A stretch of DNA of 64,000 nt from Candidatus Limnocylindrales bacterium (GTDB lineage Bacteria > Moduliflexota > Moduliflexia > Moduliflexales > JAUQPW01). The position numbers and the translations under genes were made by a program. The notes beneath the pieces were generated by a model. That model was not told the origin of the DNA and searched no databases. It saw only the letters and a list, made by a program, of their open reading frames with translations. Below are positions 1 through 64,000 of this stretch, one piece after another; position 1 is the first letter of the stretch, and the number at the start of each line of letters is the position of its first letter. The stretch covers positions 62,001 through 126,000 of the forward strand of contig DATMBG010000032.1 of the NCBI GenBank assembly GCA_035559535.1. The letters are read 5' to 3'.

Positions 1-316
1 GGATTTTATAAGGGATCGTTCTGAAGGCAGCCGCTACGGCCCCCCGTTGTTGAAAGGCATTACCCCGGAAGCGACTGAGTCCTTTCACACCAAAAGAAAA
101 ATCCAACTCATTATTTTCCTCAAAGGTATGTTTTTGTGAATCGGTTAAAACGCTATAGACCAGCCGCTTGGTATCTGCCGGGGTGAGAGGTTCTTCCCCA
201 TCGATGGGAATCAGGCTCCCATCTATACGGATTTGGGGAGGAGAACCACTGGTAATATGTAAATCCGAAGCACCCCGTTCAAACATTATTCTGAGTAACT
301 CATGCAGATCGGACAT
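1..316 (-). CDS. pilT: Type IV pilus retraction ATPase PilT, 5' part only
   Basis: This is the first ~105 codons of a protein that runs off the left edge of the window. The N-terminus begins MSDLHELLRIMFERGASDLH and continues with an I/T-x-G-S-P-P-x-I-R-I-D-G segment, the characteristic opening of PilT, the hexameric ATPase that depolymerises type IV pili. The Walker motifs lie outside the window. The ATG at 314-316 follows an AGGAG ribosome site 8 bases upstream, and pilB ends only 2 bases before it, so the two are one translationally coupled unit. PilU is the main alternative and cannot be excluded from this fragment. Confidence 0.88.
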   Translation of the reverse strand, partial: MSDLHELLRIMFERGASDLHITSGSPPQIRIDGSLIPIDGEEPLTPADTKRLVYSVLTDSQKHTFEENNELDFSFGVKGLSRFRGNAFQQRGAVAAAFRTIPYKI

Positions 317-318
317 AC

Positions 319-2133
319 TTAATCTCCTAAGGTAACACTTAAAACCTGTTCCAGAGAGGTAATCCCTTCTTTAAGTTTGGCAAGTCCACTGGCCCTCAGG
401 GTTAACATTCCGTTTTGAATAGCCTGAGCTTTCAATTCATCGGTCGAGGCTCCCCTCAGGATTAACTCCCGAATATTGGGTTTGACGACCATGACCTCAT
501 ACAGAGCAATACGCCCCTTATACCCCGTCTTATTACACATTTCACACCCTTTACCCTTGTAAGGCGTAATGGTTCTGGCTTCTTCCTCACTCAATCCAGC
601 TCGAATGAGGACATCCATAGGAAGTTTTTCAGGTTCCTTACATTTTTGGCATATTTTCTTCAGCAATCTTTGCGCCACAATCAATAAGACCGAAGACGCT
701 ACCAGAAAAGGCTCTATCCCCATATTTAAAAGGCGATTCACCGTGCTGGGGGCATCATTGGTATGAAGGGTACTCAAGACTAAATGCCCGGTAAGAGCGG
801 CTTTGATGGCTATTTCAGCCGTTTCAAAATCTCGTATCTCCCCAACCAGAATAATATCCGGATCCTGGCGCAGGAAAGCCCTCAAGGCACTGGCAAAGGT
901 AAGACCCACATCTTCCCGCATCTGCACCTGATTGATTCCCATAAGATTAAACTCTACCGGATCCTCAGCCGTCACAATGTTTACATCGGTGGTATTTAAC
1001 GACTGCAAGGCCGAATAAAGGGTCGTTGTTTTACCACTTCCCGTGGGTCCGGTTACCAGGATCATTCCGTAAGGTTTACGAATTGCCTCCTTAAAGTCTT
1101 CCAGGGATTGAGGTTCAAACCCGAGTTTGGTTAAGTCCAGTTGTAAGGTAGATTTATCCAGTAACCGTAAAACAATTTTTTCTCCAAACAGGGTGGGAAG
1201 CGTAGAAACCCGAAAATCGATCTCTTTTTTCTTACCCAGTTTCAATTTGATACGCCCATCCTGGGGGAGCCGTTTCTCCGCGATGTCCAGGTTGGACATA
1301 ATTTTAATTCTGGAGACCACGGAATTCTTTAAAGTAAGCGGTAAACTCATGACCGGATACAGGTCCCCATCCAGTCGATACCGAACTCTGAAAACTTTTT
1401 CATAAGGCTCGATATGGATATCGCTGACTTTCCTTTGTACAGCATTGAGAAGGATCCCGTTCACAAGCTTTACAATGGGGGCATCCACCTCGGTAATAAC
1501 CCCTTCCTCCTCTTTTTCTTCTACCACCTCGACATTTTCTATGGCTCCCTTAACAATTTTATCAAATTCATTAATATCGACGGTGGGACTCATCTCCATT
1601 TCTATGGTATCCCCCTCGATCTCATCTTCCGTCATGGAGAAATCCTTATAATTAATCGCTTCGACCTTCTTTTCTTCTTGTCCTTCAGAGGCGGCTGCTT
1701 TTTTATCCTTTTTACCGTAATGTCGATTAATTGCTTCTATGATAGAGCTTTCAGAGGCAACGACCGGCTCGATGTTGTAATTCGTCATAAACTTGATATC
1801 ATCCATGGCGAAAACATCGGAGGGGTCTGCCATAGCAAGGGTCAAGATATTTCCCACACGACTGATGGGAATGACCATATACTTCTTAGCTACGGAAACC
1901 GGGATAGTCTCAAGAACCGACTCTTCAATATGAAAAGTATCTAAATCGATGGCAGGAACTCCAAACTGACTACTTAAACAGGAAAGGATCGAGTCTTCAT
2001 TCACAAACCCCATTTTAACCAGAACGGAACCCAGACGACCTCCCGAGTTCTTTTGTTCCTGCACAGCCTGTTGCAATTGTTGTCGTGTAATTAAATTTGC
2101 TTTTAAGAGAATTTCTCCAATTTTCTCGGCCAT
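319..2133 (-). CDS. pilB: Type IV pilus assembly ATPase PilB (GspE/PulE family) with MshEN-type N-domain
   Basis: Cytoplasmic motor ATPase that powers pilus extension; 604 aa, normal for the family. The N-terminal MshEN domain keeps the pattern known to bind cyclic-di-GMP (R33-L-G, G42, L53, Q56), although L50 is the only clear match at the isoleucine-rich positions between them. An acidic linker (about 145-215) leads to the ATPase: Walker A GPTGSGKT at 362-369, Walker B ILVGEIRD at 428-435, and a zinc-binding cysteine set C495, C498, C530, C533. It is directly upstream of pilT. GspE of a type II secretion system is the alternative; the coupled pilT start favours pili. Cyclic-di-GMP control is inferred from family knowledge. 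Confidence 0.93.
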   Translation of the reverse strand: MAEKIGEILLKANLITRQQLQQAVQEQKNSGGRLGSVLVKMGFVNEDSILSCLSSQFGVPAIDLDTFHIEESVLETIPVSVAKKYMVIPISRVGNILTLAMADPSDVFAMDDIKFMTNYNIEPVVASESSIIEAINRHYGKKDKKAAASEGQEEKKVEAINYKDFSMTEDEIEGDTIEMEMSPTVDINEFDKIVKGAIENVEVVEEKEEEGVITEVDAPIVKLVNGILLNAVQRKVSDIHIEPYEKVFRVRYRLDGDLYPVMSLPLTLKNSVVSRIKIMSNLDIAEKRLPQDGRIKLKLGKKKEIDFRVSTLPTLFGEKIVLRLLDKSTLQLDLTKLGFEPQSLEDFKEAIRKPYGMILVTGPTGSGKTTTLYSALQSLNTTDVNIVTAEDPVEFNLMGINQVQMREDVGLTFASALRAFLRQDPDIILVGEIRDFETAEIAIKAALTGHLVLSTLHTNDAPSTVNRLLNMGIEPFLVASSVLLIVAQRLLKKICQKCKEPEKLPMDVLIRAGLSEEEARTITPYKGKGCEMCNKTGYKGRIALYEVMVVKPNIRELILRGASTDELKAQAIQNGMLTLRASGLAKLKEGITSLEQVLSVTLGD

Positions 2134-2319
2134 TTAAGTATTACCCCTTTTAATCAGAATAAAATACAGACAGGTTCTTTACTGACCTGTTAGGTTTGTT
2201 ATCTTTTTGAAGGAATGAGAGTTTTTAATCCAACTTAGAGAAAGATAATTGAAAGACAGTTGGTCGTTTTTATTACTGTAATTAAGCTGAATTGTCAAGA
2301 AAATTTCTCCCCCCTTACA

Positions 2320-2364
2320 CCCCGGGTCTTCTTTAAGATGCCTTTCATCTTCAGATAACCGGGG
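2320..2364 (-). terminator. Stem-loop overlapping the aroE stop codon
   Basis: The outer arms CCCCGG (2320-2325) and CCGGGG (2359-2364) are perfectly complementary. Nested inside are AAGATG (2335-2340) and CATCTT (2346-2351). The aroE stop codon lies in the inner arm region. It lacks a clear U-tract, so it may be a processing or stabilising hairpin instead of an intrinsic terminator. Confidence 0.45.
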
Positions 2365-3232
2365 ATGACAAAGGATTTTTTGATGATTTGAGTAAAGCTG
2401 CCTTCATAACTTCTATGGGAGGAGGGATTTGGGTCCATAGTTGGAAGGCCAGCGCACCCTGGTAAACCAACATACCCAACCCGTTGATGATTTTTGCTCC
2501 TTGACTTTCCGCCATTTCCAGGAATTTTGTTTTAGGAGGTTTATAGATCAGATCACATACCGTTTGTTTCTCGGAAACCCCGATAATATCTACCGGAGAG
2601 ACTCCTGGAGGAGACATGCCTACCGAGGTCGTCTGGACAATGATATCCACCTGGTTGAGGTAGGGTTTTAAGGTCCGAGGGTTAAACTCCAGAACCTGTA
2701 CCTGCGCCAGAGAAGTCCGGTCTTGGATATCACGAGCCAGACGTTCAGCCTTTTCAGACGTCCGATTGCTAATAAAAATAGCCGAAACCCCCTCTAAAGC
2801 CAATTGCATCCCTACCGCTCTGGCAGCTCCGCCGGCTCCTAGAAGGAGGATTTTCTTTCCTTTGGGTTCGACATTTTCAACCCGAAGGGATTCGATGAAA
2901 CCCTTACCATCTGTATTATAACCTTTAAGGGTTTGACCTTGAACCACAACGGTATTTACAGCCCCAATGACCTGAGCCTCGGGATCCAATTCATCTAAAT
3001 AATCTAAGATTCTCTCCTTATGGGGAATAGTTATATTAACCCCCAGGATCCCTAAACTGGGCAAGGATCTTATCGCGGTTGATAGATTTTCAGGGGTTAC
3101 CCGAAAAGGTAGATACACATACTCTAACTTTAAAGCCTGAAAGGCAGCATTATGCATCTGTGGAGAGAGAGTATGATGAATAGGATCCCCGAAGATTCCT
3201 ACAATTTTTGTAGAACCAGAGATGTCTCCCAT
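2351..3232 (-). CDS. aroE: Shikimate dehydrogenase (NADP+)
   Basis: Reduces 3-dehydroshikimate to shikimate in the pathway to aromatic amino acids. The 293-aa protein has the substrate-binding S-P-Q-M-H-N near residue 23, the catalytic lysine K72 in the N-I-T-I-P-H-K motif, N93-T94 and D108 (N-T-D-G-K-G-F), then a Rossmann fold with GAGGAA at 132-137. The length is slightly over the usual ~270 aa. It is followed downstream, across a 217-base gap, by pilB. The TGA stop at 2351 sits inside a stem-loop (see 2320-2364). Gene identity is well supported; the paralogues YdiB and quinate dehydrogenase are less likely. Confidence 0.93.
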   Translation of the reverse strand: MGDISGSTKIVGIFGDPIHHTLSPQMHNAAFQALKLEYVYLPFRVTPENLSTAIRSLPSLGILGVNITIPHKERILDYLDELDPEAQVIGAVNTVVVQGQTLKGYNTDGKGFIESLRVENVEPKGKKILLLGAGGAARAVGMQLALEGVSAIFISNRTSEKAERLARDIQDRTSLAQVQVLEFNPRTLKPYLNQVDIIVQTTSVGMSPPGVSPVDIIGVSEKQTVCDLIYKPPKTKFLEMAESQGAKIINGLGMLVYQGALAFQLWTQIPPPIEVMKAALLKSSKNPLSSPVI

Positions 3233-3370
3233 GTTTCATTACCAAATTTAAACAAAACCTCTTCGTAAAATCGCCTATGCAAACTAAGGGCCATTGAAAA
3301 AGGGGGGAGAACCGGATTCCTTCCCGGACGATTCTTCGATCCTTTCCCCTGGGCGTCAAATAATTGGACT

Positions 3371-4084
3371 TTAGAGTTTATCATATTCCCGCCGTAGGGC
3401 CTTCATATCTTCCCAAACTAATCGTTTATCTTGAGGATTTCTGAGCAGATAAGCCGGATGGAAGGTGACCATAAGTTTCATATTTTTGTATGAATAAAAT
3501 TTCCCACGTAGTTTAGAAATAGGTACTTTGGTTTTGAGAAGAGTTTGGGCAGCGAAAGTTCCCAGGGCACAGATGAGCTTAGGCCGAATGGCTTCTAGCT
3601 GCTGAATGAGGAAGGGTTCACAGGAAGCAATTTCATCGGGCTCTGGATTTCGGTTTCCAGGAGGTCTGCATTTTACTACGTTGGCTATGTAAACCTCTTC
3701 ACGGGTCAACCCAATGGATTCTATGATTTTGGTAAGAAGTTGTCCGGCTTTACCTACAAAGGGTTTGCCCTGGATATCTTCCTCATAACCGGGAGCTTCA
3801 CCGATAAAAACCAGCTTTGCCTGTTTATTTCCGGTTCCAAAGACAATGTGATGCCGTCCCTTATGAAGTTTACATCGCCGGCAGTCCCCTAAACGTTGTT
3901 CCACCTCCTCTAAAGAGAGACGGACCTGTGAGGAAACTGGAGAGCGCCGAATCTGAAGATGGGTAAGTCCCATATTTTTATGGAAAATGAGATGGTCTTT
4001 GATTTGAGAAAGTAAGGCTACATATTCCCGGTACAATTTGGGGTCCATAGTATTCATCTTAAGAGATTCTTTAAAAGAAGTCAA
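3371..4084 (-). CDS. Family 4 uracil-DNA glycosylase (Fe-S type)
   Basis: Removes uracil from DNA to start base excision repair. The 237-aa protein has the family motif GEAPGYEED at 95-103, the F-V-G-K-A-G segment, four cysteines placed to hold a [4Fe-4S] cluster (C68, C71, C139, C155), and a C-terminal H-P-A-Y-L-L-R-N block. This set defines the thermostable/family-4 UDGs and separates them from Ung. The far upstream start is TTG at 4084; an ATG at 4057 (MNTMDPKLY) gives a 228-aa protein and is at least as likely, because neither has a convincing ribosome site. It is upstream of aroE on the same strand with a 138-base gap. Confidence 0.9.
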   Translation of the reverse strand: MTSFKESLKMNTMDPKLYREYVALLSQIKDHLIFHKNMGLTHLQIRRSPVSSQVRLSLEEVEQRLGDCRRCKLHKGRHHIVFGTGNKQAKLVFIGEAPGYEEDIQGKPFVGKAGQLLTKIIESIGLTREEVYIANVVKCRPPGNRNPEPDEIASCEPFLIQQLEAIRPKLICALGTFAAQTLLKTKVPISKLRGKFYSYKNMKLMVTFHPAYLLRNPQDKRLVWEDMKALRREYDKL

Positions 4085-4162
4085 TCCTCTAGACTAGTGG
4101 TATCTGTACCTCTTCAGTAGGTAGAAGAAGAAACCCCTCCCTCACCTTCCATCCCCACAGGC

Positions 4163-4208
4163 GCCAGGATAAGAAGGTTAACCCCGGCGAGGCGACCTGG
4201 GAGGGGTC
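4163..4208. repeat. Dispersed repeat copy A plus hairpin
   Basis: The 27 bases at 4163-4189 (starting GCCAGGATAAGAAG and ending AACCCCGGCG) recur in inverted orientation at 19312-19338 with one mismatch. Directly after the shared core lies a perfect stem, GGCGACC (from 4191) with GGTCGCC. The second copy is also followed by a stem-loop. It lies between the uracil-DNA glycosylase and the RND gene. Confidence 0.6.
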
Positions 4209-4297
4209 GCCCTGCCAGTTATGTTATAGGGCATTTCTATTTAGATTTAACCTTAGACCGACGAAGAAAAAGAAGTTTTCAAAAGTTCCAACACTTC

Positions 4298-7200
4298 TCA
4301 AGATTCATTGTAGGGTCTCAGGTGCGGTTCGCTCTTTCCCACCTTTTCTATCTGAGCCTGGGCGAAGGCTTTGATTCGCTCGCTCACACGTTCACGAACC
4401 CGGATTTTGCCAAAATCCCTGGAGCGGGAAAAGAGGGAATAGAAGACCGGCACGGCTAAGAGGGTTAACAACAGGCAGAGGGATTGACCTCCCACCACAA
4501 GGACGCCAATAGACCGGTTAGTGCCTAAACCCGGTCCAGTTGAAAGGACTAAAGGCATCATCCCAGCCACAAGGGCGATAGTTGTCATTAAAATAGGACG
4601 TAGACGATCCCGGTTCGCCTGCAGAATGGCATCCATCAGCTTCATACCCTTTGCCCGGAGTTCATTGGTATGATCTATCTGTAAAATGGCGTTTTTCTTC
4701 ACAATTCCAAAAAGGAGCAAAATTCCAAGGCCGGAGAAAATATTTACCGTTTGTCCCATGACCAGCAAAGAAAGGATCCCGAAGGGAATCGAAAGGGGTA
4801 AGGTAAGGAGGATGGTTACCGGGTGGATGAACGATTCAAATTGTGCGGCCAATACCATGTACATAAAGATGAAGGATAGGGCAAAGGCCAGCATAAAGTA
4901 ATAACCGGTGCGTCCCAGTTCCCGGGACCGACCGGCCAGACCTGTGGTATAACCGGGCTCCAGATTCATCTGCTTCACGAACTGGTTCATCTGATCAATT
5001 ACCGCAGCCTGAGACCCGCCCGGTTTAACATTGGCCATAAGCGTGACATTGCGTTCCCGGTTTTGACGATCGATGGCCGAGGGTCCTGTAGCCTCCACAA
5101 CCCGTACCACATGGTCCAGACTTACCGGGCCAAGCTTGCTGGAAGGGACCGTTATACGTTCCAGATCCCTGGCACTTGTCCGATACTCTCCCATGGCACG
5201 TAGACGCACATCGTATTGATCAGTTCCTTCATTGTAGGTAGAAACCACTTGTCCGGCGATCAGTAAGTTCAAGGCCTGGGCCACATCGTTAACACTCACC
5301 CCTAAATCGGCTGCAAGCTCCCGATCTATGACCACACGCAATTCGGGTTTACCGACAATCAGTGAGGAGTCCACGTCTACCACATCTGGAATGGTTTTCA
5401 TCTTCTGAAGTAATTCTTCTGAATAAACCGTCAGTTTTTGAAGCTCCGGACCGTAAATGACAAACATAATGTCGGCATTACGCGCTCCCCCGCCTCCGAT
5501 ATTGGAGACCGGCTGTACACTCGTACGGAGTTCGCCGGGGTAATTCTTTAAGAGTTCGCGGGCCTGTTCCATGAGTTCCTGTTGCGAAAGTTCCCGCGCC
5601 TGGATCGGTTTGAGTTTCACATAGATCGTAGCCGTATTGACCAGCTCCTGAGCTCCACCCCCCACGGTGGTTAAGGTATGGGTAACCCCGGGTAACTGAC
5701 GTACCGCTGTCGCAATGCTTTCAACAATATCGGACGTGTAGCTCAGGGAAGATCCTTCAGGGGTACGCAGGGTTATTTCAAATTCAGATTGATCATCTAC
5801 CGGCAGGAAATTTTTGCCGACCGCTTTAAACAAGGGAACAATACTGACAATTACCAGCAAACACAACCCTATGATCACCCATCGATGTCGTAGGGACCAC
5901 TTCAATAACCCCATATAACTTCGATCAATGGGACGGTAAAAAAAGGACTCCTTGGATCCACTCCCCGGGGGTTGGGCTTTCTCCGAAGATTTAATAAATC
6001 TTGCACAGAGCATAGGCGTCAGTGTAAACGAGACCAGCAAGGAAACGGCGATAGCAAAGGACGAGGTCAATCCAAACGAGGACATAAACCGCCCGACAAT
6101 ACCTCCCATGAAGCCCACCGGCAAAAAGACCGCCAAAAGCGAAAGCGTGGTGGCCATAACGGCCAGGCCGATCTCCCGAGTCCCTTCGATGGCAGCCTGA
6201 AAGGGGGGAAGCTTTTTCTCTTCGATGAATCGGTAGATATTTTCCAGCACGACAATGGCATCATCAATCACAATACCCACCATCAACGTGAGTGCCAGCA
6301 TGGTAATCTGGTTCAGGGTATAATCCATGGCCGCCATGGCACCGAAAGTCGCAATAATAGAGGTAGGAATGGCAACGGCAGCAATCAAGGTCGAGCGTAG
6401 ATTCCAAAGGAAGAGAAAAACAACCAGGGCTGCCAGGAGTCCCCCTTCCACCAGGTGGGTTTCGATGGCTTCAACGGCTGCTTTGATAAAAACAGATTGG
6501 TCCCCGACGATTTCAACCCGCACATCAGGAGGGAGTGTGGGGGAAATCTCGGCTAATCGTTCTTTAACAGCATTGGCTACGGCGACGGTGTTAGTACCTG
6601 ACTGTTTCAAAACAAGGAGGGTTACCGCAGGCTGTTGGTTCAAACGCGAAACCGTTCGTTGTTCCTTTGTTCCATCCTCGGCATATCCTATATCGCTTAA
6701 TTTAACCACATAAGAACCTCGGGTGGCAATGGCAAGGTTATTAAAGTCCGCCGGGTTGGTAATACGCCCCATGGTTCGTACCGTCAACTCCCGTGCACCC
6801 TGATCGACCCGTCCTCCGGGTATCTCGATGTTTTGCCTGCGTACAGCATTGGCGACTTCGGCAGCGGTTAGATTGTAAGCCCGCATCTTATCTGGATCAA
6901 CCCAGATCTGGATTTCCCGGGCTGCTCCACCGATAATCTGAACTTCACCCACTCCATTGACGTTCTCGATCCTTTTTTTGATCTGTTTATCGGCAATTTC
7001 GGTTACTTCTCGCAGTGAACGCGGTGCCGAAATGGCCACCCGTAGAATCGGTGAAGCATCTGTCTGAAACTTCTGTACTACCGGACGTTCAGCCGTATCC
7101 GGTAAGTCGGGAATAACTAAATCTACTTTGTCACGCACCTCCTGGGCTGCAACATCTGCATTCTTCTCCAGAACAAAGGAAATAAAAACCTGAGAAACCC

Positions 7201-7462
7201 CTTCCACCGAGGTCGAGCGTAGTTCATCAATTCCACTGATGGTATTGACGGCTGCCTCGATCTTTTCTGTGATTTCGGTTTCAATTTCCTGAGGCGATGC
7301 TCCAGGATTAGACACGGTCACGGTAATCATCGGTAAATCCACCTTTGGAAAAAGATCAACCCCCAACGTAAAAAACGAAAAGATCCCAACCACCGTCAAG
7401 GACAAAATCAACATGGTCGCAAAAACAGGACGGTGAATGCAGATCTCAGCCAATTTTTGCAT
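4298..7462 (-). CDS. RND-family multidrug efflux transporter, HAE1 type (AcrB-like)
   Basis: Inner-membrane proton-driven pump of 1,054 aa, the standard HAE1 size, with twelve predicted membrane segments and two large periplasmic loops. It shows the duplicated RND layout: first membrane segment at the start (F-A-T-M-L-I-L-S-L), the proton-relay aspartates in TM4 (G-I-V-I-D-D-A-I-V-V) and the TM10 lysine (G-I-V-K-K-N-A-I-L). The ATG at 7462 follows a good AAGGAG site. HAE1 pumps normally work with a periplasmic adaptor and an outer-membrane TolC-like channel. Neither gene is adjacent here: upstream is a 640-base gap and downstream is the UDG gene. Substrates cannot be predicted. Confidence 0.93.
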   Translation of the reverse strand: MQKLAEICIHRPVFATMLILSLTVVGIFSFFTLGVDLFPKVDLPMITVTVSNPGASPQEIETEITEKIEAAVNTISGIDELRSTSVEGVSQVFISFVLEKNADVAAQEVRDKVDLVIPDLPDTAERPVVQKFQTDASPILRVAISAPRSLREVTEIADKQIKKRIENVNGVGEVQIIGGAAREIQIWVDPDKMRAYNLTAAEVANAVRRQNIEIPGGRVDQGARELTVRTMGRITNPADFNNLAIATRGSYVVKLSDIGYAEDGTKEQRTVSRLNQQPAVTLLVLKQSGTNTVAVANAVKERLAEISPTLPPDVRVEIVGDQSVFIKAAVEAIETHLVEGGLLAALVVFLFLWNLRSTLIAAVAIPTSIIATFGAMAAMDYTLNQITMLALTLMVGIVIDDAIVVLENIYRFIEEKKLPPFQAAIEGTREIGLAVMATTLSLLAVFLPVGFMGGIVGRFMSSFGLTSSFAIAVSLLVSFTLTPMLCARFIKSSEKAQPPGSGSKESFFYRPIDRSYMGLLKWSLRHRWVIIGLCLLVIVSIVPLFKAVGKNFLPVDDQSEFEITLRTPEGSSLSYTSDIVESIATAVRQLPGVTHTLTTVGGGAQELVNTATIYVKLKPIQARELSQQELMEQARELLKNYPGELRTSVQPVSNIGGGGARNADIMFVIYGPELQKLTVYSEELLQKMKTIPDVVDVDSSLIVGKPELRVVIDRELAADLGVSVNDVAQALNLLIAGQVVSTYNEGTDQYDVRLRAMGEYRTSARDLERITVPSSKLGPVSLDHVVRVVEATGPSAIDRQNRERNVTLMANVKPGGSQAAVIDQMNQFVKQMNLEPGYTTGLAGRSRELGRTGYYFMLAFALSFIFMYMVLAAQFESFIHPVTILLTLPLSIPFGILSLLVMGQTVNIFSGLGILLLFGIVKKNAILQIDHTNELRAKGMKLMDAILQANRDRLRPILMTTIALVAGMMPLVLSTGPGLGTNRSIGVLVVGGQSLCLLLTLLAVPVFYSLFSRSRDFGKIRVRERVSERIKAFAQAQIEKVGKSEPHLRPYNES

Positions 7463-8105
7463 AACTCAAACTCCTTCTTACTCAATAAACATTAATCTGC
7501 AGAGCGATCAGACCGAATCGCCCTTAAACAGGGCCACCCCTCTCACCCTCCTTCAGGAGAGGGGGAAGGGGAGAGGTAGGCAATGTTTCTACCTAGAAAG
7601 GGTATTAGGATTTCAAGCCTAAAGGAAGAGAAATTTATAAACCCCGTCTTCCTCAGCCGGTGAGGTTCTTCCGGCCGGTTGTTTGATATTTTTAATAGCT
7701 CTATTTTGTTTTTTCCGGTTTATCAGGTACTTTTTAAAATAAAGGAAGTTTTAATTTGAAAGTCAAGGGGTAAGTTTTTAACTCTAAATAGCCGGATTAG
7801 GTGTATCCGTATCAATTTAGTCGGTGGAAAAAGAAACACCCCCTATCCCCCCCTCCAGGGGGGACTTCAGCAGCAGCAATCCCACGTCAGCCCCTCCCCC
7901 GGAGGGAGCCAGAGGGTATTCAGACAGAAAAAGTGACATCTACTAACTTGTTACAGTTACGGTTGGGTTTATTTTATTGAAAAATGTAATGGAAAGTAGT
8001 ATTATGGATGGCCGGCGAGAGAGAGTCTTATCTTCATAAGGACTTGTACCTGGAAATGGTTTAAAAGTCTGAAAAATTTCTCAGGTAAAGTTAAGAAACT
8101 ACCAT
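7463..8105. other. Gene-poor 643-bp gap with GC-rich hairpins
   Basis: I see no credible gene. It separates the divergent RND and EamA genes. It contains three C/G-rich inverted repeats: 7537-7576 (CCTCTC... with ...GGGGAGAGG), 7848-7863 (CCCCCC-TCCA-GGGGGG, preceded by CACCCCCTATC) and about 7893-7908 (CCCTCC-CCC-GGAGGG). The stretch 7720-7800 and the 160 bases before the EamA gene are A/T-rich and could hold promoters, but none is unambiguous. Confidence 0.5.
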
Positions 8106-8525
8106 ATGATCAAAGCATGGGTTATTTATTCTATTCTGGCTTGCTTACTCTGGGGTGTTTTTCCCATTTTTCAAAAATCTTCGCTTAAATGGGTGGATCC
8201 TGTGTGGGCCTATTTATTTAGTACCGTAGGAGCCACCGCAACGACCTTCCTCCTGTTTCTTTTTTTTCGCTCTTCCCACACAGAAATCCATTCGGCAGGT
8301 GCTTTATTCGGTATTTTATCCGGGATTTCCGGGAGTTTGGGAGTTTTCTTTTTTCTCCTTTCTTTATCCCAGGGGGGAAAAGCCTCGATCATCGTCCCTT
8401 TTACGGCGCTTTATCCGGTTATTTCCATTATTCTGGGTCTGATCCTTTTCAACGAGACCATTTCTCTAACCCAGGGGATCGGAATTATCCTGGCTCTTAT
8501 TTCGGTGTTTCTTCTCTCCCTCTGA
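8106..8525 (+). CDS. EamA-domain (DMT superfamily) half-size transporter
   Basis: A 139-aa very hydrophobic protein with about five membrane segments and one EamA repeat, where full-length EamA transporters have two. It begins W-V-I-Y-S-I-L-A-C-L-L-W-G-V-F-P and has the C-terminal L-Y-P-V-I-S-I-I-L-G...E-x-I-S-L-x-Q-x-I-G-I pattern typical of the domain. Single-repeat members are thought to dimerise. It acts in the inner membrane; the substrate (metabolite, amino sugar, drug) cannot be read from sequence. It has no operon partner: the next gene downstream is on the opposite strand. Confidence 0.85.
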   Translation: MIKAWVIYSILACLLWGVFPIFQKSSLKWVDPVWAYLFSTVGATATTFLLFLFFRSSHTEIHSAGALFGILSGISGSLGVFFFLLSLSQGGKASIIVPFTALYPVISIILGLILFNETISLTQGIGIILALISVFLLSL

Positions 8526-8575
8526 TTTTTTAAGCCCGGAAAGACCCCTTTTCCTGTGGAAGCGAACCCATTTCC

Positions 8576-8848
8576 CTAAGGCATGTACTCGGCCAGAGCC
8601 GTATCGAGTTCTGCCGGGTCTACCTGCTCTCCATTGTTTAGCCTTTGTAAGAATTGATTGATAATTGCCTTGGCTTCTTCTTTCCGGTAATTGCGAAGGA
8701 AACCTTCGTAAAAAGAATCTCCTGCCAGGGCCCGATTGATCTCCTGCTCTTTGTTATGCTCATTAAGCTCTGTAAAATAAACAACCCGATATTTTTTATC
8801 ATAACTGCGCTCGCGGTAAATTTCGAATAAAGTTTTATCCGATTCCAT
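8576..8848 (-). CDS. Small hypothetical protein, acidic and helical
   Basis: I do not recognise this 90-aa protein. It is rich in charged residues, has no signal peptide, membrane segment or cysteines, and looks mostly alpha-helical (for example Y-R-K-E-E-A-K-A-I-I-N-Q-F-L-Q-R-L). The ATG at 8848 has AAGGAG about 11 bases upstream, which favours this frame over a competing TTG-initiated frame at 8859. It is divergent from pyk and convergent with the EamA gene, so there is no operon context. It may be a small regulatory or structural protein. Confidence 0.55.
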   Translation of the reverse strand: MESDKTLFEIYRERSYDKKYRVVYFTELNEHNKEQEINRALAGDSFYEGFLRNYRKEEAKAIINQFLQRLNNGEQVDPAELDTALAEYMP

Positions 8849-8936
8849 AAGCCTATCAAACTCCTTTTATTGATCTGGGATGAATAATCCTTGAAAAAAG
8901 AAAGTCATTAACCTGTCCTCTATAAGGGAAAACTTA

Positions 8937-8963
8937 TTGTCAAAATAAAGTTAAGGGTATTAT
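8937..8963 (+). promoter_or_regulatory. Possible sigma-70 promoter of pyk
   Basis: TTGTCA (8937-8942) and TATTAT (8958-8963) lie 15 bases apart, about 60 bases before the pyk start. The -10 matches five of six consensus positions but the spacing is short, so this is a weak call. Confidence 0.3.
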
Positions 8964-9023
8964 TAATTAAGAGGTAATCAACAAGCGTATAAATGTCAAG
9001 ATAGTTTTGCTCAGGAGAAGGAT

Positions 9024-10454
9024 ATGCCCAGGACAAAAATCGTCTGTACCATCGGTCCAGCCTCTAGTTCCCCGGCTGTGTTAGAGCGATTGCTCCGTGC
9101 CGGGATGAATGTGGCCCGCCTGAACTTTTCCCACGGTACCCAAGCCGAGCATGGAAAGGTTATCCAGGATCTTCGACATCTTGCCGGGTTGCTGGAGCGA
9201 CCCCTTGCCATTCTCCAGGACCTGGCTGGACCGAAAATTCGAATTGGTCCCTTAAAAGACGGAGTGGTCCAACTCAAACCACAGGCCCTATTCACCCTCA
9301 CAAGCCGAAAAGTCCCCGGAGATGCCCGGGAGGTTTCCATTACTTATCCTGATTTACCCCATGAAGTTAAACCGGGAGATACCCTCTTACTCAACGATGG
9401 CTCTCTGGAGTTAAAGGTTCTGGAAACTTCCCACACGGATATCAAGTGCCAAGTCGTTGTAGGGGGGCCCCTCAGTTCCCACAAAGGGATTAACTTTCCA
9501 ACCAGTTCCATCCAGGCCCCGAGTTTAACCGAAAAAGATAAAGAAGATCTGATATTTGGAATTCGGCAGGGAGTTGATTACGTGGCGCTTTCTTTCGTTC
9601 GTAGTGCCCTAGATGTGCTGGAAGCGCGACGGTTCATTCAACAACATGGTGCCACGATTCCCATTATTGCCAAGATTGAAAAACATGAGGCCCTAAAGCA
9701 TATTGATGAGATTATGGAGGTCGTAGATGGGATTATGGTGGCCCGGGGAGATTTAGGTGTGGAGACCCCTTTGGAGAAGGTACCTATGGTACAGAAAATG
9801 TTGATTAAAAAATCAAATCGGTTGGGTAAACCGGTCATCACAGCCACCCAGATGTTACGTTCCATGGTCGATAGTCCCCGTCCAACCCGTGCAGAGGTAA
9901 CCGATGTAGCCAATGCTATTTTAGATGGAACCGATGCCGTTATGTTGTCCGAAGAGACTGCCAGTGGAAATTATCCGATTGAAGCCGTAGAGATGATGGT
10001 AAAGATTGCCGAAGATGTGGAATCAGGTTTTCTCTCCGATGTATGGCCCGATGTACGGCTGTCACACTGCCTGGAAGAAGAGAGTACCCCATCACTACCC
10101 GAAGCGGTAAGCCGCGCCGCCTGTCACCTGGCGGAAGATATTGACGCCAGTGCTATTATTACGTTTACCCAGACGGGTAATACCGCCCGCCTGGTTGCCA
10201 AATATCGACCCCGACAACAGATCCTGGCCCCGACTCCCGTAGCAAAAACCTATCGACAATTATCCCTGGTCTGGGGTGTAAAACCTATCTTGACGGAGGA
10301 AATGAAAAACACCGACGATATGATCGAAAAGGTATTCCTGGCGGCGTTGAAATCTCAGCTCGTCCAAATTGGAGAAAAAGTTGTTATCACGGCGGGAGTA
10401 CCCGTAGGAGTCCCGGGTACGACCAATCTGATCAAAGTGAAAGTATTATCCTGA
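9024..10454 (+). CDS. pyk: Pyruvate kinase
   Basis: Last step of glycolysis, phosphoenolpyruvate plus ADP to pyruvate plus ATP. The 476-aa protein has the complete set of family motifs in order: K-I-V-C-T-I-G-P-A-S at the start, A-R-L-N-F-S-H-G, the I-A-K-I-E-K-H-E-A active-site block, M-V-A-R-G-D-L-G-V-E and T-A-T-Q-M-L-R-S-M. A C-terminal allosteric-type domain (from about residue 350) is present. The ATG follows an AGGAGAAGG ribosome site. It appears monocistronic: the next gene, 129 bases on, is an unrelated radical SAM enzyme. Confidence 0.97.
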   Translation: MPRTKIVCTIGPASSSPAVLERLLRAGMNVARLNFSHGTQAEHGKVIQDLRHLAGLLERPLAILQDLAGPKIRIGPLKDGVVQLKPQALFTLTSRKVPGDAREVSITYPDLPHEVKPGDTLLLNDGSLELKVLETSHTDIKCQVVVGGPLSSHKGINFPTSSIQAPSLTEKDKEDLIFGIRQGVDYVALSFVRSALDVLEARRFIQQHGATIPIIAKIEKHEALKHIDEIMEVVDGIMVARGDLGVETPLEKVPMVQKMLIKKSNRLGKPVITATQMLRSMVDSPRPTRAEVTDVANAILDGTDAVMLSEETASGNYPIEAVEMMVKIAEDVESGFLSDVWPDVRLSHCLEEESTPSLPEAVSRAACHLAEDIDASAIITFTQTGNTARLVAKYRPRQQILAPTPVAKTYRQLSLVWGVKPILTEEMKNTDDMIEKVFLAALKSQLVQIGEKVVITAGVPVGVPGTTNLIKVKVLS

Positions 10455-10583
10455 GCAGTCTATAAGTATCTCTCAGCTCACAAAAAGCTTCTCGCAGAGG
10501 CGTGGAGAGGATAAAGAAAAATCCCTACCATTTCCATAAGCACAAGGCAGGCTTTGCGCATTTGCGAGGGGTAATCGAAATCC

Positions 10584-11729
10584 ATGAAACCTCTCAAAGT
10601 CCTTTCCCAGTTCACTCAAACTATAACCTCGAAAAAAATCTTTAATATGCTCATCTTCTTTGTAACATCCCGTTGTAACTCAGTATGCCGAACCTGTTTC
10701 TACTGGGATAGCCTTAACCAACGAGGTGACCTGACCTTTGAGGAGATCAAAAAAATTTCTGCAACCATGCCCGAATTTAGTGATCTCTGGTTTTCCGGTG
10801 GTGAGCCGACTTTGCGGGAAGAGTTGGTGGAAATTACCGACCTGTTTTGTAAAAACAATCAGGTCCGTTCAGTACGAATTCCAACCAACGGGCTTCTAAC
10901 CCATCGCCTAGTACATTTGGTGGAGCAGATGTTTGCCTTAAATCCGGAGATTAGCCTGCATATCAACATGGCCCTGGATGGATACGGTGAAACCCATGAT
11001 CGGATTCGAGGGGTTCCGGGTAATTTCAAAAAAGCCCTGGAAAGTCTTCAGGCCCTTTCTCCTCTCCGCCATAAATATCCCGGTTTCCATCTCTTTGTGA
11101 ATTCCGTTATCTGCAAGGAAAACCATGATCAGCTCATTGAATTGGGTTATTTCATTCGGGACCATTTTGAGGTAGACGGTCATTATTTTCAGATTATTCG
11201 AGGAAATGCTATGGAAACCAGTTTACGGGATGTGCCCATGGAAAGTTTGAAGGCAATTTATCAAAACGCCATGGAACTCCACCGCTATTATTTAGCCCGG
11301 TCTCGACAAAAGCCGGGTTGGTTGCCCCAGTCTGTTTTTAATATGTACTATCTGGGAACTTATCTCTTCACGTATGAGACTCAATTTAACAATACTGATC
11401 ATAACGAACGCTGGAAAATACCGTGTTTAGCAGGCACAACCTCTGCCGTCCTGGATTTTGATGGAAGACTCAGGATCTGTGAACTGCGAGAACCTATAGG
11501 CAATCTGCGGGATTATGATTGTAACTTCCGTCGGCTTTGGGAATCTCAAATCCGACAGGATGAAGTATCTGAAATGAAAAAAGATCACTGTGATTGTACA
11601 CATATTTGCTTTCTGTACAACACGCTTAAGACGAGTCCCAGAGCCTTATATTGGGAGATTCCTAAGAACTACTTTAAATTCAAACGGGCGGGTGAAGCAT
11701 TCTCCTGGCTTCGGGCTTCCCGGGATTAA
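10584..11729 (+). CDS. Radical SAM protein with SPASM-like C-terminus
   Basis: The 381-aa cytoplasmic protein has the radical SAM cluster motif C31-x3-C35-x2-C38 (C-N-S-V-C-R-T-C), followed by the G-G-E-P SAM-binding loop. The C-terminal part has a C-L-A-G...V-L-D-F-D-G-R-L-R-I-C-E segment and a late C-D-C-T-H-I-C-F set, which suggests auxiliary Fe-S ligands as in SPASM/twitch enzymes. Such enzymes modify peptides, sugars or lipids, but no substrate gene is adjacent: pyk is upstream and an NRAMP transporter converges from downstream with 6 bases between stops. Function is therefore unassigned. Confidence 0.8.
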   Translation: MKPLKVLSQFTQTITSKKIFNMLIFFVTSRCNSVCRTCFYWDSLNQRGDLTFEEIKKISATMPEFSDLWFSGGEPTLREELVEITDLFCKNNQVRSVRIPTNGLLTHRLVHLVEQMFALNPEISLHINMALDGYGETHDRIRGVPGNFKKALESLQALSPLRHKYPGFHLFVNSVICKENHDQLIELGYFIRDHFEVDGHYFQIIRGNAMETSLRDVPMESLKAIYQNAMELHRYYLARSRQKPGWLPQSVFNMYYLGTYLFTYETQFNNTDHNERWKIPCLAGTTSAVLDFDGRLRICELREPIGNLRDYDCNFRRLWESQIRQDEVSEMKKDHCDCTHICFLYNTLKTSPRALYWEIPKNYFKFKRAGEAFSWLRASRD

Positions 11730-11735
11730 ACCTGA

Positions 11736-13028
11736 CTATTTCCCCCAGGTTGCCAACAGACCAAGGGTAGCTGCGAGCATGATAAGGGTTGTTATCCACC
11801 CTAAGATTTTGAGGGGCAAGGAGAGGGTAAATTTGCCCATTACTTTAGGATCTGAGGCCATAAACATCATCACTATGATGATCGGTACGGCAATGATCCC
11901 ATTGATGACTGCGGCCCAAACCAGGGCCTTAATGGGATTAATATGAAAGAAATTCATAACCAGACCGAGGAGCGTTGCAACTGTGAGAACTCCATAAAAT
12001 CCCTTTGCCTCCAAAGGCTTTCGCTCAAGACCCACCGGCCATTTAAGGGCCTCTCCGACTGCATAGGCCGCCGAGCCTGCTAGAACCGGGACTGCCAATA
12101 AACCTGTACCTATAATACCCGCTGCAAAAAGGAGGAAAGCAAAACGACCGGCAACCGGTTCTAAGGCTTGAGCCGCCCGGGCCGCCGTCTCAACATCCGC
12201 TTGTCCCTGGGTGTGAAGGGAGACTGCAGCGGTCAGCATGATGAAATACCCCACTCCGTTGGAAACTGCCATTCCCATATAAGTATCGAACCTGATCCGA
12301 TTCAGTTGCTCTGGAGCCTGCCGGGGATCCTTCTTAAGCGGTCGATCCCCCGGAGTATTCTTTACCTCCTCAACCTCTTGAGAAGCCTGCCAAAAGAACA
12401 AATAGGGACTGATCGTTGTACCAAGTACCGCAATGAACATGGTAATGTTTCCAGGTTCAAAGGAAAGAGATGGTAGGAAGGTTGCCCGAATTGCCTGACC
12501 CCATGGAATAGGGACGACAAAAACGGTGGCAATATAGGAAAATAAAGCCAGGGTAAGCCACTTGAGGTATTTAACATATCGCGTATAAGGTATAAAAATT
12601 TGAAGGATGAGCGAGATTAAAGAGAAAACCAGCACATATAAAAGCAAAGGTCCACCGATCACAAGTTGTAGAGTAGCTCCCATGGCACTGATATCTGCAC
12701 CCAACGTAATGACATTGGCCAGGAAGAGCAAAGGCACCAGGGTATATAGGAACCAGGGACTATAATAATGACGGATGTTTCCCGCTATCCCCCGACCGGT
12801 AACCCGACCAACCCGGGCACTAATCTCCTGAACTACACTCATCAAGGGATAGGAAAATAACATTGTCCATAGCATCCCACAACCGAACTGGGCTCCCGCT
12901 TTAGAATAAGTAACAATTCCACTGGGATCATCATCTGAAGCCCCGGTGATAAGCCCTGGACCCAATTGCTGGAAAAAGCTTTTACCCATCGCTTTGGCTT
13001 TTATCCATTTATTTTTATTCCTGGCCAT
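11736..13028 (-). CDS. NRAMP-family metal ion transporter, non-canonical subgroup
   Basis: The 430-aa inner-membrane protein has about eleven hydrophobic segments. It opens with L-G-P-G-L-I-T-G-A-S-D-D-D-P-S-G (TM1, residues 22-37), the NRAMP TM1 motif in which the usual D-P-G-N is D-P-S-G. In TM6 the canonical M-P-H metal site reads T-I-S-P-Y-L (205-210), so the metal-selecting methionine is missing. Family knowledge links loss of that methionine to altered selectivity, for example toward Mg2+. Classical Mn2+/Fe2+ transport should not be assumed. It ends 6 bases from the stop of the convergent radical SAM gene. Confidence 0.85.
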   Translation of the reverse strand: MARNKNKWIKAKAMGKSFFQQLGPGLITGASDDDPSGIVTYSKAGAQFGCGMLWTMLFSYPLMSVVQEISARVGRVTGRGIAGNIRHYYSPWFLYTLVPLLFLANVITLGADISAMGATLQLVIGGPLLLYVLVFSLISLILQIFIPYTRYVKYLKWLTLALFSYIATVFVVPIPWGQAIRATFLPSLSFEPGNITMFIAVLGTTISPYLFFWQASQEVEEVKNTPGDRPLKKDPRQAPEQLNRIRFDTYMGMAVSNGVGYFIMLTAAVSLHTQGQADVETAARAAQALEPVAGRFAFLLFAAGIIGTGLLAVPVLAGSAAYAVGEALKWPVGLERKPLEAKGFYGVLTVATLLGLVMNFFHINPIKALVWAAVINGIIAVPIIIVMMFMASDPKVMGKFTLSLPLKILGWITTLIMLAATLGLLATWGK

Positions 13029-13475
13029 TTGAAAACACCCTCGAAAACAGGCCCTTGACTTTAAAAAAACCTTCCCCCTGGAAGATAAAATAACAGTTGC
13101 TACTATTTTTATATTTTACCATATTTTAAAACAAAACCGTCTCTCTGACGAGGGAAATTTTAACCTAAGCTAGGAGGCAGGTCGATTCGCGGTCATTGTC
13201 TGGGATTTCAAGGAGAAGTCTTCGTCTCAAATCATCTTTTCTTGAAACTTGAAAAAGTGGGGATAGGGTAGGGTATATCCTCTGAAGCTATTTTGCAATT
13301 AAGAGAATTAACGGTTATGGTCGACGAAGCCATCCCAAAATCCGGAAAGGATGGTTTTGCTCAAAGGACCCGGGAGGATGAGGTAGGGGGAAGTTTTTGC
13401 CGGTGGGTCACCGGATGGTGTCCTGGCCCTTAGCAAATACTTCCCCCTGGCCGGGGTTTTACGTTTCAGGGTTGA
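13029..13475. other. 447-bp gap upstream of the NRAMP gene
   Basis: No credible gene. The 100 bases nearest the NRAMP start are A/T-rich and would hold its promoter. The distal part carries the structured inverted repeat described at 13386-13447, plus a short stem GCCATCC/GGATGGT around 13329-13355. Confidence 0.5.
13386..13447. repeat. 15-bp inverted repeat with nested perfect hairpin
   Basis: The left arm GGGGGAAGTTTTTGC (13386-13400) pairs with GCAAATACTTCCCCC (13433-13447) at 14 of 15 positions. Inside is a second perfect stem, CCGGTG-GGT-CACCGG (13400-13414). It lies about 30 bases past the stop of the HbpS-like gene, so it could terminate that transcript or be a cloverleaf-like repeat unit. 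Confidence 0.55.
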
Positions 13476-14246
13476 CTATTTGCCCAGGGTGCAGGGATCG
13501 CCGTCCGTGCTGGTAGTAGCCGGTGCAGGATCTATAAAGAAAGGAGCTGCGGTCTGTAAGGCAGAAGGAGCCTGATAATCGGATGCAGCGCCTGGTTGAT
13601 CGGCTTTCGTCCCGGCTTCGGCTACGTCCTCATCTTCTTCAACTCCATCTCCACTCACCCCGATGGCACCTACTAAGGTATCATTAATACCGTCTCCGTT
13701 GGAGTCTTTGTATAGAGGAAGACCTCCTGGGAACTGAATGATTCCCCCCACAAATCCTTCTGTTTTTGCATTGCCTTTAACGGCAGGAGCCAGGTTACTG
13801 TTTCCAATCATCCATAGAACGCCTAAAGCAGGGGTCGCTCCGGGATGATTGGTGGCAGTTACTGCCTGGGATAAACATCCAATACTCCGGCTGGAAAGAG
13901 CATTTTCATTACTGCTGAAGGCCCGGGCCGTGTTTGCTTTAGCCCGTGCAATATCAATGCTTCCTGCCCAGGCATCGGGCATAGATCTAAATTCAATGAT
14001 CTTCCCATCCCTATCTACACAGGCAATATGCATTTTCGTGGTTGTACCGGAGGGTACTCGCAATGCAGAAGCTTCAACGTTGGCCTGTGCCTCTGCGGCT
14101 GCTATAATCAAGTCACAATCTGCCTTTGTAAGCTCCACGTGTGGAGCCGCAAAGGCATCTGGAATCCCTGCGGGTGTGATGAAATTAATCAAGAAAAAGA
14201 CAAACAAGAAAAAGACAAAATTGAATATAAATAATTTTGCTATCAT
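13476..14246 (-). CDS. Secreted GlcG/HbpS-family haem-binding-like protein
   Basis: The 256-aa protein starts with a long hydrophobic signal sequence ending near A-F-A-A-P (about residue 34). The GlcG/HbpS fold follows: A-x-A-E-A-Q-A-N, V-D-R-D-G-K-I-I-E-F-R-S-M-P-D-A-W, A-R-A-K-A-N-T-A-R-A-F-S-S and the F-P-G-G-L-P-L-Y...V-G-A-I-G-V-S-G-D block. HbpS binds haem outside the cell in Streptomyces. Unusually, a calcium-loop-like D-S-N-G-D-G-I-N-D (181-189) is inserted between those last two conserved blocks, and the acidic, proline-rich C-tail is an extension. A strong AGGAGG site precedes the ATG. Confidence 0.8.
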   Translation of the reverse strand: MIAKLFIFNFVFFLFVFFLINFITPAGIPDAFAAPHVELTKADCDLIIAAAEAQANVEASALRVPSGTTTKMHIACVDRDGKIIEFRSMPDAWAGSIDIARAKANTARAFSSNENALSSRSIGCLSQAVTATNHPGATPALGVLWMIGNSNLAPAVKGNAKTEGFVGGIIQFPGGLPLYKDSNGDGINDTLVGAIGVSGDGVEEDEDVAEAGTKADQPGAASDYQAPSALQTAAPFFIDPAPATTSTDGDPCTLGK

Positions 14247-14916
14247 GGCCTTTACCTCCTGGTATTTACTACCTTGTAAAGTTAATCTTGATCCCTCTAA
14301 AGTTGTCTTTACGAGCCCTTGGATATCCCAGGGTAGCTTCCACGAAGCAATCCCTTGAAGTTCAGAGACGACTTTGTTTCTCTCGCTTCGCCCCGGGTTT
14401 CCGGATTCCCTATCTGGACCTATAGTCAGAAAAATAACACATCGGTCCCCTTCACAAACCCCGGCATGTTTTCAGGATCTTAATTCTGCAGAACCCTAAC
14501 GACAAAATATCTCCACCGGATTCTCTGTTCAACTCTCTACGCTTTCTTGCATGTTTCAGGCCATGGAACTGAAAAAATCTCCCCTTGATAAAAACAACCC
14601 ATGGATAGGGGATTTTAAAATAGGTCTGTGGAATTTAGCCTGTCCCATTTCCCTCCCTTTTGTCTTTCTAAAAGAGACAAAATACCGGACTTTTTCACCT
14701 GATCCTCTGATTTATTAATGACTTAACGCTTAACTCTGCCGGGAGACAAAATTCTTTCTCATAAAGACATGCCGGAAAGACCGATGGAATATGTCGTTTC
14801 CCCGGACAGGATTCATCTTTTCTTTCTAGAAAGGTTAGAAAGAAAGCCTTCTATTTCCACCGGGAGAGCTCTTTTTAGGAATATCTTTTTTACCAGGAGA
14901 AGACCATTCCTTGCGT
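14247..14916. other. 670-bp gap between the HbpS-like gene and tupA
   Basis: No convincing gene. It must contain the promoter of the HbpS-like gene and the 3' region of tupA. An imperfect stem, AAATCTCCCC (about 14576-14585) with GGGGATTT (about 14608-14615), could be a transcription terminator. A 12-bp palindrome CTTTCTAGAAAG is at about 14823. I found no recognisable riboswitch. Confidence 0.45.
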
Positions 14917-15777
14917 TTATCCCAGTTCTTCTTCTTTTTTTCCTGCGGCAGGGAAAAAAAGAGGCTGACCGAACTTCTCTACTCCAAAAGTTCTGATCAG
15001 GTCTTGAGCTTCAGGAGAAACCATGAAATCACTGAAAGCTTTAGCTCCTGCTGCATTTACTTTAGGCCACTTCATCGGATTAACTTCGATAACATGATAA
15101 ATGTTTAGCAAGGATTTATCCCCTTGTAGAAGGATATCCAGATTGAGTGTTTTCTTCAGTGCCAGGTAAGTTCCTCGATCCGTTAAAGTATAGGCCTTTT
15201 TTTCTGAGGCAATTCCCAGCGTTTGGCCCATTCCCTGGCCGGATTCTTGATACCAGGCCTGGCCTGCCGGAGTGATTCCGATGCTTTTCCAGAGTTTTTT
15301 CTCTAACTGATGGGTTCCGGAGTTATCCCCTCGGGAGATAAACAAGGCTCCGGTATCGGCTATTTTTTTCAACCCTTCCGAAGCCGATGAAGTGCCTTTG
15401 AGTCCGGCAGGATCCTCCGGAGGCCCTACAAAGATGAAATCATTATACATGACCAGGCGTCGGTTCACCCCAAATCCGTTTTCTATAAACTTCTTCTCGG
15501 CCTCGGGAGCATGAACCAACAACACATCAGCTTCTCCCCGCTCTCCCAGAGCCATGGCCTGCCCTGAACCGACCGAAATGGTTTTTACCCTGTATCCCGT
15601 CTTTTTTTCAAAGACGGGGATTAAGACGTCTAAGAGTCCGGAGTCTTGGGTACTGGTAGTGGTGGCCAGGATAAGATCCTTTTGCTCCGGATAAGGTTGA
15701 GCCTGGGAAAATCCTATGAGAATCTGGAAAATAAAGACTGTAATTAAGGGGAAGAGGAAAGTACGACGTCTACGCAT
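14917..15777 (-). CDS. tupA: Tungstate-binding periplasmic protein TupA
   Basis: The 286-aa protein has a basic start (MRRRRTF) and a cleavable-looking signal sequence to about residue 26 (Q-A-Q-P). The mature part starts L-I-L-A-T-T-T-S-T-Q-D-S-G-L-L-D, the TupA hallmark loop, and continues with V-G-S-G-Q-A-M-A-L-G-x-x-G-E-A-D-V-L-L-V-H-A and G-V-N-R-R-L-V-M-Y-N-D-F. TupA captures tungstate with very high affinity for an ABC importer. The expected permease and ATPase genes (tupB, tupC) are not adjacent: downstream is a 670-base gap and upstream is a porin. Molybdate binding is possible. It has a paralogous domain in the regulator at 17721-18803. Confidence 0.9.
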   Translation of the reverse strand: MRRRRTFLFPLITVFIFQILIGFSQAQPYPEQKDLILATTTSTQDSGLLDVLIPVFEKKTGYRVKTISVGSGQAMALGERGEADVLLVHAPEAEKKFIENGFGVNRRLVMYNDFIFVGPPEDPAGLKGTSSASEGLKKIADTGALFISRGDNSGTHQLEKKLWKSIGITPAGQAWYQESGQGMGQTLGIASEKKAYTLTDRGTYLALKKTLNLDILLQGDKSLLNIYHVIEVNPMKWPKVNAAGAKAFSDFMVSPEAQDLIRTFGVEKFGQPLFFPAAGKKEEELG

Positions 15778-15801
15778 AGGAACTTCCTCCTGGAAATATA
15801 T

Positions 15802-15834
15802 AAAGCAGAAGCAGGTAGGGATTGCTTCTGCTTT
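15802..15834 (-). terminator. Perfect 12-bp stem-loop between porin and tupA
   Basis: AAAGCAGAAGCA (15802-15813) and TGCTTCTGCTTT (15823-15834) form a perfect stem with a 9-base loop. On the minus strand it follows the porin stop and runs into TTTATATATTT, so it may act as a partial terminator that lowers tupA or separates their transcripts. Confidence 0.6.
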
Positions 15835-15846
15835 ACACTTTAAACA

Positions 15847-16971
15847 TTAAAATACAAACTGGGCTTGGAATCGGAAGGCAGATTCTGTCTCCTGGGCTTC
15901 CGATTGAAACGAGACGATATCATAGTTAAACATGAGTCGAACCGATTTCTGTAAATATAGATTAACCCCCGGGGTTATAAGATAAGACGCATCATCGTCT
16001 TTATCTCGATTGGGGTCTGCATAATCAAACCGAAAAAGTGGCTCTATGAAGCTCATCCATCTGTTATGGAGCTCAAACCGATATCCTGCGTTGACTTGAA
16101 ATCCAAATAAGGTAGGAACATCTTGGGTCAGGAATACGTTTGTATTTCCTACTTTGGGTCCCTGGTAATTATCGGCAACATCCAAGTCCGCCTGCACATA
16201 GAGCCCTTTAGTTTTTCCCTGTTCATAAAGGAAATCAATTCCAAAGGCCTGGGCATTGGCCGATTCAGTGGGCGGCAAGGGATTTGAAGCAATTGGAACG
16301 CCTTCGTAGTTATTATTGGCGAAGGCAAAGCCCACATCGAACTTCTTGAGAGGGGAGACGACCACCCGAGCAATTAACTCTTTGCCATTGTCCGTGTCTA
16401 ATCTATTGGCAGGTCCTCCATTGGTAATGCTTAAAGCATAGCGGATGGGCGTTGAGCTTTCGAACTTTCCTTCAAACTGAACCCCGATATCCCGGTTCGT
16501 ATAGTTCAGAATATCCAGTAAATCGAACAGCGCGGTTCTTCCTAAACCTCGGATACGAACCCCCCGCTCAATGGGGAGGTGAGTTGTCGCAGAGAGGATT
16601 TCAAGTAAAAAAAAGGGCCGCTTGTACTGACCAATGCGGATATTAAACCGGGGATCGAAATTAAGGAGTAGGTAGGCGTCTCGGAGTATATCCGTGCTTG
16701 AAGCTGCATCAATCATGATTCTTCCCGATAGCCAATCACTCAGGACGGCATCTGCAGTCAATCGAGCCCTTCGAACTTCAAAAGAGCTGTCTACCTGATC
16801 TTCTACGGAACTGGTGGAAAATTGAAAATGGGCATATCCTCCAATGGTGAGTTTAACTGCTTGATTTGGAAAGATATTAATCGTTGGCTTGGGCTCCTCT
16901 GCAGCCAGAACCAGTAAAGAGGTAATCCATAAAACAACCGGTACAGCAAGGGGAATCCATTTACTTTGCAT
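15847..16971 (-). CDS. Outer-membrane porin of the phosphate-selective (OprO/OprP-like) group
   Basis: The 374-aa protein has a signal sequence (W-I-P-L-A-V-P-V-V-L-W...L-A-A-E) and an all-beta repeat pattern. The motifs G-G-Y-A-H-F-Q-F-S-T, V-R-R-A-R-L-T-A-D-A-V-L-S-D and I-R-I-G-Q-Y-K-R-P-F match the OprO/OprP group. The C-terminus ends in phenylalanine (F-Q-A-Q-F-V-F), the usual beta-barrel assembly signal. These porins pass anions. Its place between tupA and the ModE-TupA regulator gene suggests oxyanion uptake, perhaps tungstate, molybdate or phosphate; that is inference from context. Confidence 0.85.
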   Translation of the reverse strand: MQSKWIPLAVPVVLWITSLLVLAAEEPKPTINIFPNQAVKLTIGGYAHFQFSTSSVEDQVDSSFEVRRARLTADAVLSDWLSGRIMIDAASSTDILRDAYLLLNFDPRFNIRIGQYKRPFFLLEILSATTHLPIERGVRIRGLGRTALFDLLDILNYTNRDIGVQFEGKFESSTPIRYALSITNGGPANRLDTDNGKELIARVVVSPLKKFDVGFAFANNNYEGVPIASNPLPPTESANAQAFGIDFLYEQGKTKGLYVQADLDVADNYQGPKVGNTNVFLTQDVPTLFGFQVNAGYRFELHNRWMSFIEPLFRFDYADPNRDKDDDASYLITPGVNLYLQKSVRLMFNYDIVSFQSEAQETESAFRFQAQFVF

Positions 16972-17172
16972 GTCTGTCCTTTTTATATCTTATATTGAGC
17001 TTAACCTGGAGCAGTCTGAAAAAGTACGCGAAATCCTGAGGTCTGTTTTCAAGACTCCCCCGACTAAACTCAATTTGAGCTGTTGACTTGTGAACTATCT
17101 GGGATCGAATTCAGGCCAAGTCGTTTGAATTTTATCCGATCCTACCAACCGCAGGTTGCTATTCCCTATCAC

Positions 17173-17724
17173 CTACTCTCGACCTGCGGGAAGAATCCTA
17201 AGGGTGGTCACCTGCCTCACCCAACGGGCATGACGTTTCTCATCGGGAATAACGATATGTAGAGGCCCTTCTGGAGCCGACAGTGGCCGACCATCTCGTC
17301 GGTCTGCAAGAAGGACCAGACGATCCGTAAATGACGGATCGAGTTCGGGTAATGCAAAAACTACTTGATACCCGTCTGCGGCTTGAACAAGCAAATATCT
17401 GGCAAGCTGTTTACCACGTAACTCCCTGCCGAATTTCACACCTGCAAGTTGCAGAATGTCTACCAGGGGAACTCCTTCATAGGTTGCCTCTTTCCCTTCA
17501 TGATCCCTGACCTGTACCGTACGACGGGGGAGTTTTGCCAAATCAGATTCCTCTAGCCTAAGGGGATGTTCTACTTCGCCGACCACCATCAGAAGGGAAT
17601 TGGCCACAGGTGAATTCGGCTCCGGGGTCTGTCCAACGGCTATAATGGGGTAAAGGAAAATGATCAGACAGATAATAAAACAGGAACCATACAAAGAGAT
17701 AAATTTGAATTTTGTCTGTTTCAT
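17173..17724 (-). CDS. Small secreted molybdopterin-binding-fold protein
   Basis: The 183-aa protein has a signal peptide (hydrophobic to about residue 32, then Q-T-P-E-P) followed by one sulfite-oxidase-type molybdopterin domain: V-V-G-E-V-E-H-P-L-R-L, the G-K-E-A-T-Y-E-G-V-P-L-V-D-I-L block, A-A-D-G-Y-Q-V-V-F-A and G-P-L-H-I-V-I-P. It is far shorter than true sulfite oxidases. The mature part contains no cysteine, so the usual molybdenum-ligating residue is missing and catalysis as a molybdoenzyme is doubtful. Its start overlaps the regulator stop by 4 bases (ATGA), so it is co-translated with a metal-oxyanion regulator. It may bind a cofactor or oxyanion. Confidence 0.75.
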   Translation of the reverse strand: MKQTKFKFISLYGSCFIICLIIFLYPIIAVGQTPEPNSPVANSLLMVVGEVEHPLRLEESDLAKLPRRTVQVRDHEGKEATYEGVPLVDILQLAGVKFGRELRGKQLARYLLVQAADGYQVVFALPELDPSFTDRLVLLADRRDGRPLSAPEGPLHIVIPDEKRHARWVRQVTTLRILPAGRE

Positions 17725-18803
17725 GGATGGTGCTCTGCCTGGGAAAGAAGAACTGGATAGAATAACGGCTGTCCGAATTTATCTTTCCCAAACTCCTGGA
17801 TAATTCTCTGTTCCTGGGAGGTTAACCAGCCGATTAAAGCCATAGCCATCACATACTTAACCTGAGGATGTTTGAGTGGGTTAACAGCTATGATGCTGTA
17901 GGGGTTGAAGAGGACAGGATCTCCTTCGAAGAGGAGGGCCAGGTTGGACTGTTGTGGGAGGGTTAAAAAGGTACCTCGATCTGTAAGGGTGTAAGCTCCC
18001 TGCTTCTGGGCCATTTGAAGGGTCTCTAACATACCCTTTTTAGTCTCTACATACCACTTACCTTGAGGATTTATCCGGGCTAACTCCCAGATTTCTTTCT
18101 CTTTACAGTGGGTTCCGGAATCATCCCCTCGAGATAGGAAAAGGGCCTGTTGCCTGGCTATCCGTTTGAAAGCATCTACGGCCGTTTTAGCCAGGCTAAC
18201 CTGGGCCTGATCTTGAGGAGGTCCTACTAAGACAAACTGATTGTACATGATATCTCGACGATTAACCCCATGACCCTCTTGAAGAAATCGCTCTTCTAAC
18301 TTCCGGGCATGAACCAGTACGGCATCCACCTGTCCTGCTGCAGCCAACTCTAGCGCCTTTCCGGTACCCACCGGATAGACCTCTACTTTTATGTTAAATT
18401 GCCTTTCAAAGGGTGAAAGCAGGACGGACAACAACCCGGAACTAACCACACTGGTAGTCGTGGAGAGTTTGAGGCGTTTAAATATGCGGGTAAATTCATC
18501 CTGAACAAAATTCTCCACCTTTTCCCTAAAGACCAGATATTTGGAAAGCCATTCTTTACCTTCTGGGGTAAGTCGGCAGTGGGCCTCTCCACCTCCACCC
18601 CATCGCATCTGTACGAATTTAATCCCCGACGCCGCCTCCATTTTTCGAAGTAACCCCCAGGCGTTCCGATAGGACATCTTGCATTGTTCCACGGCTTCCT
18701 TTAAAGAACCCGACGCTTCAATTGCTGTAAGAAGCTTTGCAGATCGATCATTGAGAATGATCTTCCCTCCCATTTCAAGCCAGATATCCGATTTAGCTTC
18801 CAT
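17721..18803 (-). CDS. ModE-type HTH fused to a TupA-like oxyanion-binding domain (transcription regulator)
   Basis: Two domains are visible. Residues ~1-100 are a ModE-like winged helix: I-I-L-N-D-R-S-A-K-L-L-T-A-I, A-S-G-S-L-K-E-A-V-E, M-S-Y-R-N-A-W-G-L-L and the G-G-G-G-E-A wing. Residues ~110-360 are a periplasmic-binding-protein fold without a signal peptide, closely matching TupA of the same locus (T-T-T-S-V-V-S-S-G-L-L, V-G-T-G-K-A-L-E-L-A, G-V-N-R-R-D-I-M-Y-N-Q-F-V-L-V-G-P-P). Classical ModE senses molybdate through TOBE domains; here a TupA-like domain replaces them. I chose the ATG at 18803; a TTG at 18821 would add six residues. Two identical-core palindromes sit just upstream. Role as a tungstate or molybdate sensor is inferred. 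Confidence 0.82.
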   Translation of the reverse strand: MEAKSDIWLEMGGKIILNDRSAKLLTAIEASGSLKEAVEQCKMSYRNAWGLLRKMEAASGIKFVQMRWGGGGEAHCRLTPEGKEWLSKYLVFREKVENFVQDEFTRIFKRLKLSTTTSVVSSGLLSVLLSPFERQFNIKVEVYPVGTGKALELAAAGQVDAVLVHARKLEERFLQEGHGVNRRDIMYNQFVLVGPPQDQAQVSLAKTAVDAFKRIARQQALFLSRGDDSGTHCKEKEIWELARINPQGKWYVETKKGMLETLQMAQKQGAYTLTDRGTFLTLPQQSNLALLFEGDPVLFNPYSIIAVNPLKHPQVKYVMAMALIGWLTSQEQRIIQEFGKDKFGQPLFYPVLLSQAEHHP

Positions 18804-18834
18804 AACTTTCTCAGGGTTCAAAGGGTTATGAAAT

Positions 18835-18854
18835 ATATGCTTTAAAAAGCATAT
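18835..18854. promoter_or_regulatory. Palindromic operator 1 (proximal)
   Basis: ATATGCTTTAAAAAGCATAT: two perfectly complementary 9-bp arms around AA. It lies 31 bases before the chosen ATG of the ModE-TupA gene. Shares half-site ATATGCTT with operator 2; probable binding site of that regulator. Confidence 0.7.
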
Positions 18855-18928
18855 TAATTTCTTCCCCTCTATTGCTATATAGAAGGTTAATAAAAATCAA
18901 TTATCAAGTGTTTTTTATAAAAAATTTA

Positions 18929-18948
18929 ATATGCTTATATAAGCATAT
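18929..18948. promoter_or_regulatory. Palindromic operator 2 (distal)
   Basis: ATATGCTTATATAAGCATAT is a perfect 20-bp palindrome. It is centred 94 bp from operator 1, close to nine helical turns, so the two could be bridged by one protein in a DNA loop. I did not find this half-site upstream of tupA or the porin. Confidence 0.7.
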
Positions 18949-19282
18949 CAATTCGATCCGAAAATGCCAACCCAGGGCCCCCAGATCAGACCGTTTTTTA
19001 TTGAAATTGAGGACAAAAAACCCAAAGAGGCGGAAGCGGTTAAAAACCTTTACCGACCAGGCTGACCCAGGTGAGTAATACTTTCAAGACGAGATGAAAG
19101 CAGGCATGCGCCCAGAGAATCAAAGAAGATGGACCCTCCGAAACTCCCTTCTCCCGTAGCGTGGGAGAGGGGTCCAGGGCATACGCGCCAGGTTAAGCTG
19201 AAAAACCCTGTCAGGGGCCAACAGGGAGTAGCCCCCGACGCAAGCCAGGGGATTCAGTCATTCAGAATTTTTTTCACGCTCT

Positions 19283-19338
19283 CAGGTGGCGGCCTGTGAA
19301 ACAGGTTGCTCCGCCGGGGTTAATCTTCTTATCCTGGC
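19283..19338. repeat. Dispersed repeat copy B plus hairpin
   Basis: The segment 19312-19338 is the inverted copy of 4163-4189 with one mismatch. Beside it (19289-19309) lies an imperfect stem, GCGGCCTG-TGAAA-CAGGTTGC, occupying the same relative place as the hairpin next to copy A. Confidence 0.6.
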
Positions 19339-19632
19339 ATGTATAGGGGGTTGGGGGGTGAGGGCCCCTTAAACGTTAAGCAAAATAAGGATAACAAGGT
19401 AACAATCAATATACTATAAACCCCTGTAGGGATTTATGGAAAGTAAAACTCACCGGAAACAAAACGATGGAGCTATCGATAGGGAAAAAGAGGACTTTAC
19501 GGAATTTATCCCGAGAAAGAAATGGAGGGGTTTGGAGAGCACGCATCCCATATAACGGTAAATGGGTGTCAATGGGCAGGAGGGCTTTGAAAAGGTTTGT
19601 TTTGGTTACTTTTTAGAGGAATAGAAAAAGAA

Positions 19633-19652
19633 GGGGGAGCGCTGGCTCCCCC
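19633..19652 (-). terminator. Intrinsic terminator of the activase gene
   Basis: GGGGGAGC-GCTG-GCTCCCCC is a perfect 8-bp G+C-rich stem with a 4-base loop, 20 bases past the activase stop. On the minus strand it is followed by TTCTTTTTCT, a good U-rich tail. Confidence 0.8.
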
Positions 19653-19671
19653 TGGAGAAAGGTCGTCTACA

Positions 19672-22600
19672 TTATCCCACCATGACCGTCGTTTCCCTTT
19701 CCACCGGAGTTTCCTCTGGGGCATGTTGTTGGCTTAGCTCGACCCGTAGTCTGGCTTCATAGGCTTTCAACTGCTCTTCGATCTTCCTCCGCTTCTGCTT
19801 TTCTTTGATCATGTCTTCCCGATAACGTTTTAAGAAGTAGGCGATGGTTTCCACTCGAATTTTGATAGAGCCGGTAGGCTTATTTTCATCGATATCCTTA
19901 AAGGAAAAGTAAGGGGTTCCGGATTTCTCCACGATACGCTCGATAACGGTATAGATGGGAGCATCATGGCCACACTTGAAGCTGGAGAGTTCCAGAGCAA
20001 CCAGGTTGGGATGACGGGCCACATACTTAGCGGCCCAGATCTTACGACTCGTATTCTCGCTATAGGAGTTCTTCCATACATCGGAGATATCCATGGGATG
20101 CTTGATAATACCTTTGCGGACTTCCTCACCGAAGAGTCGCTCCAGGATATCCTCATCGATGGGGAGAGAATCTTGGGTCAGAATCGGATAACCGAGTTTT
20201 TGGAACTCTTCCAGGATATCGTGATTAATGCCGGGGTCATTGTGATAGGGGCGGCCGAGAACCACAATACCCAGTCTATCTTCTGCTTCCAGCCGCTTAA
20301 GGACCTCCCGGGCTGTTCCTCGAAGAATGACATTATTGAAGTAATCCAGAGCCTTAAATCCCTGTTCCACTGCACGCTCATTTTCTTCTTCGGAGAGACC
20401 TAGGATATCTTTAAACTGCTCGTACATCTGTTTGGTAAAGAGCTTTCTTTCTGGGATATTCAGGAAGGTATCCAGGTATACGACCCCCATCTCCTTGAAG
20501 AGATCCCCCTCTTTGGTAAAGGCCGCTTTGACAGCCTCAGGCGTTGCGGTAACCGTGGGACAGGCCCGGTTAGATTGGGTATACTTCAAATCCGAGGTGA
20601 GGGAATCGATCATGGGGAAGAAAATATAATCCAGTTTTTTCTTCTTATGGTGTACATAGAGCAGGTTATGGATATGGGGAATCGCAACCTTGCTGGGGAA
20701 GCAGGGATCAATGGAACCTCGCTTGGCTCCTTCCTTGTAGAGTTGCTCACTGGTATAATCGGAATAGACCAGATTACCCGGTAAAATTCCCAGGCTTTCA
20801 AAATAAGCGCTGAACAGCGGATTCTGGGAGTATTGATTGAGGACCCTCGGAATACCAATTCGAATATTTCGGCGGTTTTCCATCAACCGGATCCGTTTCC
20901 GGGTTTTCTCTGTAAAAGCATAGATGGGAATCGGATCGGCTACAATCTCAGGTTTGAAAGATTCCCAGGCCTTTTCGGCGGCTATTTCGCAGAGATTCGG
21001 ATTTTCTTTCTTAACAGCATCCAGGCCCTTCTTGATTTCCTTCATCTCATTCAAGTCTTCGACCGTTCCTTTCTCACAGGTTGCGATAATGAGCCGTTGG
21101 GTACCCGGTTCCAGAGGAACTTTGGATTTCACCTTGGAAGGTTTCTTATTTTCAACTTTTGGGCCCATCTCATTTCCAGATTCCTGGGTTAAGGGATCCT
21201 TTTCTGTCAGGCCGGTCTTGACATCGATGAAGGTCCGGAGGCATTTGTTCTTGCAGAAATAGCATCGGGTATCTTCATTCCGGGTGGTTTTATAGGTAAT
21301 TTGGGCAACTTTATCCAGACCGATAAAAGTAGTCTGTCGGCCATTTGTCCAGAGCCGATGGGCTTCCAAAGCGGCTCCGATAGCCCCACTTTCTCCGGTA
21401 TGTTCATGGACAATGACCTCCGGCTTGACCCCTTTATCTTTGAATCGGGATTCGATGAAATCCACCTGGGCTTTTACGGCGGCCAGGTTATGTTGGGTTC
21501 CACCCTGGAGAAGGAAGCGGGTTCCCAGGGAAGACAAATTGGGAATTTGGGAGACATAGAGCCAGATGTTCTTGGGAAGGACGTTGGCGAGTCCGGCCAT
21601 GATTTCTTCGGCTTTCCATCCCTGTCGTTGGAAGTCCACAATATCCGATTGCATAAATACGGCGCATCCATATCCAAACTCCGGAAAATCTTTGGCGCTG
21701 AAGGCCAGGTCAGCGAATTCCTCAACTGGAAAGCCAAAACCCTCTGCAGTGCTTTGTAAGAAATATCCATTTCCGGCGGAGCATTGCGTATTCAGCTTAA
21801 AGTCCTTTACACGACCGTCTTTCAGGATCATGAGCTTGATATCCTGTCCCCCCACATCACAGATCACGTCTACATTCTTATAAAAGTGGAGACCCGATTC
21901 AGTATGGGCAACAGTTTCTACAATGGCAGCGTCGGCACCCAGAACATCCTTCAGAATATCCTTGGCATAGCCGGTGGTTCCAACTCCCAGGACCTTCAAG
22001 GTAGCCCCTTGGGATTCCACCTGATTTCGAATCTTCCCGATGATCTCTATGGTATCCTGGATAGGATTTCCCTTGGAGAGTTGATAGGCCTTGACCAAAA
22101 CTTCTTTATTTTTATCGATGAGAACCGCTTTGGTAGAGGTAGATCCTCCATCAATACCCAGAAATCCCTCGACGATTTCACCGGCAGAGAACGTTTTAGG
22201 TACGAACTTTTTCTTCTTGTACTTTTCCTTGAAGGCCGCCAGTTCTTCCGGGCTCTTACTAAGTCCACCCCCACCGGCTTTTTTGGCTTTCTCTTCATTC
22301 CGTCCGTAGTTAATGTAATACTCCAGCTCTTTGGTTCCCTTATAAACCCCAACCTGGGGATCTTCTTGTTTTCCGAACTCAACGGCCCCAATGGCGGCGA
22401 AATATTGAGCATTCTTGGGAACTTTGATCAGGTCCATGGGATTCACGCCGGGCGGGAGAGGAACTTTTCGTTCTTCCCAGATTTTGGGAATATTGGCTTT
22501 CCAGCAATCCTGCATCCCTTTGATATAGGTATTGGGACCCCCCAGCAGTAGAACATGGGGACGGAGCGTATTGCCCCGGGTCAAGACCGAGAGGTTTTGC

Positions 22601-23328
22601 TGGACAATGGCTTCAAAGAGAGAGGCCATGAGTTCGTCTGGAGGAACCCCCGATTTCTGGAGGCCGTTAATGTCCGTTTCTGCAAAGACTCCGCATTTAC
22701 CGGCTACCGGATGAAGTCTTAGTCCGAAATATTCCAGTTCAGCCATTTTCTCCGGTGGGATTCTAAGCTTAGCATTAATTTTATCGATGACCGCCCCGGT
22801 ACCTCCAGCGCATTTATCGTTCATACTAGGGATTTTTTTCTTTTTTCCAGTCTCTGGATCTTCTTTGAAAATGATAATCTTAGCATCCTGCCCCCCCAAC
22901 TCGATCACAGATCCGGCCTCTGGGTAAAGTTTTTCTACGGCCAGGGAAACGGCATTGACTTCTTGAACGAACTTGGCACCGATAAAACGACCTACGTTGG
23001 CCCCCCCACTTCCGGTAACAAAAATACGAAAATTCTCCGTCGGAATAGGAAATTCTGCTTCAATTCGTTTCAAGAATTCCAGGACTTTTTCCGGTTGTTT
23101 GGTTTCATGGCGTTGATAGTCGCTCCAGACGATCTCATCCGTAGCAACATCTACAACCACGGCTTTGACCGTTGTAGAGCCGACATCTAAACCAATCATT
23201 AAATGGCGATCCGATATATTTTCTTTCTTATCCGGGGGAATCGCCTGGATTGTGGGCCCAGGTTCTATACCTTCGATTTGTAGAAGTTTGCTGGCTCCAT
23301 TGGATTCCTGAGAACAGCAGCCGCCCAT
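19672..23328 (-). CDS. Giant 2-hydroxyacyl-CoA dehydratase activase: two ASKHA domains plus DUF2229
   Basis: ATP-driven electron donor protein, 1,218 aa from the ATG at 23328, which has a perfect AGGAGG site; an upstream GTG-like start at 23421 is less likely. ASKHA domain 1 (G-L-D-V-G-S-T-T at 46-53) and domain 2 (G-I-D-G-G-S-T-S-T, about 391) each carry the two cysteines that hold the bridging [4Fe-4S] cluster in HgdC-type activators: C173/C212 and C516/C555. A C-x2-C-x3-C motif follows at 689-696, then a DUF2229-type domain (I-G-I-P-R-V-L-N...D-P-C-F-P-S-K). In known systems such proteins push one electron at very low potential onto a partner Fe-S enzyme; the partner here is probably the next gene upstream. 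Confidence 0.88.
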   Translation of the reverse strand: MGGCCSQESNGASKLLQIEGIEPGPTIQAIPPDKKENISDRHLMIGLDVGSTTVKAVVVDVATDEIVWSDYQRHETKQPEKVLEFLKRIEAEFPIPTENFRIFVTGSGGANVGRFIGAKFVQEVNAVSLAVEKLYPEAGSVIELGGQDAKIIIFKEDPETGKKKKIPSMNDKCAGGTGAVIDKINAKLRIPPEKMAELEYFGLRLHPVAGKCGVFAETDINGLQKSGVPPDELMASLFEAIVQQNLSVLTRGNTLRPHVLLLGGPNTYIKGMQDCWKANIPKIWEERKVPLPPGVNPMDLIKVPKNAQYFAAIGAVEFGKQEDPQVGVYKGTKELEYYINYGRNEEKAKKAGGGGLSKSPEELAAFKEKYKKKKFVPKTFSAGEIVEGFLGIDGGSTSTKAVLIDKNKEVLVKAYQLSKGNPIQDTIEIIGKIRNQVESQGATLKVLGVGTTGYAKDILKDVLGADAAIVETVAHTESGLHFYKNVDVICDVGGQDIKLMILKDGRVKDFKLNTQCSAGNGYFLQSTAEGFGFPVEEFADLAFSAKDFPEFGYGCAVFMQSDIVDFQRQGWKAEEIMAGLANVLPKNIWLYVSQIPNLSSLGTRFLLQGGTQHNLAAVKAQVDFIESRFKDKGVKPEVIVHEHTGESGAIGAALEAHRLWTNGRQTTFIGLDKVAQITYKTTRNEDTRCYFCKNKCLRTFIDVKTGLTEKDPLTQESGNEMGPKVENKKPSKVKSKVPLEPGTQRLIIATCEKGTVEDLNEMKEIKKGLDAVKKENPNLCEIAAEKAWESFKPEIVADPIPIYAFTEKTRKRIRLMENRRNIRIGIPRVLNQYSQNPLFSAYFESLGILPGNLVYSDYTSEQLYKEGAKRGSIDPCFPSKVAIPHIHNLLYVHHKKKKLDYIFFPMIDSLTSDLKYTQSNRACPTVTATPEAVKAAFTKEGDLFKEMGVVYLDTFLNIPERKLFTKQMYEQFKDILGLSEEENERAVEQGFKALDYFNNVILRGTAREVLKRLEAEDRLGIVVLGRPYHNDPGINHDILEEFQKLGYPILTQDSLPIDEDILERLFGEEVRKGIIKHPMDISDVWKNSYSENTSRKIWAAKYVARHPNLVALELSSFKCGHDAPIYTVIERIVEKSGTPYFSFKDIDENKPTGSIKIRVETIAYFLKRYREDMIKEKQKRRKIEEQLKAYEARLRVELSQQHAPEETPVERETTVMVG

Positions 23329-23357
23329 TATTTTTTCCTCCTCTAACCTGTTAGAGA

Positions 23358-23388
23358 GTATAGGGAGCACGGGTCTTAGATCCCATAC
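23358..23388 (-). repeat. Intercistronic stem-loops upstream of the activase start
   Basis: GTATAGGGA (23358-23366) pairs with TCCCATAC (23381-23388) with one bulged base. A second small stem, CTCTAA-CCTG-TTAGAG (23341-23356), lies next to it, just before the AGGAGG site. They fill the 76-base gap to the preceding gene. Confidence 0.5.
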
Positions 23389-23404
23389 CCCTAGACTCCT
23401 CCAT

Positions 23405-25207
23405 CTACTTCCGACCTTCACCCCTCATCAATTCTGCAACGTGGTGAACGAACCGAGCTGCCGTACCGATGATCCCTTTATAGTGGGGGATCTTGTACAT
23501 AGGCCGTTTCAGTTCGGGATGGTCTTCTACATAAGCTTTGATTTCTTCCAAAGTATAGCCGGTAGCCTCCAAAACACGTTTGAATTCTTCTTTGGCTTTG
23601 ACTTTCGCTTCACCCAAGGCCATTTGAACCCGACTATGGGCATTGATCTCACCTTCACCGGAGGTTTCAATGGGGAGGTAAATCATATCCTTGTACATAC
23701 CCATCACGGCGGATTGAACCCCATCACTTTGGGTACTGGGCATACACCCAAAAGGCTTCAGCGAGAGAACCATGTGACAGAGGTCTTTATTATGGTAGTA
23801 GATATTTTTAGCCACTTCCAAATGACCTTCTCCTCCGCCTGCACGGGAATTATACATGGGATGGGCAATTCGTTGGAGTTCGTATTGATCCGTTAACCCG
23901 TGGGCCGTTCCGCCCAAAGCTTCCCGGAGTCGGTTGTATTCCCGGGCAAAGATTTTCTCGGCGATGGTCAGTTGGGCCAGCTTGCTATAGCAATTCTTGA
24001 GCGCCTTGACCCGTTTATGATATTCCCACCACTCTGGAGTGGGTTCCCCTTCTATCAGGCCCTTCCGGTCCCGAATCCCTTGCTTGGCTTGATGGATCAT
24101 ATAATTAATCCAGGTAGCAATGGGTTCTACCAGAACCTCTGCACCTTCCCGTTCCAGGAATCGGAACATATTAAAATTTCCATCGCCTTCCGTGGTTTGG
24201 GCCCAGAATTCACCGGTAATTTTTACAATGGGTTTCACCCGGGTACGATCGACTTCGATCTGGTTGAAGCGATCCCGAACGTTTCTAAGTGCACCGGTAT
24301 AGTAATCACTGAACAATTGGTTTAAAAACTTTCCAATCATCTCTGCGGTATCCATCAAATTGGGCATTTTATTGAGAATTTTTCCCAAAATCCCCTTGAT
24401 TTCCCAATATTCCTTCTTTTTCATAACCTCGTGCATGTAATCCATAATTTCCCGCAGAGCCAGATCGGTTGCGCCTGGTTTGACCTCAAAAGGCCGAATC
24501 TGGTAGGAGACCTCGTTGATTAAGTCCCCGATATTGAAGGCGTTTAGCAATCCCATAAAGAACTTAACGTTCATCTCAAGTCCGGCTTCCACTTCACTCT
24601 GATTTAACCCACCGGATTGCTGGAACAATAAAACCCGGAACCCATCAAATCCTGCATTTTGTAACGCCAGTCGGTATTCGGCCTCATACATTCCGAACCG
24701 GCAAGGTCCACAAGCCCCGGCGGTAATGAACACATAGTTATCGATAATTTCCTTTTTGGACAGACCCTGGGCTTCTAAATTTTGGAGATACTTCACCAGG
24801 TTTCCAACGGTAAAGTAAGTGGGATTGCATTGACCGTTGTTGCCATACTCCTTCCCGAGTTGGAAGGATTTTACATCCGGGGTGGGTAGATAGTTGGGTT
24901 TATAGCCCAGTCCTTCCAGGGCTCCATGGACCAGGTGTTCGTGCTTCCAGGTTAATCCACCAAAAAGAATGGTCGTATGACCTCGTTGGTCCCGGGTAAA
25001 GGGGTTTTCTTGGGGTCTTGTAAAGTGTTGAACGGTCTTTTTCTGAATACCTGCTTCCCTTTCTAACCGGGCTCTTTCTTCATTCAACCTTTGTTGAATT
25101 AAATCTTCCAGAGAATGACCTGGAGCAGGGTCCTTTTTGTAGGGGTGACCGTTGGGATTTCCGTTTTGTTCTATGACCGGTAAGCTCATATGAGAAGAAT
25201 CTGCCAT
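23405..25207 (-). CDS. 2-hydroxyglutaryl-CoA dehydratase-like (HgdB/double-cubane type) protein
   Basis: The 600-aa cytoplasmic protein resembles the part of large CoA-activase proteins related to the dehydratase D-component. Cysteines are placed as potential cluster ligands: C127 (G-Q-C-N-P-T-Y), C166 and C169 (A-G-A-C-G-P-C-R-F-G) and C488 (F-G-C-M-P-S). The first ~65 residues are a charged, low-complexity extension. It is upstream of the giant activase, 76 bases apart, on the same strand. Dehydratases and double-cubane cluster proteins of this superfamily receive electrons from ASKHA activases; the substrate here is unknown, and no CoA-dehydratase C-component or acyl-CoA gene is nearby. 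Confidence 0.78.
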   Translation of the reverse strand: MADSSHMSLPVIEQNGNPNGHPYKKDPAPGHSLEDLIQQRLNEERARLEREAGIQKKTVQHFTRPQENPFTRDQRGHTTILFGGLTWKHEHLVHGALEGLGYKPNYLPTPDVKSFQLGKEYGNNGQCNPTYFTVGNLVKYLQNLEAQGLSKKEIIDNYVFITAGACGPCRFGMYEAEYRLALQNAGFDGFRVLLFQQSGGLNQSEVEAGLEMNVKFFMGLLNAFNIGDLINEVSYQIRPFEVKPGATDLALREIMDYMHEVMKKKEYWEIKGILGKILNKMPNLMDTAEMIGKFLNQLFSDYYTGALRNVRDRFNQIEVDRTRVKPIVKITGEFWAQTTEGDGNFNMFRFLEREGAEVLVEPIATWINYMIHQAKQGIRDRKGLIEGEPTPEWWEYHKRVKALKNCYSKLAQLTIAEKIFAREYNRLREALGGTAHGLTDQYELQRIAHPMYNSRAGGGEGHLEVAKNIYYHNKDLCHMVLSLKPFGCMPSTQSDGVQSAVMGMYKDMIYLPIETSGEGEINAHSRVQMALGEAKVKAKEEFKRVLEATGYTLEEIKAYVEDHPELKRPMYKIPHYKGIIGTAARFVHHVAELMRGEGRK

Positions 25208-25225
25208 TCTACACCTCTAAAAAGA

Positions 25226-25350
25226 GAAGGTATGGGGGCATGGAAGGAAGTATGGGAGTGTGGGGGTGGGGGAGTGGGGGAGATAAAACTTCTATGCTCC
25301 CATACTCCCATACCTCCCTACTCCCATACTTTCATACTCCCATACCTCCG
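25226..25350 (-). repeat. Long imperfect inverted repeat between radical SAM and dehydratase-like genes
   Basis: The left arm (25226-25274, purine-rich, units like GTATGGGAGT) is complementary to most of the right arm (25297-25350, units like ACTCCCATAC). The arm itself is made of degenerate tandem copies of an ~8-base word. It fills the 149-base gap between two co-directional genes and would form a long RNA hairpin. Confidence 0.6.
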
Positions 25351-25356
25351 GTTGGA

Positions 25357-26352
25357 TCATGTAAATAACAACGTAGGAAGGGAGCTCCACAAACCCTTAA
25401 TCGAGTAAAGGACTTCAACCTCACCGCGGCAGTTATACCAGCAAGCGTCGCAGGTATTCATTTCATTTTCTCGCTTCAAGGCAGCCAGGGTTTTTTCAAT
25501 GGGTAACTCCGTAATTTTACCTATAGAAGCCTGACGATGTTCCACACATTTAGATACTTGAGAGAAATTATCGATATTGAAGAAGGATCTTCCGGCGTGG
25601 CATCCCGAGATACCTCCGGTAGTCAGGAATTGATCAAAGTTACCTAAGAACACCGGGTTAGAGAGGAAGTTTTTATACTTCTTCTTCAATTTCAGCAGAT
25701 GTTCTGTGGCCTCCTTTCCGAAACGATATTTCTGTTCCCCGGTTTTCATGGTACTATAGGGTTGAACCATGAAATAGGCATTGTGCTTGGCCGCTAATTG
25801 GATCAATCCTTCAATATCGTCCAGGTTATCATGGAACAAGACCGTCATCAGATTAACCCGTTGGTATCTCCGAATACGTTCCTCAGAGAAAAACTTCAAA
25901 GCCCTCACGGCCCGTTCATGGGAGCCTTCTCGCCCCCGCATGGCATCATGTTTTTTGGGGTCCAGATAATCGATCGAGACGCTGGCCCCCCATAAACCGG
26001 CTTCATAAACCCTTCGGGCCAATTCACGGGTAATCATCCATCCATTGGTGGTTACAAAGGGAAAGTGATACTTCGCCAGAATGGAAATAATTTCAGGTAG
26101 ATCCTTCCGAAGAAAAGGTTCTCCACCTGCAATGTTGATCATGAGAGAACCAAACTGCGCCAGCTTTTCCGCTCCTATTCGAAAATCCTCTAAGGTTGCC
26201 TCGTTTTTGGGGCGTTCCTGCCAGTAATAGCAAAAAGAGCATTTGTAATTGCACCAATAGGTAACCTGCCATGAACACCAAACCGGGTTTCCTTTCAAGT
26301 AACTCCAGACCAGACGCAGCTTTTTCACAAACGGCGATAACTCACCCTTCAT
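25357..26352 (-). CDS. Radical SAM protein
   Basis: The 331-aa protein has C34-x3-C38-x2-C41 (C-N-Y-K-C-S-F-C) and the SAM-binding G-G-E-P block (N-I-A-G-G-E-P-F). A C-terminal group C-D-A-C-W-Y-N-C plus earlier G-C-H-A-G and K-C-V-E-H cysteines suggest an additional Fe-S cluster as in SPASM enzymes. The N-terminal ~20 residues (F-V-K-K-L-R-L-V-W-S-Y) are amphipathic. It lies between a Tes-like radical SAM gene and the dehydratase-like gene in one minus-strand series. Its chemistry cannot be named; a lipid or cofactor step is suggested only by neighbours. Confidence 0.8.
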   Translation of the reverse strand: MKGELSPFVKKLRLVWSYLKGNPVWCSWQVTYWCNYKCSFCYYWQERPKNEATLEDFRIGAEKLAQFGSLMINIAGGEPFLRKDLPEIISILAKYHFPFVTTNGWMITRELARRVYEAGLWGASVSIDYLDPKKHDAMRGREGSHERAVRALKFFSEERIRRYQRVNLMTVLFHDNLDDIEGLIQLAAKHNAYFMVQPYSTMKTGEQKYRFGKEATEHLLKLKKKYKNFLSNPVFLGNFDQFLTTGGISGCHAGRSFFNIDNFSQVSKCVEHRQASIGKITELPIEKTLAALKRENEMNTCDACWYNCRGEVEVLYSIKGLWSSLPTLLFT

Positions 26353-26372
26353 TGTAAAAAGTGGCTAAGGTA

Positions 26373-26399
26373 GGTTAAAGTTCTTAAAGTGAACTAACC
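26373..26399 (-). repeat. Intercistronic stem-loop between the two radical SAM genes
   Basis: GGTTAAAGTTC (26373-26383) pairs with GAACTAACC (26391-26399) with a two-base bulge. It sits in the 111-base gap. Confidence 0.45.
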
Positions 26400-26463
26400 T
26401 TCAAAACCTTCCCCTTTTAGTTCCCCGTAAACTTTAACCCCCTGAGCTGACTTCTCCCTTATT

Positions 26464-28545
26464 TTATTGGTCGAGCTCAATCTGAATTAACGAGGAGGTT
26501 CCAACTTCTGGCGCCACGGGTTCCTTCAGAACGTATTGGCGGTACAGTTTGGCCATTTGTGCATTTTCCCTCTCCCGGCGCAGTCTCTCTTCCCGGGCCT
26601 TTCGCTTTTCTTCCCGGGCATTCTTGGCAATACCTAATTCATCCAGGTCGGTCTGGGCCCCTGCTGCCACATGTTCTGGATTTACAACCAGGGAGTGCTC
26701 GGTACTCTCCAGATTCACCTTTCTCCCACCGGTAAAAATTTCATGCCGCCCATGCTCCTCATACCATTTGGCCAATGTGGCTGTCATATGCATTTTCTCG
26801 ACAATCTTCCGCCAGCCTACTCCGGTGTTATAAGCACAAAACGAAATCTCTCCCTCTTGCGTAGCATAGGGAATAATACATTGCTCGGTTCGTCGAAAAT
26901 CATAATTAAACAAATCCTGGAACCACATTCCGGCTATAAACAGGAAATTCCAACGATCGCTCCGCCGCTTCTGAATGTCTTCCATGGTCCGATCGGCGGT
27001 TACCTTACCGTAATTTCTTCCCGTTGCCCCGAAGGACTTATCGAACTTCACCAGCAGATCCGTCAGCTTGAAATGGGTAGGAGCCTGGAAGGGATCGTAG
27101 TTCCGGATCAGGGACAGGGCCATCCCCAAAATCGATAACCACTTCCCTCGGGCTGCATCATTTACCTTGGCTATGTCTCTGGCTAAACGATCTGCGTTCA
27201 AGAAAGCCGTAACCGGTACCGCCTCTTTGGTTTCCTTATCTACCATGATGGCCATTCCAACCCCACAGTTGGGATGACACCCACAACTCACCTGCCCCCA
27301 GTCTGCTTGAGGTCCATGCACCAGATCTGACCAATCAGAAAAGGTACTTATAAACGAAATGGGGAACCAATCCCGGGCAGGTTCTCCAATACCCAGTTGA
27401 TTTTTCACATCGTGTGCCAGATGGGACAGGGTATACCGTTGGGCCATGCGCCGTTCATCGGTAATGTTTTCATCTCGACCGGTAAAAGATACCGGTTGAA
27501 AGGCACAAAATGCGATCTTTTTCGGGTTATCCAGGGCAAATTGGATGATCCTTCCCACCTGTTCATTGTTGATGCCGTTCACAATGGTAACCACCAGGAT
27601 AATCTCAACCCCTGCATTATGCAGATTCTCAATCGCTCGCAATTTTACATCAAAAAGATTACCCACCCGCCGGTGTGAGTTGGCGGCATTGCCGATTCCA
27701 TCAAATTGTAGATAAACATACCGTAAACCGGCTTCTGCGGCTTGCTTGCAGAATTCCGGACTCTTGGCAAACTCAATCCCATTGGTGGCGGCCTGTACAC
27801 TGTTATACCCTAACTTGCGGGCATAACGGATGGCTTCAATAAAGTGGGGAGATAACGTCGGCTCTCCACCCGAGAACTGAACCGATAACTGACGACGGGG
27901 CTTAATAGAAATAGCATTGTCCAGAAGCGTTTTGATTTCTTCCCAGGTCAATTCATGGACAAATCCCACCTGATTTGCATCCATGAAGCAGGGATCACAC
28001 ATCATGTTGCAGCGGTTGGTCAGGTCAATGGTTAAAACGGCCCCACGCCCACTCTTGATGGTACTGCTTCCATGATTATGAAGTGCCTCATCATTATGGG
28101 CCCGAATATCTCGACCGGGGAATACCTCCTCCAGATGCCGGGTGAAGGCGGGATCAATGGATAGGACATCTTCAAAGTGCCCATGCTTTGGACAATCTTT
28201 AACCATCAAAATCTTACCATCTCGCTCAATAATCTGAGCCTTAATCTCCCCAATCCTTTCCGTACGCAGAATTTCTTGAGGAAGTTTACCGTTGAGAATC
28301 TGCTCCCTGATTTCAGGAACACATCTCGGACATAAAGAATCCGTGGTTCTCGGCCATCCCAGGGTCGGTCTGGTTTTTTGATAAGACTTTAAGAGCGGCT
28401 TGTCAGACCACCGGGGAATGAAGGAAGGGTTAGGTCTGATACGATTAAGCCTCTCAAACACAAACCAGGCTGCATTGGCCACATAGGTTAATCCCTTTTC
28501 TACATACTTCACCGGTTTATGCTTACGTTGATGGGCAACAATCAT
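26464..28545 (-). CDS. Tes-like radical SAM enzyme (tetraether-lipid-synthase-like)
   Basis: The 693-aa protein has an N-terminal cysteine group (C72-P-R-C75 and D-C118-P-K-H), the radical SAM motif C179-x3-C183-x2-C186, and G-G-E-P. The later blocks G-C-H-P-N-C-G-V-G...V-P-V-T-A-F-L-N, F-N-Y-D-F-R-R-T-E-Q-C-I-I-P-Y-A and I-S-F-C-A-Y-N-T-G complete the architecture of the archaeal MJ0619/Tes group, which joins lipid tails to make membrane-spanning tetraethers; bacterial relatives exist. The C-terminal ~90 residues are a charged extension not expected in the core family. The ATG has AAGGAG 7 bases upstream. First gene of the 28.5-19.7 kb series. Lipid coupling is a family-level inference; other MJ0619-like activities are possible. 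Confidence 0.65.
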   Translation of the reverse strand: MIVAHQRKHKPVKYVEKGLTYVANAAWFVFERLNRIRPNPSFIPRWSDKPLLKSYQKTRPTLGWPRTTDSLCPRCVPEIREQILNGKLPQEILRTERIGEIKAQIIERDGKILMVKDCPKHGHFEDVLSIDPAFTRHLEEVFPGRDIRAHNDEALHNHGSSTIKSGRGAVLTIDLTNRCNMMCDPCFMDANQVGFVHELTWEEIKTLLDNAISIKPRRQLSVQFSGGEPTLSPHFIEAIRYARKLGYNSVQAATNGIEFAKSPEFCKQAAEAGLRYVYLQFDGIGNAANSHRRVGNLFDVKLRAIENLHNAGVEIILVVTIVNGINNEQVGRIIQFALDNPKKIAFCAFQPVSFTGRDENITDERRMAQRYTLSHLAHDVKNQLGIGEPARDWFPISFISTFSDWSDLVHGPQADWGQVSCGCHPNCGVGMAIMVDKETKEAVPVTAFLNADRLARDIAKVNDAARGKWLSILGMALSLIRNYDPFQAPTHFKLTDLLVKFDKSFGATGRNYGKVTADRTMEDIQKRRSDRWNFLFIAGMWFQDLFNYDFRRTEQCIIPYATQEGEISFCAYNTGVGWRKIVEKMHMTATLAKWYEEHGRHEIFTGGRKVNLESTEHSLVVNPEHVAAGAQTDLDELGIAKNAREEKRKAREERLRRERENAQMAKLYRQYVLKEPVAPEVGTSSLIQIELDQ

Positions 28546-29026
28546 ATTTTTTCTCCTTATTATATTATTATTAGTTGCTTACTCCCACGTAGGGACGTGG
28601 GGTAAATTCATAACCGATTTGCGACTTCTAGGTGCCACAAGTCGGAAATGGTAAGTACTTACTTGACGATTCAAATAAAATTACGCTTATGATTACGGCG
28701 ATGATTTGGAAAGGATTCCTCATCATCATCGTAATTATCGACGTAATCTATCTCATCTTGTCAAGACAAAAATTCCCCCACTCTTTTATACTCAAATACT
28801 GTGCCAAATTTAGATTAAAATATAAAAAGAGGTATAAGAGGGCCGGAATTAGGTTAGTTTCTAAAATTAAGTGAAGGAACCAGCCTGGTTTTAAATCCCT
28901 TATTTTTCAATTTTTAGTTCAAAATAAAACCGAATGGGTTTCAAAATGAAATCCTCTCTTTCTCTCCAAATCCCTGTGTTAAATCATTTGACATCCCCGG
29001 TTTGCTGTGATTAAATTCAAAATATC
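28546..29026. other. 481-bp A/T-rich divergent intergenic region
   Basis: It separates the Tes-like operon (minus) from the FHA cluster (plus) and must hold both promoters. A stem-loop of ATTACGGCGATGAT (about 28692-28705) with ATCATCATCGTAAT (about 28721-28734) pairs at 12 of 14 positions. A short plus-strand frame through it has no ribosome site and is not called as a gene. Confidence 0.45.
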
Positions 29027-30925
29027 ATGGGATTCCTTACGAAATTTCTAAAAAGCCTGATTCGAGAACCCGATCAAAAAAAAGTAAAGATCAAGAAGAT
29101 CAGACCTCTGGGTAAAATTCGGCCCCGACATCTTCAAAAGGGGGGTTACTATATTGGATTAGAAATCTGGAAGCGGGGGTTAGAACAGTTCTTACGGGCC
29201 AATCAACGAGAAACCAAAATTGAGCGTGAGCGGGATCAGAATCTCCCCAGGGTTTACTATCAACTTCCGGATAGTGTGACCATTTCGGTAGGTAAAGAAA
29301 TCCGCAAGCACCTTAATTTACTCGAAGAGGATGCTGAAAGGGCCATTCAAGAAAGATATCAGGCCTTTGTCCGGGGTCATGCCCAGTATCGCGAAGAGGA
29401 TCATCGAGAGGGGATTCAGGTTCACTGGCAACTTAATCTCTACCTTCCCGATACGGGCTTTACTGCAGCCGTTCGAAGGTCTCCTTCCGACGAGGAGGTT
29501 GCGGCAAAATTGCGGCTTATAGAGCCTAAAGATGTTTTGTTGGAAACCAATGAATATCCTATTTTGAAATCCCAGGGAAATCTCTTTGTAGGAGCAGACG
29601 TGGGGGAGAATAATTTTCAAATTGAGACCCTGGCCAGGGATCATTTTTCCATCAACCGAATAGGAAAGAACTTCCAGGTTTTTCACACCGGATCTGAGGG
29701 AAAAACCGAAATTCAACGGGAGGGGAAAATTATTTCCCTTTCTTCAAAGGGGGATCGATTAATCCACGGAGATCGAATCCTGGCCTATTATGGGGGAACA
29801 ACCTATGTGTTTGAATTTACCGATCTGGAAGTCCCCTCATACCGGGAGCGGAGAGTTGCCTATCTCGAAGAACGAGCTTTTTATATCGTCACCCAGGATA
29901 CCTATGAATACCCCCGCGTATTCTTGGGGGAAATTCCCTCCGGTTCGTATCAGGCAGGTCCCTTTCTCCGGTGGTTTCTCCCAGAGTTTGAAAATGAAAA
30001 CTCCCCCGTGGTCATTTTTTATGAACCGACCAAGAAAAGGTTTTATCTTAAAACCTTATCCGAAAAAGTTCCGGTTAAGATAGGACCAGAGGAAATCTTC
30101 GTAGGAAAACATTTAACCCATGGGGATGTTCTGCAAATTGGAACCACGGAGCTACTTTTTGAAGAGTTTCAAAGCGAGGGGGTCGTACGTCTGGAAATCC
30201 TCTCCCCCCTGGTAGAGCATCCCCCTTACCGGTTAACCAAACAGGTTACGAAGCTCCGTCCTATTACCCTTTCGGGAAGTCAGAGTGGTCCCGGGTTTAT
30301 TTCTCTCCAGGATCCTAAACTTCCAGATGTGGCCGCACAAATTTACTATCAAGAACCCTATTTCTGGATCGAGATCGGTCAAAGAAAACCGGAAAAGTTG
30401 GCCTTCGGGCAGGAAATTCAACTGGGCCAATCGATCCTGCGAATTATGCGGACGTCTCTCCACCCCCGGTGGAAAGCCCGATTTACCTTGATTAACCGGG
30501 ATCAACGAAGGATTTATCCGCTGGCCAATATCCTTCAGGAAAGTTATGAAGAAAATAAGTGTATTCTGGGAGATGGGCCTTCCTTGACCCGTAATAGCTT
30601 TTGGTTAGAGGATGATATGGATGTGATATCGGAACAACATGCCCAGTTCAAAGCTAAAAGCCGGAAACTGGTCGAGATAACAAACTTAAGTACTTCCCGA
30701 CCTATCTGGATCCTGTCTCCCGGTGGGATTTTTTTAAAAGAACTTCTATGGGCAAAACCTGATGTCCATGGAAATATCATTTTACCCGGGGAGTCTATGG
30801 AACTACGCAAAAACCAACGAATTGTCATCGGACCCTATGAATTCGAGTATAATGGACCGGGTCCTTCTTCACTCCTGGGGTACGATGAAGCCGAAGCGAA
30901 GTTGAAAGATCCGTGGGAGAACTAG
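29027..30925 (+). CDS. Multi-FHA protein with FhaA-like N-terminal domain
   Basis: A 632-aa cytoplasmic scaffold. Residues ~1-155 resemble the DUF3662 domain of mycobacterial FhaA (start with a long basic segment, then G-L-E-I-W-K-R-G-L-E-Q-F-L, and V-H-W-Q-L-N-L-Y-L-P-D-T-G-F). The rest is made of about four FHA-like beta modules: ~190-275 (R-D-H-F-S-I-N-R), ~275-385, ~395-495 and ~515-620 (E-Q-H-A-Q-F). Most modules lack the full G-R/S/H/N-G phosphothreonine-binding set, so not all may bind phosphopeptides. It is followed by a Ser/Thr kinase and a PP2C phosphatase, which argues for a phospho-dependent scaffold. Confidence 0.8.
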   Translation: MGFLTKFLKSLIREPDQKKVKIKKIRPLGKIRPRHLQKGGYYIGLEIWKRGLEQFLRANQRETKIERERDQNLPRVYYQLPDSVTISVGKEIRKHLNLLEEDAERAIQERYQAFVRGHAQYREEDHREGIQVHWQLNLYLPDTGFTAAVRRSPSDEEVAAKLRLIEPKDVLLETNEYPILKSQGNLFVGADVGENNFQIETLARDHFSINRIGKNFQVFHTGSEGKTEIQREGKIISLSSKGDRLIHGDRILAYYGGTTYVFEFTDLEVPSYRERRVAYLEERAFYIVTQDTYEYPRVFLGEIPSGSYQAGPFLRWFLPEFENENSPVVIFYEPTKKRFYLKTLSEKVPVKIGPEEIFVGKHLTHGDVLQIGTTELLFEEFQSEGVVRLEILSPLVEHPPYRLTKQVTKLRPITLSGSQSGPGFISLQDPKLPDVAAQIYYQEPYFWIEIGQRKPEKLAFGQEIQLGQSILRIMRTSLHPRWKARFTLINRDQRRIYPLANILQESYEENKCILGDGPSLTRNSFWLEDDMDVISEQHAQFKAKSRKLVEITNLSTSRPIWILSPGGIFLKELLWAKPDVHGNIILPGESMELRKNQRIVIGPYEFEYNGPGPSSLLGYDEAEAKLKDPWEN

Positions 30926-30930
30926 CGGGG

Positions 30931-30993
30931 AACAGAGGGGTGAGGAAGTGTGGGGAGATAGAAATCCCCCTCACATTTCTACACCCTCCTGTT
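30931..30993 (+). repeat. Intercistronic inverted repeat between FHA and kinase genes
   Basis: The arm 30931-30958 (AACAGAGGGGTGAGGAAGTG...) pairs imperfectly with 30964-30993 (...CACATTTCTACACCCTCCTG). It starts six bases after the FHA stop and ends just before the kinase start. Confidence 0.55.
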
Positions 30994-31000
30994 GGTTTTA

Positions 31001-32602
31001 ATGACCGGTATTACTGCGGAAGAATTTATCCGACGCAAATCCCATAATCGACTCAAATTCGTAAGGGAAGTGGGTCGGGGTGGCTTTGGAACCGTCTATC
31101 AATTCGAGGATACGGCCACCCAGCAACCGGTCTGCGTAAAGGTTCTAAGTAATGATCTGTTTAACCGATTAGGAAAAGATGAACAGCGCCTGAAGTTCTA
31201 CGAACAGGAAATTCAAAATCTAGAGGCCTACCGGTTTAAATCCAATATCGCCCATTTATACGCACCCCTTTATGAAGATGAAACTTTTCAGTTTTCTCAA
31301 GGAGATCCTTACCTTTTCCTGGCCATGGAATTTGTAGAGGGGGAAGATTTAGGTTATGAAAAAAGTGCCATTGATAACTTCCGAATAGACCATACCGAAT
31401 TGGCCATTCATCTTATATTCCAGCTCTGTTCGGCCCTCCATAGCATCCACCTTCGAGGTCAATACCATCAAGATCTGTTTCCCGATAACCTTCGGGTTAG
31501 CATGGGTCCTTCAGGGAAAAAAGATCATCTGGTGGTATTGGACCTGGGTCATGTCCGGGCTTATAAACGGAAGTCCCACAGTGCCCTCTCCAATATCGGT
31601 ATGTACCATCCTCCTGAAACCATTTATAGTGGTTTCGAAAAATTCACCTCCATCCGTAATGAACGGATTCGATACTTCGACCGGAGCGATATTTTTTCCT
31701 TGGGGGCCCTTTTCTATGAAATGCTTCAACTGGCTCAGCATCCAGATGACCGCGGAGGACCCTTTACTTTTTTTAAAGATATTGCGGAGTCTTTCGAACT
31801 CTTTATTTTGTTTTATGAAACGTATACTGAAACAAGCGACCCGGATCTTTCCCAAAACTGGCGGGCTTGCTTCGAGAAGTACGATAAGCGAGGCCTCATT
31901 CCCAAGCATGAAGAAAAAAGAGAGAAGTTTAAAGATCTGCTCCAGGAGGTAGGTTTGGACACCCGCATTGCTGACAGCCTCCACCTCTTACCGTCCCATC
32001 GCCCGGATATCGAGACCCTTCTAACCATTTTCTGTAATTACTTCCTCAAACAAGGAAAAAGTCTCTTCCGAATAGGAGAACCTGCCGGCTATACCAAGTG
32101 CCTTTACTGGCTTGAACGGATCACCCGCCACTTTCGAGAAGTAGAGCAAGAGGCAAAAAGTAATGACTTTATATCTCTTCGGGATAACCCCATGCTCAAC
32201 CATATTCAACGTAACCTGAAAGTTTATATAGAGGCTTTGCTGGGGATTGGAAAGAGTTATTATCTCTTAAAGGATCCCTCCTGGGGAACCCATTTCAAAA
32301 AAGCCTGGTTTACCTTTAACCTGTTTGATCATACCCTTTCGATTTCTCAGAAGAAAGATATAGGGGCTAAAGCAGCCATCAATTACGCGTTTTATTTATC
32401 TGAGTTGAACAGACACCAGGAAGCCATAGAAATCCTGTGTCAGGTGGGAAGACCTTTACATCCTTCTCTACAGCCCATTTTTTTCAATAATCTGGGCTCG
32501 CTTTATCAACAAATTGGAAAAACCGATGAAGCCGAACAGTGCTTTAAACAGATGAAAATGGAGAGAAAAATGACTTCTATGCCACTGGGAGATGAGATTT
32601 AG
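31001..32602 (+). CDS. Ser/Thr protein kinase with C-terminal TPR-like region
   Basis: The 533-aa protein (ATG at 31001; a TTG at 30992 is the alternative) has a eukaryotic-type kinase domain (~20-300) and a helical TPR-like tail (~360-530). Visible motifs are the glycine loop V-G-R-G-G-F-G-T-V-Y, the ATP-lysine K47 (V-C-V-K-V-L), H156-Q-D158-L-F-P-D-N-L in place of H-R-D, D181-L-G-H in place of D-F-G, and P-P-E in place of A-P-E. The catalytic Lys, Asp and Asn remain, so activity is likely, but the HRD arginine is lost, so activation-loop control would differ. There is no membrane segment, unlike PknB-type kinases. It is flanked by FHA and PP2C genes. Confidence 0.85.
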   Translation: MTGITAEEFIRRKSHNRLKFVREVGRGGFGTVYQFEDTATQQPVCVKVLSNDLFNRLGKDEQRLKFYEQEIQNLEAYRFKSNIAHLYAPLYEDETFQFSQGDPYLFLAMEFVEGEDLGYEKSAIDNFRIDHTELAIHLIFQLCSALHSIHLRGQYHQDLFPDNLRVSMGPSGKKDHLVVLDLGHVRAYKRKSHSALSNIGMYHPPETIYSGFEKFTSIRNERIRYFDRSDIFSLGALFYEMLQLAQHPDDRGGPFTFFKDIAESFELFILFYETYTETSDPDLSQNWRACFEKYDKRGLIPKHEEKREKFKDLLQEVGLDTRIADSLHLLPSHRPDIETLLTIFCNYFLKQGKSLFRIGEPAGYTKCLYWLERITRHFREVEQEAKSNDFISLRDNPMLNHIQRNLKVYIEALLGIGKSYYLLKDPSWGTHFKKAWFTFNLFDHTLSISQKKDIGAKAAINYAFYLSELNRHQEAIEILCQVGRPLHPSLQPIFFNNLGSLYQQIGKTDEAEQCFKQMKMERKMTSMPLGDEI

Positions 32603-32714
32603 GTAAGTTGTCTGTCATAGCTTTGTAGTAAAGATCCGGATGGCTTGTTTGCACAGATTATAGCCGGGCTTCAGGGCGAGGAAAGGAGGACTTCTACAAA
32701 ACAACGGACAACGA
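32603..32714 (+). repeat. Intercistronic inverted repeat with CAACGGACAAC word
   Basis: A weak inverted pair between GTAAGTTGTCTGTCATAGCT (from 32603) and a right arm at 32692-32712 containing CTACAAAACAACGGACAACG. The word CAACGGACAAC also occurs in the hairpins at 49198-49273 and 54727-54790, supporting a common family. Confidence 0.4.
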
Positions 32715-32725
32715 GGGATGGATCC

Positions 32726-33580
32726 ATGAAGATTTCTTGTTTTGCCATATCCTGTCCTGGTAAGGACACGGTGATCAATCAAGATCGATTTTTGTGTTTT
32801 AAAGAGATCTCAGATAAAATTCTTTTATGGGAAGATGGCTTTTTTAGTCTTCGAACCCAGGAGTATGTCCGGTATGGATATCTTTTTGCCATTGCCGATG
32901 GGCTTGGTGGCCATAATGCCGGGGAAGTAGCCAGTAACCAGGCCATTCGGCTTCTTTGGAAGCGGTATTATTCCGGTCACCCGGATCCCTCCCCGGATAT
33001 CCTGGATCGGCTCAGGGAAATCTTTCGCCAGGCCCATGAAGAGATCAGGATCCTTTCCCGTTCTAAATTTGAATACCGGGGAATGGGTACGACCCTTACC
33101 GCCGCTATCTTAAAGGAGGAAACCCTCTACTGGGCCCATATTGGAGACAGCCGCCTCTATAGAATTAATGATTCCCTGGGAATCCAACAGCTTACCGAGG
33201 ACCATACGTTAATAGCCCGTGGGATCCGGGAAGGTTTTTTAAACCAGGAAGATATTACAAAAAATCATAAAGGAGCACTTTACCAGGCTATTGCCGTAAG
33301 TCCCCAACTGGAAGTTCAAGTCGGTCAGCAAAGGCTCTCTCCTCCAGAGTGGATCTTGCTCTGCTCCGATGGGCTTACCGATGTGCTGGATGAAGGGGCA
33401 ATGGAAGAATTATTTAGAGGCCAGATCCTCAGGGAGGAAAATAGAAGGGCCTTTTCAAACGTACAGGCCCCTGTTTTGCTTTCTATGAGTCCAAAGGAAG
33501 CCTGTGAAAGGCTTGTAAAAGCTGCGGATAAGATGGGGCGGGAAGATGATGTGACCATTGTGGCGATTAAAATCGAATAA
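32726..33580 (+). CDS. PP2C-family Ser/Thr phosphatase
   Basis: Removes phosphate from Ser/Thr of proteins, here probably targets of the adjacent kinase. The 284-aa protein has every PP2C motif: N-Q-D-R near residue 20, A-D-G-L-G-G-H-N-A-G-E, G-M-G-T-T-L-T-A-A, H-I-G-D-S-R-L-Y, L-T-E-D-H-T, L-L-C-S-D-G-L-T-D and E-D-D-V-T-I-V. The aspartates that hold the two metal ions are present. I chose the ATG at 32726 (MKISCFAIS), since the upstream TTG at 32645 would run through an intergenic repeat. There is no membrane segment, so it acts in the cytoplasm. Confidence 0.92.
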   Translation: MKISCFAISCPGKDTVINQDRFLCFKEISDKILLWEDGFFSLRTQEYVRYGYLFAIADGLGGHNAGEVASNQAIRLLWKRYYSGHPDPSPDILDRLREIFRQAHEEIRILSRSKFEYRGMGTTLTAAILKEETLYWAHIGDSRLYRINDSLGIQQLTEDHTLIARGIREGFLNQEDITKNHKGALYQAIAVSPQLEVQVGQQRLSPPEWILLCSDGLTDVLDEGAMEELFRGQILREENRRAFSNVQAPVLLSMSPKEACERLVKAADKMGREDDVTIVAIKIE

Positions 33581-33588
33581 AATCTCAC

Positions 33589-34116
33589 ATGATGCGCATT
33601 TTCTCTTTAGCTACTTTATCCAGCCTGATTTTTCCTCTTCTTTTTCTGAATGGTTGTGGAGAGGATAAAAATAGTTTTACCATACCCATACCCCCCGGGG
33701 CTCCCATATCTTCCGGTATTCTGACGGCAAATCCGGGAACTGTAGAAGCCGAAGGAACTTCTGTGATCAGTGTCACTTTAGAATCTATTTCGATACCTCC
33801 CCAGAATCTGATTTTTAATTGGTCTGCCCAACGGGGAACGATTACGGGAAACGAAAGTACAGTCCTTTATCAGGCCCCGACTACCCCGGGAGAGGATACG
33901 GTATCGGTCCAGGTCATCGATGCGAGTTCACCGGTAGGAACTCAGGTTATTGCAACGGGAAATATTGTCCTGATGATAATACCCAGGCCTACGCCGACAC
34001 CAACCGGATCTCCAACTCCTTCGCTTACCCCTTCTCCTGAAACAACCCCCACCCCAGACTCCCAGGAGAAAGAAGAGAGAAAGCTCCTGAATAAAGCTCC
34101 CAGGTTGGCTTACTGA
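33589..34116 (+). CDS. Lipoprotein with Ig-like domain and truncated Pro/Thr-rich stalk
   Basis: The 175-aa reading frame starts with a lipoprotein signal (hydrophobic core then L-F-L-N-G-C, lipidated cysteine near residue 23). An Ig/BIG-like beta domain follows at ~40-130 (I-L-T-A-N-P-G-T-V-E-A-E-G-T-S, F-N-W-S-A-Q-R-G-T-I). A T-P-T-P-x-P repeat region then begins and the frame stops at 34116. The Pro/Thr-rich coding pattern goes on for another 620 bases in shifted frames (next entry), so this is probably only the 5' part of a longer gene. It starts 8 bases after the phosphatase stop, in the FHA/kinase cluster. Confidence 0.75.
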   Translation: MMRIFSLATLSSLIFPLLFLNGCGEDKNSFTIPIPPGAPISSGILTANPGTVEAEGTSVISVTLESISIPPQNLIFNWSAQRGTITGNESTVLYQAPTTPGEDTVSVQVIDASSPVGTQVIATGNIVLMIIPRPTPTPTGSPTPSLTPSPETTPTPDSQEKEERKLLNKAPRLAY

Positions 34117-34739
34117 CTCCCACGCCCGTTGAATCCTCGGCGCCTCTCTTTACATCCCCTAGGGGGGAAACACCCAGTTCCGGAATTACACCAACCCCCC
34201 GAATTTCTTCTACTCCTCCTCCGGTTAGCACGCCCCGGCCAACTCCCATACCCCGAAGAACCCCTGTTCCTACCCCCATGCCAAGTCCTACTTCGGTTTT
34301 GGTTCCAGGTCCCATTGAAGTTCCTTTACCTACCCCCACTTCAACTCCGATCCCGGTTCCCAATCCAACCAGGTTCCTACCTCAACTCCAATTCCCACAT
34401 CCACGCCGACTGCAACTCCTCATCCGACATCTGTACCCCCCATGATGCCCACTGCCGTTCCAACCTCCACTCTTTCCGGTGAGCCAACCCCTTTCCCTAC
34501 TTTAACTCCCGTGACTCTGCCAACGGCTACACCGACGGTTTTACCCAACCGACTCCTATCTCTCTACCCTCAAAAGTGCCTGTTCCGGTTCCATCGGCAA
34601 CACCTGTAATCCTTCCAGATCCCACCAAAACGTCTAAACCGGGTAAGACTCCGAAACCCAGTAAAACTCCGAAACCCCCCAAGATGATGAGGACGATGAA
34701 GGGGAAGAAGATAATGGTCCCGGTCGCAGTAATAATTAG
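34117..34739 (+). pseudogene. Frameshifted continuation of the Pro/Thr-rich lipoprotein
   Basis: Conceptual translation stays in P/T-rich repeats with no stop in three successive frames: 34105-34367 (V-P-T-P-M-P-S-P-T), 34372-34545 (I-P-T-S-T-P-T-A-T-P) and 34550-34675 (K-P-G-K-T-P-K-P-S-K-T-P). A fourth frame gives an acidic end, D-D-E-D-D-E-G-E-E-D-N-G, closing at TAG 34737-34739. All four shifts have the same sense, each explained by one missing base. Restoring four bases would give one ~384-aa protein. Candidates are genuine decay, slippage in repeats, or base undercalling in the assembly. Confidence 0.65.
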
Positions 34740-34988
34740 TACTTCTTAATTTACTTAAACTTTAATCGACCGGGGTCTGTTCCCCATATTCTTCAAAAAA
34801 TCGGTCTTTGACCCTAGTGGGATTTACTCAAGCTTCAGGGAAGTGGCCTATGGGCGGCCATCCCAGAATCTAAAAATCCCCCGGCTCCGGCAGGGGTAAT
34901 ACCAATCTGTAGAAGTATCGAAAAAGAAATTTGCCTTTAAGGTAAATTGATACCATTTTAAAAGTAGGATAAGGTGAAAGGAAACATT

Positions 34989-36311
34989 ATGGGATACGTG
35001 AAAAACTTTTGGGGTGGTATTATTTTTCCTGGGATAATTATAGCCGGTTTTATCGTTCAGGCTTTCGCTTTAACCAATGAAGAGACCTCTTCACAACTTC
35101 AATTTAACTTTAATCTTCCCGGAGCCAGGGCTTTGGGACAGGGTGGTGCCTTTCTTTCCACGGCAGATGATGCCACGGCTTCGGCGGCGAATCCCGCCGG
35201 GCTTGTCATACCCCGACGACCCGAATTTTTAACCGAAATTCGATTCACCCGTTTTACAACCTTAGATGTTCCTGTGGAAGGGACTCCAACCTTAAATCCC
35301 AATGGTCAACCAACAATCCAGATTTTTACAGAAGATTTCACCAGCGGAACGATTACTTCTCCTTCCTTTTTAAGCTTTGCTTATCCAGCTTCAACCCAGC
35401 GCTTTTCTCTGGCTGTATTTCGGCAAGAGCTGGCAAATTTTACCCAGGATTTTGAAATAGGTCGCATTGTGATTCCTATCACGGGAGCCAGCGATGTTGA
35501 GATATTTCCGGTCAGCAGCCACCTGGATTTCAAAATAACCAACCTGGGGGGTTCCATGGGAGTCGAACTGGCCCGGGGTTTTTCCATTGGGGTAACGATC
35601 CAGGCATCGACGCTCAATATAGATTCCGAGCTAACCCGATTTGATCCCACCCGGATCAATCAGGTTTTTAATTCAACAGTCGATGAATCCGCTACGGCCC
35701 CGAGCCTTATTTTGGGTGGCTTATGGAAGCTTTACCGAACCCAAACACCCCTCAAAGAATTGTCGGTAGGAGGGGTATTTCGAAGTGGACCTCGATTCGA
35801 TTTAACCGAATCCATCAATTTTAGTATCGTTCCAGGGCAAACAGGTACCACTGTAGATTATACGGTCAAGGTGCCGGATGTTTATGGGGCAGGAGCTTCT
35901 TATCGTCAAGGAGGTCTGTTAACTTCAGATGATACCATCACCTTCTCCCTGGATATTATTCACATTCAATATTCGGATTTATTGGAAAATTTCCAAATTA
36001 CGCTGGCCGGTGCCAGTCCTGAAGAATTTACTGTTCAGGATGCCACTCAAATCCACGGAGGGGTGGAGTATAGCTTTTTTTCCGGAACAACCCTTATTTC
36101 TTTGAGGGGAGGATTCTTTACCGATCCAGATCATAGCATTACCTTCCAGGGAAATGATCTTCGTTTTCTGGTTCTTTTTCCAGAACGGGAGGATCAAACC
36201 CACGTTACTTTTGGTGGGGGAATTTCTCTGGGGAGACTCCGTATTGATGGAGCCGTTAATTTAGCGAATTCTATTTCTGAAGGGGTTATCACGGCGTTTT
36301 ATCGGTTTTAA
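34989..36311 (+). CDS. FadL/OmpP1-like outer-membrane beta-barrel protein
   Basis: The 440-aa protein has a signal peptide ending near A-F-A-L-T, then a hatch-like N-terminus, F-N-F-N-L-P-G-A-R-A-L-G-Q-G-G-A-F-L-S-T-A-D-D-A-T-A-S-A-A-N-P-A-G-L, typical of FadL/TodX and PorV relatives. The remaining sequence alternates as beta strands and ends in a barrel-type Y-R-F. The ATG at 34989 with AAAGGA upstream is preferred to a GTG at 34974. FadL proteins carry hydrophobic molecules across the outer membrane; PorV relatives serve secretion. Its position between a lipoprotein and a PEGA protein suggests an envelope partner of the kinase cluster. Confidence 0.8.
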   Translation: MGYVKNFWGGIIFPGIIIAGFIVQAFALTNEETSSQLQFNFNLPGARALGQGGAFLSTADDATASAANPAGLVIPRRPEFLTEIRFTRFTTLDVPVEGTPTLNPNGQPTIQIFTEDFTSGTITSPSFLSFAYPASTQRFSLAVFRQELANFTQDFEIGRIVIPITGASDVEIFPVSSHLDFKITNLGGSMGVELARGFSIGVTIQASTLNIDSELTRFDPTRINQVFNSTVDESATAPSLILGGLWKLYRTQTPLKELSVGGVFRSGPRFDLTESINFSIVPGQTGTTVDYTVKVPDVYGAGASYRQGGLLTSDDTITFSLDIIHIQYSDLLENFQITLAGASPEEFTVQDATQIHGGVEYSFFSGTTLISLRGGFFTDPDHSITFQGNDLRFLVLFPEREDQTHVTFGGGISLGRLRIDGAVNLANSISEGVITAFYRF

Positions 36312-36396
36312 GGACCTCCGGTCCATGTCCGTTGTGACTTCTCATAGACTCCAAACCATAGACCCAAATCGTCTACAACAGCAACGGATAAAAACA

Positions 36397-37989
36397 ATGC
36401 GTAAAGCAACTTTCCTGATCGTCCTTTTTTTAATAACCTGGGGGCAAGTGGCAAAGGCCGCCAAGGAGTGGTATGACTATTACCAAGATGGGCTTCAGGC
36501 CATGAAAAATCAGAGATGGCGGGAGGCCGTAGAAAATTTTGAGAAAGCCGTTGCCGAAAACCCACAGCCAAGAAAGCGGGTCGTAACGCCGGGGAATTGG
36601 ATTCTGACCGATTATTATCCTTACCTTCAACTGGGGATTGCTTACCTTCGTCTTGGACAGCCGGAAATAGCTGAAAAATACCTGAATAAAGCCTTAGCCT
36701 TTGAGGTAGAACCCAGGGTGGAGGTTTATCGGTATTTAGCCGAAGTAGATGAGATAAAGAAGCGCTCCCTGGAGAGACGCTATACGGACTTAAAGGAAGA
36801 AAAAAATAGCCCGGAGCGTGGATTACCTCTTCCGGAGACCCCGACACCGGTACCCATCAAGGTTCCAACTCCCACTCCGGTTCCGACTCTGGTTCCAACC
36901 CAGATTCCAACTCCTACGATTCTGGAAGTGGATTTAACCCCGGTTCAAAAACCCCCTCCTATGGTTCCACCCCTTCCCACCCCCCGGATTCCAGAGACTG
37001 TCATTCCAACTCCTACACCCCTGGTACTGACAGGAACCTTATTTATCGATAGTGTTCCTTCTGAAGGAACGGTTCTCTTAAATGGTCAAAAAAGAGGGGA
37101 AACTCCGTTAAACCTCATTGTAAAAGAGGGTGTTTACGAGGTAGAGATTATAAAACGAGGGTATCCCGGGTATCGAACCAGGATAACCGTTCAACCTAAT
37201 CAATTGAATAAGTACCTCTACGCCTTGGGGGAATATGATTGCGATTATGATTCCTCGGCAGATCGAAATCCCGCCCGGGCTATTAATCTGGAAACTTTTA
37301 TGAAATCAGATCAGGCCGCGGAGGTGGATTATGACAAAGGGGATTGCACGGACTGGTTTAGTGTAACAATTCCCAGGGAGGGAAAATGGACCTTTGAGAT
37401 TCAACTCCTCGATAACCTGAAAGCCAATATCGAAGTGGGGGTTTATGGTCCGGATAACAGTACAAAACTTCTGGGTACAGGGACCCGAGACTTCAATCAT
37501 ACGGAAATGATTCGTTTTACCCCCGAGACTTTTATACCCCCCGGCCTTTACTATCTCAGGATTCATGCCAGGGGTAGGGGAGACCGGGCCCTGTATAAAC
37601 CCATGTATGAACTTACGGAAGAAGTCGTTTTAGTTGAAACTCCCGTTGTAGCTGCTCTAACGCCAACCCCCCTTCCAACTTCTACGCCGCTCCCAATCCC
37701 AACGGCACAAGCCGTTCAAGAGTCCAGACCCAACACCCAATGGCCTGAGATTTCCATTACCATTCCCTATGCTCTTCTGGCTCTGGCTTCCGTCGCGTTT
37801 TGTCTGGCTTTTGTGGCGATTGTGATGACCCTCAAATCAAAATCCAGATATCCGTCCAGACCCAGACCGCCTTTTGAGGGGATCAGGAAAAATCCCCCGG
37901 CGGGACCCCTCGAAAAATCTAAATCAGAAATTCTAGAGGAAGAAGATGAAACCTTATTTTTAATGAAAATGGATCTTCGAGATAAATGA
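36397..37989 (+). CDS. TPR and PEGA-domain protein with Pro/Thr stalk and C-terminal membrane anchor
   Basis: The protein is 530 aa from the ATG at 36397 (MRKATFLIV); an ATG at 36325 would bury the signal sequence. Order: signal peptide to ~A-K-A; TPR-like helices ~25-135 (Y-Y-Q-D-G-L-Q-A-M-K-N-Q-R-W-R-E-A-V-E-N-F); P-T-P-x-P-x-P stalk ~140-210; PEGA domain ~212-280 (G-T-L-F-I-D-S-V-P-S-E-G-T-V-L-L-N-G); a beta domain ~285-405; a second short Pro/Thr stretch; and a membrane helix near 455-480 followed by a basic then acidic tail. The tail should face the cytoplasm, where it could meet the kinase or FHA scaffold. PEGA domains bind cell-surface structures. Confidence 0.8.
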   Translation: MRKATFLIVLFLITWGQVAKAAKEWYDYYQDGLQAMKNQRWREAVENFEKAVAENPQPRKRVVTPGNWILTDYYPYLQLGIAYLRLGQPEIAEKYLNKALAFEVEPRVEVYRYLAEVDEIKKRSLERRYTDLKEEKNSPERGLPLPETPTPVPIKVPTPTPVPTLVPTQIPTPTILEVDLTPVQKPPPMVPPLPTPRIPETVIPTPTPLVLTGTLFIDSVPSEGTVLLNGQKRGETPLNLIVKEGVYEVEIIKRGYPGYRTRITVQPNQLNKYLYALGEYDCDYDSSADRNPARAINLETFMKSDQAAEVDYDKGDCTDWFSVTIPREGKWTFEIQLLDNLKANIEVGVYGPDNSTKLLGTGTRDFNHTEMIRFTPETFIPPGLYYLRIHARGRGDRALYKPMYELTEEVVLVETPVVAALTPTPLPTSTPLPIPTAQAVQESRPNTQWPEISITIPYALLALASVAFCLAFVAIVMTLKSKSRYPSRPRPPFEGIRKNPPAGPLEKSKSEILEEEDETLFLMKMDLRDK

Positions 37990-38037
37990 CTCTTTGTGGC
38001 CTTCCCGCTCAAAGGCAATAGGGACTTTTCTAGATTT

Positions 38038-39399
38038 TCACCGTTCCTGTAATCCATACTCCTTCAACTTCCGCCATAGTGTGCTCTTAGAAATTTGTAA
38101 AATTTGGGCCGTTTTTTTCTTGTTTCCACCACACTGTTGAAGAACTTCCAGGATGTAGTTTTTCTCATTCTCTGCAAGGGACACCAGCTTACTTGAAGGC
38201 TTAGAGGGGATTGAGGGGAAGGTCTGTTCCAGGCCCTGAATATGCCGGGGGAGATTTTCAGGTAGGATAATTTCCCCGGTAGCCAGAGCCACAGCTCGTT
38301 CTATCACATTTTCCAGTTCCCGAACATTGCCCGGCCAGTCATATCTAACCAATAGATCCACTGCCTCTTGGGAGATAGACCGAATCGGTTTATGCATCTT
38401 ATTACGATATCTTTCTAGAAAGTGATTTACCAGGAGCGGGATATCATCTTTACGCTCTCGTAGAGCTGGAAGTTTGATGGGAATGACGTTAAGTCGGTAG
38501 AAGAGATCTTCTCGGAAGGTTTTTTCTTGAATGGCCTGTTGTAAATCTTTATTGGTAGCCGCAATAAGCCGGACATCTACATGGAAAGATTTATTATCTC
38601 CAATCCGACGGATCTCTCCGCTTTGAAGAAATCGAAGTAGTTTGACCTGGATGGCCGGAGAAATTTCTCCGATTTCATCCAAAAAAATGGTTCCCTGGTG
38701 GGCTTCTTCGAAAAGACCTTTTCGATTTTTAATAGCTCCGGTGAAAGCCCCTTTGATGTGGCCAAAAAATTCACTATCCTGAAGCCCTTCGGGTAAGGCA
38801 CTACAATTGACGATCACAAAAGGCTTGTCTTTCCTGGGACTATTATTGTGAATGGTTTGGGCAATAAGCTCTTTACCTGTACCACTCTCTCCCAGGATCA
38901 AAACGGTACTATCGGTTTGACAAACCTGGGTGACCAGCTTCAAGATATCCAGCATTTTAGGCGAATTCCCCACAATATTTTCAAATTTATATCGCTCTCG
39001 AACCTGCTCTTCCAGGAGTTTGACCCGCTCGGTCAAGGTCTTCCGTTCCAATGCCTTATTAACAACCAGTACGATTTCCTCGGGCTCGAAGGGTTTTGCA
39101 ATATAGTCATAAGCCCCTATTTTCATGGCCTGCACGGCAGAATCCACCGTACCATAAGCGGTTATCACAATGACTTCCGTTTGTTGGGATATCTCTTTGA
39201 CCTTTTGGAGAACCTTAATCCCATCGATCTTTTCCATTTTCAAATCTGTAATAACCAGATCATAGGTTTTCCTTTCCAGAAGACGGAGGGCTTCTTCTCC
39301 GCAAGAAGCCTCTTCGACTTGATAACCTACCCGTTTTAAGGTAATTTTCAGAGTCGTTCGGATGCTCTTTTGATCATCAACCAGTAAAATTTCTGCCAC
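38038..39399 (-). CDS. NtrC-family sigma-54 response regulator
   Basis: The 453-aa transcription activator has three parts. The receiver (1-120) has phosphorylation site D52 and D8-D9. The AAA+ domain (~135-370) has Walker A GESGTGKE at 165-172, the sigma-54 contact loop G-A-F-T-G-A at 212-217 and D-E-I-G-E. A Fis-type HTH closes it (I-L-Q-I-S-K-S-T-L-W-R-K-L-K). The start codon is GTG at 39399. It follows the histidine kinase gene across an 80-base gap filled by a 30-bp hairpin. Its targets should carry sigma-54 promoters; none is obvious in the gaps I read. Confidence 0.93.
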   Translation of the reverse strand: MAEILLVDDQKSIRTTLKITLKRVGYQVEEASCGEEALRLLERKTYDLVITDLKMEKIDGIKVLQKVKEISQQTEVIVITAYGTVDSAVQAMKIGAYDYIAKPFEPEEIVLVVNKALERKTLTERVKLLEEQVRERYKFENIVGNSPKMLDILKLVTQVCQTDSTVLILGESGTGKELIAQTIHNNSPRKDKPFVIVNCSALPEGLQDSEFFGHIKGAFTGAIKNRKGLFEEAHQGTIFLDEIGEISPAIQVKLLRFLQSGEIRRIGDNKSFHVDVRLIAATNKDLQQAIQEKTFREDLFYRLNVIPIKLPALRERKDDIPLLVNHFLERYRNKMHKPIRSISQEAVDLLVRYDWPGNVRELENVIERAVALATGEIILPENLPRHIQGLEQTFPSIPSKPSSKLVSLAENEKNYILEVLQQCGGNKKKTAQILQISKSTLWRKLKEYGLQER

Positions 39400-39407
39400 G
39401 CTTTAAG

Positions 39408-39481
39408 AAGACCAGAGGCGAAAGGTGAAAGACAAAAAACAAAGGTTTTTATTTTATCTTTTACCTTTCGCCTCTGGTCTT
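39408..39481 (-). repeat. 30-bp intercistronic hairpin spanning the kinase stop codon
   Basis: The 19 bases AAGACCAGAGGCGAAAGGT (39408-39426) are perfectly complementary to 39463-39481. Pairing extends inward to about 30 bp (39437/39452) with two G-U-compatible mismatches and a 14-base loop. The right arm overlaps the histidine kinase stop codon and the left arm ends 9 bases from the regulator GTG. Confidence 0.8.
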
Positions 39482-41564
39482 ATAAAGGAAGGGTTACGAT
39501 AAAGGTCGTCCCTTTCCCTATTTCACTCTCTACCTCCAGTATTCCTTTATGGGCTTCTACAATCCGATGGGCGATGGGTAAACCGAGACCGGTACCTTGG
39601 GGTTTACTGGTGTGAAAAGGTTCAAAAATATTGGCAACTTCCTCTGGAGCAATCCCGATACCGGTATCAGAGATTCTCACCTGAAGCCCCTGGAAATCTC
39701 GCGTGGAAACGGTCAGTATTTCGATTTTGATAACTCCCTCATCCGGCATTGCTTCCAGTGCATTAATCAGCAGATTCCAGAAAACTTCATGCATCTGATC
39801 GGCATCTAAACGAACTTTGGGTAACTCAGGCTCACACCGCAGGTGGATTTTTATACGATCATTCCATCGGGTATCCTTTTTGAGGAGTCGAAGAACCTCT
39901 TCCATAACCTCCCGAATATCACTTTCCAAAAATACAGGTTCTCGAGGACGGGCAAACTGTAAGAAATTGGTAACAATCTTGTTGAGACGGTCGGTTTCCT
40001 CCACGATCACTCCCATTAATTCCAGATCTTCTTCGTTTAAATCTACATCGCGTTTAAGAAGCTTGGCCGAATTGGAGATGGCGACCAGAGGATTTCGGAT
40101 CTCATGGGCGAGACCGGCGGCCAGTCCTCCGATGGACGCAAGCCATTCCGATCTTCGAACCTGTTCCTGTAATTTTTTCTGCTCGGTGATATCCATGGCA
40201 AATCCTACCAGGGAAGCTTTCTCACCCCGGTCATTCTTAAGAACGGTGGCCGAAGAGTATAACCATCGGACATCTCGTTTGTTTTGGTGAATCATTCGAA
40301 ATTCAAGGCTTCTCCCCTTTCCTTCAAAGACCTTTCTCTGGGCATCAAAAACGCGATCCCGATCCTCTGGGTGAATCTGGCTAACCCATAAATTCTTGTT
40401 CCGGTAGTAATCTTCCGGTCGATATCCCAATATCTTCTCCACGACAGGGTTGAGATAGGTAATGCTTCCATCGGGAGAAACAATATAGATAATAAAATCC
40501 TTCGTACTCTCGATGAGGGATCGATACTTCTCCTCGGATTCTTTAATTCTATTGAACAGGCGTGTATTTTCAATAGCAATGGCCAGTTGGGGGGTTATCT
40601 GTTTAACCAGGTCAAATTGATCTTCTGAGAAGTTATTTACCTTTCGGCTGGCAAAACTGATGGTACCGATGACCTCTCCTCGACAAAAGAGGGGATACGT
40701 GACACTGGAGCGAATCCCTTCTTTCAACAACTTGGTCATCCCCCAATAGGGGCTCTCCGCCACATCCTGGATCAAAACAGGTTTACCGGTATCGACCACT
40801 TCCCCCAGATGGGTCTCGGCTTTAGGAATGAAAGTACCCTCTTGCAAGTCACCGGATTCTAAACTTTCATAATACTTGACCAGGGCATAAATCTGAAAGC
40901 CCGTTTTTTGTTCGTCTAAAAGACTCACGGTCATCCGATCGAAATCGAAAACTTTTTTTAACTCGGCCCCGATGGCTTCATAAACGTCTTTAATATCCAG
41001 ACTTGAGGCGATGATTTTATTTACATTGCTGATAACCTCTTTTTCCTTATCAATTCGCTTGCGTTCTGTAATATCCCGGGAAATCCCCAAAACATAAATA
41101 ACCTGACCCGTCTCGTCCCGGATTGGATCCAAGCTGGTACTAAACCAGAATTCTTTACCCGGAATCTTATAGGTGTGCTCGTGAATAGTGCCTTCTCCGG
41201 TTCCAAAAACTTTTTGAATATGGGCCATGTATAAATCAGCTTCTTTTTTGGAGAAGAGTTCATAGATATTTTTTCCTACAAAATCGGTGGGATTCCCGCC
41301 AATAATACGGGCTGCTATACGGTTCATGGATATACAATTTCCTTCCGAGTCTACGGTAAAGATGGCATCTCCCGCACTGTCTACCAGGGTTTTATACTTG
41401 GCTTCAAATTCCCTGAGTCGTTTGCTCTCCTCCTTAACCTCGCGTTCCAGTTGCTCAGCCAAAATCCGATACTTCTCCACGGACTTCTTGATTTCCAGAT
41501 ACTCCTTGCTAAGCTCTTCATAGGCTTTAACCAGGTCCTTAAATCCTTTGGTGGACTTTTTCAT
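39480..41564 (-). CDS. Cytosolic sensor histidine kinase with PAS-GAF-PAS input
   Basis: The 694-aa protein has no membrane segment. Domain order: coiled coil (~5-60), PAS (~60-175, N-C-I-S-M-N-R-I-A-A-R-I-I-G), GAF (~185-335), PAS/PAC (~345-465, W-L-Y-S-S-A-T-V), HisKA with H487 in H-E-I-R-N-P, then the ATPase with N-x-L-I-N-A-L-E-A-M and D-T-G-I-G-I and G-T-G-L-G-L-P-I. The GAF domain contains no obvious haem or cluster cysteines. It is the cognate partner of the NtrC-type regulator immediately downstream. It follows the HpaB-like gene on the same strand, so a flavin or aromatic-metabolism signal is possible but unproven. Confidence 0.92.
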   Translation of the reverse strand: MKKSTKGFKDLVKAYEELSKEYLEIKKSVEKYRILAEQLEREVKEESKRLREFEAKYKTLVDSAGDAIFTVDSEGNCISMNRIAARIIGGNPTDFVGKNIYELFSKKEADLYMAHIQKVFGTGEGTIHEHTYKIPGKEFWFSTSLDPIRDETGQVIYVLGISRDITERKRIDKEKEVISNVNKIIASSLDIKDVYEAIGAELKKVFDFDRMTVSLLDEQKTGFQIYALVKYYESLESGDLQEGTFIPKAETHLGEVVDTGKPVLIQDVAESPYWGMTKLLKEGIRSSVTYPLFCRGEVIGTISFASRKVNNFSEDQFDLVKQITPQLAIAIENTRLFNRIKESEEKYRSLIESTKDFIIYIVSPDGSITYLNPVVEKILGYRPEDYYRNKNLWVSQIHPEDRDRVFDAQRKVFEGKGRSLEFRMIHQNKRDVRWLYSSATVLKNDRGEKASLVGFAMDITEQKKLQEQVRRSEWLASIGGLAAGLAHEIRNPLVAISNSAKLLKRDVDLNEEDLELMGVIVEETDRLNKIVTNFLQFARPREPVFLESDIREVMEEVLRLLKKDTRWNDRIKIHLRCEPELPKVRLDADQMHEVFWNLLINALEAMPDEGVIKIEILTVSTRDFQGLQVRISDTGIGIAPEEVANIFEPFHTSKPQGTGLGLPIAHRIVEAHKGILEVESEIGKGTTFIVTLPL

Positions 41565-41574
41565 TATAAAAGCC

Positions 41575-41621
41575 CAAAGTCTAAAATCCTAGATGAATTT
41601 GACTCTGGACTTTAGACTTTG
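41575..41621 (-). repeat. Intercistronic hairpin between the HpaB-like and kinase genes
   Basis: CAAAGTCTAAAATCC (41575-41589) pairs with GGACTTTAGACTTTG (41607-41621) at 14 of 15 positions, the mismatch being G-U compatible on one strand. It occupies most of the 65-base gap. Confidence 0.7.
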
Positions 41622-41629
41622 AGCAGGTA

Positions 41630-43075
41630 TTAGTCTCGAATCTGGGCGACCCTTTTAACAAATTCAATACAGGGTTTTGGATCATATTCCCGATAAATAG
41701 TTATTTTTTGGGCTTCCAAAGAGCCTTCTGCATGGATGGCCAGGACTTCATGATACCCCCCAAAATCAGAGGCCGTGAGGTCTCGGATCAGATTAAATAG
41801 TTTTAATCGGTTCTCGGTAGAGATTCCCCTAGCCCCACCCAGGTATTTCTGGATATAGGGACGGGTTTCCGGGTTGAGCCAGTCCTCTTCAGAAGGTCCG
41901 GTTACCAGAAGACCCCCGGCAATGTCCTGAAGCCAGCTGACCGCCTGGTGGTAATGACTGGCGAAATAATATTTCGCGATATTGGTAATGAGGGTATCTG
42001 GAACTGCAATTCCCGGATCTACCACATGGCATTCGTAGGCAGAAGCCCGGGTAAGGGCCCGAACCGTTTCTGTATAACTGATGAGCTGGGTGATTTTTTC
42101 TCGAATATGAGAAGCCTTTTTAACCCCATTGGCTTCGGCCATAAGCTCGGCTGCGCCAATGAACAGTTCACAGAGTGGTGGTTTATAGGAAATAGCCGTA
42201 AAACGATGGAATTGGACGAAAGTTGTGGCTAAAGGTCCTGCAAACTGCCATTCTCCTTTCATAAAGACCCGTTCCCAGGGAACGAAGACATCATCGAAAA
42301 TGGTCAGAGATTCCATCAACCGATGATGGGTGCTTACCGGATGATGGAAGTCACTGGGAGGTACACTGCCAAAGGGACTCACAATCATCTTAAGTCCTTT
42401 GGTATTGGCCGGGATGGCAAAGGCCACGGCATAATTTTTATCCCCTTCCCCTAGAGCCCGGGTAGGGATTACCAGGATCTCATTTACGGCAACCGCCGAG
42501 GTGGTATGAACCTTTGCTCCCCGCACTATAATACCGTCTTTGGTTTCATCGACGATTCGAACATAATAATCCGGGTGTTCCTGCTCTGAAGGCCGCAGAC
42601 CTCGATCTCCTTTTACATCTGTCTGTGCCGTAGCCATGCTTAGATCATTTTGCCGACAGTATTGATGATATTTTTGAACCCGTTCAAGATAGTGACTCCC
42701 GAGCTGATCGTCCATCTTTTTAGCAATGATATAAAGGGCAAAAATGGCATCGGTTCCAATTTCCTTGATGATGGGAACCACTCCATGACCGGCTCGGGTT
42801 CCCGTTAAAATCATTTCATGCCGTTTCAGAAGATCCTCTGCATTCCTGGGGATTTTAAAATATCGGCTGCTGATTTCTCCCGTTTCCGGATCCTGATAGG
42901 TCATCAGATCTTTGTATCGGGGATCTTCTGCCAGGTGATAATCCCCGGCAGCATGCTCAATAGCCACTCTTATATCGGGATGGGTCGTTACATCTTTAAC
43001 CTGTTCCCCCCGGTAATAAACCATACGACCATCCCGTAAACTTTCTATATATTGTTCAGCAGATCTAAGTGCCAT
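41630..43075 (-). CDS. HpaB/4-hydroxybutyryl-CoA-dehydratase-family flavoprotein lacking Fe-S ligands
   Basis: The 481-aa protein is clearly of the acyl-CoA-dehydrogenase-like HpaB/AbfD family. Conserved blocks include T-D-V-K-G-D-R-G-L-R-P (152-162), the G-I-I-V-R-G-A-K-V-H-T-T-S-A-V-A substrate/FAD region, P-T-R-A and D-D-V-F-V-P-W-E-R-V-F-M-K-G-E-W. In AbfD three cysteines and one histidine hold a [4Fe-4S] cluster. Here the histidine (H290) remains, but cysteine positions read T-G-T-R-A-G-H-G (91-98) and Y297. An FAD-only monooxygenase (4-hydroxyphenylacetate-type) is therefore likelier than a dehydratase. AAGGAG precedes the ATG. It heads a series with the HK/RR pair. Confidence 0.82.
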   Translation of the reverse strand: MALRSAEQYIESLRDGRMVYYRGEQVKDVTTHPDIRVAIEHAAGDYHLAEDPRYKDLMTYQDPETGEISSRYFKIPRNAEDLLKRHEMILTGTRAGHGVVPIIKEIGTDAIFALYIIAKKMDDQLGSHYLERVQKYHQYCRQNDLSMATAQTDVKGDRGLRPSEQEHPDYYVRIVDETKDGIIVRGAKVHTTSAVAVNEILVIPTRALGEGDKNYAVAFAIPANTKGLKMIVSPFGSVPPSDFHHPVSTHHRLMESLTIFDDVFVPWERVFMKGEWQFAGPLATTFVQFHRFTAISYKPPLCELFIGAAELMAEANGVKKASHIREKITQLISYTETVRALTRASAYECHVVDPGIAVPDTLITNIAKYYFASHYHQAVSWLQDIAGGLLVTGPSEEDWLNPETRPYIQKYLGGARGISTENRLKLFNLIRDLTASDFGGYHEVLAIHAEGSLEAQKITIYREYDPKPCIEFVKRVAQIRD

Positions 43076-43320
43076 GATTTCTTCTCCTTCTAATTACCTT
43101 ACAGGTTATGAAGTGATAACAATGACCTGAAATTTCCACTTAAGCTTTTTATTTAACAAAGCCCTTTCATCCTGTCAATTTAATATTACCTGGAGTAAAG
43201 GTTAAAAAACCGCTATGAAGTAATTTTTACAGACTCTTTAAGGGTTCTCAAGGAAATAATCAATCCACGAACGATTTTTCTTGCCTGTTCCATGTAAACC
43301 CGGCATATTACATAAAGGTT

Positions 43321-44940
43321 ATGGCATCTTTTAAAGATATTGGTGGATTGGAAAAAGAGCTTCAGCGGGTTCGGGAGATTATCGAGTTTCCCATGAAATA
43401 TCCCGAAGTTTTTGCCCGATTGGGGATTGAACCCCCCAAAGGGGTTCTGCTTCATGGCCCACCGGGAACCGGAAAGACCCTCATTGCTCGAGCTATTGCC
43501 AATGAGATAGGAGCCCATTTCATCCACATCAACGGTCCCGAAGTCATTAACAAGTATTATGGAGAAAGCGAGGCCAGACTCCGGGAGAGGTTTGAAGAGG
43601 CCCGCCGTAATGCGCCCAGTGTAATTTTTATCGATGAAATCGATGCCATTGCCCCCAAACGGATTAATGTCGCGGGAGAGGTAGAAAAGCGGGTCGTGGC
43701 TCAGCTTCTGGCTTTAATGGATGGCTTAGTAACCCGGGGTCAGGTGGTGGTGATTGGCGCAACCAATATCCCGGAGGTGTTGGATCCTGCCCTGCGACGT
43801 CCGGGGCGATTTGATCGGGAGGTGGTCATCGGGGTTCCCAATCGAATCGGGCGGCGCCAGATCCTGGAGATTCATACCCGATCCATGCCTCTGGCTCCCA
43901 ATGTCAATCTGGATAAACTGGCCGAGATTACCCACGGATACGTAGGGGCCGATCTGGAAGCTATCGCCAAAGAAGCCGGTATGATTGCCCTTCGCAGGAT
44001 TTTACCGGAGATTAATAGCCAGGCCCCTTCTCGGCTGGAGGGTCCCGCTCTGGATTTTCAGGTTACCATGGAAGACTTCATCGAAGCTTTCAAGGAGATC
44101 GAACCCGGAGCCACACGAGAGTTTCTGGCCGAAAGACCCGTACTTCAATTCAAGGACGTGGGAGGATTAACCTACGTGAAGAAGACGCTCAAGGCCATCA
44201 TCCGACTTTCCTCTTGCTATCATCGGTTCTATGAAACCAGCGGAATAGCTTTTCCCAAAAGTCTACTTTTTACGGGCCCTTCCGGTACGGGAAAAACCCT
44301 CCTGGCAAGGGCCTTGGCCGGTGAAAGTGGATTTACCTTGATTACGGTAGACGGACCCAGGCTTTTCTCTAAATGGCTGGGAGAATCTGAAAAAGGACTC
44401 CGAGAGGTCTTCAAGATGGCCCGGCATACTTCTCCGTGTATTCTATTCTTCGATGAAATTGATAGCATTGCCCCGATTCGGCGTATATACGGAGGAGACG
44501 AAAGTGGGGTCACGCAACGAATGGTTAACCAGCTCCTCCGGGAATTGGATACCCTCAAGGATTTTAATGAGGTTATTTTCCTGGCGGCTACCAATCGGAT
44601 TGACCTGGTAGATCCTGCTCTTTTACGGGCAGGCCGGTTTGACTATATTCTGGAGTTTCCCATTCCAACTCTGGAAGAGCGGGAGGAAATTTTTAAAATC
44701 TACCTGGCCCAACTTCATCTGAAGGATGTGGATTTGCATCAACTGGCCGAGCAGACTGAAGGTTTCGTGGGATCGGATATCGAAGCCGTTTGTAAAAAAG
44801 CGCGATTGATGGCTCTGGAGCAGTTTTTTGAGGATTCCGAAGTAATCCTTGTTCAACATCCAGATTTGCGTATTACCCAGGCTCATTTTTTGGAGGCCAT
44901 CGAGTTGACCCGGCAGATGGGAAAGATCCCTCGTAGTTAA
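43321..44940 (+). CDS. Tandem AAA+ ATPase of the Cdc48/VCP group, without N-domain
   Basis: The 539-aa protein has two AAA modules. D1 starts at residue 4 (F-K-D-I-G-G-L) with Walker A GPPGTGKT (46-53), Walker B V-I-F-I-D-E-I-D (101-108), and the arginine-finger region R-R-P-G-R-F-D. D2 (~275-530) has GPSGTGKT, I-L-F-F-D-E-I-D-S-I-A-P and R-A-G-R-F-D. Cdc48 proteins normally have a ~190-aa N-domain for cofactor binding; the bases upstream of the ATG hold no coding extension, so it is absent here. Such unfoldases remodel or extract proteins. It stands alone, 85 bases before a molybdoenzyme gene. Confidence 0.9.
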   Translation: MASFKDIGGLEKELQRVREIIEFPMKYPEVFARLGIEPPKGVLLHGPPGTGKTLIARAIANEIGAHFIHINGPEVINKYYGESEARLRERFEEARRNAPSVIFIDEIDAIAPKRINVAGEVEKRVVAQLLALMDGLVTRGQVVVIGATNIPEVLDPALRRPGRFDREVVIGVPNRIGRRQILEIHTRSMPLAPNVNLDKLAEITHGYVGADLEAIAKEAGMIALRRILPEINSQAPSRLEGPALDFQVTMEDFIEAFKEIEPGATREFLAERPVLQFKDVGGLTYVKKTLKAIIRLSSCYHRFYETSGIAFPKSLLFTGPSGTGKTLLARALAGESGFTLITVDGPRLFSKWLGESEKGLREVFKMARHTSPCILFFDEIDSIAPIRRIYGGDESGVTQRMVNQLLRELDTLKDFNEVIFLAATNRIDLVDPALLRAGRFDYILEFPIPTLEEREEIFKIYLAQLHLKDVDLHQLAEQTEGFVGSDIEAVCKKARLMALEQFFEDSEVILVQHPDLRITQAHFLEAIELTRQMGKIPRS

Positions 44941-45024
44941 TAGGAGATACCCCCTGGGCACCAGGTTTATCATGGGAACTCTGGGTGCTGATGAATCTGG
45001 TATCCTGGTGGTAAGAACCGTTCT

Positions 45025-46260
45025 ATGATCAACCGAAGAAAGTTCCTGAAAAGTATTGCGGGAAGTTTAGTTCTGGCTAAAAGCGGTATCCTCCTGCCAA
45101 AAACCCTTCTGGCCCAGAGTTCTCAGATGGGGCCGCCGGAGCTTCCACAAGGAGCTTTGGAGGAGGCCATACTTCAAGCTCTACCCGGGAAAAAACCTCT
45201 TATCAAGAGAACCTACCGTCCTCCTAACTATGAAACCCCTGTTCAATATTTTAATGAACTGTTTACCCCCAGCGAGGTCTTTTTCGTAAGATACCATCTG
45301 GCCGATATCCCTCAAGTGGATAGCAAGCAATGGAAACTCAGCATCGGAGGGGAAGCCATAGAAAAACCCATGGAATTAACCCTGGAAGACCTCCAACGAG
45401 ATTTTGAGCAGGTGGAGATGGCGGCTTTATGTTTGTGCTCGGGCAATCGAAGGGGATTGTTCAAGCCCCACGTGCCGGGAGTTCAATGGGGTTATGGCGC
45501 CATGGGAAACGCCAGGTGGAAGGGAGTCCGGCTTAAAGATATTTTGGTCAAAGCCGGTATTAAAAAAGAAGCTCTCGAAGTTACATTTAACGGTGCCGAT
45601 GGGGCCGTTTTGGAAAAAACTCCGGATTTTAAGAAGAGTCTCCCGGTCTGGAAAGCCCTGGATGAAAATACCCTTATTGCCTGGGAGATGAACAGGGAAC
45701 CGCTTCCCCACTGGAATGGATTCCCTGCCCGATTAATAGTCCCCGGCTGGACCGGTACCTATTGGGTTAAACAGCTTACGGAGATTCAGGCTATAACCCG
45801 ACCCTTTGATGGTTTTTGGATGAAGGCAGCCTACAGAATTCCCAAAGGTAAATTTCCCATTGTAGATCGATTTATCTCTCAAGAAACAGAGATTAATACT
45901 CCCATCACCGAGATGGTCGTCAGCTCCCTGATAACAAATCTGGAAGAAGGACAGAAGTTCAAGTCAGGACAACCCATCGAAGTTAAAGGAATAGCCTGGG
46001 ATGGGGGTTACGGTATTCAACGGGTAGAGATCTCCACCGATGGAGGAAAGACCTGGCAAGAGGCTGAATTGGGGACCGACGCCGGAAGGTTTTCCTGGAG
46101 ACCCTGGAATTATCCCTTTATACCGACTGAGAAGGGTAAATATACCGTTATGGCCAAGGCCAGTAACCGTCTGGGACAGACACAAACGTTTGAACTCATC
46201 CTGAATCCGGCCGGCTATCACCATAACGTCATTCAGCGTATAAACATAGAAGTCATTTAA
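45025..46260 (+). CDS. Tat-exported sulfite-oxidase-family molybdoenzyme (SorA-like)
   Basis: The 411-aa protein opens with a twin-arginine signal (N-R-R-K-F-L-K, R4-R5). The molybdopterin domain (~60-290) has F-F-V-R89-Y-H, the molybdenum-ligating C138 in L-C-S-G-N-R-R-G, and W-G-Y-G-A-M-G-N-A-R-W-K-G-V. The C-terminal dimerisation beta domain (~300-411) ends H-H-N-V-I-Q-R-I. SorA oxidises sulfite in the periplasm and hands electrons to a cytochrome c, and a small monohaem cytochrome gene follows 81 bases downstream. Family relatives oxidise other substrates, so sulfite is probable, not proven. Confidence 0.87.
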   Translation: MINRRKFLKSIAGSLVLAKSGILLPKTLLAQSSQMGPPELPQGALEEAILQALPGKKPLIKRTYRPPNYETPVQYFNELFTPSEVFFVRYHLADIPQVDSKQWKLSIGGEAIEKPMELTLEDLQRDFEQVEMAALCLCSGNRRGLFKPHVPGVQWGYGAMGNARWKGVRLKDILVKAGIKKEALEVTFNGADGAVLEKTPDFKKSLPVWKALDENTLIAWEMNREPLPHWNGFPARLIVPGWTGTYWVKQLTEIQAITRPFDGFWMKAAYRIPKGKFPIVDRFISQETEINTPITEMVVSSLITNLEEGQKFKSGQPIEVKGIAWDGGYGIQRVEISTDGGKTWQEAELGTDAGRFSWRPWNYPFIPTEKGKYTVMAKASNRLGQTQTFELILNPAGYHHNVIQRINIEVI

Positions 46261-46298
46261 AAAACCCATGGGAGGCGGTTTTTACGCGGAATAAAAAC

Positions 46299-46321
46299 TT
46301 CGTTTTCTGGTGGAAAACGAA
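46299..46321 (+). repeat. Hairpin between molybdoenzyme and cytochrome genes
   Basis: TTCGTTTTC (46299-46307) and GAAAACGAA (46313-46321) form a perfect 9-bp stem with a 5-base loop, just before the AGGAGG site of the cytochrome gene. Confidence 0.6.
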
Positions 46322-46341
46322 CTTCTGGAAAGGAGGATCCT

Positions 46342-46641
46342 GTGAAAAGTCTTTTTTTTCTTTTGATTCTATGGATCATTCTCGCTGCTCCCGTTTTGGC
46401 TCAAGAGGAAAAAATAAAACTTAAAGAAGGGCCCGGAAAAAAGCTTGTGGAAGCCCATTGTAATATCTGCCATAGCCTGGATTATATCCTGATCAATTCA
46501 CCTTTCCTGGATAAAAAAGGGTGGGAGGCTTCGGTTAATAAAATGATTCAGGTCATGGGAGCACCCATCAATAAAGACGATGTCCCTCAGATTATAGAAT
46601 ATTTGACAACCTATTATGGAAAGAAGGAGTCATCCCCATAA
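46342..46641 (+). CDS. Small periplasmic monohaem cytochrome c (SorB-like)
   Basis: The 99-aa protein has a signal peptide of about 20 residues ending A-P-V-L-A, then one haem-attachment motif C40-N-I-C-H44. Methionines M64 and M70 are candidates for the sixth ligand. It starts with GTG after a perfect AAAGGAGG site. The size and place behind a sulfite-oxidase-like gene match the SorB electron acceptor, which carries electrons from the molybdenum centre to the respiratory chain. Confidence 0.87.
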   Translation: MKSLFFLLILWIILAAPVLAQEEKIKLKEGPGKKLVEAHCNICHSLDYILINSPFLDKKGWEASVNKMIQVMGAPINKDDVPQIIEYLTTYYGKKESSP

Positions 46642-46728
46642 GTTAAGCCAATCGGTCATTAAGGGATTTTAAGGTTGTTTTCCGGGGATAAAGATTCAGG
46701 ATTGAGGATCGGGTCAAAGCTACCCTTG

Positions 46729-46757
46729 TTGATAAGTATCCCCAGGTGTTGTATACT
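46729..46757 (+). promoter_or_regulatory. Candidate housekeeping promoter of the sigma-factor operon
   Basis: TTGATA (46729-46734), a 17-base spacer and TATACT (46752-46757): near-consensus sigma-70 elements at ideal spacing, about 150 bases before the ECF sigma gene. Confidence 0.55.
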
Positions 46758-46837
46758 GTTATAATAATGACCTTGAATGCGGTCGGACAGGTTGATGTAA
46801 GTAACCTTTACAAATCTTTAAAAGTTTCTCGGCTACA

Positions 46838-46865
46838 GGAACTTTAGCCTGGTTCCCAGGTCTAA
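46838..46865 (+). promoter_or_regulatory. Sigma-E-type (RpoE) promoter of the sigma-factor operon
   Basis: GGAACTT (46838-46844), 16 bases, then TCTAA (46861-46865) match the RpoE consensus GGAACTT-N16-TCTRA exactly. It ends 46 bases before the ECF sigma start codon, the arrangement expected for autoregulation. Confidence 0.75.
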
Positions 46866-46911
46866 TCTAATGAATTCACCATAGTTAGTACGAGAAAAAA
46901 GGATCGCGTAC

Positions 46912-47505
46912 GTGTTGAATTCGAGGAAACCCACAAAGCCGGTAACCGATGAGAGCCTGGTAAAGAGATGTCAAGCTGGAGATTCGCTGGCTTTTGAGAC
47001 CTTAGTCATTCGATATCAGAGGCAGATTTTTAGTCTGATTCATCGTATGACCAATAATCCTGAGATTGTTGAGGATTTGGCTCAAGAGGTTTTTATTTCG
47101 GCTTTCAAGGCAATAGGAGAATTTAAGGGAAATTCTTCTTTTTTTACTTGGCTATATCGGATTGCCATCAATAAGTGTAAGAACTATTTAGCCTCTTCTC
47201 GTGGGTCTCTTATACCTATAGGAGATAGGAGGTCGGAGGCTGAGCCTTCTTTGTTGGAGATAGCGGACCAGCGAGTGAATCCACAGACTGCTTTGTTAAC
47301 AGGGGAGTTATTGGCGCAGGTTGATGAAGCTTTAGGAAGTCTTCCAGACGATCAAAGAGAGGCCCTGGTTCTGTATGATCTGGAAGGCTTATCTTATCAG
47401 GAGATTGCAGAGGTTTTGAATTGCCCCATAGGGACTGTGCGGTCTCGATTAGCCAGAGCCAGGGCAGCTTTAAGAGAAAGGCTCAAGGATTATTTTACGG
47501 AGTAG
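46912..47505 (+). CDS. rpoE: ECF sigma factor, RpoE-like
   Basis: The 197-aa protein has the ECF sigma layout. Region 2 (~20-90) has D-L-A-Q-E-V-F-I-S-A-F and F-F-T-W-L-Y-R-I-A-I-N-K-C-K-N-Y-L. Region 4 (~130-190) has L-P-D-D-Q-R-E-A-L and the helix-turn-helix G-L-S-Y-Q-E-I-A-E-V-L-N-C-P-I-G-T-V-R-S-R-L. The start codon is GTG. It is followed at 4 bases by its anti-sigma factor and then by RseB-like and DegP genes, so it should direct the envelope stress response. The exact RpoE-type promoter upstream implies that it activates itself. Confidence 0.92.
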   Translation: MLNSRKPTKPVTDESLVKRCQAGDSLAFETLVIRYQRQIFSLIHRMTNNPEIVEDLAQEVFISAFKAIGEFKGNSSFFTWLYRIAINKCKNYLASSRGSLIPIGDRRSEAEPSLLEIADQRVNPQTALLTGELLAQVDEALGSLPDDQREALVLYDLEGLSYQEIAEVLNCPIGTVRSRLARARAALRERLKDYFTE

Positions 47506-47509
47506 AAGT

Positions 47510-48079
47510 ATGAACTGTGAGGAATATTTTGAGCTTATAACCGGATATGCAGATGGGGAGTTACGAGAGGCCGAGGTGGTATTGCTTACCCAGCATTTGA
47601 CTGCCTGTGCAAAGTGTCATCAACATCTTAAGGAAATCAGTGCCTTAAAAAATCTTTTAAAACAATATGCAGCAACGAAAGCCCTGGTCCCTTCTTTAGG
47701 ATTTTCCCAAAAAATCCTGCAGAGTGTCCACAAGGAAATTCCGGTCTTTGGAAAGAAAGGTTTATCATGGACTTCGAAATATCCTCTTTCTGTCTGGGCC
47801 ACGGCGGCAGTTCTGTTTCTGATTCTCCTTGCCGGAATCTTTTACTTTCAGCAAATGGGAGTTCAGGAACCTTCAAAGAACACCTATTATGTTGAGATGA
47901 AACCAAAGACTCAGAAGAATATATATTATGTCGAGGCTAAACTAGATTCCCCGCCTGCCCACGAATCGGGAAATACGGATTTCAATAATATTGATGATTA
48001 TCTCTATCAGCATGCCATGGAGGGGTTGCGAACTCCTCTAACGGATAACACCGTATTCGTGGGATATATGAACCGATGA
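47510..48079 (+). CDS. Anti-sigma factor with zinc-finger (zf-HC2) domain
   Basis: The 189-aa protein has an N-terminal ZAS motif H-x3-C-x2-C (Q-H-L-T-A-C-A-K-C, ~29-37) that clamps ECF sigma factors. A membrane helix lies near 95-115 (V-W-A-T-A-A-V-L-F-L-I-L-L-A-G-I-F-Y-F), followed by a ~70-residue periplasmic tail. The topology matches RseA/MucA: the sigma factor is held at the inner membrane until the periplasmic part is cut. Its last codons overlap the start of the RseB-like gene (ATGA). Confidence 0.88.
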   Translation: MNCEEYFELITGYADGELREAEVVLLTQHLTACAKCHQHLKEISALKNLLKQYAATKALVPSLGFSQKILQSVHKEIPVFGKKGLSWTSKYPLSVWATAAVLFLILLAGIFYFQQMGVQEPSKNTYYVEMKPKTQKNIYYVEAKLDSPPAHESGNTDFNNIDDYLYQHAMEGLRTPLTDNTVFVGYMNR

Positions 48080-49194
48080 GCCAGATGTTGGAGAGATTAC
48101 CAGGTACTTCTAAGATATACGGTAGACAGATTGAGTCCATGAAGTGGAAATGGGATTTAACGATTTTAAACGCTTTCTTTTTCTTGATCAGTTGGTTAAT
48201 AACCCTTTTCATTGCCGATAAGGTATGGGCTGAGGAAAGGGAAGAACTGGATAGCATTATTCAAACCCTGGGGGAGTCCAGAACTAAGGATATCAGCTAT
48301 ATGGGGGTCAAAATTGTGGTTAACTACTCCTCCTGTCAACCAGATGTTAAGAGTATTCAGGTAATCCATGGACCCGCTAACAAGGAAAAGCGAGAAATCT
48401 TCTCCTTGAAGGAAAAGAAAACCCAGGTCATTCTGGATGACGGACAACATATCTGGCACTATATTCCATCGGAAGCTTTTGTCATTCGTAAAAATTCCCC
48501 TGTTTTCGAGGATGTGGTGAAAGATCTCAAGGAAAAGGAGCAGCTCATCGAACAGAACTACAAGATTTACATAGAGAGGCAAGGACAAATCATTAACAGA
48601 AATAGTATCGGTATTTTCTTCGAACCCAAGGATACCAATCGGCCGGCTCGTAAGGTATGGGTGGATAGAGAATATGGAATCCCCCTAAGGACTGAGATTT
48701 ACGACCTGAATGGAAATCTCATTCTGTTATCGACTTTCTCGGAAATTAAATTTGGATCTGTTCTTGGAAATGACATTTTCTCTCTCAAAATTCCCGAAGG
48801 GACTCCTGTTAAGACCTTTGTAGAAGCCAGATATGCCAATCTGGCTGAAGCAGAAAAACATATCGATTTTAAGTTGCACCCCTTAGGTTATGTTCCTGAA
48901 GGGTTTACCCTCACCGGGATCACCCATATTAAAGTGGATAAAGGAGAGCGGGTCCATTTACTTTATTCCGACGGATTGAGCTCTCTATCCATTTTCCAGG
49001 ACAAGTCTGTACTATCTTTTTCCGGTACCCCTCTCCCTACCAGAGAAGTGAACATTAATGACAAAAAAGGAGTATTATATGACCAAGGACTACTAAAGAT
49101 CTTAAATTGGAAATTACAGGACACCTATGTTACTTTAATAGGAGAAATCTCAGAAGATGAGTTATTAAAAGTGGCTCGATCAGTTTTGCCTTAA
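48076..49194 (+). CDS. RseB/MucB-like periplasmic regulator of the anti-sigma factor
   Basis: The 372-aa protein has a hydrophobic export segment at ~28-48; an inner ATG at 48139 (MKWKWDL) gives a more standard signal peptide. Residues ~55-255 follow the MucB/RseB N-domain pattern (Y-M-G-V-K-I-V-V-N-Y, H-I-W-H-Y-I-P, I-F-F-E-P-K-D...P-A-R-K-V-W-V-D-R-E-Y-G-I-P-L-R-T-E-I-Y). The C-domain ~265-372 (F-K-L-H-P-L-G-Y-V-P-E-G-F) resembles MucB-C/DUF4367. RseB shields the anti-sigma factor from proteolysis and senses misfolded or lipid signals. It is translationally coupled to the anti-sigma gene. Confidence 0.85.
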   Translation: MSQMLERLPGTSKIYGRQIESMKWKWDLTILNAFFFLISWLITLFIADKVWAEEREELDSIIQTLGESRTKDISYMGVKIVVNYSSCQPDVKSIQVIHGPANKEKREIFSLKEKKTQVILDDGQHIWHYIPSEAFVIRKNSPVFEDVVKDLKEKEQLIEQNYKIYIERQGQIINRNSIGIFFEPKDTNRPARKVWVDREYGIPLRTEIYDLNGNLILLSTFSEIKFGSVLGNDIFSLKIPEGTPVKTFVEARYANLAEAEKHIDFKLHPLGYVPEGFTLTGITHIKVDKGERVHLLYSDGLSSLSIFQDKSVLSFSGTPLPTREVNINDKKGVLYDQGLLKILNWKLQDTYVTLIGEISEDELLKVARSVLP

Positions 49195-49197
49195 AAG

Positions 49198-49273
49198 CTG
49201 TCTACTACCCGTCGTCCGTTGTTCAGGGGGTATAAGTTCCTAAGAGGGGCAACGGACAACAGTTAATAGACAA
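49198..49273 (+). repeat. Intercistronic hairpin with GTCCGTTG/CAACGGAC arms
   Basis: The left arm 49198-49224 (CTGTCTACTACCCGTCGTCC...) pairs with 49247-49273 (...GGACAACAGTTAATAGACAA) at about 20 of 27 positions. It starts 4 bases after the rseB-like stop and ends 8 bases before the degP ATG. Confidence 0.65.
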
Positions 49274-49280
49274 GGAAGTT

Positions 49281-50843
49281 ATGAATAAGGAAAATTTAAA
49301 ACAAATTTGGTTAATCGGTCTTTTATGCTTCGTGGTCAGTGTAACGACGGCTATTCTGACTGTTAATAGTCTCCCCTTGCTAAGTATCGCTCAGGAATCA
49401 AAATCCGACAAACCGGCCACATCGCCGGCTGCAGATAAACCCACCCCGGATGCAGGAACAAAATCTATGGCCGGAGTCCTGGTTCCCCATGACTTTGTAG
49501 GGATTGCCAATAAGGTTAAACCTACCGTGGTTAATATTAGTACCAGCCATACCCTGAAACGGAAAGAATTCCGAGGATTCCGGGGTTCAGAAGAATTTAA
49601 AGATTTCTTCGGTGAGGATTTCTTTAACCGATTTTTTGGGGGGAACCCTCCCAAGCAGTTCAAACAGAGAAGTTTAGGTTCCGGTTTTATTATTGACAAG
49701 CAGGGCTATATCGTCTCCAATCATCACGTGGTTAAAGATGCCGATGAAATCAAGGTTAAGCTGGCAGATGATTCGGAGTATACGGCTAAAGTCGTCGGGA
49801 AAGATCCGAAAACGGACATTGTGCTTCTTAAAATCGATACTAAAAAAGATCTTCCGGTCTTAGAGTTTGGGGATTCCGATGCCATTCAAGTGGGTGAATG
49901 GGTCATAGCCGTGGGAAATCCCTTTGGATTGAATTATACCGTTACTGCCGGGATTATCAGTGCAAAGGGACGTGTTATTGGTGCAGGCCCCTACGATGAC
50001 TTTCTCCAGACCGATGCCTCCATTAACCCTGGTAACAGTGGAGGTCCCCTTGTCAATATGGAAGGGAAAATTATCGGGATCAATACCGCCATTATGGCCA
50101 GTGGGCAGGGGATTGGATTTGCCATTCCTATTAATGAGGCCAAGCATATCATTGAGGATCTAAAAACCAAGGGTAAAGTAACCCGAGGATGGCTCGGACT
50201 TATGATCCAAGAGGTCACTCCCGAGTTAGCAGAATCCTTTAATCTGGCCGAACATAAGGGAGCTCTGGTGGCTAATGTGGTTCCCGATAGCCCGGCAGAT
50301 AAAGCAGGGATTAAGCGCGGGGATGTGGTGATTGAATTTGACGGCAAAAAGATTAACGAATACAGTGACTTGCCTAAACTGGCAGCCCGGGCCGAGCCCG
50401 GTCGGAGTGTCGAGGTAAAGGTTAATCGGGATGGGAAAGAACAAACCTTCAAAGTAAATATTGGAGAGTTCCCCGAAGAAGTTGCAGAAGCTGCTACAAG
50501 CCAGGAAGGTAATACCATTGAAGAAGAAAAGCTCGGTATGGCCGTACAGGAATTGACTCCGGAATTGGCCGAAGGACTCAACCTACCCAAAGACGAAAAG
50601 GGAGTTCTGGTTTCCGAGGTTGAGGAAGGGGGACCTGCCGCAGAGGCCGGAATCCGAAGGGGTGATATTATCAAGGAAATTAATCGGATTGAAGTTAAAG
50701 ACCTTAAAGGGTATCAAGAAGCCCTTAAATCCTCCAAAGATAACATGATCCTCTTGCTGGTAAAACGGGGAGAAAACAGCATTTATCGGGTTATCAAACT
50801 CGATGAAGGCCTGAAAGAAGGAACCAAAGAGGAGAAGAAGTAA
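49281..50843 (+). CDS. degP: Periplasmic serine protease/chaperone DegP (HtrA, MucD)
   Basis: Degrades and refolds damaged envelope proteins. The 520-aa protein has an N-terminal membrane/signal segment (~8-30), the trypsin-like domain with H149 (S-N-H-H-V-V), D179 (K-T-D-I-V-L-L-K) and S253 (N-P-G-N-S-G-G-P), then two PDZ domains (~295-385 and ~415-510). The residues between ~92 and 130 (F-R-G-F...F-F-G-E-D-F-F-N-R-F-F-G-G) form the DegP LA loop. It is the last gene of the sigma operon, matching rpoE-rseA-rseB-mucD in Proteobacteria. Confidence 0.94.
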   Translation: MNKENLKQIWLIGLLCFVVSVTTAILTVNSLPLLSIAQESKSDKPATSPAADKPTPDAGTKSMAGVLVPHDFVGIANKVKPTVVNISTSHTLKRKEFRGFRGSEEFKDFFGEDFFNRFFGGNPPKQFKQRSLGSGFIIDKQGYIVSNHHVVKDADEIKVKLADDSEYTAKVVGKDPKTDIVLLKIDTKKDLPVLEFGDSDAIQVGEWVIAVGNPFGLNYTVTAGIISAKGRVIGAGPYDDFLQTDASINPGNSGGPLVNMEGKIIGINTAIMASGQGIGFAIPINEAKHIIEDLKTKGKVTRGWLGLMIQEVTPELAESFNLAEHKGALVANVVPDSPADKAGIKRGDVVIEFDGKKINEYSDLPKLAARAEPGRSVEVKVNRDGKEQTFKVNIGEFPEEVAEAATSQEGNTIEEEKLGMAVQELTPELAEGLNLPKDEKGVLVSEVEEGGPAAEAGIRRGDIIKEINRIEVKDLKGYQEALKSSKDNMILLLVKRGENSIYRVIKLDEGLKEGTKEEKK

Positions 50844-50848
50844 AAATA

Positions 50849-50882
50849 GGGGAGAATGGGAGAATAAAGACCCGTTCTCCCC
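50849..50882. terminator. Bidirectional terminator between degP and the PaaK-like gene
   Basis: GGGGAGAATGGG (50849-50860) pairs with CCCGTTCTCCCC (50871-50882), 12 bp with one G-U, 10-base loop. It follows the degP stop by 5 bases, and the convergent gene ends at 50906. Confidence 0.7.
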
Positions 50883-50905
50883 TTCCTTCTTTCCCTCTGT
50901 TGAAC

Positions 50906-52189
50906 TTAATCCCATTTTCTTTCATCTAAAATTTTTTTTCCTCCCTCAGGAAGGGTCCCTCCAGGTACCAACTCAATCGTAGCCCTCAATTTCATGACCT
51001 CCCGTACGGTTTGTTCCAATTGACTCTTTAAAGTGTCCGATTCCAGTATGCCAGGTTTAAGCTCTACCCGAAGTTTCAGTTCATCTTGATGATGGACACG
51101 CGTAATGACTACCTGTCCCCTGGCGATATCCGGGTGTTTGGCTAAGATTTCATCCACCTGACCGGGTCTAATGAACATCCCTCTCACCTTGGTCGTTTCA
51201 CTGGCGCGCCCTACCAATTTAACCAGGCGATGGGAGGTCCTCCCACAGGGACAGGGCTCATCGGTAAAATAAGAGAGATCTCCGGTTCCAAATCGGATCA
51301 GGGGGTAGGTTTTATTGAAGTTGGTTACCACCACTTCGCCAACCTCTCCAGGCCCTAGCTGATTCCCGGCTTCCAGATCTACGATTTCTACCACCAGTTC
51401 CTCAGGTACGTGCATACCGGATTTTTCCCGACATTCATATCCGATGGTTCCCACATCTGCAGTCAGATATCCCTGTCGAACCAGAAGATGATAGCCTTCT
51501 TCCAGCTCCGTCCGCAGAGATTCCGGAAGCATTTCGGCGGCAACAAAAGCAACTTCCAGCGTAAGATCCTTTCGGGGTTGATAACCTAATTCTTCTGCTT
51601 TTCTGAGAAGGGTCATCAGAAAACTGGGGGTGCCGGTGTAACCGGTAACCTTCAGATCGTATAAAATTTTAACCTGAAGTTCTGTATTTCCTACTCCGGT
51701 CGGAATAACCGTACACCCCATTGCCACCAAAGCCTCATCTAAAATAAGTCCGGCAGGCGTTAAATGATAAGCAAATGTGTTTTGAACCAGATCTCCTTTC
51801 CGAAACCCGGCTGCATACAAGGCCTTTTCACACCTCCAATACCTCTCTTCAGGCCCTTGAGGATCATAGATAGGTCCTGGAGAAACATAAATCCGTTTGA
51901 GTTGATGAGACGGAACGGTTGTAAATCCCCCAAAAGGAGGATTTTCCCTTTGAAGTTGGGGAAGCTGATCTTTCTTTGTAATTGGGACCTTCTCCAGGTC
52001 TTTTACCGTCTGGATATGCTGCGGAGTCAGACGAGCTGCTTCAAATCTGGCCCTGATAGCCGGTGCATGGGTGTAGGCATAACCCATAATTTCTCGAAGC
52101 TTCTGAACCACATAAGCTTCTCGCTCTTTGGGGGGAAGAGTTTCTAAAGCCGGGTCATAGAAACCTGTAGTTCGATCGGATTTTAACAT
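50906..52189 (-). CDS. Phenylacetate-CoA ligase-like AMP-forming enzyme (PaaK family)
   Basis: Activates an aryl or acyl acid with ATP and CoA. The protein is 427 aa from the ATG at 52189; a TTG at 52225 would add 12 residues. The PaaK pattern is seen in F-Y-D-P-A-L-E-T-L at the start, V-P-I-T-K-K-D-Q-L, G-Y-T-G-T-P-S-F-L, Y-P-L-I-R-F-G-T-G-D-L-S (AMP-binding core), C-P-C-G-R-T and the C-terminal G-R-A-S-E-T-T-K-V-R-G-M-F-I. The P-loop normally rich in S/T/G is weak (Y-V-S-P-G-P-I-Y), so the true acid may differ from phenylacetate. No aromatic degradation operon is adjacent. Confidence 0.85.
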   Translation of the reverse strand: MLKSDRTTGFYDPALETLPPKEREAYVVQKLREIMGYAYTHAPAIRARFEAARLTPQHIQTVKDLEKVPITKKDQLPQLQRENPPFGGFTTVPSHQLKRIYVSPGPIYDPQGPEERYWRCEKALYAAGFRKGDLVQNTFAYHLTPAGLILDEALVAMGCTVIPTGVGNTELQVKILYDLKVTGYTGTPSFLMTLLRKAEELGYQPRKDLTLEVAFVAAEMLPESLRTELEEGYHLLVRQGYLTADVGTIGYECREKSGMHVPEELVVEIVDLEAGNQLGPGEVGEVVVTNFNKTYPLIRFGTGDLSYFTDEPCPCGRTSHRLVKLVGRASETTKVRGMFIRPGQVDEILAKHPDIARGQVVITRVHHQDELKLRVELKPGILESDTLKSQLEQTVREVMKLRATIELVPGGTLPEGGKKILDERKWD

Positions 52190-52662
52190 ATTTTTTCTTT
52201 TCCCATCTTTGAAACCAGTTTTCAAAGAAAAAATGATTTCTTCGATTTAATTAAGATTAAAAAATATACCTGATTCCCATTTTCGAGTCGTTCCCACGGC
52301 GTTTTTCCATGATTACAAAATAAAACGGTTTCAGCCTGTAGATAGGTGTATCCAAATCTCTGTTTGAAGTCAAGGTTTTTCACAAAGGCTTCCACAGGCG
52401 TGGTAAGAGATGGAGTCTTTCCATAATCCCATAAAGGGGGGTACAAAATTCTTAAACAAAATTCTAGACTCTTATAGGTAAAGGATGTATAATATAAGGG
52501 GTTTTGCACAAAGCTGCTCTGTTTCTTGTCCTGCGTCGGGTGTCTTAAAATAACCTGGGTGTTTAAATTCAAAAATCTTCTAATTTAAATAAAACTCAAT
52601 AGCTACTCACATATCGTAGTAACGATAAGGAGAAACATAAGGAGAAACATAAGGAGATTATT
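52190..52662. other. 473-bp divergent region between PaaK-like and hppA genes
   Basis: A/T-rich, with no credible gene. A frame on the minus strand (52222-52572) has neither ribosome site nor family likeness. The region must contain both promoters. A short perfect stem, TATCG-TAGTAA-CGATA, is at about 52612-52627, and the word TATCGTAGTAA from it recurs before glcD at about 57864. A tandem ribosome-site repeat precedes hppA. Confidence 0.45.
52625..52660 (+). promoter_or_regulatory. Triple tandem Shine-Dalgarno repeat before hppA
   Basis: ATAAGGAGAAAC occurs twice exactly (52625-52636 and 52637-52648), then as ATAAGGAGATTA (52649-52660). The ATG at 52663 is 8 bases after the third AAGGAG. 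Three full ribosome sites 12 bases apart are unusual. Confidence 0.85.
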
Positions 52663-54729
52663 ATGACCTTGGTGATAGTCTTAGCCATTAGTATCCTTGG
52701 ATTAGGTTTTGCCTGGTATCTGGCCCGGTTTGTTTTAGCTCAGGGTACTGGCAAGTATGAAATGCAAGAAATATCTAATGCTATACGTGAAGGGGCAGAA
52801 GCTTTCTTGAAGAGGCAGTATAAAACCATTGCAATTCTCAGTGGGGCTTTAGGCCTGCTGATCCTTCTGCTCTATGGATTCTTGAAAGAGGACTGGAACC
52901 TGGCGGTTAAAACGACCTTTGCCTTTTTTTTAGGAGCCGGGTGTTCCGCCCTGGCCGGGTATATTGGGATGTATGTTTCAGTGCGTGCCAATATCCGTAC
53001 GGCCAATGCGGCGTTGACCAGTTTAAATAATGCGCTTATTATTGCCTTGAGAGGTGGAGCGGTTTCTGGAATTACGGTCGTTGCCATGAGTCTTCTGGGA
53101 GTCGGGGGGCTTTTCCTTCTCTATGGCGGTTTATCGGATCCTCAAAAGGTTCCTTTTTTAATAGTGGGTTACGGATTTGGGGCCAGTTTTGTCGCCTTAT
53201 TTGCTCAATTGGGAGGAGGTATTTACACCAAGGCTGCGGATGTTGGAGCAGATTTGGTTGGAAAGGTAGAGGTCGGAATTCCTGAGGATGATCCGAGAAA
53301 TCCGGCTGTTATTGCAGATCTGGTCGGGGATAACGTGGGAGATTGTGCCGGTCGTGGCGCCGATCTTTTTGAATCCACGGCGGCAGAGAACATCGGTGCC
53401 ATGATTTTGGGAGTTGCTTTATTCCCCCACTTTGGAATCAAGGGAATTTTATTTCCCCTCCTGGCCCGGGCTTTTGGACTCATAGCCAGTATGGCAGGCG
53501 TCATGGTGGTTAAAACCGATGAACAGGGAGATCCTATGAAAGCCCTCAATAAGGGCTATTACGTAACGGCTGTTCTGGCTACCATCGGTTTTTATATTGC
53601 AACCGCAACTATGCTCAAGAACAATCTCTGGTTCTTTCTAGCAGGTTTTATAGGAATTTTGACCAGTATTGCCTTTGTTTATATTACCCAATATTACACC
53701 GAATACAAATATCGCCCCGTTAAAGAAATCGCCCAGGCTTCTCAAACCGGACCGGCTACAAATATTATTACCGGACTGTCGGTTGCTCTAGAATGTACGG
53801 CACTTCCGGTGGTTGTGATTTCTGCCGCCATCCTCTTTTCCTATTACTGTGGACAAAAAGGAATGGAAGGGGGTGGACTGTACGGAACGGCGGTGGCTAC
53901 CATGGGTATGCTGGCCACATGCGCCTATATCTTGGCCATGGACACCTTTGGGCCTATTACCGATAACGCGGGCGGCATTATCGAAATGTCCCAACAACCC
54001 GATGAAGTCCGCAGAAAAACCGACCGATTGGATGCCGTTGGGAATACCACCAAGGCCCTTACCAAAGGATATGCCATTGGAAGCGCAGCCCTCGCCGCTT
54101 TTTTGCTTTTTTCCGCCTATCTGGACGAGGTTGCCCATATTACCGGTAAACCTTTCCATTCGGTAGATATCGCTAAAGTGGAAGTGTTTATTGGAGGGCT
54201 TTTGGGAGCCATGCTGGTATTCCTGTTCAGTGGACTCGCTATCCGGGCTGTGGGAAAAGCGGCTTACTACGTTATCAACGATGTGCGGGCCCAGTTTAAA
54301 GAGAATCCAGAAATTCTGAAAGGAAAAGCTAAGCCGAATTATGCCCGGTGTGTGGATATCGTGACACTGGGAGCTTTAAAAGAAATGGTATTACCCGGTG
54401 TTCTGGCCGTAGGAATGCCGGTTGTGGTGGGTCTCCTTTTCCGAATGGTGGGTTTAGGAGCCGAGGCCGTTGCGGCGCTTCTAATGATCGGAACCATTGC
54501 TGGTATCCTTGCTGCCACCATCATGAACAACGGAGGGGGAGCCTGGGATAATGCCAAAAAGTACATTGAAACAGGGGTATATGGGGGTAAAAAATCCGAT
54601 GCTCATAAAGCTGCTGTGGTCGGTGATACGGTCGGAGACCCCCTTAAAGATACAGCCGGTCCTTCTCTCCATGTGCTGATTAAGTTGCTCAGCACCATAA
54701 CGCTGGTACTGGCTCCCTTGTTTGTTTGA
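52663..54729 (+). CDS. hppA: Membrane-bound proton-translocating pyrophosphatase, K+-independent type
   Basis: Uses pyrophosphate hydrolysis to pump ions across the inner membrane. The 688-aa protein has ~16 membrane segments and the signature blocks A-D-V-G-A-D-L-V-G-K-V-E, D-D-P-R-N-P-A-V-I-A-D-L-V-G-D-N-V-G-D and, near the end, D-T-V-G-D-P-L-K-D-T-A-G-P-S. The K+-site segment reads G-N-T-T-K464-A; lysine here marks the K+-independent H+-pumps, while alanine marks K+-dependent (often Na+-pumping) ones. This is family knowledge applied to the sequence. Expression looks controlled at translation by the repeated ribosome sites. Confidence 0.95.
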   Translation: MTLVIVLAISILGLGFAWYLARFVLAQGTGKYEMQEISNAIREGAEAFLKRQYKTIAILSGALGLLILLLYGFLKEDWNLAVKTTFAFFLGAGCSALAGYIGMYVSVRANIRTANAALTSLNNALIIALRGGAVSGITVVAMSLLGVGGLFLLYGGLSDPQKVPFLIVGYGFGASFVALFAQLGGGIYTKAADVGADLVGKVEVGIPEDDPRNPAVIADLVGDNVGDCAGRGADLFESTAAENIGAMILGVALFPHFGIKGILFPLLARAFGLIASMAGVMVVKTDEQGDPMKALNKGYYVTAVLATIGFYIATATMLKNNLWFFLAGFIGILTSIAFVYITQYYTEYKYRPVKEIAQASQTGPATNIITGLSVALECTALPVVVISAAILFSYYCGQKGMEGGGLYGTAVATMGMLATCAYILAMDTFGPITDNAGGIIEMSQQPDEVRRKTDRLDAVGNTTKALTKGYAIGSAALAAFLLFSAYLDEVAHITGKPFHSVDIAKVEVFIGGLLGAMLVFLFSGLAIRAVGKAAYYVINDVRAQFKENPEILKGKAKPNYARCVDIVTLGALKEMVLPGVLAVGMPVVVGLLFRMVGLGAEAVAALLMIGTIAGILAATIMNNGGGAWDNAKKYIETGVYGGKKSDAHKAAVVGDTVGDPLKDTAGPSLHVLIKLLSTITLVLAPLFV

Positions 54730-54790
54730 TCGTTGTTCGTTGTCCGTTGCTACTAACCGACAGCCAACAACGGACAACGAATAACAGACA
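54727..54790 (+). repeat. Intercistronic hairpin overlapping the hppA stop codon
   Basis: The left arm 54727-54749 (TGATCGTTGTTCGTTGTCCG...) includes the TGA stop and pairs with 54768-54790 at 18 of 23 positions. The arms are made of a heptamer-like word, TTGTCCG/CGGACAA. It shares CAACGGACAAC with 49250-49260 and 32701-32711. Confidence 0.65.
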
Positions 54791-54795
54791 AAATT

Positions 54796-55845
54796 ATGTC
54801 CACAAATCCTTTTAGAAAAGCCACAGAAGTCTTAGCTAAGTTGGGTATCACCCTCTCCGACGAGGGTTTTATAAAAAGGCTCCACGAACTTCGATCCCAA
54901 AAAAATCAACTCTCTTCTTACCTGGCCAGGGCAGAACGTTATAAGAGTAAAGTCTCTCCCATTACCTACGAAAAGGTTAAGAATGATTATCAGAAAAGAT
55001 TGCAAGAAATCGCCGCCGAACATGAGGAAAAAGAGAAAAAGTTAAAGGATGAAATGGACCTGATGCTCCGGAAACGGGATGAACTGGTAGAGATTGTCAA
55101 GCCGGTGGCTTTTGAATATGAGGAACTTAAATTTCGTTGCATGGTGGGAGAATATACAAAAGCCGCTTTTCTTTCCCTGGCTTCGGATAAGATTAATTTC
55201 CTGAAAGATCAAAAGGAAAAATTGCAGGCCCTTTCGGATAAGTTAGCTTTTTATCGACTCATTCTAAACCTTCAGCAAGAAGTTACAGAGCCTATGGAAA
55301 CTCTGCCCCTTGAACTGGAAGACTTTGAAATACCCCCTGAAGAAGCTAAAGAATCCTCCTTTCAACCGGCTGAAGAGGAAGCCGGGATTGCCCCAAAAGC
55401 AGTCTCGCCAACTTCATCGGAACCTCTCGAAGAGGAATTCGAGTTCAACTTTAGTGCCACCCAAACCCTGTCTTCCGAAAATGACTTTTCTGACACCGAA
55501 CTGACCGAAGCGGAAGAAGATATCGATTTAGAACAAATGGTTGAATCGGAACAGGCCTTTGTAATCCTTAAGGAAGAAGGTCAGGAAGATAAACCTTTTA
55601 TGATTTTACCAGAAGAATCCCTGACCATTGGACGGGCCAAAGATAATACCTTGAGAATAGATCAGGATTCAATCTCCCGATACCATGCCAAAATAAGCTT
55701 CGAAAACGGACAGGTTATTATTCGGGACCTGGGAAGTGCGAACGGAACGTTTGTTAACGGAAAGAAAATTAAGGAATACGCTTTATCGGATAACGATGTG
55801 ATCTCTGTGGGTGAAAAGGTGAAATTGATCTTTAAAAAACTATAA
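54796..55845 (+). CDS. Coiled-coil protein with C-terminal FHA domain
   Basis: The 349-aa cytoplasmic protein has a long charged coiled coil (~20-155), an acidic E/P-rich linker (~165-250) and a C-terminal FHA domain (~258-345). The FHA domain keeps the phosphothreonine-binding set: I-G-R, S-I-S-R-Y-H and N-G-T-F-V-N-G. It therefore looks functional, in contrast to most modules of the protein at 29027-30925. It could read phosphorylation by the kinase of the 31-kb cluster. The gene follows hppA by 66 bases and its stop overlaps that of selB, on the other strand, by 6 bases. Confidence 0.82.
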   Translation: MSTNPFRKATEVLAKLGITLSDEGFIKRLHELRSQKNQLSSYLARAERYKSKVSPITYEKVKNDYQKRLQEIAAEHEEKEKKLKDEMDLMLRKRDELVEIVKPVAFEYEELKFRCMVGEYTKAAFLSLASDKINFLKDQKEKLQALSDKLAFYRLILNLQQEVTEPMETLPLELEDFEIPPEEAKESSFQPAEEEAGIAPKAVSPTSSEPLEEEFEFNFSATQTLSSENDFSDTELTEAEEDIDLEQMVESEQAFVILKEEGQEDKPFMILPEESLTIGRAKDNTLRIDQDSISRYHAKISFENGQVIIRDLGSANGTFVNGKKIKEYALSDNDVISVGEKVKLIFKKL

Positions 55846-57750
55846 CTCCCTCAGGACCCTGGTATCTCCCGTTCGGATCGTTAAACCCAGCGAATCAAAG
55901 TATTCCAACAAGGGGATGGCATACTTTCGACTGATCCCCAGGAGATCTTTTAAGATTCCTACCTCTATACTCCCTTTGTCCTTTAGGAATTGGACTACGG
56001 TGGATTTAATCTCTTCCAGCTTACTTCGATGATAAAAGATGGGTTCTCGAACCCGAACAAGGGTTCCGACTTCCAGGAGAAATTGAAAGATCTCTTCGAC
56101 AAGTTCCCTATTTCCACCGATTTTTTCTAAAACCTCTTCATAGTTGGGAGGTTGAAATCCTCCTGATAAATAAATCTCTTCAAGTTTGCGCCGGATTTGC
56201 TCCTGCTCAAGGGATAATTGGATATGGTGGGTACTTAATCGAACTATTTTTTTATCCACGGTCAAGATCCCGGCTTCTGTTTGTTCTTCTAAAACTTTAT
56301 TGAAAATCTGAATAGGTAGCTCTTCCGGAAGCTTGCTTCGGAGTTCCTCCTTGGACATTCCCAATTTTAGGGGATATTTAGCATGAAAATCTTTCAAGTA
56401 GGTCTGGACCATTCCTTTCAATTCTTCATAGGTATCTCGATGAATAAAAATTCGAGCTTCCGGGTCCATGAGAACCAGTTTTCCCTGTTCCGATAGCTTT
56501 TCCAACTCAGACCGGATATTTTGCTTTGAGGCGGTTATTTGACCTAACAGGGTTTGCACGTTAACGGGCTTCCATCGATTCCACCGGGCATAAACTTCTA
56601 TCACCTGATCCAGAGACCCTTCTCTGAGTATCCTGAGATCTTTCAAGGGTTGCGGGGCAAACCGTTTGTGCTTTTGGGGATGAGGATTGAGGATCTCTCC
56701 TCCACCTATGGTGATAACCGGAGAGTAACTCCGGATTACATAACGATCCCCGGCCAAAACAACTCCAGGTGCTTCCAGATGAATTTGTGCAAATGTTTCC
56801 TGACCCGGCTCCAATTCTTCGCGATCCAGGAGAACGATCCGGGCCATGATCTCACTGGTTCCTACATGGAACCGAACCCGTGTCCTATTTTTAAGGGGTT
56901 TATCGGCTTTTGCCAGGAGCTGGAGGTGGACATCCAGCATATAAGTAGCTTCAACCAAGTCGGGTTCTATTAATACGTCTCCGCGTTCCAGGTTTGCTTT
57001 TTCAAGCCCATGCAAATTCAGGGCGGTACGTTGCCCGGCCCAGGCTTTTTGAACACTCTGGTTATAGGTTTGGATTCCCCGAACCCGGGCTTTTAACTTC
57101 TTGGGTAAAACCTCCAGGGTATCCTCGATCTGAACGACCCCTGAAACTAAGGTACCCGTCACGACGGTACCGAATCCTTTAACGGTAAAAACCCGATCAA
57201 TGGGAAGACGAAAAATACCTGCAGCATTTCGAGGTTGGACTTGAAGGGCCAGTTTTTCTAATTCCCCCTTGAGATGATCGATGCCGACCCCTGTTTTGGA
57301 AGAAACGGGAACAATGGGGGCCTTTTCTAGAAAGGAGCCCTTTATAAAATTTTTTACATCTTCTATCACCAGTTCCAGCCATTCTTCATCGACCAGATCG
57401 GACTTTGTCAAAGCCACTATCCCCTGCTGGATCTGAAGGAGTTGACAAATGGCAAGATGTTCCTCCGTTTGAGGCATAACCCCTTCGTCGGCTGCAATGA
57501 CGAAAAGGGCCAGATCAATCCCACCCACCCCGGCCAGCATATTTTTTACAAACTTCTCGTGACCCGGGACATCTATGATTCCCAATTCGATTTCCGGGGA
57601 GAGGCGAAGAAAAGCAAATCCTAAATCAATGGTAATTCCACGTTCTTTTTCCTCCTTAAGTCGATCGGTATCAATACCTGTTAAGGCTTTGACAAGGGCT
57701 GTTTTGCCATGATCGATATGCCCGGCGGTTCCTATAATGATATGCTTCAT
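55840..57750 (-). CDS. selB: Selenocysteine-specific translation elongation factor SelB
   Basis: Delivers selenocysteyl-tRNA to the ribosome at UGA codons marked by a SECIS hairpin. The 636-aa protein has the GTPase domain ([11 protein letters not shown] at 8-18, D-V-P-G-H-E-K at ~61, T-K-S-D), an EF-Tu-like beta domain II and III ([14 protein letters not shown]) and four small winged helices at the C-terminus (~380-636), which bind SECIS. Both ends match SelB and not EF-Tu. selA, selC and selD are not in the window. The start ATG is at 57750. Confidence 0.95.
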
Positions 57751-57840
57751 ACTTTAAATGTATAAGATAGGGCCTCTCCCCTGTCAAGGTCTTTGATAGG
57801 TAAGGAAGGGGATTATTTTCCCAAAAAGACCACAGAAAGA

Positions 57841-57869
57841 TTGACAGGGATTCATTTCAAGTATATCGT
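57841..57869 (+). promoter_or_regulatory. Candidate promoter of the glcDEF series
   Basis: TTGACA (57841-57846), 17 bases, TATCGT (57864-57869). The -35 is perfect and the -10 matches 4 of 6. It lies 57 bases before the glcD start. Confidence 0.5.
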
Positions 57870-57925
57870 AGTAAGGGGGCTTAAAAATTATTAAAAGAAC
57901 CAAAAATTCAATGGGGGGGGTGTTT

Positions 57926-59350
57926 ATGGACAAGAAAAAATGGGTCACCGAACTGGCCAAGATTGTCGGGGTTGGGAATGTTCTGTCAACCCGGGAGGAT
58001 TTAATCGTCTATGAATGTGATGGTCATACCATCGATAAAGCTCCTCCCGATGTGGTTGTTTTTCCCACCTCCACGCAACAAGTGGTCGATATTGTTAAGT
58101 TTGCCTATCGAGAAAAAATTCCCTTCGTCGGTCGCGGAGCCGGAACGGGATTGAGCGGAGGAGCTTTATCTCTCCAGGGAGGGATTGTCATCGAGTTTTG
58201 TAAGATGAACCGAATCCTGGAAATTGATTATGAAAACAAGCGGGCCGTGGTGGAACCGGGGGTTGTTAACTTACATCTCAGTGAAGCCCTTTCAGAGCAA
58301 GGATACTATTATGTACCGGATCCCTCGAGCCAGGCTTCCTGTACAATCGGCGGAAACATTGCCGAAAATTCCGGAGGACCTCACACCCTGAAATATGGAG
58401 TCACCACCAACCATGTATTGGGTCTGGAAGTCGTTTTGCCGGATGGAGAGGTCATTCAAGTGGGGGGTAAGATGGAAGATCCCCTGGGCTATGATCTAAC
58501 CGGGATTCTGGTAGGCTCCGAAGGAACCTTCGGATTGGTAACCAAAGCGATTGTACGCATTATGCATAAACCGGAAGCAGTTAAAACCCTACTGGGTATT
58601 TTTGATACAGTGGATGACGCCAGCAGTACCGTTTCGGGAATTATTGCCCGGGGAATCATTCCAGGAGCTCTGGAAATGATGGATAACCTGGTCATTCAGG
58701 CGGTAGAGGCAGCTACCCAAATCGGTTATCCCCTGGATGCCGGGGCCGTCCTCATTATTGAACTGGATGGATTTAAGGAGGGAATGGAAGAGCTGGCAGA
58801 TCAGATTATCCAGGTTTGTAAGGAAAATCGGGTTCGAGAAGTCCGTGTTGCCCGCTCTGAGGAAGAACGTGCCATAATTTGGAAGGGCCGTAAGGGTGCC
58901 TTTAGTGCCATCGGTCGTCTCTCCCCTACGTATTATACCCAGGACGGTGTGATCCCCAGAACCCGACTGCCGGAAGTTTTAAGGAAAATAGCCGAAATCT
59001 CCCAAAAATATGGACTGCGTATTCCCAACGTTTTCCATGCCGGAGATGGAAATCTTCACCCGCTTATCCTCTTTGATCTTCGCGATAAAAAACAGGTGGA
59101 AAAAGCCCTGGAAGCGGGTAGGGAAATCCTCAAAGTTTGTGTGGACGTGGGAGGAAGTATCACGGGAGAACACGGGATCGGAGTCGAAAAAAACAACTAT
59201 ATGCCCTGGATCTTTACTCCTGAAGATTTAGAAGCCATGCGTCGAGTTAAAACCGTTTTTAATCCGGATAATCTGCTGAATCCAGGAAAGGTATTTCCTA
59301 CCTCCAAAGGCTGCAGTGCAGAAGCCAGGTTTTACGGTAAAGTAGCTTAG
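57926..59350 (+). CDS. glcD: FAD-linked glycolate/lactate-type oxidase subunit GlcD
   Basis: Flavin subunit oxidising 2-hydroxy acids. The protein is 474 aa from the ATG at 57926, which follows a G8 tract acting as ribosome site; an ATG at 57911 precedes that tract. The FAD domain has G-R-G-A-G-T-G-L-S-G-G-A-L and P-D-P-S-S-Q-A-S-C-T-I-G-G-N-I-A-E-N-S-G-G-P. The C-terminal domain has N-V-F-H-A-G-D-G-N-L-H-P and G-E-H-G-I-G-V-E-K, as in GlcD and D-lactate dehydrogenases. It works with GlcE and GlcF encoded next. Substrate (glycolate or D-lactate) is not determined by sequence. Confidence 0.9.
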   Translation: MDKKKWVTELAKIVGVGNVLSTREDLIVYECDGHTIDKAPPDVVVFPTSTQQVVDIVKFAYREKIPFVGRGAGTGLSGGALSLQGGIVIEFCKMNRILEIDYENKRAVVEPGVVNLHLSEALSEQGYYYVPDPSSQASCTIGGNIAENSGGPHTLKYGVTTNHVLGLEVVLPDGEVIQVGGKMEDPLGYDLTGILVGSEGTFGLVTKAIVRIMHKPEAVKTLLGIFDTVDDASSTVSGIIARGIIPGALEMMDNLVIQAVEAATQIGYPLDAGAVLIIELDGFKEGMEELADQIIQVCKENRVREVRVARSEEERAIIWKGRKGAFSAIGRLSPTYYTQDGVIPRTRLPEVLRKIAEISQKYGLRIPNVFHAGDGNLHPLILFDLRDKKQVEKALEAGREILKVCVDVGGSITGEHGIGVEKNNYMPWIFTPEDLEAMRRVKTVFNPDNLLNPGKVFPTSKGCSAEARFYGKVA

Positions 59351-59371
59351 GGAAAGGAAATTCTCGAGGGA

Positions 59372-59448
59372 GAGAATAGGAGAAAGGAAGAACGGAAGAA
59401 TAAATCGTAGATGGCTTATTTTCTCCTTCTTTTATTCTTCTATTCTCA
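59372..59448 (+). repeat. Purine/pyrimidine inverted repeat between glcD and glcE
   Basis: The arm 59372-59405 (GAGAATAGGAGAAAGG...) pairs imperfectly with 59415-59448 (...TTCTTCTATTCTCATTTATC). It fills the 104-base gap and ends next to the TTG start of glcE. Confidence 0.5.
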
Positions 59449-59454
59449 TTTATC

Positions 59455-60798
59455 TTGGATAACCTTATCAAAGAGCTTATCAATATTGTTGGGGAACCCC
59501 ACCTTTTGACCTCAGAGATGGATCCCTACAGGGTAGAAGGTCGGGTTCCCAAAGCCATCGTTTTCCCGGGTACCATTCTGGAAGTTTCTGAAATCCTGGC
59601 CCTGGCCGATAAAGAGGGAGTCAGTGTTATTCCCCGTGGAAGTGGGACGAAGATGCATTTGGGTGGAATTCCCAAAAGGGTTGATTTGGTTCTTTCATTG
59701 ACCCGCCTCAACCAAATACTTGAATACGAATCGGCAGATCTAACCGTGAGGACCCAGGCCGGTATTACCTTGGCAAATCTTCAAAGTACCCTTGCTCAAA
59801 GGGGTCAATTTCTGGCATTGGATCCTCCCTTTGCTTCCAAGGCCACCATCGGTGGGATTTTGTCCACTAACTCCTCTGGACCTTGCAGACTTCTTTATGG
59901 AACGGCGCGAGACCTGGTTATCGGAATCAAGGTGGTTCACCCGGGCGGTATGGTAACCAAGGGTGGGGGGAAGGTTGTTAAAAATGTGGCCGGGTATGAT
60001 ATGAATAAGCTCTATATAGGAGCTTTAGGAACTTTAGGGGTGATTGTGGAGGCTAATTTTAAGCTTCGTCCTCTCCCCAGGATGGAGAAAACTCTGTGGG
60101 CCACCTTTCCGTCCCTCTCAACGGCCTTTGAAGCTGTCACCAGGATTTTCAAATCCGAACTGAGTCCGGCGTTCCTGGAGTTGTTTAATCCCTTGGCCGG
60201 AACCTTGTTAAGTCGGGTTATTGAGATTCAAACCCCTGAAAATAATTTCATCGTAGCCATGGGAGCCGATGAGGTGCCGGAAGCAGTCGAACGGCAGGTA
60301 ACCCAGGCAGAAAGGGTTTGTAAAGAATCCGGCGCAACCGATACCCTGATTTTAGCCGGAGAGACAGAAGGGAAACTCCGGAGATCTATTCGGGAGTTTT
60401 TCACACTGGCCACTACCCATACCCGTACAACCTTAAGTTGTAAGGCCAGTATCCCCCCCAAAACCGTTGGGGAACTTTTCCAAATTGTCCATGGGATGGA
60501 AAAAAGGTATGAAGTACCCGGTCTGCTTCAAGCCCATGCAGGAAATGGAATCGTTTATGTTTACTTTTCCCGGCCGGAAACTCCTATAGAAACATGGGTT
60601 AAAATGATTGAGGAACTGAGAACTTCGGTTGTTAATTTAGGTGGAAATCTGGTTGTGGAGTTGGCTCCCATTAATTTGAAAGAAAGGATCGATATCTGGG
60701 GGCACCCGGGAAGTAGCTTTCGCCTGATGCAGGGAATTAAAGCCCAATTCGATCCCCATAACATTTTAAATCCGGGGAGGTTTGTGGGAGGATTGTAA
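59455..60798 (+). CDS. glcE: FAD-binding subunit GlcE-like
   Basis: The 447-aa protein is a shorter paralogue of GlcD: PCMH FAD domain with I-P-R-G-S-G-T-K-M-H-L-G, D-P-P-F-A-S-K-A-T-I-G-G-I-L-S-T-N-S-S-G-P and K-N-V-A-G-Y-D-M-N-K-L-Y-I-G, the last being characteristic of GlcE. The C-terminal catalytic half is reduced, ending L-N-P-G-R-F. The start is TTG at 59455, with no good ribosome site; an ATG at 59518 is an alternative but would remove part of the fold. It is immediately upstream of glcF with no spacer. Confidence 0.87.
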   Translation: MDNLIKELINIVGEPHLLTSEMDPYRVEGRVPKAIVFPGTILEVSEILALADKEGVSVIPRGSGTKMHLGGIPKRVDLVLSLTRLNQILEYESADLTVRTQAGITLANLQSTLAQRGQFLALDPPFASKATIGGILSTNSSGPCRLLYGTARDLVIGIKVVHPGGMVTKGGGKVVKNVAGYDMNKLYIGALGTLGVIVEANFKLRPLPRMEKTLWATFPSLSTAFEAVTRIFKSELSPAFLELFNPLAGTLLSRVIEIQTPENNFIVAMGADEVPEAVERQVTQAERVCKESGATDTLILAGETEGKLRRSIREFFTLATTHTRTTLSCKASIPPKTVGELFQIVHGMEKRYEVPGLLQAHAGNGIVYVYFSRPETPIETWVKMIEELRTSVVNLGGNLVVELAPINLKERIDIWGHPGSSFRLMQGIKAQFDPHNILNPGRFVGGL

Positions 60799-62103
60799 AT
60801 GGAAACAGCAGAATCCAATGTTCTAAATTTAGGGTTTGATAATATAGATCCACCCAACTACGATAGGATTTTGGGATGTATCCACTGTGGACTTTGCCTG
60901 CAGAAATGCCCTACTTATCGGGAACTTGGGGTAGAAGCCGATTCTCCTCGTGGACGAATTTATTTAATCAAATCGGTTGCCGATGGGATTCTTCCTATTA
61001 ATGAGAAATTTGTGGAACATATGTACCTGTGTCTGGATTGTCGGGCTTGCGAAACTGCCTGCCCCTCTGGGGTCCACTTTGGAGAAATCATGGAAGCAGC
61101 CCGAGGCCAGATCGAGCGGAACTGGAAGCGACCTTTCCTTACCAGACTAATCCGGGATACGGTTTTTAAGGGTATTTTTCCTTATCCCAAACGGATCAGG
61201 CTTCTTGCCTCACTTCTCCGGTTTTATCAACGGTCCGGACTGCAATCCTTCGTTCGTCGTTCCGGACTTCTTAAAATACTTCCGGGAAATCTGGAGCAGA
61301 TGGAGCAGATGCTCCCGCCACTTCCTGCTTCAGCAGGAAATCTACCCGAAGTCGTCCCGGCTAAAGGGGAGAAAAAATATCGGGTCGGCTTGATCTCGGG
61401 TTGCGTCATGAAGGAGATGTTTCCTGCTATTCATCAGGCTACCCTTAAAGTTCTTACCGAGAACGGATGCGAAGTGGTCATCCCTAGATATCAAAACTGC
61501 TGTGGTGCGTTGAACATTCATGGAGGAGTCCGGGAAGTGGCCAAGAAAATGGCCCGAAATAATATCGATGTGTTCGATCGGGCCCAGGTAGATTTTATTA
61601 TCATCAATGCTGCCGGATGTGGCTCCACATTGAAAGAATACGGAATTCTTTTGGAGCACGACCCCAACTATGCTGAGAAAGCCAAAACCTTCAGCCAGAA
61701 GGTGCGGGATATTTCTGAGTTTTTGGTCGAAATTTCTTTCAAGAAACCCACCCAAGAGATTCGTAAACGGGTAGCCTATGACGACCCCTGTCACCTCATC
61801 CATGGTCAGAAAATAAGTAAGCAACCGCGTATCATCTTGCAGTCGATCCCCGGACTGGAATTTGTAGAGATTAAAGAAGCGGACTGGTGCTGTGGGAGTG
61901 CCGGAATTTACAATATTACCCATCCCGAGATGTCCATGAAGTTGTTAGAACGTAAAATGGCCCATATTAAAGCTACCCAGGCGGATATTATTGCAACGGG
62001 AAATCCAGGCTGTATCTTACAGATTAGAATGGGAGTCCAAAAGCACGGAATGTCGGCTGAGGTTCTACATCCTGTAGAATTATTAGCACAAGCCTACGAG
62101 TAA
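60799..62103 (+). CDS. glcF: Fe-S subunit GlcF-like with CCG domains
   Basis: The 434-aa electron-transfer subunit has two [4Fe-4S] ferredoxin motifs, C-I-H-C-G-L-C-L-Q-K-C-P near residue 29 and C-L-D-C-R-A-C-E-T-A-C-P near 78. Two cysteine-rich CCG-type domains follow (C-V-M...N-C-C-G-A-L and D-D-P-C-H-L...W-C-C-G-S-A-G). GlcF passes electrons from the flavin subunits to the quinone pool. Its ATG starts directly after the glcE stop, so the two are translationally coupled. Confidence 0.9.
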   Translation: METAESNVLNLGFDNIDPPNYDRILGCIHCGLCLQKCPTYRELGVEADSPRGRIYLIKSVADGILPINEKFVEHMYLCLDCRACETACPSGVHFGEIMEAARGQIERNWKRPFLTRLIRDTVFKGIFPYPKRIRLLASLLRFYQRSGLQSFVRRSGLLKILPGNLEQMEQMLPPLPASAGNLPEVVPAKGEKKYRVGLISGCVMKEMFPAIHQATLKVLTENGCEVVIPRYQNCCGALNIHGGVREVAKKMARNNIDVFDRAQVDFIIINAAGCGSTLKEYGILLEHDPNYAEKAKTFSQKVRDISEFLVEISFKKPTQEIRKRVAYDDPCHLIHGQKISKQPRIILQSIPGLEFVEIKEADWCCGSAGIYNITHPEMSMKLLERKMAHIKATQADIIATGNPGCILQIRMGVQKHGMSAEVLHPVELLAQAYE

Positions 62104-62108
62104 GGATC

Positions 62109-62441
62109 ATGTCGCGTTTTAAACATCACATCTTTATTTGTATTAATGTACGTCCCCCGGGTCATGCGAAGGGATGCTGCTCCGAGAAGGGATCTGAAAA
62201 AATAGCCGAACTTTTTAAAGAAGAACTTTATCGCCGGGGCTTCAAGGGCATCATTCGAGCTAATAAGGCGGGTTGTCTTGATGCCTGCGAATTCGGTCCT
62301 TCCGTTGTGATCTACCCGGAAGGAGTCTGGTATGGAAATGTTCGAACCCCAGAAGATGTCATGGAAATTATCGAACGGCATCTCATCGGTGGGGAAGTGG
62401 TTGAGCGCCTTCGGATCCCGGATGAAAAGTTTAGGAGGTGA
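62109..62441 (+). CDS. Thioredoxin-like [2Fe-2S] ferredoxin
   Basis: The 110-aa protein starts H-H-I-F-I-C-I-N and has C11, C23 and, near residues 59-63, C-L-D-A-C. The spacing C-x11-C...C-x3-C is that of thioredoxin-fold [2Fe-2S] ferredoxins (NuoE-type, Aquifex Fd1). It follows glcF by 5 bases, so it may carry electrons for the oxidase. A Fe-S donor in GlcDEF loci is not standard, so the pairing is of interest. Its end overlaps the start of the next gene by 20 bases. Confidence 0.85.
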   Translation: MSRFKHHIFICINVRPPGHAKGCCSEKGSEKIAELFKEELYRRGFKGIIRANKAGCLDACEFGPSVVIYPEGVWYGNVRTPEDVMEIIERHLIGGEVVERLRIPDEKFRR

Positions 62442-63528
62442 AGGAAAAGCAGGCCATAAGCCGGATAAAATTCGCCGTATTCTGGTTATCCGGGCCGGTG
62501 CCTTGGGAGATACCCTTCTCATGCTTCCCTTAATCCGGGCTTTAAGACAGGCCTTTCCTGAAGCCTACCTGGAGGTCATGGGTTATGTGGAACGGTTGCA
62601 ACTTGTTTTGGGTGAGGCCTATGCCCATCACATCAGCTCTATCGAGCGCAGGGGCCTGGAAGCTTTTTTTGTAAAAGATGCGCCTCTTCCTCCCGATTTA
62701 GTCCGCTTCTTCGGGAGTTTTGATTTAATCCTCTCCTACAAACAGGATCCAGAAGGACTCTGGACCGAAAATCTCGGTAAAACAGGGGCAACCCTGGTTT
62801 ATAATTTCAATCCCTTTCCTTCCCAAGAAAACCCCATTCATGTTGTAAAATATCTCCTCAATACCTTAAAAAGATTAGACTTGAATCTAGAAACAGCCCA
62901 TTTACCCGGGAACGCTGAAGATTTTACCGGTGAACAAATACCCGACCTCTATTATCCCAGAATTCAACCTCCTCCCTGGGCCCAAGAGGAAGCTCACCTG
63001 TTTTGGAAAGAGAATCGGCTTCCCATGGAAAGGGAGTACCCGGTCTTGGCCGTCCATCCAGGGAGTGGAAGCTTAAAAAAAGTCTGGCCTCCTGAGAAAT
63101 TTGCCCGGGTTTGTCTGGAAGCCTCTAAATCTTATCAGGCTCGCATTCTCCTCATTTCAGGACCTGCAGATAAAGAAAATGTTCAAAAAGTACTTGAACT
63201 TTCCCAAGGGATACATCCGGTCCCGGTCGAAAATAAACCCCTCTGGCTTCTGGCCGCTATTTTGGAGCGTTGCCGGATTTACCTGGGAAACGATTCGGGC
63301 GTAACCCACCTGGCAGCTGCCGTTGGTACCCCTGTCATTGCACTCTTTGGGCCCAGTCATCCTAAAATCTGGAGACCTCTTGGAAAAAAGGTCAAAATCC
63401 TTCAGGCTGAAATAAAAATGACGTCTGTTCATCCGACCCTTCCTGCTGTCGAGAACCTTTCTGGAGGATTAGAATCCCTGCCGGTTACCACCGTGATGGA
63501 GGCCCTGGATGCAATGATCCTCCATTAG
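62422..63528 (+). CDS. Glycosyltransferase family 9 (heptosyltransferase-like)
   Basis: The protein is 368 aa from the ATG at 62422, which overlaps the ferredoxin gene; an ATG at 62332 would give 30 unrelated residues. The N-domain starts R-R-I-L-V-I-R-A-G-A-L-G-D-T-L-L-M-L-P-L-I-R-A-L. The C-domain has H-P-G-S-G-S-L-K-K-V-W-P and the GT9 hallmark G-N-D-S-G-V-T-H-L-A-A-A-V-G-T-P-V-I-A-L-F-G-P-S. Such enzymes add heptose to lipopolysaccharide core on the cytoplasmic side. Co-transcription with glcDEF is probably accidental. The last 38 coding bases are repeated downstream. Confidence 0.88.
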   Translation: MKSLGGEGKAGHKPDKIRRILVIRAGALGDTLLMLPLIRALRQAFPEAYLEVMGYVERLQLVLGEAYAHHISSIERRGLEAFFVKDAPLPPDLVRFFGSFDLILSYKQDPEGLWTENLGKTGATLVYNFNPFPSQENPIHVVKYLLNTLKRLDLNLETAHLPGNAEDFTGEQIPDLYYPRIQPPPWAQEEAHLFWKENRLPMEREYPVLAVHPGSGSLKKVWPPEKFARVCLEASKSYQARILLISGPADKENVQKVLELSQGIHPVPVENKPLWLLAAILERCRIYLGNDSGVTHLAAAVGTPVIALFGPSHPKIWRPLGKKVKILQAEIKMTSVHPTLPAVENLSGGLESLPVTTVMEALDAMILH

Positions 63529-63593
63529 AAGCCCTGCTTCAAACGTAGCAGCATTGTTACCACCGTAATGGAGGCCCTGGATGCAATGATCCT
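63484..63593 (+). repeat. Duplicated 3' end of the GT9 gene
   Basis: The 38 bases at 63484-63521 (GTTACCACCGTGATGGAGGC...) recur at 63556-63593 with one difference, offset by 72 bases. The first copy is inside the coding region, the second lies after the stop. Confidence 0.8.
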
Positions 63594-63925
63594 GTCCCCT
63601 TAAACTCTGTTACCAACACCACAATAAGGTTGAGGATTTCTCGCTCGTCAAACGAGGACGTTCGACCTACTTACAATGCTTTCTTCTCATCTGATCTCTG
63701 AAAGAATCGGAATCTGTTTGATCTAATTGCTTTGCTCAAATCTAAGTAGGTCAACCGTCCTCGGTTAATGGAATTGACAGAGAATTATACCTTTTCACCC
63801 TGAAAAGGTTACGTATTTTCTTGACTTAACCCTCAACTTCGGTTAATCTCTAGCATCTGATTGTGTCTTAATAATCCAATTACACGAGCACTTTTTATTT
63901 TATTAAAGGAAAAGGAGAAGAAGCC
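63529..63925. other. 397-bp gap before the last gene
   Basis: No gene seen. It holds the duplicated GT9 3' end, the inverted-repeat element at 63653-63763, and an A/T-rich stretch before the last start codon where a promoter is expected (a TTGACA is at 63774, without a convincing -10). Confidence 0.5.
63653..63763. repeat. 111-bp element with 21-bp terminal inverted repeats
   Basis: The left end CGAGGACGTTCGACCTACTTA (63653-63673, written here as CGAGGACG... CCTACTTA) matches the reverse complement of 63743-63763 at 18 of 21 bases. The 69 bases between are A/T-rich and without coding sense. This looks like a MITE-like insertion or a long-armed RNA hairpin. Confidence 0.5.
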
Positions 63926-64000
63926 ATGAGGTTTATAAAATCCTTGTATTTTATTCTGTTTGGAATGGCCTTTTGGTTACCCCATATGGCCGATACCTAT
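63926..64000 (+). CDS. 5' end of an exported protein, truncated by the window
   Basis: Only 25 codons are present. They begin MRFIKSLYFILFGMAFWLPH, a typical signal peptide with basic start and hydrophobic core. The ATG follows an AAAGGAGAAG ribosome site. The mature protein is outside the window, so no function can be given. Confidence 0.6.
   Translation, partial: MRFIKSLYFILFGMAFWLPHMADTY

Follow-up and report, generated by a model that had tools for sequence, protein, structure and literature searches.

A cluster of six genes at positions 29027 to 37989 of the window, the 64,000-nucleotide stretch of DNA that we analyzed, raises the question of whether cytoplasmic Ser/Thr phosphorylation in this bacterium is coupled to proteins of its envelope. 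The preliminary description reported six co-directional genes, and six open reading frames were indeed found, all on the plus strand. Each is under purifying selection, with dN/dS values of 0.04 to 0.17 (for the lipoprotein, over the N-terminal 150 codons only), so these frames are not products of chance; the FHA (0.039) and kinase (0.051) genes are as constrained as the neighboring genes for NtrC and a histidine kinase.

The first three genes encode putative signaling proteins. The 632-residue product of 29027..30925 belongs to an order-specific family, found in 4 genomes of the order and as one weak partial match elsewhere among 385 genomes. It was initially described as a multi-FHA protein, but sequence tools recognize a single, C-terminal FHA domain, itself below threshold (PF00498, 20.1 bits against a cut-off of 20.7). 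This domain retains the S..H motif, but its GR motif lacks the Arg and its NG motif the Asn, so that two of the three phosphothreonine-binding residues are lost, whereas paralogues keep LGR, S..H, and Asn; a role as phosphothreonine reader is therefore doubtful. Membership of the FhaA N-terminal family (DUF3662/FhaA_N) was rejected, as six FHA family members gave no Pfam match to it at E <= 10. An AlphaFold2 model reached a pLDDT of 32, from a usable alignment that comprised the window protein and one 98% identical sequence, and was discarded; the family profile matched PDB entries at chance level only. The adjacent gene (30992..32602, with a probable start at ATG 31001) encodes a Ser/Thr kinase (Pkinase, E 7e-21) with a C-terminal TPR-like region, and hydropathy analysis agrees with the original view that it has no membrane segment. 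The catalytic Lys, Asp, and Asn and the DFG-Asp of Hanks-type kinases are all present, K50, D161 (HQD, non-RD), N166, and D184 (DLG) being invariant in an alignment of six orthologues and paralogues; the PASTA domain is absent (PknB_PASTA_kin, 60 bits against a cut-off of 450). The PP2C-type phosphatase (32645..33580; PP2C_2, E 8e-14), whose true start probably lies at about 32726 by alignment to the congener, has invariant metal-binding residues D47, D85, D242, and D301 and matches the NCBIfam Stp1/IreP model at E 1e-48, under that model's cut-off. Of the full set of phosphorylation writer, eraser, and reader that had been proposed, the first two retain their catalytic residues, whereas the third has lost its binding Arg and Asn. 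A phage defense reading (PADLOC systems PD-T4-6 and MADS) was discarded: it depended on matches of a generic kind to the kinase domain, along with one weak match to PP2C, PADLOC matched none of the FHA, lipoprotein, FadL, or PEGA proteins, and the partners of these systems were missing.

The remaining genes specify envelope proteins. The lipoprotein (33589..34116) comprises a signal peptide, a lipobox (LNGC), a domain of about 120 residues that is possibly Ig-like (Big_9, E 0.03 only), and a Pro/Thr stalk of about 25 residues before the stop at 34116. Further Pro/Thr-rich coding, corresponding to the rest of the broken stalk and a tail, continues in other stop-to-stop frames from 34117 up to about 34750, so that the stalk is split over three frames; in the congener, the same region contains a second lipoprotein N terminus and a different insertion. 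The idea that this stalk spans the periplasm is consequently not borne out by the sequence as it stands, although low-complexity DNA of this kind may have been misassembled, which would account for the frameshifts. Between the lipoprotein stop and the FadL start lie 857 bp, and a single transcript is therefore not assured; this interval and the broken stalk separate the signaling genes from the last two genes, a point against a unified cluster. The first of these two (34974..36311) encodes a FadL/PorV-like outer membrane beta-barrel. The protein itself has no Pfam match and scores below the cut-off against PorV_fam (E 1e-8), but its relatives match PF03349 and its profile matches BamG (PDB 9hiv, E 6e-10), on which grounds we consider it FadL-like; its N-terminal motif, GARALGxGGAF..ADDATA..NPAGL, is also that of FadL, PorV, and BamG barrels. 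It differs from these barrels in being paired with a WYxYY-TPR protein and signaling enzymes, and neither T9SS nor BAM genes were seen beside it. When named genomes were searched with this protein, the congeneric MAG JAUQPW01 was the only match. The last gene (36325..37989, with a likely true start at about 36397 by alignment to the congener) encodes a secreted protein composed of a WYxYY-TPR domain (36460..36768), a Pro/Thr stalk, a PEGA domain (E 3e-13; Pfam recognizes TPRs in the protein as well), a domain of unknown type, a single transmembrane helix at residues 483-501, and a tail of roughly 50 residues, in keeping with the C-terminal helix and cytoplasmic tail that had been predicted for it. 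Within this tail, the peptide ETLFLMKM (37948..37971) resembles the D[TA]EF[LM]IxL tail of a TPR protein in a paralogous operon, a pattern recognized post hoc. In a fairer test, the joint rank was 4-7 among 314 proteins and 170 of 20000 shuffles were as good; the likeness, only nominally above chance, is no more than suggestive, and the idea of a defined docking signal was dropped.

The WYxYY-TPR domain is kept across phyla, occurring in 22 of 385 genomes at E <= 1e-6, and its gene neighborhoods speak to the association of barrel, TPR protein, and kinase. A FadL gene is a neighbor at 11 of the 22 WYxYY-TPR loci outside the order, in nine other genomes and always on the same strand; the FadL barrel and the WYxYY-TPR domain are thus a conserved cross-phylum gene pair. 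Several of the TPR proteins beside FadL, for which we found no existing name, carry a CsgG domain, in place of which the window protein has PEGA, a transmembrane helix, and the tail. The domain is also linked to kinases across phyla: a Ser/Thr kinase gene directly abuts the WYxYY-TPR gene at 5 of the 22 loci, in four genomes that all lie outside the phylum, with PP2C and FHA genes present once, at the G356 locus (PP2C/trypsin-FHA/FHA/kinase-FHA/kinase-TM/TPR). At the G351 locus, the genes overlap by 4 bp in the order PAP2/FadL/TPR-stalk-TM-STAND/ATPase-kinase, and the TPR protein, like that of the window, combines a transmembrane helix with a cytoplasmic part. By hydropathy, exactly one partner in each of six kinase-TPR pairs (6/6) has a transmembrane helix, a pattern with which the suggested role of the TPR-PEGA protein as an inner membrane link is consistent.

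Within the order, the full six-gene order was found in the window genome and one congener only. A gene order confined to this genome, which the preliminary description had named as refuting its proposal, is thus largely what we see for the six genes as a whole. The underlying idea survives in modular form: FHA, kinase, and PP2C are co-inherited, FadL and TPR form a pair, and kinase and TPR genes adjoin. The FHA, kinase, and PP2C genes were inherited together as a second set: in trees of all three families, the window protein branches apart from paralogues that group with those of sister genera, and these older paralogues are present in 4/4 genomes of the order that were examined. A paralogous kinase-PP2C-TPR-PEGA operon likewise occurs in 4/4 genomes, in two of which it follows a PBP2-like transpeptidase gene that lies 59 bp upstream of the kinase; neither G002 nor G003 shows this linkage. 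In two sister genera, the FHA orthologue is located 20-80 bp directly upstream of an FtsW/RodA gene. Genome G003 possesses the FadL-TPR pair without a kinase, a caspase domain replacing PEGA. This kinase-less pair, the restriction of the six-gene order to two congeneric MAGs, the lost FHA residues, and the nominal nature of the tail likeness are further points against a single pathway.

The cluster is best read as a variant of known kinase-PP2C-FHA systems. In actinobacteria, FHA, PP2C, and Ser/Thr kinase genes are linked in one cluster, fhaA-fhaB-pstP-rodA-pbpA-pknA-pknB (PMC6554272), which the window resembles in its linked kinase, PP2C, and FHA genes and, through related loci of the order, in the PBP2-like and FtsW/RodA genes beside the same families. 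The window differs in lacking a membrane PASTA kinase (PknB), DUF3662, RodA, PbpA, or any other cell wall gene in the cluster, and has an outer membrane FadL barrel and a TPR-PEGA protein instead. In the T6SS threonine phosphorylation pathway (TagQRST-PpkA-PppA-Fha), outer membrane TagQ and a periplasmic protein relay a membrane damage signal to a kinase that is opposed by a PP2C and acts with an FHA protein (PMC10482370); in the window, however, the candidate sensor proteins are unrelated, the kinase is soluble, and no T6SS genes were recognized among the annotated genes in or beside it. The combination of kinase with PEGA, TPR, FHA, and FadL proteins was not found described in a literature search that lay mostly outside subscription journals.

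We suggest that the whole may constitute an envelope-to-cytoplasm Ser/Thr phosphorylation module in which a FadL-TPR sensor controls the kinase and phosphatase, an explanation that we credit and doubt in about equal measure. The barrel and the periplasmic WYxYY-TPR/PEGA protein, the latter anchored in the inner membrane by its C-terminal helix, would respond to a ligand or to the condition of the cell wall or outer membrane; the cytoplasmic tail would hold or control the soluble kinase; the PP2C would oppose it, with assembly on an FHA-derived scaffold; and phosphorylation would adjust envelope synthesis, probably that of peptidoglycan, the lipoprotein being a putative accessory envelope part. 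It is our inference that the barrel, the TPR protein, and the kinase share a single pathway at this locus, and the direction of signaling and the cell wall output are likewise presumed. The wider proposal is tentative, and less likely than not: an undescribed cross-phylum class of trans-envelope signaling, in which a FadL-WYxYY-TPR sensor is wired to a kinase (window and G142), a STAND NTPase and kinase (G351), a caspase (G003), or a cyclase-CHAT protein (G043), and in whose kinase versions the kinase or the TPR protein, never both, crosses the inner membrane.

Alternatively, the locus may hold two independent neighbors, an FHA-kinase-PP2C operon, perhaps with the lipoprotein, that forms a soluble unit of its own, and a FadL-TPR-PEGA pair for outer membrane transport or assembly that shares its strand. 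The 857-bp gap, the FadL-TPR pairs without a kinase in G003 and several other genomes, and the kinase-PP2C paralogues without FadL favor such a division, but it seems rather unlikely given that four other genomes have kinase genes directly beside a gene for this TPR domain, that the window TPR protein, like that of G351, has a transmembrane helix and a cytoplasmic part, and that the six genes stay together in both congeners though the intervening lipoprotein region has changed. The PBP2-like and FtsW/RodA linkages, the single tree pattern in three families, and the actinobacterial precedent (PMC6554272) would also accord with an ancestral set that regulates peptidoglycan synthesis, as the actinobacterial cluster does, and a specialized second copy in the window, of which the FadL-TPR pair is a client and not the sensor; with no cell wall gene, PASTA domain, or DUF3662 match in the window cluster and no PBP linkage in G002 and G003, we consider this improbable. 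Least probable is a decaying duplicate on its way to disappearance: the lost FHA residues and stalk frameshifts would fit decay, but the latter may be assembly errors, the kinase and PP2C catalytic residues are intact, and the low dN/dS values, which in FHA and kinase equal the constraint on NtrC and the histidine kinase, argue against it.

To our knowledge, few cases are known in diderms of outer membrane status reaching cytoplasmic Ser/Thr kinases, TagQRST-PpkA being one. If the envelope-to-cytoplasm module that we propose is real, a barrel/periplasmic-TPR pair that has repeatedly recruited kinases, and at some loci phosphatases, FHA proteins, STAND NTPases, or caspases, would provide a testable outer membrane sensor in a large group of uncultured bacteria and would place a linkage like that of kinase, PP2C, FHA, and cell wall genes in actinobacteria in an unrelated diderm lineage.

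Six genes, co-directional as the preliminary description had it and all on the + strand, occupy positions 29027-37989 of the window and encode an FHA protein (632 aa), whose FHA match of 20.1 bits falls just under the Pfam cutoff of 20.7, a kinase (536 aa; Pfam E value, 7e-21), a PP2C protein (311 aa; Pfam E value, 8e-14), a lipoprotein (175 aa), a FadL-like barrel (445 aa) that itself has no Pfam match, and a protein of 554 aa with TPRs and a PEGA domain (both supported by Pfam; E value for PEGA, 3e-13). Alignment with the congener suggests that the PP2C and TPR-PEGA genes are likely to start at about 32726 and 36397, each 3' of the longest-ORF start. The dN/dS ratio was 0.04 to 0.17 over all six genes (first 150 codons only for the lipoprotein). 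Hydropathy agreed with the earlier view that the kinase has no membrane segment, found none in the PP2C protein, and gave the TPR-PEGA protein an N-terminal signal, a single C-terminal transmembrane segment (residues 483 to 501), and a tail of about 50 residues, in line with the C-terminal helix and cytoplasmic tail previously described. The convergent pair that follows (38038-41564), also kept in the congener, comprises an NtrC-type response regulator and a PAS/GAF histidine kinase. On the other side, a 600-aa protein without a Pfam match (23405-25207) is flanked by a BcrAD/DUF2229 activase-like protein and by radical-SAM genes (26464-28545, where an HMPTM zinc ribbon occurs). A further PEGA protein gene lies on the same strand shortly past the window end (L021:3427-4593).

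The proposal that the cluster can write, erase, and read phosphorylation is supported for the first two activities: Lys50, Asp161, Asn166, and Asp184 of the kinase are invariant in the alignment of orthologues and paralogues, with HQD where HRD is expected, and the metal-binding Asp residues of PP2C are likewise invariant. The reader is less secure. Of the motifs that paralogues read as LGR, S..H, and SN, the C-terminal FHA domain retains S..H, but GR has lost its Arg (reading ILGD) and NG its Asn (reading TSRP), and canonical phosphothreonine reading by this copy is therefore doubtful, even though purifying selection on the gene is strong (dN/dS, 0.039). The lipoprotein ORF stops at 34116, 857 bp before the barrel gene, and Pro/Thr-rich coding runs on in other frames to about 34750. 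This region is fluid between the congeners (L016:6730-8452 versus window 34117-34970): the congener carries a second lipoprotein N terminus and other insertions, one an imperfect inverted repeat, and the window genome carries the frameshifted Pro/Thr coding.

Conservation of gene order beyond the window genome held in the congener and in no other genome examined, in a sample where the lineage is isolated: two of the order's four genomes are congeneric, two more genera complete it, and the next nearest shared rank is the domain. Identity to the congener, a MAG (JAUQPW01), is 94 to 98% in four of the proteins (FHA, kinase, PP2C, and barrel), with values of 93% in the lipoprotein and 90% in TPR-PEGA. 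An older paralogous operon, kinase-PP2C-TPR-PEGA, is present in the window genome and all three relatives (L022, L069, L067, and L068). In both congeners it is preceded by a PBP2-like transpeptidase gene; that of the window genome (1080 aa; L022:103-3345) is separated from the paralogous kinase by 59 bp and has a long N-terminal part without Pfam matches. A second FHA gene in the window genome adjoins glycosyltransferase and sugar-nucleotidyltransferase genes, and in both sister genera the FHA gene lies 20 to 80 bp upstream of an FtsW/RodA gene, followed in turn by a DUF4388 gene. In each of the trees of FHA, kinase, and PP2C, the window copies branch as a clade apart from the remaining copies, which group across genera; on this phylogenetic evidence, the three window genes are a matched second set. 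They are linked although their counterparts are not all linked to each other, which argues that they work together. Among 385 genomes, the FHA and kinase families, taken at full length, are essentially restricted to the order, with one weak partial FHA-family match outside it (E value, 5e-7) and kinase matches there covering the kinase domain only. The window genome has a further kinase cluster (L123:6140-15435), with two kinases enclosing a related pair of proteins, one of which matches the PP2C family.

The envelope components are more widespread. The barrel profile matched 16/385 genomes (full-length matches in G003, G351, and G356, weak ones in the others), and a profile of the TPR-PEGA protein's N-terminal TPR domain, which has the distinctive signature WYxYY ... 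YYPYxxLGxAY, matched 22/385. The two co-occur in 10 of the 13 barrel genomes outside the order (hypergeometric P value, 7e-13, with diderm bias still included), and 11/22 WYxYY-TPR loci outside the order have a co-directional FadL gene no more than 5 kb away. Several of the WYxYY-TPR proteins carry a C-terminal CsgG domain, with PF03349 barrels as neighbors. In G003 (L066:8007-11254), a FadL-like gene precedes a WYxYY-TPR protein with a caspase domain (Peptidase_C14) in place of PEGA; in G043 (L164:8002-15111), a FadL barrel sits between WYxYY-TPR/CsgG and guanylate cyclase-CHAT-TPR-CsgG proteins; and elsewhere in the order, related TPR proteins at three loci lack a FadL neighbor.

A Ser/Thr kinase gene abuts the WYxYY-TPR gene at 5 of these 22 loci (G351, G142, G086, and two in G356), with P values of 2e-6 to 2e-4 under an assumed per-locus chance of 1 to 2.5%, a result that weakens when G351, which helped to build the profile, is omitted. 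G356 has an operon-like run of PP2C, trypsin-FHA, FHA, kinase-FHA, kinase-TM, and WYxYY-TPR genes (L168:8563-16335), several overlapping by 4 bp, and G351 has PAP2, FadL, TPR-Pro/Thr stalk-TM-STAND, and ATPase-kinase genes, also with 4-bp overlaps. By hydropathy, the window and G351 combine a soluble kinase with a TPR protein that crosses the inner membrane, and the arrangement is reversed in G142, G086, and both G356 pairs, where the transmembrane segment belongs to the kinase and the TPR protein has none beyond its N-terminal signal. All six kinase-TPR pairs thus have exactly one membrane-crossing partner, the single link that a periplasm-to-kinase relay would need. FadL, TPR, and kinase occur together in the window, G142, and G351 only; the kinase-TPR loci of G356 and G086 lack a FadL gene within 5 kb.

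In the threonine phosphorylation pathway of the T6SS, outer membrane TagQ and periplasmic TagR act on PpkA/PppA/Fha (PMC10482370), and the window module may work in a similar fashion; the likeness to the actinobacterial pstP cluster (PMC6554272) is that of the older paralogous set. By the features tested, the module belongs to neither, and the literature searched, in partial coverage, held no description of a FadL/TPR/kinase system. Alongside the observed composition, hydropathy-based topology, selection, and linkage of the cluster, we suggest that the barrel and TPR domain would detect some outer membrane or periplasmic cue and that the TPR-PEGA tail would pass the signal to the kinase, with PP2C opposing the kinase and the FHA protein possibly acting as a scaffold. 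The tail, ETLFLMKM, is similar to that of the TPR protein encoded in the paralogous operon, D[TA]EF[LM]IxL, a likeness that we keep only as a lead because, in a fair test, its joint rank among 314 proteins was 4 to 7 and 170 of 20000 shuffles were equally good. Judging by the genes that neighbor the older set, the output of the module would be directed to envelope synthesis.
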